From NCBI GenBank assembly GCA_015523195.1, contig WAKU01000095.1, positions 1 to 35,936 of the forward strand: DNA of 35,936 nt. The letters are read 5' to 3'. Below the pieces are notes generated by a model. It did not search any database. It was not told where the DNA came from and saw only the letters and a list, made by a program, of their open reading frames with translations. A program made the translations under genes and the position numbers. Shown piece by piece: positions 1 to 35,936 of this stretch. Position 1 is the stretch's first letter. Every line of letters starts with the position of its first letter. This DNA is from Thermococcus sp. (GTDB lineage Archaea; Methanobacteriota_B; Thermococci; Thermococcales; Thermococcaceae).

Positions 1-2
1 AC

Positions 3-35
3 TACCTTCTGCGCCTCAGGGAGGAGGAGACATGA
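3..35 (+). CDS. C-terminal end of probable VapB-type antitoxin (partial)
   Basis: An open frame enters from the left edge and ends at TGA (33-35), giving the tail [10 protein letters not shown]. It overlaps the ATG of the following PIN-domain gene by four bases (ATGA), the usual arrangement of a vapB-vapC pair. Only about ten residues are visible, so the antitoxin identity is inferred from position and coupling alone. Confidence 0.5.
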   Translation, partial: YLLRLREEET

Positions 36-478
36 GAGTTGTCATAGACACCTCCGCTGTGTTTCACCTGTTTTCAAGCTTTTATCCCGAACGAACTGAG
101 GTTGCAGAAAAGGTCATTGAACGCGCCCAACTGGAGGATGTGGAGCTTTACGCTCCCCGTCTCGGGGAGGTTGAGTTTGTGGCCGTTTTGTCGAGGTATT
201 TCGACCGTGAAAGGGTTCAGAAAGCCCTGGATTTTTACGGCACCTCAGTTACATGGATTCCAGAGGAGCTAATAATCGAGGATTTGAAGGAAGTGGCGTT
301 TAAAACCCACCACAAGGCGTCTGATATATATTTCATCGCAACAGCTCTTCATCTAAATGCAGTTCTAATAACCAACGACAGAAAAATGGCTGAACTGGCC
401 AAATCCCTGGGTTTGAAGGCATTTTATCTTGTTGAAGAATCCAATGAGTTTTTCAAACTCTTGGGGGTGAAGGAATGA
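32..478 (+). CDS. PIN-domain ribonuclease, probable VapC toxin
   Basis: This 148-residue protein has the layout of a PIN-domain endoribonuclease. The acidic metal-binding residues are visible: Asp6 in VIDTSAVF, an acidic residue near Glu46, Asp97 in [10 protein letters not shown] and the Asp of TNDRKMA near 115. The length is typical of VapC toxins, which cleave RNA and are neutralised by a VapB antitoxin. The ATG overlaps the stop of the preceding frame (probable antitoxin), and the gene's own stop overlaps the ATG of guaAA by ATGA, so all three are likely co-transcribed and translationally coupled. The family call is firm. The toxin role is inferred because the antitoxin lies mostly outside the window. 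Confidence 0.85.
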
Positions 479-1041
479 TAGTGATTATGGACAACGGCGG
501 CCAGTACGTCCACCGGATATGGAGAACCCTTCGCTATCTCGGCGTCGAGGCAAAGATAACCCCCAATACGACGCCGCTTGAGGAAATCAAGGCCCTGAAT
601 CCGAAGGGCATAATCTTCTCCGGCGGCCCCGACATAGAAAAGACGGGCAACTGCGAGGCAATCCTGGAGCACTACGACGAGTTCAACGTGCCGATTTTGG
701 GAATCTGTCTTGGACACCAGCTCATAGCGAAGCACTTCGGCGGAAAGGTCGGGAGGGGAGATAAAGCGGAGTACAGTTTAGTTGAGATTGAAATCCTTGA
801 GGAGAACGACATTTTCAAGGGCCTCCCAAGAAAGCTAAAGGTCTGGGAGAGCCACATGGACGAGGTTAAAGAACTCCCACCGAGCTTTAAACTGCTCGCG
901 AGGAGCGAGACCTGCCCCGTCGAGGCCATGAAGCATGAAAAATTGCCTATCTACGGCGTCCAGTTCCACCCCGAGGTGGCCCATACGGAGAGGGGGGCAG
1001 AGATCTACCGCAACTTCGCCCGACTCTGCGGGGAGCTTTAG
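475..1041 (+). CDS. guaAA: GMP synthase (glutamine-hydrolysing) subunit A, glutamine amidotransferase
   Basis: A 188-residue class I glutamine amidotransferase. The nucleophile elbow GICLGHQ carries the catalytic Cys near residue 78, and [12 protein letters not shown] near 162-173 supplies the catalytic His and Glu. Archaea commonly encode GMP synthase as separate amidotransferase and ATP-pyrophosphatase subunits; this is the former. It releases ammonia from glutamine for conversion of XMP to GMP in the cytoplasm. The length is normal for the stand-alone subunit. The start ATG overlaps the stop of the PIN-domain gene (ATGA), an unusual coupling of a toxin-antitoxin module to purine synthesis. 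The partner GuaAB is not in the window. Confidence 0.95.
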
Positions 1042-1070
1042 TTTTGTCATGAGCGTTCGCTTGGGAAAAC

Positions 1071-1079
1071 TTTTTAAAG
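1071..1079 (+). promoter_or_regulatory. TATA box for the gene at 1108
   Basis: TTTTTAAAG lies in the short gap after guaAA, about 30 bases before a GGTGAT ribosome binding site (1099-1104) and the TTG start at 1108. Confidence 0.5.
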
Positions 1080-1107
1080 TTTCGCTATTACTTGCTTTGG
1101 TGATACT

Positions 1108-1383
1108 TTGGGCCACACGATTTATTATAAAACTGAGGTCTCAAAATGGGAGGAATTTGAAGGGTTCCTCAAAAGGGTCTGCATGGGCCTCGGCTATGGG
1201 GTAGAGAGTCAGGGAGATGCCGTGCTCATATTCCCAAACTGTGAAGCAGTAGAGCCGCTGAGGGTGGAGAGAAAGGGGGAGGGCTTCGCTAAGACGAACC
1301 TAATTGAGCCCTGCCACTCGGTTTATCTCCTTATGCTTCACTCCGTCGCCTCCTTTGGCTCCGTCGCGGTCTGGGAGGACTGA
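1108..1383 (+). CDS. Conserved-looking hypothetical protein, 91 aa
   Basis: A 91-residue cytoplasmic protein of unknown function. The TTG start is chosen because GGTGAT sits four bases upstream and a TATA box lies at 1071. Its composition is that of a real globular protein: a mixed helix/strand N-terminal half, then a hydrophobic stretch SVYLLMLHSVASFGSV. Three cysteines are present (CMGLGYG, FPNC, EPCHSVY) but form no recognised metal motif. Its 3' end runs 46 bases into the 3' end of the convergent DUF2101 gene. I do not recognise the family. Confidence 0.65.
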   Translation: MGHTIYYKTEVSKWEEFEGFLKRVCMGLGYGVESQGDAVLIFPNCEAVEPLRVERKGEGFAKTNLIEPCHSVYLLMLHSVASFGSVAVWED

Positions 1384-2090
1384 TCAAGGTACACCTCAAG
1401 AACCCTGATCGGGATCGAGCTCCTCATGGCCCTCTCCTCAACGAGGAGCTTGACTATCCTGCCGGGCTCGGCATCGGGAACCGCCGGAACCCAGTAATAG
1501 CCGGGCTTAACGTTCGCCCCTATGTCGTCGTGGACGAAGACCCTGATAAGATCGCCCTTGACCTCCTCGACGATCCCGTAGGTGTAATCCCTCCCGTAGC
1601 GGGAGCGGAAGGCCCACCTGAAGACCAGCACAACAGCAAGGACCCCTATTAGATAGGCGTAGTAGTAGTACACCCCCCTTACGGTGGCCTTCAGGAGGAG
1701 GTAGCCGGCAAAGGAGATCGCTGAGAGAACGAAAAGGCCGCAGTAGAAGAACCTGTAGGAGGGAAAGTCTATTATAAATTCCCTGTTTGAGACCACCACG
1801 TACCTGAGGGCAAAGAAGGAGAGGATCGTTATCACACCGAAGGCGTAGACCCATCCGAGGAGCACTGTGAGGAGGGACGCCGCCAAATAAGTCAGGATAA
1901 CAAGCTGAACCTCCAAGCTGATAAGCTCGTGTGTCGTGAGGCCCCTCTTGAGGAGCCTTCGGAGAAACCCGGGCTCAGGAGGATTTTTTCTTGGCTTTGG
2001 AATGAAAAAGGATACGATGGCGGAGAGGCTTTCTCCCGCGGCCTTTTCAAAGGCTAACCCCACTCGATAGAGGAACTCCGTGAAATCCAT
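1338..2090 (-). CDS. DUF2101 family membrane protein
   Basis: A 250-residue membrane protein resembling the DUF2101 family of Thermococcales; function unknown. An amphipathic N-terminal region (1-55) is followed by hydrophobic segments at about 62-98 (probably two helices), 115-133 and 139-160. A C-terminal soluble domain (about 165-240, rich in beta-strand patterns such as GIVEEVKGDLIRVFVHDD) looks OB- or SH3-like. The ATG is preceded by GAGGTGAG. The gene starts nine bases after the stop of the large DUF2341 pilin-like gene and is the last gene of the pilin operon, suggesting a membrane-anchoring or accessory role in that surface system. The assembly link is inferred from position only. Confidence 0.8.
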   Translation of the reverse strand: MDFTEFLYRVGLAFEKAAGESLSAIVSFFIPKPRKNPPEPGFLRRLLKRGLTTHELISLEVQLVILTYLAASLLTVLLGWVYAFGVITILSFFALRYVVVSNREFIIDFPSYRFFYCGLFVLSAISFAGYLLLKATVRGVYYYYAYLIGVLAVVLVFRWAFRSRYGRDYTYGIVEEVKGDLIRVFVHDDIGANVKPGYYWVPAVPDAEPGRIVKLLVEERAMRSSIPIRVLEVYLDQSSQTATEPKEATE

Positions 2091-2099
2091 GGTCTCACC

Positions 2100-4532
2100 T
2101 CACGGGCAGGTGTAGCCGTAAAGCAGATCACAGGTTCCCTCCGGTCCGATGACTTCCCCTGCTGTCCCGGGATCGAGGAAGAAGGGGACGGTGCTCAGGT
2201 CGCCGGTTGCTAAAACCCCCTCCGAGATCCCCCATACGCGGTAGCCAGTGACCTTCTGGCCTCCGTTGAAGTAGTAGTTGAGGAAGTAGTAGTCAACGCT
2301 GGACTCGCCATCCTCCACCGTGAGTCCAAGGGTCGCGAAGAGGTTATAGAGCTTCGAATCGTAGTTTGGATCGGGTATCATAAAGCTCACGAGGCCGATC
2401 GGGTAGTGCCTGCCGCCGTAGGTGTAGCCCATCTCGTCCTGAGTATCGTTCGCGAGTTTCTCATAGGCGAGGTGGTTCCTGTTGCTCCCCTCAAGCCTCT
2501 CGAAGAATGACCAGCCGTTTTTCGTTGCTATATACCTCTGATCCATCAGGCAGTTGATGAGGAGCTGGAGGTCGTAGACCCTGCCCCCAGAGGCCTGAGA
2601 CTGACCCGATGACCCGGAGGAAGGCTTCTGCTCGATGACCTGAGCTGGGTCAGTGGTTCTCCAGTAGAAGGTTATACCGTTGAAGTTGGGGTCTTCAAGG
2701 AGATCGCTTGAGATCGTGTACTTCCTCACGGCAACCCAGTCATAGGTCGTGGTCCTCCGTTTTCTTTCACTGTCCGTTGCCCAGTAGACGTACTCAAGAG
2801 GTTCCACCCAATATCTTGGGCTGTATCCACTGTCGTAATTTACTCTACCATCTGTTATATCCTTGAACTTGGCACTCTTCCAGTATGTTGAATACGGCTT
2901 CATCAAAGCTTCGTATACATGGAACGAGGTTATGGGATACCTGGCTGAAACATGGGACTCCTCAATCCACCAAGCCCAATGTATGGCCAATCCATCTCCG
3001 CTCCTCGTTGTGTCGTCGGTGAAGGCAAGGTCATCAGGAATTAAATCTGAGTCTTCAACTATAACACCGCTGTCCCAGTCACGGTAGTTTCCATTCCCTT
3101 TCATCCTGAACCTCACCGCAAAACCACCGTAGAGATCAAGGGGCTTTTGGTTTATGAGATATTCCCTACTGTTCCCCCCATTTATCGTTTTCGGACCTGC
3201 AAAGAGAACGAAGACGCTCTTTCCATCCCCTTTTGTCGGCGTTACTTCGCCCCCAAAATACATCTCAACGTTTAGAGAACTACCCTTCGGAATGGAGGCC
3301 CTTATCCAGATCAGAGCCCTCTTATTCACCGGATCCCAGTACTCTATCCAGAATGGAATGGGGTTGCAGTTTGAATCGTAGAAGGCTATTGAGGCATTAG
3401 TCTGGTAGGGATCGTTCGTGAGAGAGTAGGTGTTCTGAGTGTTTTGGAAGATCACGTTCAAAATCTGGCTTGTGAATCCCTTGGCGGTGCTTATAAGGAG
3501 CGGAATTTGGTAATCGTTAAGATCGACACCAACTTGGTTCTGGACGGTCAGGTTTATTCTATAGCCCAGGGGAGAGCACCAGCCGGGGACTGTACCCCCT
3601 CCACCCCCCGAGCCCGAAGACACGTTGGAGAACACCATTACCCCAACGTCCCCGCTGGCTTTTATGAACGCATCGGTGGTAACCTGAGCCCCGTCGATCG
3701 TGAAGTTCGTGAGGTAGTCCCCGTTCTGGTCCCAGACATGTGTTAGGTTGTAGCCCAAGTCTGAGCTGAGCTGGGGGAACTCCTCAAAGTTCCCAACCAC
3801 GTGGCCCACGCTCGATGACCCCGAGCCATTGGCGTAGACGACGGGTCCCTCCCCAAACTCCGGGTAGGCTAAGGGGCAGGCCCTTATGGAGCGCTGGTAC
3901 CTACCGCCTGTCATGGCGGAGAATATTGGATCCTCAAGGTCCCTGATGTCAACAGTGGAGTAGACGTAGCCGCCGGTTGAGGGTATCGGGCCCGAGTAAA
4001 CGATTTTCCCGAGCCTGTCGGATATTCTGATGTGCGGAATGCGGCCCTTTACGACCACAGTAAATGCGTCGAGAGGGGCAACGCGTATCTCCATCGAGTC
4101 CACTATCTCGTTCAGCGACGGGGAAACCTCGTACCCCTGCTCGGCGAGCATTTTGGTGACGTTGGAGAGCCATACCCTCAGCGTCTGCTTGCCCATAACC
4201 CTCTCGATATCATAGCCTGTTATTGAGGAAGAGGTGCCGCTGAGCATCAGGTCGCGGATGGTGTTGTTAGCCATATAGGAAGGGCTTATGAACCTCCCGG
4301 TGACGGAAACGTAATCAACGGTCGCCACAACGGCCCTCTTACCGGATAGTTCCAACGCCTTCTGAAACTCAAGGTTGAGGAAGGAAACGACATCGTAGGT
4401 TCTCTCAACGTGGGTTCTCTCGCTCTGTGCGGTGATCACCTGGTTCGAGACGTTCTCGTAGGTGGCCATTAGAAGCATCAGGGGTATAATGAGTATCAGA
4501 ACGGAAGCGTTCAGAAGGAAGCCCCTCCTCAT
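2100..4532 (-). CDS. Large pilin-like surface protein with DUF2341 domain
   Basis: An 810-residue protein. The chosen ATG (4532) overlaps the preceding stop as TGATG and follows a strong GGAGGGAG site; an in-frame GTG 15 bases upstream lies before that site. The N-terminus MRRGFLLNASVLILIIPLML resembles a class III (type IV pilin) signal, but it has Phe rather than Gln at +1 and no acidic residue at +5/+6. After an N-terminal alpha/beta region come a Gly/Ser linker (about 305-315) and a DUF2341 domain (about 323-430). A lectin-like beta region follows, ending near YDWVAVRKYT, then a Ser-rich linker and a C-terminal domain. Several N-x-S/T sequons are present. It is probably an exported adhesin or tip subunit. 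DNA for the DUF2341 region is AT-richer than its flanks. Confidence 0.8.
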   Translation of the reverse strand: MRRGFLLNASVLILIIPLMLLMATYENVSNQVITAQSERTHVERTYDVVSFLNLEFQKALELSGKRAVVATVDYVSVTGRFISPSYMANNTIRDLMLSGTSSSITGYDIERVMGKQTLRVWLSNVTKMLAEQGYEVSPSLNEIVDSMEIRVAPLDAFTVVVKGRIPHIRISDRLGKIVYSGPIPSTGGYVYSTVDIRDLEDPIFSAMTGGRYQRSIRACPLAYPEFGEGPVVYANGSGSSSVGHVVGNFEEFPQLSSDLGYNLTHVWDQNGDYLTNFTIDGAQVTTDAFIKASGDVGVMVFSNVSSGSGGGGGTVPGWCSPLGYRINLTVQNQVGVDLNDYQIPLLISTAKGFTSQILNVIFQNTQNTYSLTNDPYQTNASIAFYDSNCNPIPFWIEYWDPVNKRALIWIRASIPKGSSLNVEMYFGGEVTPTKGDGKSVFVLFAGPKTINGGNSREYLINQKPLDLYGGFAVRFRMKGNGNYRDWDSGVIVEDSDLIPDDLAFTDDTTRSGDGLAIHWAWWIEESHVSARYPITSFHVYEALMKPYSTYWKSAKFKDITDGRVNYDSGYSPRYWVEPLEYVYWATDSERKRRTTTYDWVAVRKYTISSDLLEDPNFNGITFYWRTTDPAQVIEQKPSSGSSGQSQASGGRVYDLQLLINCLMDQRYIATKNGWSFFERLEGSNRNHLAYEKLANDTQDEMGYTYGGRHYPIGLVSFMIPDPNYDSKLYNLFATLGLTVEDGESSVDYYFLNYYFNGGQKVTGYRVWGISEGVLATGDLSTVPFFLDPGTAGEVIGPEGTCDLLYGYTCP

Positions 4533-6712
4533 CAGCCCTCCCTCCACACGCGGAGTGTAATCTGTATCGGCCTGAAGAGGCCGGGGATGTTGCCCATGGA
4601 GGCCGCCTCTATCTTTACTCCCTCCGGAAGGTCAACGTCTATTGGGTTCTGCTGGGAGCCATCGTATGGTGCACTCCTCCACTCGCCCGGGTTTTTGTCG
4701 CCGATGTAGTTTAAGTTGTTGAAAAGGCGAAGGATTGCGTCGTCTACGGCATATCTCGTGGGGTTGAGGTCGTTGACGGATAAGGGTTTGTAGGGGGGAT
4801 CCCCAACGAGGATGTGCCTCTCGTAGGTGTTCGTTCCGTCAGAGTAATAGTACGTGAGATTGTAGCCTTTGTAAGTTGGGTAGCCCTGGAGTATGTATGG
4901 AAAAACGTCTCCATAACCCGCGTAGGCCTCGATGAAGTACTTGATAATGCCCCTCGTCACCTGGTATCTGAAGGATGTCCCTCCATTGTCCACCCCGGTT
5001 TCAAGCTCGGCTTTAAACGTGTTTGAACCCGGTTTCATCATCCAGGGATAGATCTTGGAATACGCAATCCTTAGTGCGTAAACACCATTGGGGCCACTGT
5101 AGAAGGTGTTCCCATTCTCCTCCAAATACTGTGTGGTCGAAGCGGCAAAGCAGTAGCCAACCCACAAGTCAGCATACCAGGGGATGGCTTTTGATGGAAG
5201 GGTATACTGAATCGTCATTGTCTTGTAGGTGTCACCACCACAGTGGTATCCCGTGTACCCACTGTACGTTGGCGTATCATAGCCTATTGGTATGGACAGG
5301 GGGATGCTGTACCTTGTTATGACGGTCCTTGGTATGTAAGAGATCTGGACGTAGGAATCGGGGTAGCCGTATAAAACCCTCTCCCTCTCCCCCCCGCAGT
5401 CACTGGCGGGGCAGGAATAGGAGTAGTAGCTCGCCCCCCCATAGTGGAACTGACCGTCGGAGGTGTAGTATTTTGCATCTATAGCCACAACGAAATCAAA
5501 GACCATTTTTGACAGGTTCTCATAACTCACCCCAATTGACGCGAGGGCGTTTTCGATCTCCGAGTTTGTGAACTCAACCGTCTGGACCGAGTTTGGATTC
5601 ACGGTCTTTTCAAGGAGAAGATAAAGGTTGGCCCCCAGCCCGTAGTACAGGCGCACCACTTGAGCCCCCTTGACCTTGAAAACCATGTTTATCCCAGTTA
5701 TATTGCCGGGCACGAAGTTCTCGAAAAGGTAAATGAAGCCGGTATATTGAGACGTCACATTGTAGACCTTTATAAGGCCTGGGTTGCCCGCGCGAAGACT
5801 GTTGCTTTTGTATTTAACGTATACCGTCGTTCCACTGCCAATACCAATTGTGTAGCGATAGTAGCTTCCGTAGTAGGCTGAATCATGGAAGTACATCCTT
5901 ATAACGTTCTTGCCAGGTACGAGGTAGTTCTTTATGTTCGGGGCGTTCGGCTCCGTGCCACTTAGAGCCACGTGGTTGCCGTTTATATAAACATCCTCCC
6001 GCTCCAGGAATCTGTGCACGAAGTTGCCATTCGCTTCATATATATCCTTCTGGCTATCTGTGGGTATGTTGATCGTACTGATAACATCGAGGGAGTTGCT
6101 GTATCCACTACTGGAAAAGCCTCCGGCGAGAACCCTCATCCATCCAAACAGGTCGCTCCTCACAAACGCAGCCCTCGTCAAATAAGCCCTCGCCATGTAG
6201 CCCCGCGGGGTTTGGTTGTAGGCGTAGCCGCTCATGATTAGGGTCGCCGGGGAAACGTCAGGCGCCTTTGAATAGCTTCCACTGGCCCGCGTCAGGTAGG
6301 GGCTTGTGTAGTTGTTTATGAGTAGCTGATAGTCGTAGCCCCGCAGGGTTTTATTCAGTATGTAACCGAGGATTATTTCAGCCTTGTGCCTGAGGTCGAG
6401 AGTCGGGTATATCGGCCCCGTCGCCCAGTAGGTCGAGACTATGTCGAGCGGATCCATGTCGGGGCTCACGAGACCGCCCACAAGAACGCCGTTCTCGGTC
6501 CAGTTCCTTATCACACTCGCCGGGACTATCTGATTGAGGGGGACCGTCCGAAGGGTGAGGAGGGTGTTCTCGGCCAGGTATTTGTTCTGGGAGCGCATGT
6601 ACGTTGAGTAAACATTCCCCTGGTTCATAATGCCCACTATGCTCGTCGCGAAGAGCGTAACGAGCAGGAGCGACAGGAGAGCATCGAGCGTGAACACGAA
6701 TCCCCTCCTCAT
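4532..6712 (-). CDS. Large pilin-like surface protein with class III signal peptide
   Basis: A 726-residue protein beginning MRRGFVFTLDALLSLLLVTLF. This is a basic n-region, a Gly, then a hydrophobic helix with Asp at +6, as in archaeal prepilin-like proteins. The helix continues into an amphipathic segment with LLTLRTVP, matching the layout of the neighbouring 475-residue protein. The remainder is a Tyr-, Ser- and Asn-rich, predicted beta-rich extracellular region with several N-x-S/T sequons and a few Cys that may form disulfides (for example SCPASDCGG). No enzymatic motif was recognised. The ATG overlaps the upstream stop by four bases (ATGA), and its own stop overlaps the next start (TGATG). 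It is probably a large minor pilin or adhesin. Confidence 0.75.
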   Translation of the reverse strand: MRRGFVFTLDALLSLLLVTLFATSIVGIMNQGNVYSTYMRSQNKYLAENTLLTLRTVPLNQIVPASVIRNWTENGVLVGGLVSPDMDPLDIVSTYWATGPIYPTLDLRHKAEIILGYILNKTLRGYDYQLLINNYTSPYLTRASGSYSKAPDVSPATLIMSGYAYNQTPRGYMARAYLTRAAFVRSDLFGWMRVLAGGFSSSGYSNSLDVISTINIPTDSQKDIYEANGNFVHRFLEREDVYINGNHVALSGTEPNAPNIKNYLVPGKNVIRMYFHDSAYYGSYYRYTIGIGSGTTVYVKYKSNSLRAGNPGLIKVYNVTSQYTGFIYLFENFVPGNITGINMVFKVKGAQVVRLYYGLGANLYLLLEKTVNPNSVQTVEFTNSEIENALASIGVSYENLSKMVFDFVVAIDAKYYTSDGQFHYGGASYYSYSCPASDCGGERERVLYGYPDSYVQISYIPRTVITRYSIPLSIPIGYDTPTYSGYTGYHCGGDTYKTMTIQYTLPSKAIPWYADLWVGYCFAASTTQYLEENGNTFYSGPNGVYALRIAYSKIYPWMMKPGSNTFKAELETGVDNGGTSFRYQVTRGIIKYFIEAYAGYGDVFPYILQGYPTYKGYNLTYYYSDGTNTYERHILVGDPPYKPLSVNDLNPTRYAVDDAILRLFNNLNYIGDKNPGEWRSAPYDGSQQNPIDVDLPEGVKIEAASMGNIPGLFRPIQITLRVWREG

Positions 6713-8136
6713 GAGTCATCCCACACCTTAAGCTGTATCAAAACCTGTTCGAACTTTGGCTTCAGGAACCACTCAAGGCTTGGAAACAGCCGGATGTCCA
6801 CATCTTTTCTGCCCCATCCCGAGAGCGAGTAAAGCCAGAGCCCTATGGTATCCCCGCTCTGAGGTGAGCCGAAGACGTCATTTAGGGGTATTACGATCGA
6901 GTTCCCCTTTCCCTGGTATCTCCTTATCTCCCCTCCCAGGACGGTTATGCCCCAGAGGGCACCGCTGTCATCCCTGTAAATCAAGAGCCCCCCTTCACTG
7001 CTCCCCGAGAGAACGAACATGGTCATGTTTCCAGCGGTTGAGGGAACCGTTACGTTCATGTAGGCCCCGGGAGGCAGGCCCTCTGAGAGGACGCCGTATA
7101 CCATTGGCTCTTCGCTTGAAGGCCCAGAGGAGAGGTTGTAGGCGAGCCTGCTTATCACACCCATCCTCATTTCGGGCTCTATCCAGGGAGACCTCTCCAT
7201 CGATGCATTTATCACGCCCCAATCGGTAACAACACTGCCGTTTACCACCGCAAAGCGATAGGTGGGGCTGTTGTTCTGAAGGAGAACCGTGGGAAAGATG
7301 TAGGTGGAGTTAAAGACGGGGGTCGTGTTGTCGTAGGCCGAGACGGTTATAACGACGTTTCCCTGTCCGGTGAACTTGAAAGTATAGGGACAGGAGCCGC
7401 CGCCGTAGTTTACCTGGAAGTTGCTGGCATCGGGCCCGGTTATGCGGATTACGACCCTTGCCCCACTCGGTATGCTGTAGGTCTCAACGTACTGTCCCCG
7501 TTTAGCCGTCAGCGTCACGTCCTCCGCGAGAACGAACTGGAGCAGATCACCACTCTGGAGGTCTATTGTGTTGCCCGAGACGAGGGTGCACATTTCATCG
7601 TTGGTATACACATTCCCATTTCTCTCAAGCTGAACCCACGTCACTGTAAAGGGACTGTTGCCGTTTCCGCTGGTTATCTCAAAGTTGATCCCATTACCGT
7701 TCGGGTTCTCAAAGGTCTCGTTCTGGAGGTACACCTTAGGAAAGCGCCCGCTTATTGAAACACGGAACCTGGAGACGTAGACTGAAAGGAGAAAGTCCTT
7801 ACCACCCGACTCATTGAGCAGGGCCCTCACGACCCCTGCAGGGTTCTCACCGAGGGCCACGATTTTCTCGTAGCTCAGGGAGTAGATGCTTGAGGGATCC
7901 CTCAGACCCACCACCTTAGCAGACGACGGGTTGAGCTCCCAGTTCACGGGCTCCCCCGGGCTTTTCATGAGGACGTCGAGCATGTTGTCAGCTATGTTGG
8001 CCCTCTCGTACCAGCCGAGGGTCGAGGCTATCTCGTCCTTGAGGGCGGTCGACGTGTTCACCACCGCCGCGAAGACGAACATCATGACTATCAGTGAAAT
8101 GAGCGCATCGAGTGAGAGCAGCTGACCCCGCCTCAT
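6709..8136 (-). CDS. Pilin-like surface protein with class III signal peptide, 475 aa
   Basis: The N-terminus MRRGQLLSLDALISLIVMMF has a basic stretch, Gly before Gln at +1, and Asp at +6 in a long hydrophobic helix, consistent with a type IV prepilin-like signal. The following segment contains LMKSPGEPVNW, close in layout to LLTLRTVPLNQ of the next protein, so the two large pilins probably share an N-terminal domain. An extracellular, strand-rich region with N-x-S/T sequons follows (for example NESG, NASM, NMTM). Start and stop are each linked to neighbours by ATGA overlaps (8133-8136 and 6709-6712), so translation is coupled. Function beyond surface display is not evident. Confidence 0.78.
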   Translation of the reverse strand: MRRGQLLSLDALISLIVMMFVFAAVVNTSTALKDEIASTLGWYERANIADNMLDVLMKSPGEPVNWELNPSSAKVVGLRDPSSIYSLSYEKIVALGENPAGVVRALLNESGGKDFLLSVYVSRFRVSISGRFPKVYLQNETFENPNGNGINFEITSGNGNSPFTVTWVQLERNGNVYTNDEMCTLVSGNTIDLQSGDLLQFVLAEDVTLTAKRGQYVETYSIPSGARVVIRITGPDASNFQVNYGGGSCPYTFKFTGQGNVVITVSAYDNTTPVFNSTYIFPTVLLQNNSPTYRFAVVNGSVVTDWGVINASMERSPWIEPEMRMGVISRLAYNLSSGPSSEEPMVYGVLSEGLPPGAYMNVTVPSTAGNMTMFVLSGSSEGGLLIYRDDSGALWGITVLGGEIRRYQGKGNSIVIPLNDVFGSPQSGDTIGLWLYSLSGWGRKDVDIRLFPSLEWFLKPKFEQVLIQLKVWDDS

Positions 8137-8600
8137 CCCCTGACCGCCTCCACTGTAACGTTGAAGCTCACACGCCCGTATTTCAGGAGGCCGTTTTCGC
8201 TTATCACGCCGTTTTTCGATTTGAGCTCACCGACTATGAAAGCCGCCACGGCCTTCTCCAGGGAGCTCCCATCGAGGGGCCCCCTGTATTCCAAGACCAC
8301 CCTGACGTTCATCCATCCGCTGGCTTCCTCCTCGCCGACGCCCTTCACGATGCAGCCCGGGGAGGTGTAGTTGAGGGCTTTTATCAGCGGGTTTAGCGGA
8401 GCGTATTCTGGCCCTTCCTCCGCCACACCGGTGTTTATGTAGGAGCAGGCCGTCGAGGCGGCGCCCTTCACCTGCATGAGGATGAAAGCCCTGTCGTTGT
8501 TCCCGAGGTAGTAGGGGGCTATCACAGCTGTTCCCAAGAGGATTATGCCCGTTATGAAGAGAACCTCTATGGCGGTCTGGGCCCTACTCAAGCTCAACAT
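8133..8600 (-). CDS. Small pilin-like protein with class III signal peptide, 155 aa
   Basis: The N-terminus MLSLSRAQTAIEVLFITGII fits an archaeal prepilin: a basic residue, probable cleavage before Gln, Glu at +5 (QTAIE), and a hydrophobic helix. The mature region has two Cys (STACSYIN and SPGCIVKG) that could form a disulfide across the pilin head. The ATG follows GGGGAGGA, and the start overlaps the upstream gene by 17 bases; the stop overlaps the next start by ATGA. Its size is typical of a major or minor type IV pilin. No assembly ATPase is encoded nearby, so it would depend on machinery elsewhere. Confidence 0.8.
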   Translation of the reverse strand: MLSLSRAQTAIEVLFITGIILLGTAVIAPYYLGNNDRAFILMQVKGAASTACSYINTGVAEEGPEYAPLNPLIKALNYTSPGCIVKGVGEEEASGWMNVRVVLEYRGPLDGSSLEKAVAAFIVGELKSKNGVISENGLLKYGRVSFNVTVEAVRG

Positions 8601-9027
8601 ACGTCCTCCCCTCAGCGGCGTTGTAAACCGCGGTTACGTTGAAGTCCTTCCTCTTCTCATCCAGCGTCACCGAGGTTGTCGTGTAGACGGGCACCTGAAG
8701 CCTCTGAACCACGAGGTACCTCTTTCCGGAGAGTACGGCCTCCACCGTTACCGAGTTGGAGCTGGAGTTGAGGGTGATCGAGATGCTGTCGCCTTTTCCG
8801 AGCTCTATGGGACAGTCCTTAACCACAGTGAAGCCGCCCCCGATGCTGTAGACCTTCGTAACCGTGTCCCTGACGTCAACGGCGAACGCCTTGAGCCTCG
8901 CGGTCTTGTCTATGGTGTTGGCCGTTGAGAGCTCGCCGTTTGCGAGGGAGACCGCGCCGGCTACCGTAACGCTGATGAGCATGAACGCTATCATGAAGTC
9001 AAAGGTTATCTGGCCCTCCCGCCTCAT
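8584..9027 (-). CDS. Small pilin-like protein with class III signal peptide, 147 aa
   Basis: Translation probably starts at the ATG at 9027, which follows GGTGGGTGAG and lies one base after the upstream stop; a GTG nine bases earlier sits inside that site. The N-terminus MRREGQITFDFMIAFMLISV has a basic stretch, Gly then Gln at +1, Asp at +5 and a hydrophobic helix, a good class III signal. The rest (LNSSSNSVTVEAVLSGKRYL and similar) is beta-strand rich, as expected for a pilin head. It belongs to the same coupled operon as the five other pilin-like genes. Confidence 0.8.
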   Translation of the reverse strand: MRREGQITFDFMIAFMLISVTVAGAVSLANGELSTANTIDKTARLKAFAVDVRDTVTKVYSIGGGFTVVKDCPIELGKGDSISITLNSSSNSVTVEAVLSGKRYLVVQRLQVPVYTTTSVTLDEKRKDFNVTAVYNAAEGRTYVELE

Positions 9028-9028
9028 C

Positions 9029-9661
9029 TCACCCACCCGGGTTGATGTTTATCCTGATCTCCCCGGAGCTCTGGTTGAAGAGCCACCTGTCGGGAAGGTC
9101 AGGGTTCCACTCCACGACCACAGTGAGCACAGGCGGAAGGCCTTCGGGTGGAAGCACGAGGCCGTAGAGGGTGTAAGCGGTCCCGTTTATGTTCAGCGTG
9201 GCGCTCGTGCCCCAAACGCTTGAGTTTCCCAAGAGGTCTTTCTGGTAGAAGGACTCGGCCCAGAACACGGTCTTTCCGCCACCTGAGAGAACGGCGTTCG
9301 TTGCTCCCGTTCCGTTGATAACGGTCACGTAGGTTCCGTTGGCATCGTCATAGGGCCCGTAGGTTATGAAAATCCTCGGGTCAGTCACCCCAAGGCCCTT
9401 CTCCAGGTAGTAGGGCTGCCGCAGGTAGGTGAGCCTTACATGGAGCGTGCTTTTGGAGCCCGGGCCCTGGGCGTAGGCCTGGTCTATGGCGTTTGATATC
9501 GAGCTCGCTAAGTTCTTCTCCTCAAGTGCTATCTGCATCGAGAGGGTGCCCTGGGAGGGCGAGCCCTGCCTGAACGTTGTGTTGTTGAAGGAGTAAACTA
9601 ACAGGATGAGCATTATTCCGAACACGAACATGAACTCGAGGGAAGACTGGCCCCTCCTCAT
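9029..9661 (-). CDS. Pilin-like protein with canonical class III signal peptide, 210 aa
   Basis: The first gene of the pilin operon. The N-terminus MRRGQSSLEFMFVFGIMLIL is the best class III signal in the group: RRG, then QSSLEF with Gln at +1 and Glu at +5. The body is strand-rich with several N-x-S/T sequons and no cysteine motif. Because it carries the canonical signal and comes first behind a probable promoter (TATA-like at 9693-9699), it is a reasonable candidate for the main structural pilin, although abundance cannot be read from sequence. The ATG follows GGGGTAGG. Confidence 0.83.
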   Translation of the reverse strand: MRRGQSSLEFMFVFGIMLILLVYSFNNTTFRQGSPSQGTLSMQIALEEKNLASSISNAIDQAYAQGPGSKSTLHVRLTYLRQPYYLEKGLGVTDPRIFITYGPYDDANGTYVTVINGTGATNAVLSGGGKTVFWAESFYQKDLLGNSSVWGTSATLNINGTAYTLYGLVLPPEGLPPVLTVVVEWNPDLPDRWLFNQSSGEIRININPGG

Positions 9662-9668
9662 TCCTACC

Positions 9669-9699
9669 CCTTAAACGACTTAAGGAGGGATACCTATTT
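9669..9699 (-). promoter_or_regulatory. Pilin operon promoter with a 17-bp palindrome
   Basis: Reading the - strand, a TATA-like TAAATAGG (around 9693-9699) is followed by CCTTAAGTCGTTTAAGG (9669-9685), an inverted repeat with 6-bp arms and a 5-bp centre. The palindrome lies between the TATA element and the expected transcription start, where a repressor would block initiation. It sits in the 43-base gap before the first pilin gene. The promoter is probable; the operator role is inferred. Confidence 0.5.
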
Positions 9700-9704
9700 A
9701 ACGC

Positions 9705-10355
9705 TTACTCACCAGAATTTGGGGGTTGCCCTACATTTTTGCCGGGTTCTGAGCTGACCACGGCGAAGTTCTCCCTGCCGAGCCTCACTATGGAGACCCC
9801 GAAGTAATCGTCGTTGAAGAGTTTGAACCTGTATTCCTCCGGGTTGAGGTTGTAGTCTTCTATGAGGGCCCGCATCTCGTCTATGAAGAACTGGGTGAGC
9901 TGGTGGTAGATTAGATCCCTCCTCTCACCCGCCCAGTCCCTGACCCAGATCCACAGGGGGAGAACCGAGAGGCCGACGGGAATAAGGTACGCCCCGAAGA
10001 GGAGGCCGGCCAAGACAAAGCCAAGGGAGAAAAGGGCTATCCCCGAGTAGAGGAAGCGCTCGGTCATTCTGATGCGCCTGAGCTCACCGACCTTTTCCTC
10101 CCAGATGTCCAGGAGGGCAGGGTTGTAGAAGTCGAAGGCGGTGTGCCTCTTCCCCTTCCGTATCCTCTCCCTTATGAGGTCGTCCCAGTCGTCCAGGTAG
10201 TAGACGGTGAAACCCTTTCTCTGGGCCCTCTCAGCGTCTATGGAGGAAATTATCCGCCTGATGTCCTCGGCGCTCTCCTTGGCTATGTGTGAGTAAACCC
10301 CCTTCTCGTCCAGTTCGAGGGCGACCTCAACCGAGTCCCTAACGGCCTCAGTCAT
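9705..10355 (-). CDS. Small membrane protein, unknown function, between CetZ and pilins
   Basis: A 216-residue protein I do not recognise. A charged, helical N-terminal cytoplasmic part (1-100) precedes a hydrophobic hairpin of two membrane helices (about 101-138), and a soluble C-terminal part (140-216) ends in a flexible tail. There is no signal peptide. The ATG follows AGGTGA and overlaps the end of the cetZ-like gene by eight bases, so the two are translationally coupled. The inferred role is an anchor or regulator acting with the tubulin homologue at the membrane, based only on adjacency. Confidence 0.75.
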   Translation of the reverse strand: MTEAVRDSVEVALELDEKGVYSHIAKESAEDIRRIISSIDAERAQRKGFTVYYLDDWDDLIRERIRKGKRHTAFDFYNPALLDIWEEKVGELRRIRMTERFLYSGIALFSLGFVLAGLLFGAYLIPVGLSVLPLWIWVRDWAGERRDLIYHQLTQFFIDEMRALIEDYNLNPEEYRFKLFNDDYFGVSIVRLGRENFAVVSSEPGKNVGQPPNSGE

Positions 10356-11445
10356 TCACCTCTGCCCCCGGGTAGAGGTCATCGAAATCCGGCAACCCCG
10401 TGAGGAGCTCCCTCTTCTTTTCCTCAGCCTCGGCCTTGGCCTTCATAAAGGACTTGGCGTAGCCCTTCGCAGTCAGTATTATCTCCTCGATGCTCCTGCT
10501 CTCGTAGATGCCGCTCAAAAGCGTTACGACCTCAACATCACGGGTTCTCGAATCCGGATAGAACCCCCTGAATATCTGCTTACCCTTTATTCTGCCGGTT
10601 AGCTCGTCGAGGGCCTCGAATATCTCCTTGGCCTTCAGAACCTCCGGCGGCCCGTGGATCGCAACGAGGCCGTAGAGGGCTGACTCAACCTTCGCCTCAA
10701 GGTAGAGCCCCTCACTCTCGAACGACCGCTCTATGAGCTTTGAGAGGCTCCTGACCTGGTCTGCTCTCGCCTTCGCGTATCCGACCGTCGCAAAGCTCCC
10801 GAAGGCCTTCAGAACGAACTTCAGGTCGCTTGCATCGAGGGTCTGCTCCCCGGGGATGTCTATGAGGGCGAGCAGTGAGCCTATCCTCTCGACTATCGTG
10901 TAGTTTATCTTCTCATAGGCTCTCGCTATGTCCTCATCGCTCTCCTTCAGCTTGTTGTTGTCTATGGCTATTATAGAATCGGCGACCTTGGAGAGCTTGT
11001 CTATCGTTATGGCCGCGTTGATTGTGGGCCTTATGCCCTCCTCCTTCAGCGGCAGGGCCCCAACGGCCACGACCAGAGACTCCGGGTACTCCTCCTTAAG
11101 CGCGGCGGCTAAGACCGGCGTTCCACCAGCTCCGGTTCCACCGCCGAAGCCGAAGGTCAGGAAAAAGATGTCAACGTCCTCGTAGCCGACCATCGAGGAG
11201 ACCTTCCTCATGACGAGGGGAAGGTCCCTTTTCATCGCTTCCCTTCCGAGCACGGGGTTTGCGTTCACGCCCTTGCCGCCTGTCAGGCTCTCGCCTATGA
11301 GTATCCTCCTCTCGGCCGGAATGTGCTTCAGGTAGTCGAGATCGCCCCGCGAGGTGTTCACGGCGATTGCCTCAAAATCAACGAGGGAAAAGAGGTCGGC
11401 TATCTTCGTCCCGCACTGCCCGACCCCAATTATTATAGCCCTCAC
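10348..11445 (-). CDS. Tubulin/FtsZ superfamily GTPase, CetZ-like
   Basis: A 365-residue tubulin-superfamily protein. The N-terminal strand-loop IIIGVGQCGTKI binds nucleotide, and GFGGGTGAGGTP at about 99-110 is the tubulin/FtsZ signature. The synergy (T7) region reads GEQTLDASDL, keeping the two Asp of FtsZ NxDxxD but with Thr in place of Asn. The C-terminal tail is helical and charged. Archaeal CetZ proteins control cell shape and surface structures rather than division; Thermococcales carry such genes besides true FtsZ. The start is GTG with GGGGGAGAGG upstream. It sits 12 bases after the secreted repeat protein and overlaps the membrane protein gene that precedes the pilins. The family is firm; the CetZ subfamily is likely. 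Confidence 0.88.
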   Translation of the reverse strand: MRAIIIGVGQCGTKIADLFSLVDFEAIAVNTSRGDLDYLKHIPAERRILIGESLTGGKGVNANPVLGREAMKRDLPLVMRKVSSMVGYEDVDIFFLTFGFGGGTGAGGTPVLAAALKEEYPESLVVAVGALPLKEEGIRPTINAAITIDKLSKVADSIIAIDNNKLKESDEDIARAYEKINYTIVERIGSLLALIDIPGEQTLDASDLKFVLKAFGSFATVGYAKARADQVRSLSKLIERSFESEGLYLEAKVESALYGLVAIHGPPEVLKAKEIFEALDELTGRIKGKQIFRGFYPDSRTRDVEVVTLLSGIYESRSIEEIILTAKGYAKSFMKAKAEAEEKKRELLTGLPDFDDLYPGAEVND

Positions 11446-11457
11446 GACCTCTCCCCC

Positions 11458-13689
11458 TCATCCTATTGTCCGCGCCCTGACCTCGTCAAGCTGTACCTTT
11501 CCATCGCCGTTGAGATCCGTGAAGGTTACCGCAACGGCCTTGCCCTGCATGTACTTCACGTACCCTATCTTGAAGATCAGCCTCGCCACGTCAGATGCCC
11601 CGCTGTAGAGGACGAAGAGCACAAAACCCCTTGAGGTTCTCCCCGGGATGAGGAGCACGGTACTGCCGGCGGGATAGGTGGAGTTGTTGACCCTCACGGA
11701 GACCCCGTTCAGGCCCACAGTTATGTAGCGGTTGTACCTGCTCACGTTTACCTCAGTGAAGCCGGCTAAAACAACGTAGTTTCCTGAGGTGAGGTTCCCG
11801 AGGGGCTGGACGTCAAAGTGGAAGCCGAAGTCCCTCCTGAGGTAGTTCAGCACCGCCGTTGCGTCGTCGAGCTTTCCGGCCCCGTAGGCCACCGTGAAGA
11901 ACCCGCTCTCCATCGCCGCCCTGACGTCAGAGAGATCCGCAGAGGGCATCCTCCTGAGCTTTTGAAGATAGATGATCGCAGAGGAGAGCTCTATCGTATC
12001 GTTAACGACTTCGGGGAGCATCTTCTGGACGAGGGACAGGGTTTCGTCGGTGTAGTCCTTACCGAAGTCGAGGAGGAGCAGGGTTGCAGAGACCGTCAGG
12101 TCGAGCCTCGGTTTCCCAACGTGGATTTTATCGTCCATTCCCCGGTACTCCCTCATGTAAGGCCAGCCGCCGTCAACCCGCTGGTCTATCAGCCACGAGA
12201 TGTGGGGTTCGAGCTGGCTCCCGCTCGCTATCGGTTTGAGAGCCCAGAGGACGGTCAGGGTGTCGAGCACGTTCATGTCGAGCATGTAGCCGTAGAGCTT
12301 CCCCTCAGCGTAGAGGCCCCAGCCGGTTGAGCTTATTGAGAGCAGCCAATCCCTGGCGGCCTGAACGTCCGGATCGGTTTTGGGAACACCTAAGGAGAGG
12401 AGCAGGTCAACGGCCATCGCGGTCTCCGCTGGCTGGGGACCAAGGCCCCTTACACCCCATCTCCCCCGCTCAAGCTCAAGGGAGCGTACAACCGAGACCG
12501 CGTGCTCCCTCTCGCCACGGGATAGGGCATTGAAGTGGAGCAGGGTTTTAAGGGCGTAGTAGTAAGCCACCGTCAGCCTTCCAGCCGAGATGGCCTCCTT
12601 CTCGTCCATTGGGAGCCTGGACTTCGTCCAGTTCACCCCCCTTTCAACGACCGCGGGGGCCGGATAGCATGCTTCTATGGCCAGGAGCGCGTAATAGGTC
12701 GCCTTCTCATTCGAGGGCCCGCCCCTGAGGATTCCCCAGCCGCCATCGGGGTTCTGGGCCGAGATTATCTCACTGCAGGGGGCGGCGTTTATGTTCCTCC
12801 GGTGTATGGGGGGCACGAGCCTGGAAACCGCGAGGAGGGCATAAGCCGTTGGGGTTACGGTGTCCGTTATCGAGATCGGGTACTTGGGCGTGTCCGCCCA
12901 GAAGACCATGCTACCACCAACGTGCTTCATCTCATCCAGCTTCGCGAACTGAGCGACGACCTCGAAGGTGGGCTGTGAATACAGCGTAAGCGCGTAGGTC
13001 AGGATCGCCCTCTGCTCCACGCTCAGGTTGGGGGACTTCAGATCGCTCACCAGCTCCTCGATCTCCCCCTTGGATGGGGTTACGTTGAGCGCGTGCATGG
13101 CTATCAGCTTGAGGGCCAGGGCGCTCTCCCCGTCGATGTGCCTGGGCAGGTCGCCGAGCCTCCCGATGATGGAGGAGTAGTTCCTGAGGCCGTTTTCCCC
13201 GAGCGCCCAGAGGGAGAGCACCGTTGGGTAGAACATCGGCACGGTTTCGGGTACGTATCCCCAGCCGTCCGCCGTGGCAGACGAGGTCAGGAAGGATAAC
13301 CCCCTCTCCCTCGCTTCCTCAACCTTGAAGTAGTCCGCCGTGCCCTCGAAGAAGGGCAGGGCCCGTTTGAGCGCTATCAGGGCGTAGGCGGTGTCCATCA
13401 CGTTGCTGACGCTCCCCGGGAAGTAACCCCAGCCGCCATCGGGGTTCTGGTATGAGAGCAGCTCTCTCGTGAACTCCCTAATCCGCGGCGTCAGGTCGTC
13501 CCTGACCTTTCCGTTTGCCTCCGAGAGGGCCACTATCGAGAGGCTTATGTGGTCTATCCTCCCATCGCTGTCGCCGAACTTTCTCAAGAATGCCGCGGAG
13601 CCATCGTTCACCGGAACGGCGGCGGCAAACGGCGTGATGATGAACAGGGTTACGAGGACAACACCGGTGAGTTTAAGACCCTTTCCCAT
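11458..13689 (-). CDS. Secreted protein with prenyltransferase/squalene-cyclase-like repeats and EF-hand loop
   Basis: A 743-residue protein. The start is the ATG at 13689, six bases after GGGGTG; an in-frame GTG upstream is part of that site. An N-terminal signal sequence (KLTGVVLVTLFIITPFAAAV) indicates export. Repeated motifs such as QNPDGGWGYF, ATADGWGYV, QNPDGGWGIL and RVDGGWPYM across about residues 80-500 are typical of alpha/alpha-toroid prenyltransferase/squalene-cyclase repeats. No cyclase DxDD motif is visible, so catalysis is doubtful. The last 20 residues contain DLNGDGKVQLDE, a canonical 12-residue EF-hand loop. A TATA-like element lies at 13722-13731. It precedes cetZ by 12 bases. 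It may be a calcium-stabilised surface scaffold. Confidence 0.85.
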   Translation of the reverse strand: MGKGLKLTGVVLVTLFIITPFAAAVPVNDGSAAFLRKFGDSDGRIDHISLSIVALSEANGKVRDDLTPRIREFTRELLSYQNPDGGWGYFPGSVSNVMDTAYALIALKRALPFFEGTADYFKVEEARERGLSFLTSSATADGWGYVPETVPMFYPTVLSLWALGENGLRNYSSIIGRLGDLPRHIDGESALALKLIAMHALNVTPSKGEIEELVSDLKSPNLSVEQRAILTYALTLYSQPTFEVVAQFAKLDEMKHVGGSMVFWADTPKYPISITDTVTPTAYALLAVSRLVPPIHRRNINAAPCSEIISAQNPDGGWGILRGGPSNEKATYYALLAIEACYPAPAVVERGVNWTKSRLPMDEKEAISAGRLTVAYYYALKTLLHFNALSRGEREHAVSVVRSLELERGRWGVRGLGPQPAETAMAVDLLLSLGVPKTDPDVQAARDWLLSISSTGWGLYAEGKLYGYMLDMNVLDTLTVLWALKPIASGSQLEPHISWLIDQRVDGGWPYMREYRGMDDKIHVGKPRLDLTVSATLLLLDFGKDYTDETLSLVQKMLPEVVNDTIELSSAIIYLQKLRRMPSADLSDVRAAMESGFFTVAYGAGKLDDATAVLNYLRRDFGFHFDVQPLGNLTSGNYVVLAGFTEVNVSRYNRYITVGLNGVSVRVNNSTYPAGSTVLLIPGRTSRGFVLFVLYSGASDVARLIFKIGYVKYMQGKAVAVTFTDLNGDGKVQLDEVRARTIG

Positions 13690-13721
13690 TGTTGGCACCC
13701 CTAAGAGGCTAATGGGAGGGA

Positions 13722-13731
13722 GAATAAATAA
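13722..13731 (-). promoter_or_regulatory. TATA-like element for the secreted repeat protein/cetZ operon
   Basis: On the - strand CTTTATTTATT lies between the taw1 stop and the start at 13689, about 33-42 bases upstream, in an A/T-rich patch. It would let this gene and cetZ be transcribed independently of taw1. Confidence 0.45.
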
Positions 13732-13738
13732 AGTTTTC

Positions 13739-14746
13739 TTAGGTCAGCTTCGGAACGAACCTTCCGCCCAGCCCCCTTCCCCTCGGGTCAACGTCGTCGC
13801 GCATTATGAGGACGACCCTGCTGGGTTCGTATTCGTCCTCGATGTGGTAGCCCGGGAGATTCTTCACCAGCTCCTCTGCAAAGGCTTTTATCTCCTCGTG
13901 CCTGGGCATGTTGTTGATGGTCAGCCTCTGCCTTGAGAAGCCCACGAACATGTAGGCCTTTGCCTCGACGAACATCGGGTTCGCTGTTTTGATGAGCTCA
14001 GCGTAGCCTTTCGGATTGTGCATGTTCTCGCCCTTCACTAAGGTCAGCCTTACTACCGTCCTCGTTTGAGCGTCCTCCATCAGCTTGAGCGTCTCCTTTA
14101 TCCTCTCCCAGCCGTCGGGTATCATGGGGACGTTTACTCTGTTGTAGGTCTCTATGTCCGGAGCTGTGAGCGAGACGTAGAGCTGGGTCGGGAGCTTATC
14201 CTCTCTTATCATCTCATCAAGCCTCTCAGGAACCGTTCCGTTCGTGACTATGAAGGTGGTGAAACCGCGCCTGTGGAACTCCTCAACTAAATCCCCCATG
14301 TAGGGGTAGAGCATGGGCTCGCCGGAGAGGCTTATCGCCGCGTGCCTCGGGTTCCACGCCTCCTCGAACTTCTCCTTCGGGACCTTCGGGTTGCCCTTGT
14401 AGCCAACTAAAAGCTTCCTCTGGGCCTTTATGCTCTCCTCGACGATGAAAGCCGGGTCATCCCACGGTTGCGGGAGTTCCGTTCCTAAGAAGCTCTCCAT
14501 CGGGCGCCAGCAGAAGATGCAGTTGTGGGTGCACCATGCCAAAACCGGCGTCATCTGAAGGCAGCGATGGCTCGCTATGCCGTAGAACTTCTGCTTGTAG
14601 CAGAAGCGGCCCTTGGTAAGGCTCTCCTTCAACCAGTGGCAGAGCTTTACCCCGCTGTGTCTCCCAACAATCTCGTAGTGCTGTTTCCTGAAGAGCCCGG
14701 CAATCTCCTCGGGCATGTTCGGGTTGGACCTCACGACTATCGCCAT
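13739..14746 (-). CDS. taw1: 4-demethylwyosine synthase (tRNA-modifying radical SAM enzyme Taw1/TYW1)
   Basis: A 335-residue radical SAM enzyme that makes 4-demethylwyosine from 1-methylguanosine at position 37 of tRNA-Phe, using pyruvate carbons. The radical SAM cluster motif CTHNCIFC gives Cys72, Cys76 and Cys79. Three further Cys (36, 49 and 62) precede it with the 13/13/10 spacing of the Pyrococcus enzyme's second cluster. The SGEPMLYP segment supports the family. The ATG at 14746 follows GGTGAG; a GTG nine bases upstream is part of that site. A TATA-like TTTTTAAAA lies upstream. This is a tRNA gene standing just ahead of the surface-protein cluster, with no evident functional link. Confidence 0.95.
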   Translation of the reverse strand: MAIVVRSNPNMPEEIAGLFRKQHYEIVGRHSGVKLCHWLKESLTKGRFCYKQKFYGIASHRCLQMTPVLAWCTHNCIFCWRPMESFLGTELPQPWDDPAFIVEESIKAQRKLLVGYKGNPKVPKEKFEEAWNPRHAAISLSGEPMLYPYMGDLVEEFHRRGFTTFIVTNGTVPERLDEMIREDKLPTQLYVSLTAPDIETYNRVNVPMIPDGWERIKETLKLMEDAQTRTVVRLTLVKGENMHNPKGYAELIKTANPMFVEAKAYMFVGFSRQRLTINNMPRHEEIKAFAEELVKNLPGYHIEDEYEPSRVVLIMRDDVDPRGRGLGGRFVPKLT

Positions 14747-14790
14747 TAGCCTCACCTAATTCTCTCCCTTAAGGTGAAGTGAGGGGCGGG

Positions 14791-14800
14791 TTTTAAAAAT
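14791..14800 (-). promoter_or_regulatory. TATA box for taw1
   Basis: ATTTTTAAAA on the - strand lies about 45 bases upstream of the taw1 ATG, with the GGTGAG site in between. Confidence 0.5.
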
Positions 14801-14892
14801 GTGATTGGCCATGGTTGTTCACCTGAGACCAACCCGGAAGGCCCATCAGGAAGCCATAAATATGAGCTTTGCCCAGTTACAACGGTGAAATA

Positions 14893-15525
14893 ATGGAGAG
14901 GATTCCAAGGAGGGAGCTCGTCAGAAAGCTCTGGCATGTTCTGCCGGGAGTTTTGGGAGCGCCGATAATACTTTTCACGCCGAAGTGGGTAACACTCATC
15001 GTTGTCTGGTCGCTGGCCCTTCCCTACACCCTCCAGCACCTCAAGCTCCGCCGGGGCTGGTCGTTCACGGTTCCCATAGCGGACCTGAGCTACAGAACGA
15101 TGGCGAGGGAGGACGAGGGGGACAACTTCCTCGGGAGCTTCCTCTTCTGGGTCACTATGGGAATCGTCTGCACGGTCTTTCCAAAGCTGGCGGCCCTCTC
15201 GGCCCTCTGGGTCTCCACCTTCGGCGACTGCTTCAACGCGATAGTTGGCCAGACAGTCGGAGGGCCCAAAATCCCATGGAACGGGCGGAAGACCTTCGCC
15301 GGGAGCTCGACGATGTTTCTGGTTTCCCTTCTGGCCCTCTGGGGTTCTTATAAGGCTCTTTCCCTGGACCCTTCGTGGGGCATAGCCATAGGCACGGCCT
15401 TTACGGCGGCGCTCCTCGAAAGCCTCCCCCTTCAATCGGCCTACGACGAGTTCACGGTTCCCCTCTCAACGGCATTCCTGCTCTGGCTCGCCTACGGCGG
15501 TTCACTGCTCTCTCCCTTCTGGTGA
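14893..15525 (+). CDS. Polyprenol/dolichol or diacylglycerol kinase-like membrane protein (SEC59/DGK1/VTE5 type)
   Basis: A 210-residue integral membrane protein. The ATG at 14893 is preceded by GGTGA; an upstream TTG is less likely. The N-terminal RRELVRKLWHVLPG and central STFGDCFNAIVGQTVGGPKIPWNGRKTFAGSSTMF match CTP-dependent lipid kinases of the SEC59/VTE5/DGK1 family (conserved GD, GR/K-S-x-xG elements). Several hydrophobic segments span most of the length. In archaea such enzymes may phosphorylate dolichol for N-glycosylation or isoprenoid alcohols for lipid salvage; the substrate cannot be read from sequence. A TATA-like ATAAATAT lies about 35 bases upstream. The gene is divergent from taw1 and convergent with the radical SAM gene. 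Confidence 0.8.
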   Translation: MERIPRRELVRKLWHVLPGVLGAPIILFTPKWVTLIVVWSLALPYTLQHLKLRRGWSFTVPIADLSYRTMAREDEGDNFLGSFLFWVTMGIVCTVFPKLAALSALWVSTFGDCFNAIVGQTVGGPKIPWNGRKTFAGSSTMFLVSLLALWGSYKALSLDPSWGIAIGTAFTAALLESLPLQSAYDEFTVPLSTAFLLWLAYGGSLLSPFW

Positions 15526-16326
15526 TTAAAGTTTAACGAACTCCCAGCCCCTCTGATGGGTCTCTATCCCCTCAGCCCTCACCCCAAGCCGGTTTATCTC
15601 CTCCCTCAGCTCCCGCAGGAACTTCCGGAATTTTTCCTCATCGGTAAGAACGGCGTAGCTCTCCGGATACTCCTCGCGGAGAAGCCTCCGGAAGTTCCTC
15701 CCCGAGGCGCGGAGGTTGAGAACCTCGAAGAAGTAATAACCGGCGAAGTCCCGGGTTTCCTCAACTATTGCCCTAACGTCACTCACTCCCGGAATTATCG
15801 GGCTGACGAAGGCGTAGGTCCTTAACCCCGCATCGTGGAGCTCTTTCAGGGCGCTAACCCTTGCCCTGTGAACCGGGGCGAGAGGCTCAAAAAGCTCCTT
15901 TTCCTTCCCGGTGAAGCCGTTTATCGTTAATCCGACCTCTATCGAGTGGAAGAGCTTAAAGAGGCCGATATCGCGCGTAACCAGCGGCGACCTCGTCAGG
16001 ATTGAGAGCTCGTTCCTCTTGTCCATATACTGAAGAACCCTCCGCGTGAGCTTCATCTCCGCCTCAACCGGCTGGTAGGGGTCGCTCACTGTGGACATTA
16101 CAACCTTCCCTTCAACGCGCTTTCTGGCCAGCTCGGGCGCGTTGGTCTTCACCTCAACCCAGGTTCCCCACTCGCCGTAGTCCCTCCACCGGGTTAAAAA
16201 GCGGGCGTAGCAGTACCTGCAGGCGAAGACACAGCCGACGTACTGGTTCACGCTCCAGCTCACTCCCGGAATTCTTGAGCGGGTGTAGAGGCTCTTGGCC
16301 TTCTTCCTGATGACCCGAAGGTTCAT
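15526..16326 (-). CDS. Radical SAM protein (SPL-like family), unknown substrate
   Basis: A 266-residue radical SAM protein. The cluster motif is CVFACRYC near residues 32-39 (CxxxCxxC), set in the VNQYVGC...CYARF context of the spore-photoproduct-lyase-like group of uncharacterised radical SAM proteins. Partial TIM-barrel features follow (VMSTVSDPYQPVEAE, LSILTRSPLVTRD, VGLTINGF, YAFVSPIIPGVSD). The ATG at 16326 is supported by a TATA element about 24 bases upstream, suggesting a nearly leaderless transcript. It is divergent from the metalloprotease gene, 37 bases away. The substrate is unknown; a DNA-repair role is not shown. Confidence 0.88.
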   Translation of the reverse strand: MNLRVIRKKAKSLYTRSRIPGVSWSVNQYVGCVFACRYCYARFLTRWRDYGEWGTWVEVKTNAPELARKRVEGKVVMSTVSDPYQPVEAEMKLTRRVLQYMDKRNELSILTRSPLVTRDIGLFKLFHSIEVGLTINGFTGKEKELFEPLAPVHRARVSALKELHDAGLRTYAFVSPIIPGVSDVRAIVEETRDFAGYYFFEVLNLRASGRNFRRLLREEYPESYAVLTDEEKFRKFLRELREEINRLGVRAEGIETHQRGWEFVKL

Positions 16327-16363
16327 AAGGCCCAATTCTCAAAATTCCTTAAAAGGTGATGGG

Positions 16364-17011
16364 ATGGACATCGAAGTCCGCCGGAGGCCCGTGAAATACG
16401 CGCGCATCGAGGTTAGGCCCGACGGAAAGGTTATCGTTACCGCCCCGGAAGGTTACGACGTTGGCCCTTTCGTCGAGCGCCACAGGGGCTGGCTTGAGGC
16501 CAAGCTCGGCGAGATAGATGGATTGAGGGAGGTAGCAGAGAGGGGCTTTCCCATAGACGGGGAGTTCTATCAGGTCATCCGGGGAAGAAAAGCGAAGGTT
16601 CACGAGAGGTTCAGGACGGTCGTCTTCTCGGCCTATCCAGACGAGACCCTGGCCGAGCTTAAGGCCTATCTCAGGCCAAAGATACTCGCACTTGTTAGTG
16701 AGTACTCTCAGAGAATGGGCGTTTCTCCCAAAAAGGTCTTCATCAGGCACCAGAGGAGCAGGTGGGGGAGTTGCTCTTCAAGGGGCAACCTCAACTTCAA
16801 CGTTCGCCTCGTTTCGGTTCCGCCGGAGCTTAGGGAGTACGTTGTTGTCCACGAGCTGGCCCACCTGAAGTTTCAGGAGCATTCAAAGGCCTTCTGGGAT
16901 TTTGTTGGGTGCTTTTACCCAGATTACCGCGAGGCCAGGGAAGAGCTGAGGAAGTGGTGGAGCATCGTAGAGCTCAACCCCTACTGGAGGTGGCTCGGTA
17001 GGGGCACTTAA
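16364..17011 (+). CDS. YgjP/WbuO-type zinc metallopeptidase (DUF45, M48-like)
   Basis: A 215-residue protein. The ATG at 16364 follows GGTGATG. The central VFIRHQRSRWGSCSSRGNLNFN and VVVHELAHLKFQEHSKAFW are hallmarks of the YgjP (DUF45) family: HELAH supplies the zinc-binding His and catalytic Glu, and the downstream EHSKAFW His is the third ligand. The N-terminal half is beta-rich. No signal peptide, so it is cytoplasmic. The substrate is unknown; family members often sit near restriction systems, but not here. A hairpin with a T-run follows the stop (17058-17091). Confidence 0.88.
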   Translation: MDIEVRRRPVKYARIEVRPDGKVIVTAPEGYDVGPFVERHRGWLEAKLGEIDGLREVAERGFPIDGEFYQVIRGRKAKVHERFRTVVFSAYPDETLAELKAYLRPKILALVSEYSQRMGVSPKKVFIRHQRSRWGSCSSRGNLNFNVRLVSVPPELREYVVVHELAHLKFQEHSKAFWDFVGCFYPDYREAREELRKWWSIVELNPYWRWLGRGT

Positions 17012-17057
17012 GCCCCCTACCCCAGCTGGTTTAAACCCGCTGCATCCTCACACTCCA

Positions 17058-17091
17058 ACTCCCCTATGGGCTGCAGGGAGTGATGTTTTTT
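17058..17091 (+). terminator. Hairpin plus T-run, terminator-like
   Basis: ACTCCC (17058-17063) pairs with GGGAGT (17076-17081), and a run of six T follows at 17086-17091. It is placed between the metallopeptidase gene and the promoter of the DUF4143 ATPase. Confidence 0.45.
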
Positions 17092-17104
17092 AAGCACAAC
17101 AATC

Positions 17105-17113
17105 TTTTTAAAT
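17105..17113 (+). promoter_or_regulatory. TATA box of the DUF4143 ATPase gene (leaderless)
   Basis: TTTTTAAAT is centred about 26 bases before the ATG at 17135, and no ribosome binding site is visible, so the transcript probably begins at or near the start codon. Confidence 0.6.
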
Positions 17114-17134
17114 GAAATGTTCTATGCGTAAAAC

Positions 17135-18394
17135 ATGATTGAGCGCTCGGCATGGGAAGAGGTGATCTCCGATTACTTGGGACTGAGGGTGAAGTACATC
17201 AAGCGAATGGTCAAGGTTAAGCTTCCTAAAAACCGTGCCTTGGCCATCGTTGGCCCGAGAAGGGCTGGAAAGACCTTCTTCCTCTTTCAGCTGTGGGACG
17301 AGCTCGATCCTGAGAGGAGAAGAAGCCTCTACGTAAACTTCGAGGATCCGCGCCTTGTCGGGGCAACCGCTGATGACATGATGGAGATGCTGAGGAGCTA
17401 CTACTCCCTGACCTCCGTTCCCAAAGGCGAGAAGCTCCTTTTCCTGCTCGATGAAGTTCAGGAGGTTGAGGGCTGGGAGCGCTTCGTCAGGTACGCCCTC
17501 GATATGGGGCACAGGGTAATCCTGACGGGTTCTTCATCAAAACTTCTCTCGAAGGAGATAGCGACCGTCCTTAGGGGAAGGGCTCTCACGATCCACCTGT
17601 ACCCATTTTCGCTCTCCGAGGTTCTGAGGGCCAAGGAACTTGAGAAAGCCCTTCCAAGCCTCGAGGCGAGGGGAAAGCTCTTGGGGGTAGTAAGGGAGTG
17701 CCTCGAATGGGGTTCTTATCCGGAGGTTCTCCTCCAGACCGAACTGAGGAGGGAGATTCTGCGTGAGATAATGGACGTCACGATCTACCGGGACGTCGTT
17801 GAGAGGTGGCGCGTTGACAACCTTAAGGCGTTGAGGTTCCTCTTCAAACTCTTGGCCTCCTCAAGCCACACCTCGGTGACCAAGTTGCACTCCACGATGA
17901 AGAGCCTGGGCATAGCCGTTGGAAAGCCAACCTTAGCTAATTACGTTGAATACCTCAGCGATGCCCTCGTGCTGTTCCCCCTCAGGGCGCAGGTGAAGTC
18001 CGAAAAGAAGAAAGAGCTCCTCGGCTTCAAGCCGTACTTCGTTGACAACGGCCTGCTCAAGGTCCTCGGGGTTAACGACCGCGGGAGACTCTTAGAGAAC
18101 CTGACCTTCACCGAGCTGCTAAAACGGGGTCTAATACCGAACGAGGACCTTTTCTTCTACGTAACCCGGAGCGGTCGCGAGGTTGATTTCATAATCCCGG
18201 AGGAGGAACTGATACAGGTCTCGTGGAAGCTCCATCCGGGGAACAGGGAGCGGGAGCTCTCGGCACTCGTCGAAGCCTCTGTCGAGACGGGAATTGAGAA
18301 ACTAACGGCTGTTACGTGGGAAAAGGGGAAAGAGAAGATTGAGCTCGGGGGGCGTGTTATCAGGCTCCTGCCGGTGGAAGAATGGAGGGGGTGA
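17135..18394 (+). CDS. AAA ATPase with DUF4143 C-terminal domain
   Basis: A 419-residue protein of the archaeal/bacterial AAA_14-DUF4143 group. Walker A is VGPRRAGKTFF (about 39-49), Walker B is LFLLDEVQEV (about 103-112), and the sensor-like ILTGSSSKLL follows. A winged-helix region (about 225-290) precedes the DUF4143 domain (about 290-410) with the YVTRSGREVDFII motif. That motif resembles PD-(D/E)xK nucleases, but the expected acidic-x-Lys is replaced by QVSWK, so nuclease activity is doubtful. The cellular role of the family is unknown. The gene ends five bases before the CoA-binding gene, probably sharing a transcript. Confidence 0.88.
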   Translation: MIERSAWEEVISDYLGLRVKYIKRMVKVKLPKNRALAIVGPRRAGKTFFLFQLWDELDPERRRSLYVNFEDPRLVGATADDMMEMLRSYYSLTSVPKGEKLLFLLDEVQEVEGWERFVRYALDMGHRVILTGSSSKLLSKEIATVLRGRALTIHLYPFSLSEVLRAKELEKALPSLEARGKLLGVVRECLEWGSYPEVLLQTELRREILREIMDVTIYRDVVERWRVDNLKALRFLFKLLASSSHTSVTKLHSTMKSLGIAVGKPTLANYVEYLSDALVLFPLRAQVKSEKKKELLGFKPYFVDNGLLKVLGVNDRGRLLENLTFTELLKRGLIPNEDLFFYVTRSGREVDFIIPEEELIQVSWKLHPGNRERELSALVEASVETGIEKLTAVTWEKGKEKIELGGRVIRLLPVEEWRG

Positions 18395-18398
18395 TGGA

Positions 18399-18827
18399 AT
18401 GGTGAGGGCAACTCCCGTTGACAGGCTTAGCGATGAGGAAATCAGGGAAATCCTGACGAAGTACAGGAAGATAGCCCTCGTGGGAGCTTCTCCAAAGCCG
18501 GAACGCGACTCGAACGAGGTGATGCGCTACCTTCTTGAGAAGGGCTACGAGGTCTACCCGGTGAACCCGCGCTATGACGAAATCCTCGGGAGGAAGTGCT
18601 ACCCAAGCGTCCTTGATATCCCGGACGAGGTTGAAATCGTTGACCTCTTCGTTCGCCCAGAGTTCACGATGGACTACGTGGGGCAGGCGATAGAGAAGGG
18701 CGCGAAGGTCGTCTGGTTCCAGTTCGGGACGTTCAGTGAGGAGGCCTTTAAGAAGGCCAGGGAGGCCGGATTGATCGCGGTCGCTCACCGCTGCATAAAA
18801 CAGGAGCACGAGAGGCTTATTGAGTGA
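18399..18827 (+). CDS. CoA-binding domain protein (Rossmann fold, YccU-like)
   Basis: A 142-residue single-domain protein. The start ATG at 18399 follows GGGGGTGATGG, five bases after the upstream stop. IALVGASPKPERDSNEVMRYLL and YEVYPVNPRYDEILGRKCYPSV are the CoA-binding Rossmann motifs of this family. RPEFTMDYVGQAIEKGAKVVWFQFGTF and HRCIKQEHERL complete it. Stand-alone members bind CoA and may sense its redox or acyl state; no catalytic role is assigned. The family call is firm. Confidence 0.92.
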   Translation: MVRATPVDRLSDEEIREILTKYRKIALVGASPKPERDSNEVMRYLLEKGYEVYPVNPRYDEILGRKCYPSVLDIPDEVEIVDLFVRPEFTMDYVGQAIEKGAKVVWFQFGTFSEEAFKKAREAGLIAVAHRCIKQEHERLIE

Positions 18828-18839
18828 TAGTTCCAAACG

Positions 18840-18847
18840 TTTAAAAG
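18840..18847 (+). promoter_or_regulatory. TATA box of the DUF104/MazF-like operon
   Basis: TTTAAAAG, overlapped by an 8-bp palindrome AAACGTTT (18835-18842), is centred about 26 bases before the ATG at 18869. No ribosome binding site is visible, so translation is likely leaderless. Confidence 0.5.
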
Positions 18848-18868
18848 CTGATTTCCCAATTTTTAACC

Positions 18869-19057
18869 ATGCCTGAGGAGATAGTTGCCATATATCGGGG
18901 CGATGTGATAATCCCCCTAAGAAAGCTGAACATACCCCCGGGTTCTCGGATTAGGATACTGATTGAGAAAGTGGAAAAGAGAGAACCACTGAAGGATCTC
19001 GGCTACCTCAAGCTCCTGCAGGAGGGAGACGATGCCGAAGAGCTCTTCGAGTTTTAG
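18869..19057 (+). CDS. Antitoxin, AF2212/DUF104-like
   Basis: A 62-residue protein. The N-terminal half EIVAIYRGDVIIPLRKLNIPPGSRIRILI has the beta-hairpin layout of AF2212-like (DUF104) antitoxins. These dimerise through this fold and neutralise a partner with a charged C-terminal tail, here GDDAEELFEF. It overlaps the following PemK/MazF-like gene by 26 bases, the usual toxin-antitoxin coupling. Its promoter suggests a leaderless mRNA. DUF104 is more often paired with PIN toxins, so pairing with a MazF-like toxin is worth noting. Confidence 0.8.
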   Translation: MPEEIVAIYRGDVIIPLRKLNIPPGSRIRILIEKVEKREPLKDLGYLKLLQEGDDAEELFEF

Positions 19058-19391
19058 GCAGGGGGAGATACTCCTTTTGGAACTTCCTTTTACCGATTAC
19101 ATAGGAAAGAAGCTCCGTCCTGTGCTGGTTATCAGCTCCAATGAGTTGAACAGAATAAGTGACGACTTAATAGTGCTCAAAATAACGGGAAGTCCGCATT
19201 TTAGGGAATTCCAAGTTGAACTCGAACAAAGAGACCTCCTTAAGGGTAAGCTCAAGAAAAAGAGCTTCATAGACTGTTCTTCCGTTTTTACGGTAGAGAA
19301 ATCACTCGTTATCAAAAGCATTGGGGAGATTAGACCTGTGAAAATTGATGAGGTCAAAGAAACTCTAAAACGGACGTTCGGCATTTGCTAA
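19032..19391 (+). CDS. PemK/MazF-like mRNA interferase, probable toxin
   Basis: A 119-residue protein with the PemK/MazF signature: RQGEILLLELPFTDYIGKKLRPVLVIS (residues 9-35) contains the conserved G-E/D-I start and RPVLVIS strand. KKKSFIDCSSVFTVEKS and IGEIRPVKIDEVKETL follow the MazF pattern. The ATG follows GGAGGGAGACG inside the antitoxin gene. Known members cleave mRNA at short sequence motifs; the specificity is not readable. The 3' end overlaps the convergent methyltransferase gene by four bases. Confidence 0.85.
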   Translation: MPKSSSSFRQGEILLLELPFTDYIGKKLRPVLVISSNELNRISDDLIVLKITGSPHFREFQVELEQRDLLKGKLKKKSFIDCSSVFTVEKSLVIKSIGEIRPVKIDEVKETLKRTFGIC

Positions 19392-20488
19392 CCCCTGTAC
19401 CTCAGCACGTGGACATCCCTGATTAAGCGGTGCCTCTCCTCGTAGTCGAGGTATCTCCCCAGAACCTCGAAGCCGAGCTTCCCGAGCCACTTCCTGTCTT
19501 TTCTGTAAATCCTCCCGTCACTCAGTCTGTAAGCCGGAAAGACGAAGACGACCTTTGCGTTCCCCTTGAGGACGTCGGCAAAGCCCTCGAAGACCGAGTA
19601 GTAAAAGCGGTCGAGCTCGTTGGCGAGTTTAATTGCCTCACCCCTGCCCGGGTTCCTCCGGAGGGGCTTTCCGAGGTATGGCTCGGTAACTATGGCGTCA
19701 AAGCGCTGCCTGAAGCATCTCTTGAGCTTCCTCGCGTCGCAGACCTCTAAATGGGCCGAGTTCTTAAGGCGAAACTCCCTCCTAAGCCAGGCGAGGTTTC
19801 TCTTGGCCTCCTTCACGCGTTTCTCGTCCCTGTCACTGCCGTAGGCGTTCAAAACCTGAAGGACGAACTCCTGGAGGATGGTTCCTATCCCGCAGAAGGG
19901 GTCTAAAAAGCTCCCCCTCCTAACCTCCGTGAGGTTCACCATTATCCTCGCCAGTCGGGGCGGGATTGAGAGGATGGGCCTCTGAACGGGTCTTTCAACG
20001 TCGAGCTTCTTCAGCTCGAAGGGGTCTGTAACCTTAACTGTCTCTCCAACCAAGAAGCTCCCGTCCCCGCGGAAGAGGAAGACGAAGTCTTTAACCTCGG
20101 GAAAGCCCTTCAGGATTAGTTCAGCGGGCATCGCGTAGACCTTTGCCGGCTTGAAGAACTTCGCCGGGCCTTCGGCCTTAAACTCCCTCTTTATCTCGCT
20201 CCCGAGCTTCCTCCAGAGCCTCCAGTCGTCCCTCCCGTAGAGGCTCACCGTGAAGAGTCTCGCGTATTCGAGGTCTTTTATCGCTTCCTCACCCTCTCCG
20301 ATTACCTTAACCAGCTTGAGGGAACCGCCGAGCCAGCGGAAGTAGGCCTCAATGCTCCGCGGCGAATCGAGGAGCAGCCAGTCCCGATATTCGCCGGTTA
20401 TTCTAACCTTAAGATTAAATCTGCGGGTAAAGCTGTAAAATTCCGCCCTGCTGAGCCCCGGATTCTTGCCAAAGATTACGCTGTACAT
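19388..20488 (-). CDS. TRM11-family SAM-dependent methyltransferase (putative tRNA guanine methylase)
   Basis: A 366-residue protein. The N-terminal half (1-160) is consistent with a ferredoxin-like/THUMP RNA-binding region. The C-terminal Rossmann methyltransferase has motif I FLDPFCGIGTILQEF (about 194-208), an acidic motif II end GSDRD and motif IV TEPYLGKPL. The Trm11/TrmG10 enzymes, which make N2-methylguanosine at position 10, have DPPYG at motif IV, so this is probably a paralogue with a different or unknown target. A TATA-like palindrome CTTTTAAAAG lies about 25 bases upstream of the ATG, suggesting a near-leaderless transcript. Confidence 0.82.
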   Translation of the reverse strand: MYSVIFGKNPGLSRAEFYSFTRRFNLKVRITGEYRDWLLLDSPRSIEAYFRWLGGSLKLVKVIGEGEEAIKDLEYARLFTVSLYGRDDWRLWRKLGSEIKREFKAEGPAKFFKPAKVYAMPAELILKGFPEVKDFVFLFRGDGSFLVGETVKVTDPFELKKLDVERPVQRPILSIPPRLARIMVNLTEVRRGSFLDPFCGIGTILQEFVLQVLNAYGSDRDEKRVKEAKRNLAWLRREFRLKNSAHLEVCDARKLKRCFRQRFDAIVTEPYLGKPLRRNPGRGEAIKLANELDRFYYSVFEGFADVLKGNAKVVFVFPAYRLSDGRIYRKDRKWLGKLGFEVLGRYLDYEERHRLIRDVHVLRYRG

Positions 20489-20507
20489 AGAAAGGCCTTT
20501 ACTCAGC

Positions 20508-20517
20508 CTTTTAAAAG
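20508..20517 (-). promoter_or_regulatory. TATA element for the TRM11-family gene
   Basis: CTTTTAAAAG is symmetrical and lies about 25 bases upstream of the start at 20488. The divergent gene at 20577 has its own A-rich element (AAAAAAATAAAT around 20551-20562). Confidence 0.5.
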
Positions 20518-20576
20518 CATTTGGGCCGATAACGTTAAGAACCTTCTATTCAAAAAAATAAATCGGGGGTGCTCTA

Positions 20577-21881
20577 ATGCTAATACCCGAGATAATAAGC
20601 ACGGCAGAGGTCATCCGGGATCCCTACCTCCGGGCCGTCACGTACGCTAAAATCGGTGAGCGCCTTTCTAAAGCCCGTGATCCAAACTTCAAGTTGGTAT
20701 TCCTCAAGGCCGTTGAAACGGCGAAGATGATTGACGATCCCGTGAAAATGCTCAGGGCCCTCCTGTCAATAGGGTACTCAATGCGCAAGGCCGGGCTGAA
20801 GACCTCGAAGAAGCTCTACCAGCGCGTTATTGAGGACTCTGCCGAGCTCCCCCCTCCGGTGCGCGATGACCTCATGGCGGTAGCGGCCAGGTACATGCTC
20901 GGGCTCGGCGGAATTGGGGACGCGATCATCTACGCCTCTAAGATAGAGGATCCAAAGCTCAGGGATACGGTTCTCCTCCAGATCATACGACGCAACACCT
21001 CTCTCATAGGGACAGAGAAGGTTCGCGTCGCGTACAGGATAAGGAAGAGTAAGATGGCCCTCGAACTCATAACCACTGAGCCGGCCCGCTCGAAGGCCCT
21101 GATAGAGATAATGAAGTCCTACTTCCTCATGGACAGCTACGAAAACGGGATAGGGACGATAGGCAGGATAAAGCTCAAGGAGTGGGCAAAGCACGCGTTC
21201 AAGGAGGCCCTCTTCTTCATGAAGGAGAGGGGGGTTCTTGAGAGGTACGTCCTCAACCTAAAGGCCCTCGCAAAGGAGCTCGTGGAGAAGTTCGGGGATG
21301 AGTTCAAGGTTGAGCTCGCCATATCCTTCGCCCTCGCAGAGGAGCCCCTTGAGGCCGTTGACCTCCTAAGGAAGTTCGGGGAGAAGGAGATCCTCGTGAA
21401 CGCCGCCCTCAGACTGCTTGAGGTCTCCCCCCACTCTCTGCCCAACTTCATCAGGGTTCTGCGTGAAGATGAGGCCACGCTGGTTGGGAAGGCTATAATG
21501 AACCGCTTCCTTGAAAAGCCCGACGAAGGCGATTGGGAAACCGTGAGGGCGCTCTGGGAGCGCTCAAAGAGCGACGAGCTGAGGGTTAAGATAGGGAGGT
21601 ACTCCGTTCTCAAGGACGACATAGACGACGCACTGCACATAGCCTCCGCGATAAAAGATGAGAGGCTCAGGTCCATAGTGCTGGCAGACGTCGCGCACAG
21701 GCTCCTCAAGATAGGTGACGTATCGCGGGCCATAGACGTGGCCCTCGGGGTGAGGGATCCGCGCTTCTCCTCAATACTCGTGGCCGAGATACTCCTGAGC
21801 GCCCTCGACAGGGAGATAGACAGGAGGGTGATGGTGAATGGAGCGGCTAAGGGTTCTAATGCGCAGCAGGGACAGAAGTAA
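20577..21881 (+). CDS. Unknown helical-repeat protein, 434 aa
   Basis: I do not recognise this family. The ATG follows GGGGGTG by five bases. The protein is almost entirely alpha-helical with recurring units such as AEVIRDPYLRAVTYAKIGERLSKA, ASKIEDPKLRDTVLLQI and ASAIKDERLRSIVLADVAHRLLKIGD. These share an A-x-x-I-x-D-x-x-L-R pattern followed by a second helix, consistent with a TPR- or HEAT-like solenoid used in protein binding. There is no signal peptide or membrane segment. Its 3' end overlaps the next gene by 44 bases in another frame, so the pair is probably coupled. Confidence 0.82.
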   Translation: MLIPEIISTAEVIRDPYLRAVTYAKIGERLSKARDPNFKLVFLKAVETAKMIDDPVKMLRALLSIGYSMRKAGLKTSKKLYQRVIEDSAELPPPVRDDLMAVAARYMLGLGGIGDAIIYASKIEDPKLRDTVLLQIIRRNTSLIGTEKVRVAYRIRKSKMALELITTEPARSKALIEIMKSYFLMDSYENGIGTIGRIKLKEWAKHAFKEALFFMKERGVLERYVLNLKALAKELVEKFGDEFKVELAISFALAEEPLEAVDLLRKFGEKEILVNAALRLLEVSPHSLPNFIRVLREDEATLVGKAIMNRFLEKPDEGDWETVRALWERSKSDELRVKIGRYSVLKDDIDDALHIASAIKDERLRSIVLADVAHRLLKIGDVSRAIDVALGVRDPRFSSILVAEILLSALDREIDRRVMVNGAAKGSNAQQGQK

Positions 21882-22140
21882 CACCGTTGACTACGTGAGG
21901 GAGCTCTCGCAGACGATACTCGAGGGCAAGCTTATGGGTGAGGAGGTGCTCTTCAGGGACGCTGTGGGGGAGATATACTCCGCCCTCAGGGGCGAACTCT
22001 TCAGCGGAAGGAAGAGCTCCATCCCCAGGGAAAAGCTCATAGAGGCCTACGAACTGGCCGTTATCCTTAAGTACCTCGTCCAGGACGGAGTTAAGACTTC
22101 AATGGAAATACTCGAGGAGCTCGTGAAGATCCTGTCCTGA
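21838..22140 (+). CDS. Unknown small helical protein, 100 aa
   Basis: A 100-residue, charged, mostly helical soluble protein of unknown function. The ATG follows GGTGATGGTG inside the end of the helical-repeat gene, with a 44-base overlap, so translation is probably coupled and the products may interact. Helices are suggested by SNTVDYVRELSQTILEG and EKLIEAYELAVILKYLV. No motif was recognised. Confidence 0.7.
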   Translation: MERLRVLMRSRDRSNTVDYVRELSQTILEGKLMGEEVLFRDAVGEIYSALRGELFSGRKSSIPREKLIEAYELAVILKYLVQDGVKTSMEILEELVKILS

Positions 22141-22185
22141 GGGCAAAGCTTAACTCCTTTTCCTCTTAACCCCTCCGGTGGTTCC

Positions 22186-22611
22186 ATGCTCTTCGAGGTT
22201 GAGATCCCGACGAGGGAGAGATTCCAGATAGTGGACGTAACGGAGAGGATCCAGGCGGCCGTCTGGAGGGGGAAGATGAAGCACGGGCTCGCCGTGGTTT
22301 ACACCAAGCACACAACGACGGGGCTTTTAATAAACGAACCCGAGGAGGGACTCCTCCAGGACTTCAAGGCCAAGATGAAGGAGCTGATCCCCAAAGGGGC
22401 CGGTTACCTTCACGACAGGATAGACAGCAACGCCCACTCCCACCTGCGTGCCGGCCTTCTCCTGAACCCTGAGGTCGTCATCCCCGTTGACCAGGGGGAA
22501 CTACAGCTCGGCACGTGGCAGAGGGTGCTCTTCGTTGAGCTCGACGGCCCGAGGCACAGGCGCGTTATCGTCATGCTCTGCCCCTGCAGTGAGTACCCGG
22601 AGGAGGAGTGA
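22186..22611 (+). CDS. yjbQ: YjbQ family protein (UPF0047)
   Basis: A 141-residue protein of the widespread YjbQ/UPF0047 family. Hallmarks are VVYTKHTTTGLLINEPEEG, with conserved His and Thr residues and a following acidic patch, HDRIDSNAHSHLRAGLL with clustered His, and PVDQGELQLGTWQRVLFVELDGPRHRRVIV. Some members show weak thiamine-phosphate synthase activity and the family name reflects this, but the physiological role remains unsettled. The ATG follows GGTGG. The length is standard. Confidence 0.93.
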   Translation: MLFEVEIPTRERFQIVDVTERIQAAVWRGKMKHGLAVVYTKHTTTGLLINEPEEGLLQDFKAKMKELIPKGAGYLHDRIDSNAHSHLRAGLLLNPEVVIPVDQGELQLGTWQRVLFVELDGPRHRRVIVMLCPCSEYPEEE

Positions 22612-22654
22612 GGGATTAGAAAGGTTTATCGTCCCGGGCGCTGAACATGAACCG

Positions 22655-23017
22655 ATGAGGATCGTAAAAGTCCCAGGGAAGGAGAAAGTGGGGGTCGTCC
22701 CCTACGGCTCGGCTCCTGAGGTTGAGCTTGACATCGAGGTAGTCCCAGCGAGGGGGTATCTCACCGTCCGCGTTACCAACCCCAACCTGAGCAAGGTCGA
22801 GATAAGCAACGCAGTGGAGCTCTACGAGTACAGGGGTTTCTGGAAGAAGGTTGAGCTGGGGATCGTCTTCTTAGAGAAGAGGATAGTCCTGATCCCGGGC
22901 GAAACCCACGTCCAGAAGCTCCCGGTTGAGCTCCGGCCCGGGCGCTACCGCATCGTGCGCTTTGCCTACATCGACGGAACCCGGGTGAAGGTGGAAAAGG
23001 AGTTCACAGTCCCTTAG
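22655..23017 (+). CDS. Small Ig-like beta-sandwich protein, 120 aa
   Basis: The frame is open further upstream, but the ATG at 22655 is preferred. It lies about 25-30 bases after AAGGTTTATC, a TATA-like element, implying a near-leaderless transcript, and the upstream residues are shadowed by yjbQ. The protein is strand-rich: LTVRVTNPNLSKVEISNAVELYEYRGFWKKVEL, then IVLIPGETHVQKLPVELRPGRYRIVRF. This is the layout of small bacterial/archaeal Ig-like domains. It has no signal peptide. The function is unknown. The 3' end overlaps the convergent helicase gene by 14 bases. Confidence 0.72.
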   Translation: MRIVKVPGKEKVGVVPYGSAPEVELDIEVVPARGYLTVRVTNPNLSKVEISNAVELYEYRGFWKKVELGIVFLEKRIVLIPGETHVQKLPVELRPGRYRIVRFAYIDGTRVKVEKEFTVP

Positions 23018-24917
23018 ACCAGAAACGCCTTAGATGGAGCCTCATCTTGGCCAAATCAACGGCCCTCATCGTCTCGACCATCCAGTCGGGCAGATCCTTC
23101 CTCACGCTCCTCCAGAGGACGCGGTAGTCGAGGATAACTATGCTGCCCCTCTCCTCGGCCGAGCGGTGAACCCTCCCAGCCGCTTGAACCAGCTTCCTGT
23201 GGGCCGGCAGGTAATAGCCGTAGTAACGGCCCTTCCCCGGGAACTTCTTCTCGAAGTACCTTATCTGGGCCTGAACCCTCGGGGTTGGCCTCGCGTAGGG
23301 TATCCCGACGAGGATCACCCCGTTCATCTCGTCCCCGCTGTAGTCCTGCCCCTCGCTGTTCCTCCCACCCATGACCCCGAGGAGGACAGCACCGTTGGAC
23401 TTTGCATGGGCCTTGAACTGGGCAACCAAAAGATCGTTTTCTCTGGAGGACGCGCCCTGCTTCTCGACGAAGACGGCCTTCCCGGTTTCCTCAATGCGAA
23501 CCTTCAGGTTTGTCGAGAGAAGCCCCTGCAGAACCTCGTAAGAAGCTGCAAAAACCCCGACGTTTTTGGGGATTATCTTTACCGCCTCGACTATGTAGTC
23601 CGCCATCTTCCGGTAGAGTGCCAGGGAGCGCTCATCTCCTCTCGTCGAGACGTCCTTGGCAACCAAAACCTGTGCGTTTTCCCTCTTCACCATCCTCGGA
23701 AACTTCTTGAGGCGGGCCTTCTCAATGCCCATAACGTCGCGGAAGGCCTCAAGCGGTGTGAGTGTGCCGGAGGTGAAGACAGCTGAGTGCGTCTCCCTCA
23801 GGAAAGTGAGGGCCTTTGATGGGTCGAGGGCAACGAGTTCGAGGCTCAGACCGCGCTCCCTCGTGAGAAGGAAGAGGTAGTCGTCCCTGCCGATGAGGGA
23901 GAACCAGAGGAGAAGGAACTCGCCAGTTCTGCCGACGTAGGAGCGCGGTGGCTTTCCCTTCTCTATCCTGTCCTCCCTTATTGAATCGCCGACCGCGACC
24001 ATCTCGTTCAGGGTCTTGACGAGCCACCTCGGCGTTAAGCCGAGAACCTCGATGACGTGGGCGAAGACCTCTTCTGGCATTATGGGGACTTCATCGGTTT
24101 CCCTCTCGGCGAGCTTCTCCCGGTAGAGTATCTCAAGCCCCCTGCCGAATATGCTGAGGAAGTTCGCTATCTCGTGCTCGTTGTACTCTTCAGCTTCCTT
24201 GATGGCCCTGTTCACGGCGTTTATGCTCAGCCTGTCGCTCAAAGCTGAGATAGCCTGATCGGGAAGGTTGTGGGCCTCGTCGAAGACCACTATCAGGTCG
24301 GAGTAGTCGATGCCCAGCGAGCTTATCAAACTCTCCCTTATGCTCGGGTTGAGGGCGTACAGGTAGCTTGCCACTATAACGTCGGCCTTCTCGGCTATCT
24401 TCCTCGTCAGGTCGTAGGGGCAGAGTTCGAGGGTTTCCGCATAGCTCAGTATCTCGACCGGGTGACTCGGCTCCTGAAGGAAGAATCGGACCAATTCGTC
24501 AAACTCGGCCTTCTTCTTTTTCTCGTTCTCGTAGAAGGGGCACTTCCCGAGCTTCTTCAGGTTCTTGCAGACTACCATAGCCGTGTAGGCGTCGCTCGTG
24601 TACTCCCTCAGGTAGCTGTGGAGGCAGAGCTCCTTTCTGCTCCTCAGCTCGACACCTGAAACCGGGTTCTTGGCGTTTATCGCCTTCAGCTCCTCTATAA
24701 CGCGGTCCATCTGCCTGTGCGTCCTCGCGAGGTAGAGAACCTTGAGGCCGAGCTCTTTGGCAACGGGGAGAATTCCGGCCAGGACGCCTATCGTCTTTCC
24801 GAAGCCGGTTGGTGCTTCGATTATGGCGTTCTCTCCCCTCCCGGCAGATTCCCTAACGAGCTCGACGAAGTCAAGCTGGTGCTCCCTTGGTTCGTAGGGG
24901 AAGTAGTCACCCGTCAT
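23004..24917 (-). CDS. xpd: XPD/Rad3-family iron-sulfur DNA helicase
   Basis: A 637-residue superfamily 2 helicase. Walker A is IEAPTGFGKT (33-42) and Walker B is VVFDEAHNLP with the DEAH box at 213-216. The iron-sulfur domain shows four Cys at about 98, 117, 126 and 166 with spacing like archaeal XPD. The C-terminal helicase half contains FTSGTLTPLEAFRDVMG, VLLGVMGGRNSEGQDYSGDEM and LVQAAGRVHRSAEERG (motif VI). It unwinds DNA 5' to 3' in repair-related roles. The start ATG lies about 25 bases after TTAAAGG on the - strand. Archaeal XPD and DinG share this layout; XPD is the better fit. Confidence 0.93.
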   Translation of the reverse strand: MTGDYFPYEPREHQLDFVELVRESAGRGENAIIEAPTGFGKTIGVLAGILPVAKELGLKVLYLARTHRQMDRVIEELKAINAKNPVSGVELRSRKELCLHSYLREYTSDAYTAMVVCKNLKKLGKCPFYENEKKKKAEFDELVRFFLQEPSHPVEILSYAETLELCPYDLTRKIAEKADVIVASYLYALNPSIRESLISSLGIDYSDLIVVFDEAHNLPDQAISALSDRLSINAVNRAIKEAEEYNEHEIANFLSIFGRGLEILYREKLAERETDEVPIMPEEVFAHVIEVLGLTPRWLVKTLNEMVAVGDSIREDRIEKGKPPRSYVGRTGEFLLLWFSLIGRDDYLFLLTRERGLSLELVALDPSKALTFLRETHSAVFTSGTLTPLEAFRDVMGIEKARLKKFPRMVKRENAQVLVAKDVSTRGDERSLALYRKMADYIVEAVKIIPKNVGVFAASYEVLQGLLSTNLKVRIEETGKAVFVEKQGASSRENDLLVAQFKAHAKSNGAVLLGVMGGRNSEGQDYSGDEMNGVILVGIPYARPTPRVQAQIRYFEKKFPGKGRYYGYYLPAHRKLVQAAGRVHRSAEERGSIVILDYRVLWRSVRKDLPDWMVETMRAVDLAKMRLHLRRFWSKGL

Positions 24918-24938
24918 CTCACAACATCCCTCACTTTT

Positions 24939-24968
24939 CCTTTAACCCTTCCGGCCAAAGATTTTTAA
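24939..24968. promoter_or_regulatory. Divergent TATA elements between the XPD-family helicase and a small membrane protein
   Basis: On the - strand GTTAAAGG (24939-24946) serves the helicase start at 24917. On the + strand ATTTTTAA (24961-24968) precedes the start at 24999. The two back-to-back promoters lie within 30 bases. Confidence 0.5.
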
Positions 24969-24998
24969 CCTTGCCTGCCATCTGGTCTCGGGGAGAGC

Positions 24999-25361
24999 AT
25001 GCGTCTGAATGAAAGGACAGAACTAAACGTCGAGAAGTTCGCGGAGTACGTCTTAGAGGCCCTGATCCTCGGATGGTTCATGTACCTCTTCGCCTATCAG
25101 AATTATTTGCTTTACAACTGGCACAGGGGCCTGCGCCTCCCCTCTAAGGCCCCCTCCCTTCTCGTCGGTATCCTGAGCGCTGCGCTCTTCCTCTTCTACG
25201 GTTTTCGGCGCTCCATAGTGGTTGAAAGGGAGGAGCCAGCCCCCCCGATAGCCCAGAGGACTGGGGTCATAAAGGAACACGTTGGAGAGCTCGACGAGTT
25301 CGACGAACCCGAGGACTTCATCCCAGAGAGGGAAGAAAAGGTGGACATAGACGAGCTCTGA
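24999..25361 (+). CDS. Small membrane protein with acidic tail, 120 aa
   Basis: The ATG follows GGGGAGA. Two predicted membrane helices (about 17-36 and 52-66) are joined by a short loop. A charged, strongly acidic C-terminal tail (about 70-120; ELDEFDEPEDFIPEREEKVDIDEL) is probably cytoplasmic and disordered. No family was recognised. It is convergent with the M42 peptidase gene (22 bases apart), so they are unlikely to share an operon. Confidence 0.72.
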   Translation: MRLNERTELNVEKFAEYVLEALILGWFMYLFAYQNYLLYNWHRGLRLPSKAPSLLVGILSAALFLFYGFRRSIVVEREEPAPPIAQRTGVIKEHVGELDEFDEPEDFIPEREEKVDIDEL

Positions 25362-25382
25362 GGGCCTCGGGTTTTCTGAGGA

Positions 25383-26444
<1,062 letters not shown>

Positions 26445-27839
26445 TCAGATTTCCGTCTGAATGTGGGGTGAGGGATATTTAAGTTTTTCCAAAAGCGAGA
26501 CCAGTTCGTCAACGCTCAGACAGTCCGGGCAGTCCCGCTTGAAGCTCTTAGCCACCAGAAGATACTTTCTCTCCCCATCCCACGGGACGTTGTGGGCCTT
26601 GGCCATTAGCCTGCCGATTTCCCGGGGGCCGTCAACGTTCTTCTTCCACTTCGCCTCTATAAACGTTGCCTCCCTCTCCCTGGTGTTCACGGCGACGAGG
26701 TCTATCTCGTAGTTCCTCCCCCACTGGGGGCCTATTAAGTTAAAGGTCAGCAGTTTTCCGTTCAGATCCCTCAGAATATCCGCCACAACCCTCTCAAAAA
26801 CCCTGCCGAAGTAGTTGGAAAAATCGGCCTCCAGGGCCCTGAAGAAGGGACCGTAGTCCGAGGAATCTATAGCCGATTTCCACGGCTCAATCATGGAGAA
26901 CCAGAAGTTGAGGAAGTAGTCCCTTACGACGTACTTAGAGCGCCTTCCGCCGAAGACCGGCCCCTCGCGAGAGACCAGGCCGTAGTAGTTTTCGAGAGCC
27001 TCCAGGTATTTGCTTATGCTCCCCGGCTTCATACCCACCGCGTTGGCAATCTCCACCATCCTGTTTTTCCCAAGGGATATCGCCTTCAGTATTGAATAGT
27101 ACGTCCGGTATGCCTTTCCAAACTCGTCGAGTAGCAGGCCTTCCCCCTCGGACGTTATGAAGGAAGAGTACCTGACTGCGTCCTTCAGGAGCTCAAGGGA
27201 CGACTTGGGGCCAAAGAGTTCAATTAGCTCGTAGTACTTCGGGACTCCCCCAAAGATTCCGTAGAACAGAACCTTCTCCTCGGGATCATTAACGCCCAGA
27301 TCCGAGAGCATTTGAAAAACACACTTCGGCCGAAGGGGGTTAAGCTCCATGAAGAGAGTACTCCTGCCGTAGAGAGGTGCCTTCCGCTGGGCGAAGAGTT
27401 TCTTCATCATCCCCAGATACGAACCGGAGACTATCACGAGAAGCGGAAGCTCGCGATTTCTGTCTATAAACGCCTGCAGATCAAAGGCTATCGAGGGATT
27501 TATCCGAAGGACGTTCTGGAACTCGTCAAAGAAGACTGCGTCAACGTCGATCCGCTCGACATACCTGAGAAAATCCTGAAAATCTTTGAACCTTGGAGAA
27601 TAACCTAATTTAAGCTCGATTTCCCGAGAGAAGTCGTCCAGAAGAAGGCGCTCGCTCTTCACCGAGAAGAAGAAATTTAGATATTTTGCGTCCACTGAGG
27701 ATAAAAACTCCCGGACGAGTCTTGTTTTTCCCACCCTCCTTCTCCCGGTAATCGTCACCAAAACGAGCCCGGATCTGGAGAGGGTGAGCGCCTTCCTGAG
27801 GGCTTCAATCTCGTCCCGCCTGTTGTAGAACTTCATCAT
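26445..27839 (-). CDS. Archaeal ATPase with DUF234 C-terminal domain
   Basis: A 464-residue protein of the archaeal ATP-binding group (Arch_ATPase plus DUF234). Walker A is ITGRRRVGKTRLV (30-42), Walker B is VDAVFFDEFQNV (about 98-109) and the sensor region is LVIVSGSYLGMM. A helix-turn-helix segment (KNRMVEIANAVGMKPGSISKYLEAL) follows. The C-terminal DUF234 domain contains YEIDLVAVNTREREATFIEAKWKK, an acidic-x(n)-ExK pattern typical of PD-(D/E)xK nuclease folds. Family function is unknown. The ATG at 27839, or 27836, directly follows two palindromic boxes. It probably shares a transcript with the M42 peptidase. Confidence 0.9.
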   Translation of the reverse strand: MMKFYNRRDEIEALRKALTLSRSGLVLVTITGRRRVGKTRLVREFLSSVDAKYLNFFFSVKSERLLLDDFSREIELKLGYSPRFKDFQDFLRYVERIDVDAVFFDEFQNVLRINPSIAFDLQAFIDRNRELPLLVIVSGSYLGMMKKLFAQRKAPLYGRSTLFMELNPLRPKCVFQMLSDLGVNDPEEKVLFYGIFGGVPKYYELIELFGPKSSLELLKDAVRYSSFITSEGEGLLLDEFGKAYRTYYSILKAISLGKNRMVEIANAVGMKPGSISKYLEALENYYGLVSREGPVFGGRRSKYVVRDYFLNFWFSMIEPWKSAIDSSDYGPFFRALEADFSNYFGRVFERVVADILRDLNGKLLTFNLIGPQWGRNYEIDLVAVNTREREATFIEAKWKKNVDGPREIGRLMAKAHNVPWDGERKYLLVAKSFKRDCPDCLSVDELVSLLEKLKYPSPHIQTEI

Positions 27840-27872
27840 TATCCACCAACTGGATTATCCAGTAACTGGATA
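27840..27872. promoter_or_regulatory. Two tandem palindromic boxes at the start of the DUF234 ATPase gene
   Basis: The perfect palindrome TATCCAGTAACTGGATA (27856-27872; 8-bp arms, one central base) is followed by a diverged copy, TATCCACCAACTGGATT (27840-27856), matching at 14 of 17 positions. They abut and end immediately before the ATG, just downstream of an A/T-rich stretch that could be the TATA region. This is the layout of a repressor operator. Confidence 0.6.
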
Positions 27873-27883
27873 AAAAAACTTTG

Positions 27884-28480
27884 CTATGGGTAAATCCTCA
27901 CCCCCATCGCCCTCTCGCCGTTGTCGTAGATCTCGCGGATTTTGAAGAGGTACGCTGGTGTTTTCCTCCAGTCCCTCGGCTTATCCGGGCGGTGAAACGT
28001 GTCGTGGACGGCGTTGGTGTACTCCCAAACTTCATCGTCCTCGTGAACCTCGACCTCACAGCGAACCTCGTAGGAGGTGCTTGGTGGGGTGAAGAAGAGT
28101 ATTGTCGCTTCTCTGCTTCCGGAGGTAACGTTCCTCCACGTGTGCCTCTTCGCGAGCTCAAGGGAGACGAACTTCGTGAAGTCTATCTTTTCGCGGACGT
28201 AGATCTCGTTCAGGAGGAACTCAAGGGCCCTCCTCGGGTTGTAGGGCCTCCTCAGCTCTTCCCTTAGCTTTCCTATCGTCTCTGACAAGAACTCCTCGCG
28301 GTGGATGAAGCCGATTCCCTTTATCGAGCCGTTTGCTCCAGCTTCACCGCAGGTTATTATCGCCGCGTTGTGTCTGGTAAAGCCTATTAGAGCCTCCGGC
28401 CCGAACTTCCCCTCGGCGAGCTTCTTTATTCCAGCCACCCTCTCCTCGAAGGCGTAGCGGATGAACTCCTCTGGTAGCAT
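27884..28480 (-). CDS. Unknown soluble protein, 198 aa
   Basis: The start is ATG at 28480, eight bases after GGTGG; the frame is open further upstream only into the divergent gene. The protein is mixed alpha/beta and soluble with no recognised motif. Notable stretches are EALIGFTRHNAAIITCGEAGANGSIKGIGF (about 29-58) and HTWRNVTSGSREATILFFTPPSTSYEVRCEVEVHED, the latter strand-rich. It is divergent from sfsA. It ends 44 bases before the ATPase gene; that gap holds the palindromic boxes. Confidence 0.72.
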   Translation of the reverse strand: MLPEEFIRYAFEERVAGIKKLAEGKFGPEALIGFTRHNAAIITCGEAGANGSIKGIGFIHREEFLSETIGKLREELRRPYNPRRALEFLLNEIYVREKIDFTKFVSLELAKRHTWRNVTSGSREATILFFTPPSTSYEVRCEVEVHEDDEVWEYTNAVHDTFHRPDKPRDWRKTPAYLFKIREIYDNGERAMGVRIYP

Positions 28481-28508
28481 CGAACCACCGCTTAAGATTG
28501 CCCCAAAG

Positions 28509-28515
28509 TTAAAAA
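28509..28515 (+). promoter_or_regulatory. TATA box of sfsA
   Basis: TTAAAAA is centred about 27 bases before the ATG at 28539. No ribosome binding site is seen, so a leaderless transcript is likely. Confidence 0.5.
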
Positions 28516-28538
28516 CGCCTTTCGGTCTAATGCCAACC

Positions 28539-29252
28539 ATGGGAAAGCCGATCCTGCTGAAGCTGAAGACCGTTCCATGCACCTTCATCGAGAGGCTCAA
28601 CCGCTTCGTGGCCTTAGTTGATGTAAACGGGGAAATCAAAAGGGCCCTCGTCACGAACACTGGTCGCTTGGAGGAGTTCATGGTTCCGGGAAGGAAGGCT
28701 TTTTGCCTCCCGAAAACCGGCGGAAAGACGGACTTCGTTCTGGTCGCTTTCGAGGATCTCGAAGGCAGGGGGGCGATAATAGACACGAGAACTCAAGCCA
28801 AAGCCTTCGAGAGAGCCGTTGAGCTCGGATTGATTCCCTGGCTGAGCGGCTGCAGGATAAAGCGGAAGGAGGTAACCGTCGGAAAATCCCGCCTCGATTA
28901 TCTGTTCGAGTGTCCAGATGGTGAAATCTACGCCGAGATGAAGAGCGCCGTTTTGAGGGGAGGAAAACGAGGAGAGTACGCGATGTACCCGGACTGTCCA
29001 TCGACGAGGGGGCAGAAGCACATAAGGGAGCTGATAAGTCTGAGAAAGGCCGGAAGAAGGGCGATGATATTCTTCATCGGCGCTATGCCCGGTGTCGAGA
29101 AGTTCAAGCCCTACGAGAGGGGCGATCCGGAGATAGCGAGGCTTTTGAGGGAGGCGGAAAGGGCAGGCGTTGAAATCCACGCCCTGAGCATCTCACTGCT
29201 TCCCAGTGGAGAAGTGGTCGTTGAGAGACCGGAACTGGAGATCGAGGTTTAG
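28539..29252 (+). CDS. sfsA: SfsA family nuclease-fold protein
   Basis: A 237-residue SfsA protein. The start is taken as the ATG of MGKPILLKLK (28539), about 27 bases after the TATA element; an ATG nine bases upstream is possible. The N-terminal OB-like part (FIERLNRFVALVDVNGE, ALVTNTGRLEEFMVPG) is followed by the PD-(D/E)xK-like domain: SRLDYLFECPDGEIYAEMKSAVLRG contains the acidic-x(n)-ExK core, and YPDCPSTRGQKHIRELISL is a family signature. Bacterial SfsA was named for sugar fermentation stimulation and binds or cuts nucleic acids; the archaeal role is not established. The length is standard. Confidence 0.95.
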   Translation: MGKPILLKLKTVPCTFIERLNRFVALVDVNGEIKRALVTNTGRLEEFMVPGRKAFCLPKTGGKTDFVLVAFEDLEGRGAIIDTRTQAKAFERAVELGLIPWLSGCRIKRKEVTVGKSRLDYLFECPDGEIYAEMKSAVLRGGKRGEYAMYPDCPSTRGQKHIRELISLRKAGRRAMIFFIGAMPGVEKFKPYERGDPEIARLLREAERAGVEIHALSISLLPSGEVVVERPELEIEV

Positions 29253-29398
29253 ATCGCCTTAACCCTTCTTGAGACCTTTGGCCTGGGCTTGTAGAGTATC
29301 TTGCTGCCGCAGTAGGGGCAGCGGACTTCCCTCGTGGTTTCGAGGTCGAGCTCGACCTCCCTTCCACATTTGGCACAGCGGTAAACCGCCTTCACCAT
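29249..29398 (-). CDS. rpoP: DNA-directed RNA polymerase subunit P (Rpb12-like)
   Basis: A 49-residue zinc-ribbon subunit of archaeal RNA polymerase. CAKCG (8-12) and CPYCG (27-31) form the zinc site. The basic tail PRPKVSRRVKAI follows, as in Rpb12/RpoP. The start ATG at 29398 follows AGGTGAAAGGC. It lies 23 bases after the rpl37ae stop, an arrangement common in archaea, so the two are probably co-transcribed. The 3' end overlaps the convergent sfsA end by four bases. Confidence 0.95.
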   Translation of the reverse strand: MVKAVYRCAKCGREVELDLETTREVRCPYCGSKILYKPRPKVSRRVKAI

Positions 29399-29421
29399 GC
29401 CTTTCACCTCAAAATTTGGGG

Positions 29422-29682
29422 TCAGGCCTTGGAGGCCGTTACGCGCTTGGCAACCCTTCCGGCCGGCGTGGCGGGCAGGTAGGCCCCACCTGCGAAGGTT
29501 GCACCGCACTTCTGGCACTGCCATATCCCGGTGCTTATTCTCTTGACCGCCCTTCTTCCGCAGACGGGGCAGACGTGCTTCTGCTTCATCCTGGCCTCAA
29601 CGGCCGCGACCCTTCTCCTGATCTTGAGACCGTACCTGGTTCCAAACCTCCCAGCGGAACCAACCTTTGCAGTCCTTCCCAT
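29422..29682 (-). CDS. rpl37ae: 50S ribosomal protein L37Ae (eL43)
   Basis: An 86-residue zinc-containing ribosomal protein. [24 protein letters not shown] is the typical N-terminus. CPVCG and CQKCG at about 37-41 and 55-59 bind zinc. The start ATG at 29682 follows GGGGTGATGA; two upstream ATG codons are within or beside that site. A TATA box lies at 29737-29746 on the - strand. The gene is followed by rpoP. Confidence 0.96.
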
Positions 29683-29736
29683 GATCATCACCCCTGAGTT
29701 ATCGATTCATGAGACTGTTGGCTTTTTTCGGGGACG

Positions 29737-29746
29737 TTTTATAAAC
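29737..29746 (-). promoter_or_regulatory. TATA box of rpl37ae-rpoP
   Basis: GGTTTATAAA-type element on the - strand, about 55-65 bases before the rpl37ae start, with a GGGGTGATGA ribosome binding site between. Confidence 0.55.
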
Positions 29747-29804
29747 CTTTGCCCCTCCACTCATTAACGCCCCGAAACTGCCTCGGCCGGCAGGGCCAAT
29801 TGGA

Positions 29805-29813
29805 TTTTTATAT
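29805..29813 (+). promoter_or_regulatory. TATA box of the MoaD/ThiS-like gene
   Basis: TTTTTATAT lies about 25-30 bases upstream of the GAGGTGGTGA ribosome binding site and GTG starts of the small sulfur-carrier gene. Confidence 0.55.
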
Positions 29814-29843
29814 CGTGCGGCGGAAACGTCTGAGGTGGTGAAG

Positions 29844-30047
29844 GTGATAGAGGTAAAGGTCGTTGGAAGGGGGGTTGAGATGGAGCTTGAATGGAGGAGG
29901 GGAATGCTCGTCAAGGACGTCCTCAGAGAGGTCGGCTTCAACACCGAAAGCGCTATAGCGAAGGTGAACGGCAGGGTCGCCGTTGAGGACGAGGCGGTGA
30001 ACGATGGGGACAGGGTTGAGGTAATCCCCGTTGTCTCGGGGGGATGA
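29844..30047 (+). CDS. MoaD/ThiS-family sulfur-carrier protein (ubiquitin-like)
   Basis: A beta-grasp protein of about 67 residues ending in VIPVVSGG. The C-terminal Gly-Gly is where the partner E1-like enzyme forms the adenylate and thiocarboxylate. IEVKVVGRG, VKDVLREVGFNTESAIAKVNGRVA and VNDGDRVEVIPVVSGG follow the family fold. GTG at 29844 is preferred because GGTGGTGA precedes it; the in-frame GTGs at 29835 and 29838 lie in that site. Such proteins deliver sulfur for molybdopterin/tungstopterin, thiamine or tRNA thiolation; which one cannot be told here. Confidence 0.85.
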   Translation: MIEVKVVGRGVEMELEWRRGMLVKDVLREVGFNTESAIAKVNGRVAVEDEAVNDGDRVEVIPVVSGG

Positions 30048-30133
30048 GTTTACGACTATCAACGATATCAACATTGGCGTTAAGCGAAATCCTTTTAAGG
30101 AGATGCGCACCAAAACCACTCAGGTGAACCCAC

Positions 30134-30349
30134 ATGAAGGGCAGAATAAACCTGTTAAAAAGAAAGCTTGACGTTGTCAAGAAGCAGAAGGAGTACCTGA
30201 TCCTTGAGGAGGCGAAGCTCGTCAGGATGTCGAGGCAGAAGAAGGCCGTCTCCAGAAAGCTCGATAAAATTCGCAGGGAGAAGTTCCAGGTTCTCGCGGA
30301 GGAGGCAAAGCTTCTGAGGGTTATAAGGCAGAGCAACAGCCCCGCATGA
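30134..30349 (+). CDS. Small basic coiled-coil protein, 71 aa
   Basis: The ATG follows AGGTGA with an eight-base spacing; a CTTTTAAGG element (30090-30098) lies upstream. About a third of the residues are Lys or Arg. The sequence has two related halves, KQKEYLILEEAKLVRMSRQKK and REKFQVLAEEAKLLRVIRQSN, an internal repeat of one helical unit (EEAKL-x-R-x-x-RQ). No family was recognised. It lies immediately upstream of the translation operon and is probably a nucleic-acid- or ribosome-binding protein, which is inference. Confidence 0.7.
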   Translation: MKGRINLLKRKLDVVKKQKEYLILEEAKLVRMSRQKKAVSRKLDKIRREKFQVLAEEAKLLRVIRQSNSPA

Positions 30350-30350
30350 G

Positions 30351-30358
30351 TTTTTCTT
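30351..30358 (+). terminator. T-rich stop after the small basic protein gene
   Basis: TTTTTCTTT directly follows the stop; T-runs of this kind can end archaeal transcripts without a hairpin. Confidence 0.35.
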
Positions 30359-30381
30359 TCCCCCGATTTCCATTGCCAAAG

Positions 30382-30390
30382 CTTAATAAA
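30382..30390 (+). promoter_or_regulatory. TATA box of the aIF2-alpha operon
   Basis: CTTAATAAA lies about 45-50 bases before the ATG at 30436, with GAGAGGTGG ahead of the start. Confidence 0.5.
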
Positions 30391-30435
30391 GTCTCTTCTG
30401 TAGACTCTTCAGGACAAAGTTGAGAGGTGGTTTTA

Positions 30436-31263
30436 ATGCCCAAGAAGGCCAAGGAGTACCCTGAGGAGGGTGAGTTCGTCATAGCGACCGTTAAGAACAT
30501 TCATCCCTACGGTGCTTTCCTCAAACTTGACGAGTACCCCGGGAAGGAGGGCTTCATGCACATAAGCGAGGTCGCACCGACGTGGGTCAAGAACATCAGG
30601 GACTACATCAAGGAGGGCCAGAAGATAGTCGCCAAGGTCATCCGCGTTGACCCGAGTAAGGGGCACATCGATTTGAGCCTGAAGCGCGTCAACCAGCAGC
30701 AGAGGAAGGCCAAGCTCCAGGAGTACAAGCGCGCCCAGAAAGCCGAGAACCTCCTCAACATGGCGGCGGAGAAGCTCGGGAAGAGATTCGAGACGGCCTG
30801 GAGGGAGGTCTGGGTTCCCCTTGAGGAGGAGTACGGGGAGGTCTATGCGGCATTTGAAGACGCCGCCCAGAACGGAATCGATGTCCTGAAGGGCCTCATA
30901 AGCGACGAGTGGATCGAGGCGCTGAAGCCCATAATCGAGGCCTACGTCGAGGTCCCGACGGTAACGATAGACGCGGAGTTCGAGATAACGGTCCCAAGTT
31001 CGAACGGCGTTGAGGTGATAAGAAACGCCCTGATCCGCGCGCGGGACAGGGCCAACGAGGAAGCCGAGGTCGAGGTCAGGTTCACTTACCAGGGCGCCCC
31101 GCGCTACAGGATAGACATCAGCGCGCCGGACTACTACAAGGCCGAGGAGGTTCTCGAAAGCATTGCCGACGAGATTCTCCGAGTTATCAAGGAAGCCGGC
31201 GGGGATGCCACCCTCATAAGGAAGGAGAAGCGCATCAGGAAGATCAAGAAGAGGGGTGGCTGA
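30436..31263 (+). CDS. Translation initiation factor aIF2 subunit alpha
   Basis: A 275-residue protein, the standard length of archaeal eIF2-alpha. An N-terminal S1 domain (about 10-85: EGEFVIATVKNIHPYGAFLKLDEYPGKEGFMHISEV and VDPSKGHIDLSLKRVN) binds RNA. A helical middle domain and a C-terminal alpha/beta domain (VTIDAEFEITVPSSNGVEVIRNAL) contact the gamma subunit. With beta and gamma it delivers initiator tRNA. The ATG at 30436 follows GAGGTGG; an upstream in-frame GTG is inside that site. It overlaps nop10 by one base, a conserved archaeal arrangement. Confidence 0.97.
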   Translation: MPKKAKEYPEEGEFVIATVKNIHPYGAFLKLDEYPGKEGFMHISEVAPTWVKNIRDYIKEGQKIVAKVIRVDPSKGHIDLSLKRVNQQQRKAKLQEYKRAQKAENLLNMAAEKLGKRFETAWREVWVPLEEEYGEVYAAFEDAAQNGIDVLKGLISDEWIEALKPIIEAYVEVPTVTIDAEFEITVPSSNGVEVIRNALIRARDRANEEAEVEVRFTYQGAPRYRIDISAPDYYKAEEVLESIADEILRVIKEAGGDATLIRKEKRIRKIKKRGG

Positions 31264-31445
31264 TGCACTTCAGGATAAGGAAGTGCCCGGTCTGCGGGAG
31301 GTACACCCTGAAGGAAGTCTGCCCCGTCTGCGGGGCCAAGACCAAGGTAGCCCATCCCCCGCGCTTTTCGCCTGAGGATCCCTACGGGGAGTACAGGCGG
31401 AGGCTCAAGAGGGAGCAGCTGGGCATAGTGAATAGGGGTGATTGA
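31263..31445 (+). CDS. nop10: H/ACA ribonucleoprotein protein Nop10
   Basis: A 60-residue protein. The zinc ribbon is CPVCG (8-12) and CPVCG (20-24), followed by PPRFSPEDPYGEYRRRLKRE, the conserved Nop10 segment that contacts Cbf5. It is an essential part of the RNA-guided pseudouridine synthase complex. The start shares a base with the aIF2-alpha stop, and the stop lies just before the PAC2 gene, forming the common archaeal aif2a-nop10-PAC2 operon. Confidence 0.97.
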   Translation: MHFRIRKCPVCGRYTLKEVCPVCGAKTKVAHPPRFSPEDPYGEYRRRLKREQLGIVNRGD

Positions 31446-31447
31446 AG

Positions 31448-32248
31448 ATGATGGAGAGTACGATCTACGTTTTTGAGAGGCCAATGCTCAGGGATCCGAT
31501 ATTCATCGAGGGGCTCCCGGGAATAGGCCTCGTTGGAAAGCTCGCGGCGGAGCACCTGATACAGGAGCTCAAAGCCGTAAAGTTCGCGGAGCTCTACTCA
31601 CCGCACTTCATGCATCAGGTCCTCATCAAGAAGAACTCGGTCGTCGAGCTGATGAAGAACGAGCTCTACTACTGGAGGAACCCGGACGAAAGCGGCAGGG
31701 ACATCATAATCATCACCGGCGACCAGCAGGTTGCCCCGACGGACAGCCCGGGTCACTACGAGGTAGTCGGAAAGATCCTCGACTTCGCCCAGGCACTCGG
31801 CGTCAGGGAGATAGTGACCATGGGCGGCTACCAGGTGCCGGAGCTCAACGGCGAACCGAGGGTTTTAGCGGCCGTAACCCACGAGGGGCTGATCGATTAC
31901 TACAAGGGGAAGCTGAAGGACTGCCAGACGGAGGTCCTCTGGAGGGAAGACGAGGGCGGAGCCATTGTCGGGGCGGCAGGGCTCCTCCTCGGCATGGGCA
32001 AGCTCCGTTCTATGTTCGGGATAAGCCTCCTCGGCGAGAGCTTAGGGTACATAGTGGACCCCAAGGCGGCGAAGGCCGTGCTCTCAGCTGTTACGAGGAT
32101 ACTCGGGATAGAGGTAGACATGAGCGCCCTCGACGAGAGGGCCAAGGAGACGGAGGAGATACTCCGGAAGGTTCAGGAGATGCAGAGGGCGATGCTGGAG
32201 CAGCAGATGCCGCCTAGCCCAGAGGAAGAGGACAGGGGCTACCTCTGA
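31448..32248 (+). CDS. PAC2-family proteasome assembly chaperone-like protein
   Basis: About 266 residues. The ATG at 31448 (or 31451) follows GGGGTGATT; the in-frame TTG at 31442 is less likely. The PAC2 motifs are FIEGLPGIGLVGKLAAEHL, ELYSPHFMHQVLI, IIIITGDQQVAP and VTMGGYQVPELNGEP. The C-terminal helix is acidic and Gln/Met-rich. Archaeal PbaA/PbaB proteins of this family interact with the proteasome assembly pathway or form shelters for other factors; which function applies here is unclear. It is the third gene of the aIF2-alpha operon. Confidence 0.92.
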   Translation: MMESTIYVFERPMLRDPIFIEGLPGIGLVGKLAAEHLIQELKAVKFAELYSPHFMHQVLIKKNSVVELMKNELYYWRNPDESGRDIIIITGDQQVAPTDSPGHYEVVGKILDFAQALGVREIVTMGGYQVPELNGEPRVLAAVTHEGLIDYYKGKLKDCQTEVLWREDEGGAIVGAAGLLLGMGKLRSMFGISLLGESLGYIVDPKAAKAVLSAVTRILGIEVDMSALDERAKETEEILRKVQEMQRAMLEQQMPPSPEEEDRGYL

Positions 32249-32259
32249 TTTTTCTTTCC
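32249..32259 (+). terminator. T-rich stop after the PAC2 gene
   Basis: TTTTTCTTTCC directly follows the PAC2 stop codon and precedes the cbiM control region. Confidence 0.4.
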
Positions 32260-32274
32260 AATCCCAACCCATGG

Positions 32275-32339
32275 TTGATAACACCAATATAGCAAAAGAG
32301 TTAAAAATCGTGCCACCATTTCTTTAATTGATAACACCA
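32275..32339 (+). promoter_or_regulatory. cbiM operon promoter with a duplicated 12-bp element
   Basis: TTGATAACACCA occurs at 32275-32286 and again at 32328-32339, 53 bases apart (about five DNA turns). A TATA-like TTAAAAA (32301-32307) lies between, and the second copy falls about where transcription should start, just before the AGGAGGTG ribosome binding site. This is consistent with a metal-responsive operator, for example for an NikR-type regulator, but the regulator is not identified. Confidence 0.55.
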
Positions 32340-32352
32340 GGAGGTGCTCGCC

Positions 32353-33018
32353 TTGCACATCCCCGACGGCTACCTCGGTCCCTACACCTTCGGCTTTTTT
32401 TACGCAGTTATGATACCGATATGGTACAGGGCGTTTAAGTGGCTCAAGAAGCTCAGACCCCAGCAGGTTCCGCTGCTCGGCGTCCTGACGGCCTTCGCTT
32501 TCCTCGTCATGATGTACAACATGCCGGTTCCCGGCGGGACAACGGCCCACATAGTTGGGGGCACGATAATAGCCGTACTCATAGATCCCTGGGCAGCGAC
32601 AGTTGCCCTCACGATAGTCCTCCTGATCCAGGCGCTCTTCTTCGGCGACGGGGGTATAACTGCATACGCTGCAAACGTCTTCAACATGGGGGTCGTCCTG
32701 CCCTTCGTCGGCTACTACACATACAGGTTCCTCAACCGGAAGCTCGGCCTGAGCGAGGTTCTCTCATCGGGCATCGGGGCCTACGTGGGGATAGTCACCG
32801 CGGCAACGGTAGCTGGGATAGAGCTCGGGATCCAGCCCTACATACAGCCGGGCTACTGCCCCTACAAGCTGAGCGTTTCGGTTCCGGCGATGGCCATAGC
32901 ACACCTTGTAACGGCGGGCCCGGCTGCAGCAGTGGTCACGGCCGCCGTCGTCTGGTACGTGAAGAAGAGCAGGCCCGACCTATTCGAGATGAGGACGATC
33001 ATGAAGAGCAGGGGGTGA
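32353..33018 (+). CDS. cbiM: Nickel/cobalt ECF transporter substrate-binding membrane protein CbiM/NikM
   Basis: A 221-residue polytopic membrane protein. The TTG at 32353 is chosen because AGGAGGTG lies seven bases upstream and because it gives MHIPDGYLG. In CbiM/NikM proteins the amino terminus and His2 bind the metal ion; a GTG nine bases earlier would bury them. MPVPGGTTAHIVGG carries the other conserved metal-binding His. It captures Ni(II) or Co(II); the two cannot be told apart from sequence, though nickel for hydrogenases is the likelier need. It is followed two bases later by the PDGLE gene. Confidence 0.93.
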   Translation: MHIPDGYLGPYTFGFFYAVMIPIWYRAFKWLKKLRPQQVPLLGVLTAFAFLVMMYNMPVPGGTTAHIVGGTIIAVLIDPWAATVALTIVLLIQALFFGDGGITAYAANVFNMGVVLPFVGYYTYRFLNRKLGLSEVLSSGIGAYVGIVTAATVAGIELGIQPYIQPGYCPYKLSVSVPAMAIAHLVTAGPAAAVVTAAVVWYVKKSRPDLFEMRTIMKSRG

Positions 33019-33019
33019 G

Positions 33020-33343
33020 ATGATGGACAGGCTCACCAAGACCCTACTGGTAGTAGTCGCCGCCCTGATAATCCTCTCGCCGATAGGGATACTCCTCGTG
33101 TGGAACTACAGCGACGCCTGGGGCGAGTGGGACGTCTCCACCGTGGAGCACATGGTAGGGCAGAAACTGCCCGGAATGGAGAAGCTCGCCAACGCATGGA
33201 ACCACGCGGTTCTCCCGGACTACAACGTTCCCGGCTGGGAGGACAAGCTCCACGCCTCAATAGGCTACATAATCTCCGCCGTGGTGGGGGTTGCGGTTGT
33301 ACTGGCCGTCTACTACATACTCGTCCGCCTCGCGGCCTCCTGA
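33020..33343 (+). CDS. PDGLE-domain membrane protein, CbiN-like transporter component
   Basis: A 107-residue membrane protein. The ATG at 33020 (or 33023) follows GGGGTGA. A first membrane helix (about 7-28), an extracellular loop with AWGEWDVS and LPDYNVPGWEDK, and a second helix (about 80-102) match PDGLE-domain proteins that replace CbiN/NikN in archaeal Ni/Co importers. It probably supports CbiM in metal uptake. A hairpin with a T7 run overlaps its stop codon. Confidence 0.88.
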   Translation: MMDRLTKTLLVVVAALIILSPIGILLVWNYSDAWGEWDVSTVEHMVGQKLPGMEKLANAWNHAVLPDYNVPGWEDKLHASIGYIISAVVGVAVVLAVYYILVRLAAS

Positions 33344-33353
33344 GGCTTTTTTT
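33335..33353 (+). terminator. Hairpin plus T7 inside the cbi operon
   Basis: GCCTC (33335-33339) and GAGGC (33342-33346) form a short tight stem directly followed by seven T (33347-33353), overlapping the PDGLE gene's stop. It may terminate some transcripts between the CbiM/PDGLE genes and cbiQO. Confidence 0.4.
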
Positions 33354-33363
33354 GGTGATCACC

Positions 33364-34182
33364 ATGGGCTTCCTTGAATCAACCGCCCGGGAGGTCCTTG
33401 AGTTCACGACGGAGGCCGTCTTTTCCGAGAGGTACGCGAGGGCTGAAGGCCTCCTCCAGGGGTTAGACCCCCGGGTTAAGCTGGTCTCCCTCTTCACCCT
33501 TGTCACAGCAGTTGTGATGCTTAAGTCAATGGGCGCGCTCCTCGTGTTCTACACAATCCCCTTGGCTTTGGCCGTTGCATCGGGGGTAAACCCGCTCGCG
33601 TTCGTCAAGAGGGTCTGGCTCTTCATCCCCCTCTTCACCGGCGTGATAGCCCTCCCGTCGATCTTCATGATACCGGGCAAGGAGCTCTTCACGGTTCCCG
33701 TACTGGGTTGGGGCGCAACGGGGGAAGGCGTTTACTGGGCGGCCCTCTTCACCCTCCGCGTCGCGACGGCGGTCTCGTACGCCATCCTGTTCACGATGAC
33801 GACGAGGTGGAACGACGTTGTATCAGCCCTCTCCAGCCTCAGAGTTCCCGGCATGGTGATAACGATAACAACCCTCGCCTACCGCTACCTCTTCCTGCTC
33901 GCGAAGCTCCTCCTCGACGCCATGCACGCAAGGAGGGCGAGGCTCGCCGGCGACCTCGGGATGGTCGAGAGCTGGAAGGAGGCGGGAAAGCATATAGGGG
34001 CCACGTTCATAAAGGCCAACGCCTTGGGCGAGGAGGTCTACTATGCCATGCTCTCAAGGGGGTACGACAACGAAGTCGTAAACCAGTCCGACCTCCACTT
34101 CAGCGGAGCCGACTACGCGGCCTCCGCGGCGACCGTCCTGCTCGTGCTCCTCGCCTTCCTGTTAGAGAGGGGATTGCCATGA
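33364..34182 (+). CDS. cbiQ: Nickel/cobalt ECF transporter transmembrane coupling protein CbiQ
   Basis: A 272-residue integral membrane protein. The ATG at 33364 follows GGTGATCACC; longer upstream frames overlap the PDGLE gene and are rejected. ARAEGLLQGLDPRVKLVSLFTLV is the typical CbiQ N-terminus. The coupling-helix region carries AMHARRARLAGD and AMLSRGYDNE, the A-R-G-like motifs that engage the ATPase. It links CbiM to CbiO. The stop overlaps the cbiO start by ATGA. Confidence 0.93.
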   Translation: MGFLESTAREVLEFTTEAVFSERYARAEGLLQGLDPRVKLVSLFTLVTAVVMLKSMGALLVFYTIPLALAVASGVNPLAFVKRVWLFIPLFTGVIALPSIFMIPGKELFTVPVLGWGATGEGVYWAALFTLRVATAVSYAILFTMTTRWNDVVSALSSLRVPGMVITITTLAYRYLFLLAKLLLDAMHARRARLAGDLGMVESWKEAGKHIGATFIKANALGEEVYYAMLSRGYDNEVVNQSDLHFSGADYAASAATVLLVLLAFLLERGLP

Positions 34183-34982
34183 GCGTCTACGAGCTCAGGG
34201 GGGTTTCCTACAGGTACCCGACCGGGAGCTGGGCCCTGAAAGGGGTGGACATAAGGGTTGAGAGGGGTGAAACGCTCGCGATAGTTGGGCCCAACGGTGC
34301 CGGAAAGACGACGCTCCTCAAGATAATGGACGCCCTCATAATGCCGACCGAGGGGGAGGTGCTCTTCGAGGGAAAGCCCGTAACCGAGGAGACGATGACC
34401 GACCGCGGGTTCCGGCGGAAGGTCGGCTTCCTCTTCCAGAGCCCGGACGTCATGCTCTTCAGCGCGACGGTCTTGGAGGACGTGGCCTTCGGGCCGGTTC
34501 ACCTCTGGGGAAAAGAAAAAGGCCTTGAAAAGGCAAGGGAGACCTTAAAGCTCCTCAGGATAGAGAACCTCGCCGACAGACATCCCTACAGCCTCAGCGG
34601 CGGGGAGAAGAAGAAGGCATCGATAGCGGCGGTGCTCTCAATGGAGCCGGAGGTTCTCCTTCTCGACGAGCCAACGCGGGATCTGGACCTGAGAAACAGG
34701 AACTTCGTCCTGGAAATGATAAAGCGCTGGAAGAGCGAGGGGAAGACCGTGGTGGTGGTCAGCCACGACCTAAGGCTGATCCGCCTCGCGGACAGGGCCT
34801 ACGTCATCAATAGGGAGGTGCTCTTCGAGGGGACCCCGAGGGAGCTTTTCTCAAGGCCAGAGCTGGTAGAGAGGGCGAACCTCGACGTCCCGGAGATAGT
34901 CAGGCTCTTCCACCGGCTGGGAATCGAAGAGGTGCCGATGAGCGTCGAGGAGGCGGCGGAGATACTGAAGAGGATGTGCTAA
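34179..34982 (+). CDS. cbiO: Nickel/cobalt ECF transporter ATPase CbiO
   Basis: A 267-residue ABC ATPase. Walker A is GPNGAGKTT (about 38-46), the Q-loop is FLFQSPDVMLF, the signature is YSLSGGEKKKA, Walker B is VLLLDEPTRDLD and the H-loop is VVSHDL. It powers metal import with CbiQ and CbiM. The ATG at 34179 overlaps the cbiQ stop by four bases; the longer upstream frame is a shadow of cbiQ. The C-terminus overlaps the convergent ABC gene by four bases. Confidence 0.95.
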   Translation: MSVYELRGVSYRYPTGSWALKGVDIRVERGETLAIVGPNGAGKTTLLKIMDALIMPTEGEVLFEGKPVTEETMTDRGFRRKVGFLFQSPDVMLFSATVLEDVAFGPVHLWGKEKGLEKARETLKLLRIENLADRHPYSLSGGEKKKASIAAVLSMEPEVLLLDEPTRDLDLRNRNFVLEMIKRWKSEGKTVVVVSHDLRLIRLADRAYVINREVLFEGTPRELFSRPELVERANLDVPEIVRLFHRLGIEEVPMSVEEAAEILKRMC

Positions 34983-35656
34983 GACTCCAGCTTGAGCTTG
35001 AAGAGCCTCTCAACCTCTTCCTTAACCTCGCCCGCCTCCCCGCTCAGGACGAGCTTTCCGCTCGCGATGACGTAGACCCTATCTACCACCGGGAGGAGGG
35101 GCTCCCAGATGTGGCTTATTATCACGAAACTCCTCTTCCCGCGCTCTTCTTTGAGGAGCCTTACAAACCTTCCCATGCTCTCAAAGTCGAGGTTCGCGAG
35201 CGGCTCGTCTATCATGACCAGCTCTGGATCCCCGACGAAAGCCTGAGCTACCGCGAGCTTCTTCAGCATCCCGGAGGAGTAGTTCTTGGTGATCTCATCG
35301 AGGAAGTCCAGCCCGAAGAGCTTCGCGACCCTCTCGACCTCTTCCCCACCATAGCCCTTCGACCTCGCTATGAACTCAAGCCACTCCCTCCCTGAGATCA
35401 GGGGAGGAAATGAGACGGGGTCGTAGGCCACCCCAATTCTCATCTTCACCGCGGCGTCCTTCCAGGGGTCCTTTCCCATGAGCCTTATCCTCCCGGAGGT
35501 CGGCCTGTAGACGCCGGTGGCGAGCTTGAAAAACGTGCTCTTCCCGCCGCCGTTCGGGCCGAGGATAAGGTTCGCGCCCTCTGGAATCTCAACCGTAACC
35601 CCGTCGAGGGCCTTTATGCTCCCAAAGCGCTTGGTAAGGTTCTCTGCCTCTATCAA
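34979..35656 (-). CDS. ABC transporter ATP-binding protein
   Basis: A 225-residue ABC ATPase. Walker A is GPNGGGKST, the signature is NYSSGMLKK, Walker B is LVMIDEPLANLD and the H-loop is VIISHIWEP. The start is taken as TTG at 35656 because it overlaps the upstream stop as TTGA and is preceded by GGAGGTGG at good spacing; it gives MIEAENLTKRFGS, a normal ABC beginning. Its partner permease is not in the window. The immediately upstream gene is a membrane protein, cut by the edge, that may be a component. An exporter is more likely than an importer given the single ATPase style; this is inference. Confidence 0.88.
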   Translation of the reverse strand: MIEAENLTKRFGSIKALDGVTVEIPEGANLILGPNGGGKSTFFKLATGVYRPTSGRIRLMGKDPWKDAAVKMRIGVAYDPVSFPPLISGREWLEFIARSKGYGGEEVERVAKLFGLDFLDEITKNYSSGMLKKLAVAQAFVGDPELVMIDEPLANLDFESMGRFVRLLKEERGKRSFVIISHIWEPLLPVVDRVYVIASGKLVLSGEAGEVKEEVERLFKLKLES

Positions 35657-35936
35657 CTCCACCACCTCCAGAGGAGAAAGGCAAAGAGGAGCAGGAAAGC
35701 TGATGAGCCTATGTAAGAGGCGTCTTGGACTCTTCTCGTTGCGTAGGGCTTCCATATCTGGGCAGTGCAAACGAGGGAGGTGTTGCCCACCGCGTGGACG
35801 CTGTAGTCACCCGCGTGGGGGAGCGCTATCACAAACTGAGCGTGGCCAAGGACGCTGGCGTTGAGGAGGGCTTTTCCTGTGATGTCGTCCTTTACCAGAA
35901 CCCTCCCCATCCTACCGTTGCAGGTCAGGTTGTAGG
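35653..35936 (-). CDS. C-terminal part of a membrane protein (runs off the right edge)
   Basis: The frame is open to the window end, continuing upstream of the first internal ATG at 35910 as YNLTCNGR, so the start lies outside. The visible 94 residues are an extracytoplasmic domain (VKDDITGKALLNASV, GDYSVHAVGNTSLVC) with two Cys that could pair, followed by one membrane helix (about SSAFLLLFAFLLWRWW) and a short end. An N-x-S/T sequon is present. Its stop overlaps the TTG start of the ABC ATPase, so they are translationally coupled and probably function together. Confidence 0.8.
   Translation of the reverse strand, partial: YNLTCNGRMGRVLVKDDITGKALLNASVLGHAQFVIALPHAGDYSVHAVGNTSLVCTAQIWKPYATRRVQDASYIGSSAFLLLFAFLLWRWWS

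Follow-up and report, generated by a model that had tools for sequence, protein, structure and literature searches.

The window analysed here, the whole stretch of 35,936 nt from Thermococcus sp. (contig C95 of its genome), carries an island of ten minus-strand genes that encode an exported toroid protein, the tubulin-superfamily GTPase CetZ, a 216-aa protein (mp216), six pilin-like proteins and a DUF2101 membrane protein. In the reading that we prefer, to which we give about even credence, this island encodes the minor pilins (a tip or priming set) of the clade 1 (KlbA-type) type IV pilus of Thermococcales, beside a membrane-tethered CetZ scaffold. The reading builds on gene content, gene order, linkage, residue patterns and promoter-like boxes, which were read directly from the sequences; CetZ scaffolding of pili, tethering by mp216 and the tip position of one pilin are what we infer from them. 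The association of cetZ with pilin genes is itself already published (Makarova 2016, Brown 2023), and a joint function of CetZ and the pilins is a good, testable hypothesis.

Gene organization of the island

Ten same-strand genes had been proposed in the initial annotation, and ten uninterrupted minus-strand ORFs were indeed found between positions 13698 and 1338. The start then given to the run, 13689, is an in-frame ATG of the toroid gene, but the ORF itself opens at GTG 13698. In the direction of transcription, the genes encode the exported alpha/alpha toroid protein (746 aa, 11458..13698), CetZ (365 aa, 10348..11445), mp216 (9705..10355), which combines a conserved cytoplasmic domain with a variable transmembrane hairpin, three small pilin-like proteins (pil210, 210 aa, 9029..9661; 150 aa, 8584..9036; 155 aa, 8133..8600), three large ones (475 aa, 6709..8136; 726 aa, 4532..6712; 815 aa, 2100..4547) and the DUF2101 membrane protein (250 aa, 1338..2090; PF09874, E = 9e-77). 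The overlap of starts and stops described earlier was confirmed for most junctions, where the genes overlap or nearly touch, but not for the mp216-pil210 junction, nor upstream of the toroid gene.

At the start of each of the six pilin-like proteins, [KR][GA] and then Q or F stand ahead of a hydrophobic helix, in agreement with the class III signals previously assigned to them. The PF04021 profile matched two of the six (the 210-aa and 155-aa proteins), both below the cut-off, and a DUF2341 domain (PF10102, E = 1e-14) maps within the 815-aa protein, at about 3195-3392. A pilus ATPase and a prepilin peptidase had been reported as missing from this run of genes, and the window as a whole contains neither; the T2SSE matches of this genome are located on contigs C97, C32 and C88, and its sole peptidase-like match, a Peptidase_A24-like sequence below the cut-off in a search for EppA, is on contig C47. 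At 32344-34982 the window also contains genes whose translations, on visual inspection, resemble the parts of a cobalt-type ECF transporter (CbiM-, CbiQ- and ATPase-like).

CetZ and its conserved linkage in Thermococcales

The GTPase matched PF00091 with 108.3 bits (cut-off 33) and PF21011 (CetZ_C) with 57.9 (cut-off 21.6), remained under the cut-off of the ftsZ equivalog TIGR00065 (126.9 against 295.2), and had CetZ1 (4b46) as its best PDB sequence match, so that its earlier assignment as a tubulin-family GTPase stands. No other protein of the island is nearly as conserved, with a mean majority fraction of 0.89 for CetZ versus 0.46-0.64 for the rest; 263 of the 365 CetZ columns are at least 90% conserved, including the GGGTGAGG-type loop and the LDxSDLK T7 loop, and CetZ retains the loop that binds GTP as well as the aspartates of the T7 loop. 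According to Brown 2023 (PMC9856176), the P. furiosus CetZ matches most, not all, CetZ-specific nucleotide-pocket residues. A single cetZ orthologue was present in 76 of 78 Thermococcales genomes, and in the sister orders searched the matches were FtsZ-like proteins alone (about 30% identity).

Linkage was counted in 71 Thermococcales genomes, and gene order was inspected in detail in 20 loci, which represent six genera. The mp216 gene lies directly downstream of cetZ, on the same strand, in 71/71 genomes (gap of -5 to 89 nt in match coordinates), and the toroid gene lies directly upstream in 69, which are all the genomes that have it (gap of 10-64 nt). DUF2101 was found downstream of cetZ, in the same orientation, in 68 of the 69 genomes with both genes on one contig, and had no match in 21 sister-order genomes. 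The linkage of the three genes with cetZ (71/71, 69/69 and 68/69) is far above chance. The absence of any toroid gene from two genomes, G018 and G062, indicates that the toroid protein is dispensable; a TYW1-like gene adjoins cetZ in these two.

The order cetZ-mp216-pilins-DUF2101 was maintained in the 20 loci, with DUF2101 displaced in G007; in 4 of the 20 a small pilin escaped tblastn and was recovered from the ORFs. In one genus the upstream TYW1-like gene was not found and toroid, cetZ, mp216 and pilins are still together. Conserved linkage of these genes across Thermococcales, named in the initial annotation as support for a functional unit, therefore holds at the scale of the order. The unrelated guaA gene, on the opposite strand, is also syntenic in all 20 loci, so adjacency alone is no proof of joint function.

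Probable transcription units

Intergenic gaps are near zero except ahead of the toroid gene and between mp216 and pil210 (33-93 nt in 37 loci), and both places carry promoter-like sequences. A TATA-like box, AAACTTTATTTA, is located upstream of the toroid gene at 13725..13736 (minus strand, exact match in the window), and a second one, GTTAAATA, at 9695..9702 (minus strand), ahead of the pilin run. Within 80 nt upstream, a TATA-like octamer was found for the toroid gene in 38 of 40 loci and for the first pilin in 37 of 38, compared with shuffled-sequence means of 3.6 and 1.7, respectively, and with 0-3 at all other boundaries; these counts are partly post hoc, since the pattern list was drawn up after reading the sequences. 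The motif [AG]TTAAATA is present at -41 to -56 before the pilin run in 18 of 20 loci, and occurs 39 times in 400 kb of that strand. The boxes set toroid-cetZ-mp216 apart from six pilins-DUF2101; these are probably two transcription units rather than one operon, and could therefore be expressed independently.

The pilin run and a candidate tip cap

Mature positions were numbered from the predicted cleavage site between [GA] and [QF]. An acidic residue at mature +5 was found in all homologues of pil210 (38/38), of the 150-aa protein (38/38) and of the 155-aa protein (35/35, counting those with a recovered N-terminus), 111/111 in total; in the window these residues are Glu, Asp and Glu. The 475-aa and 726-aa families carry the acid at mature +6 (36/36 and 32/32, or 68/68), as Asp in both window proteins. 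The 815-aa family has no acid within the first 18 mature residues in any of 32 homologues, and its gene is the last pilin gene in the window and in the loci examined. The first, tip-capping subunit of bacterial systems is without Glu5, often large and encoded by the 3'-end gene (PMC5207764, PMC10191384). Because it is acid-free and encoded at the 3' end, the 815-aa (DUF2341) protein is proposed as the tip-most, first subunit, a position that the residue pattern supports, and the entire six-pilin run could be a priming complex, as the pattern suggests. This yields a testable order of pilus assembly, with the acid-free subunit first, at the tip.

In residue pattern and gene position the arrangement resembles the GspHIJK/PilHIJK tip complex with its Glu5-less cap, in that a single subunit, encoded at the 3' end, is free of the acid that the accompanying minor pilins carry. 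It differs from it in the large archaeal modules, in the acid at +6 in two subunits, and in a cap that is not always the largest subunit. The 815-aa family exceeds the other minor pilins in the window and is only 366-485 aa long in several genomes; in loci L007, L060, L064, L068 and L077 the last subunit is not the largest minor pilin, and DUF2341 was not found in the scanned short variants. The descriptions "largest" and "adhesin" are therefore not universal for this family.

An AF2 model of the 726-aa protein (mean pLDDT 76.7) begins with a helix, after which numerous beta-strands form several beta-sandwich domains. Foldseek returned 89 matches at E <= 0.001 (best 2e-7), among them cellulose synthase BcsB, reelin repeats and CBM-bearing proteins, with TM-scores near 0.1. 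Since these scores are very low and the likeness is confined to beta-sandwich modules, the protein is called multi-beta-sandwich and no function is assigned to it. In L007, the 475-aa pilin family is represented by an 818-aa form (13339-15795), whose residues 361-447 weakly resemble Bactofilin (E = 3e-4, under the cut-off).

The mp216 protein as a candidate CetZ adaptor

Residues 21-90 of mp216 have a mean majority fraction of 0.87, close to that of CetZ, compared with 0.46 for the hairpin, and the invariant segments GKRHTAFDFYNP and ESAEDI are candidate sites of a CetZ-mp216 interface. The AF2 model is helical and of moderate confidence (mean pLDDT 76.6). Sequence searches against Pfam, NCBIfam, PHROGs and PDB gave no match for mp216, nor did a fold search with the model at E <= 0.001. 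The family was seen in Thermococcales alone, in a search that included the sister orders. In one sister-order genome, G080, a match to the hairpin and the C-terminal part had an E of about 1e-4; it was rejected as a distant relative, being a chance match or too distant, because neither pilin nor tubulin genes adjoin it on its contig.

As its cytoplasmic half is frozen along with CetZ while the membrane segment drifts, mp216 looks adaptor-like and may hold CetZ at the membrane. This makes it a concrete candidate for a CetZ anchor, with a cytoplasmic half conserved as strongly as CetZ, and the locus bears on the membrane attachment of archaeal CetZ filaments and on the role of CetZ in Thermococcales. 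In G110 (contig C4) and G111 (contig C15), two fragmented genomes of one genus, the mp216 gene reads through one TAG, which may reflect a pseudogene, an assembly error or another cause.

The toroid protein

The squalene-cyclase-like repeats and the DUF2101 identity expected from the initial annotation were both recovered by profile searches, the toroid protein matching SQHop_N/C and TED profiles (PF13249, PF13243 and PF07678) with squalene-cyclase/TED-like repeats. A terpene (squalene/hopene) cyclase was rejected, with no DxDD motif and 28 bits against TIGR01507 (cut-off 431), as was a thioester (TED/complement) protein, with GCxEQ missing in the window protein and in all homologues checked. 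An EF-hand-like calcium loop, DLNGDGKVQLDE, is located at the C-terminus (about 11485-11520), and many, not all, homologues have one.

The probable assembly machinery is encoded elsewhere

A locus on contig C97 of this genome was found to hold genes for a DUF515 protein, a secreted protein, an intein-interrupted T2SSE ATPase (PF00437) and two T2SSF platform proteins (PF00482). The intein of the ATPase (L078, G000:C97, 7504-11067) carries a LAGLIDADG endonuclease; many relatives have instead a ~620-aa form of the KlbA-type ATPase. We take this ATPase to be KlbA by its likeness to the intein-bearing Thermococcales ATPases of that name. Its assignment to clade 1 is made from the intein, the gene context and the published statement that Thermococci have clade 1, and is thus a probable one. 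No pilins were found in the C97 locus. The label "satellite" given earlier to the island is hence apt, as the ATPase/platform locus lies apart from it and is itself pilin-free.

In 34 single-contig genomes (some sizes rounded) the distance between the ATPase gene and cetZ was never below about 30 kb, with a median of about 249 kb. The minor pilins are not in the same locus as the ATPase, unlike the usual, though not required, clade 1 arrangement. A KlbA-type ATPase was present in all 71 genomes with cetZ; since the KlbA locus is also pilin-free, it and the island look complementary throughout the genome set, pointing to an archaeal pilus system with the machine encoded in one locus and the tip, together with a cytoskeletal protein, in another. 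The archaellum locus of this genome is separate and has its own archaellins. No FlaI-type ATPase match was obtained in 11 of the 71 genomes, six of them single-contig, and these retain cetZ and mp216.

A model for the island and alternative explanations

Under the preferred reading, the six pilin-like proteins would be processed by a prepilin peptidase encoded outside the island and assembled by the KlbA ATPase and the two TadC/T2SSF platform proteins of the separate locus. The 815-aa protein would go in first and end tip-most, and the variable beta-sandwich and DUF2341 modules of the large pilins would be displayed for adhesion. With mp216 holding it at the membrane, CetZ would mark or scaffold the pilus assembly site, and the secreted toroid protein and DUF2101 may act as envelope accessories. 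The initial annotation had suggested a system that localises or times the building of a surface structure, an interpretation that is partly supported. The stronger form of this model, in which mp216 tethers a CetZ filament to the membrane and so places pilus-tip nucleation, making the locus a cytoskeleton-directed pilus assembly module, is a tentative proposal.

The two conserved promoter-like boxes fall exactly at a unit boundary, which would also fit two neighbours with separate jobs, kept adjacent by synteny: toroid-cetZ-mp216 would act in shaping the cell or organising its envelope, and the pilins in the KlbA pilus. The equally faithful retention of guaA (20/20 loci) and the effect of Haloferax CetZ1 on cell shape (PMC11621097) favour this explanation, but pilin linkage extends over 20/20 loci in six genera, including the genus without the TYW1-like gene, and halobacterial cetZ2 genes are described as independently adjoining other type IV pilus loci (PMC9856176, PMC4858521); we regard it as possible, at well under even chances.

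Rather than an adhesive pilus, the pilin run could form a short pseudopilus for type II secretion-like export, given its GspK-like acid-free subunit, its several large minor pilin-like proteins and the lack of a small stand-alone major pilin in the island. This appears improbable, because the homologous clade 1 system makes the pili of Methanococcus maripaludis, where major pilins are stand-alone genes, and DUF2341 occurs in PilY-type tip adhesins (both PMC4858521). An archaellum accessory role is very improbable. The archaellum is itself a type IV filament, and its placement is affected by CetZ1 in Haloferax (PMC11621097); however, the island genes cetZ and mp216 persist in the FlaI-less genomes, and the archaellum locus, with its own archaellins, stands apart in this genome.

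Comparison with known loci

FtsZ-family (CetZ) genes beside clade 1 type IV pilin genes were described in Thermococci by Makarova 2016 (PMC4858521), which cites Szabo 2007 and lists as locus partners an FtsZ-family GTPase (arCOG02202) and a squalene cyclase (arCOG03396). The island shares with that locus the GTPase, the squalene-cyclase-like protein, a DUF2341 adhesin and several proteins with class III signals. In the model of that study, PilY serves as the analogy for DUF2341 proteins at the tip, and the archaellum for the other minor pilins, which are put near the base; the residue pattern found here favours a tip complex. No mention of the mp216-GTPase pairing, of the two-locus split or of a pair of promoter-like boxes was seen in its main-text passages. 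Brown 2023 (PMC9856176) reports that cetZ has five to six pilins and two envelope proteins as neighbours in 15/15 Thermococcales, and already proposes a scaffold role for CetZ in pilus assembly; the present data extend this to 71 genomes, with exact mp216 and toroid adjacency, the distance to the ATPase and a candidate membrane adaptor. Relative to the available text of both studies, the new details are the counts across the order, a machine locus that complements the island, retention of the island without an archaellum ATPase, the pattern of N-terminal acids, an adaptor-like conservation profile in mp216, and the pair of promoter-like boxes.
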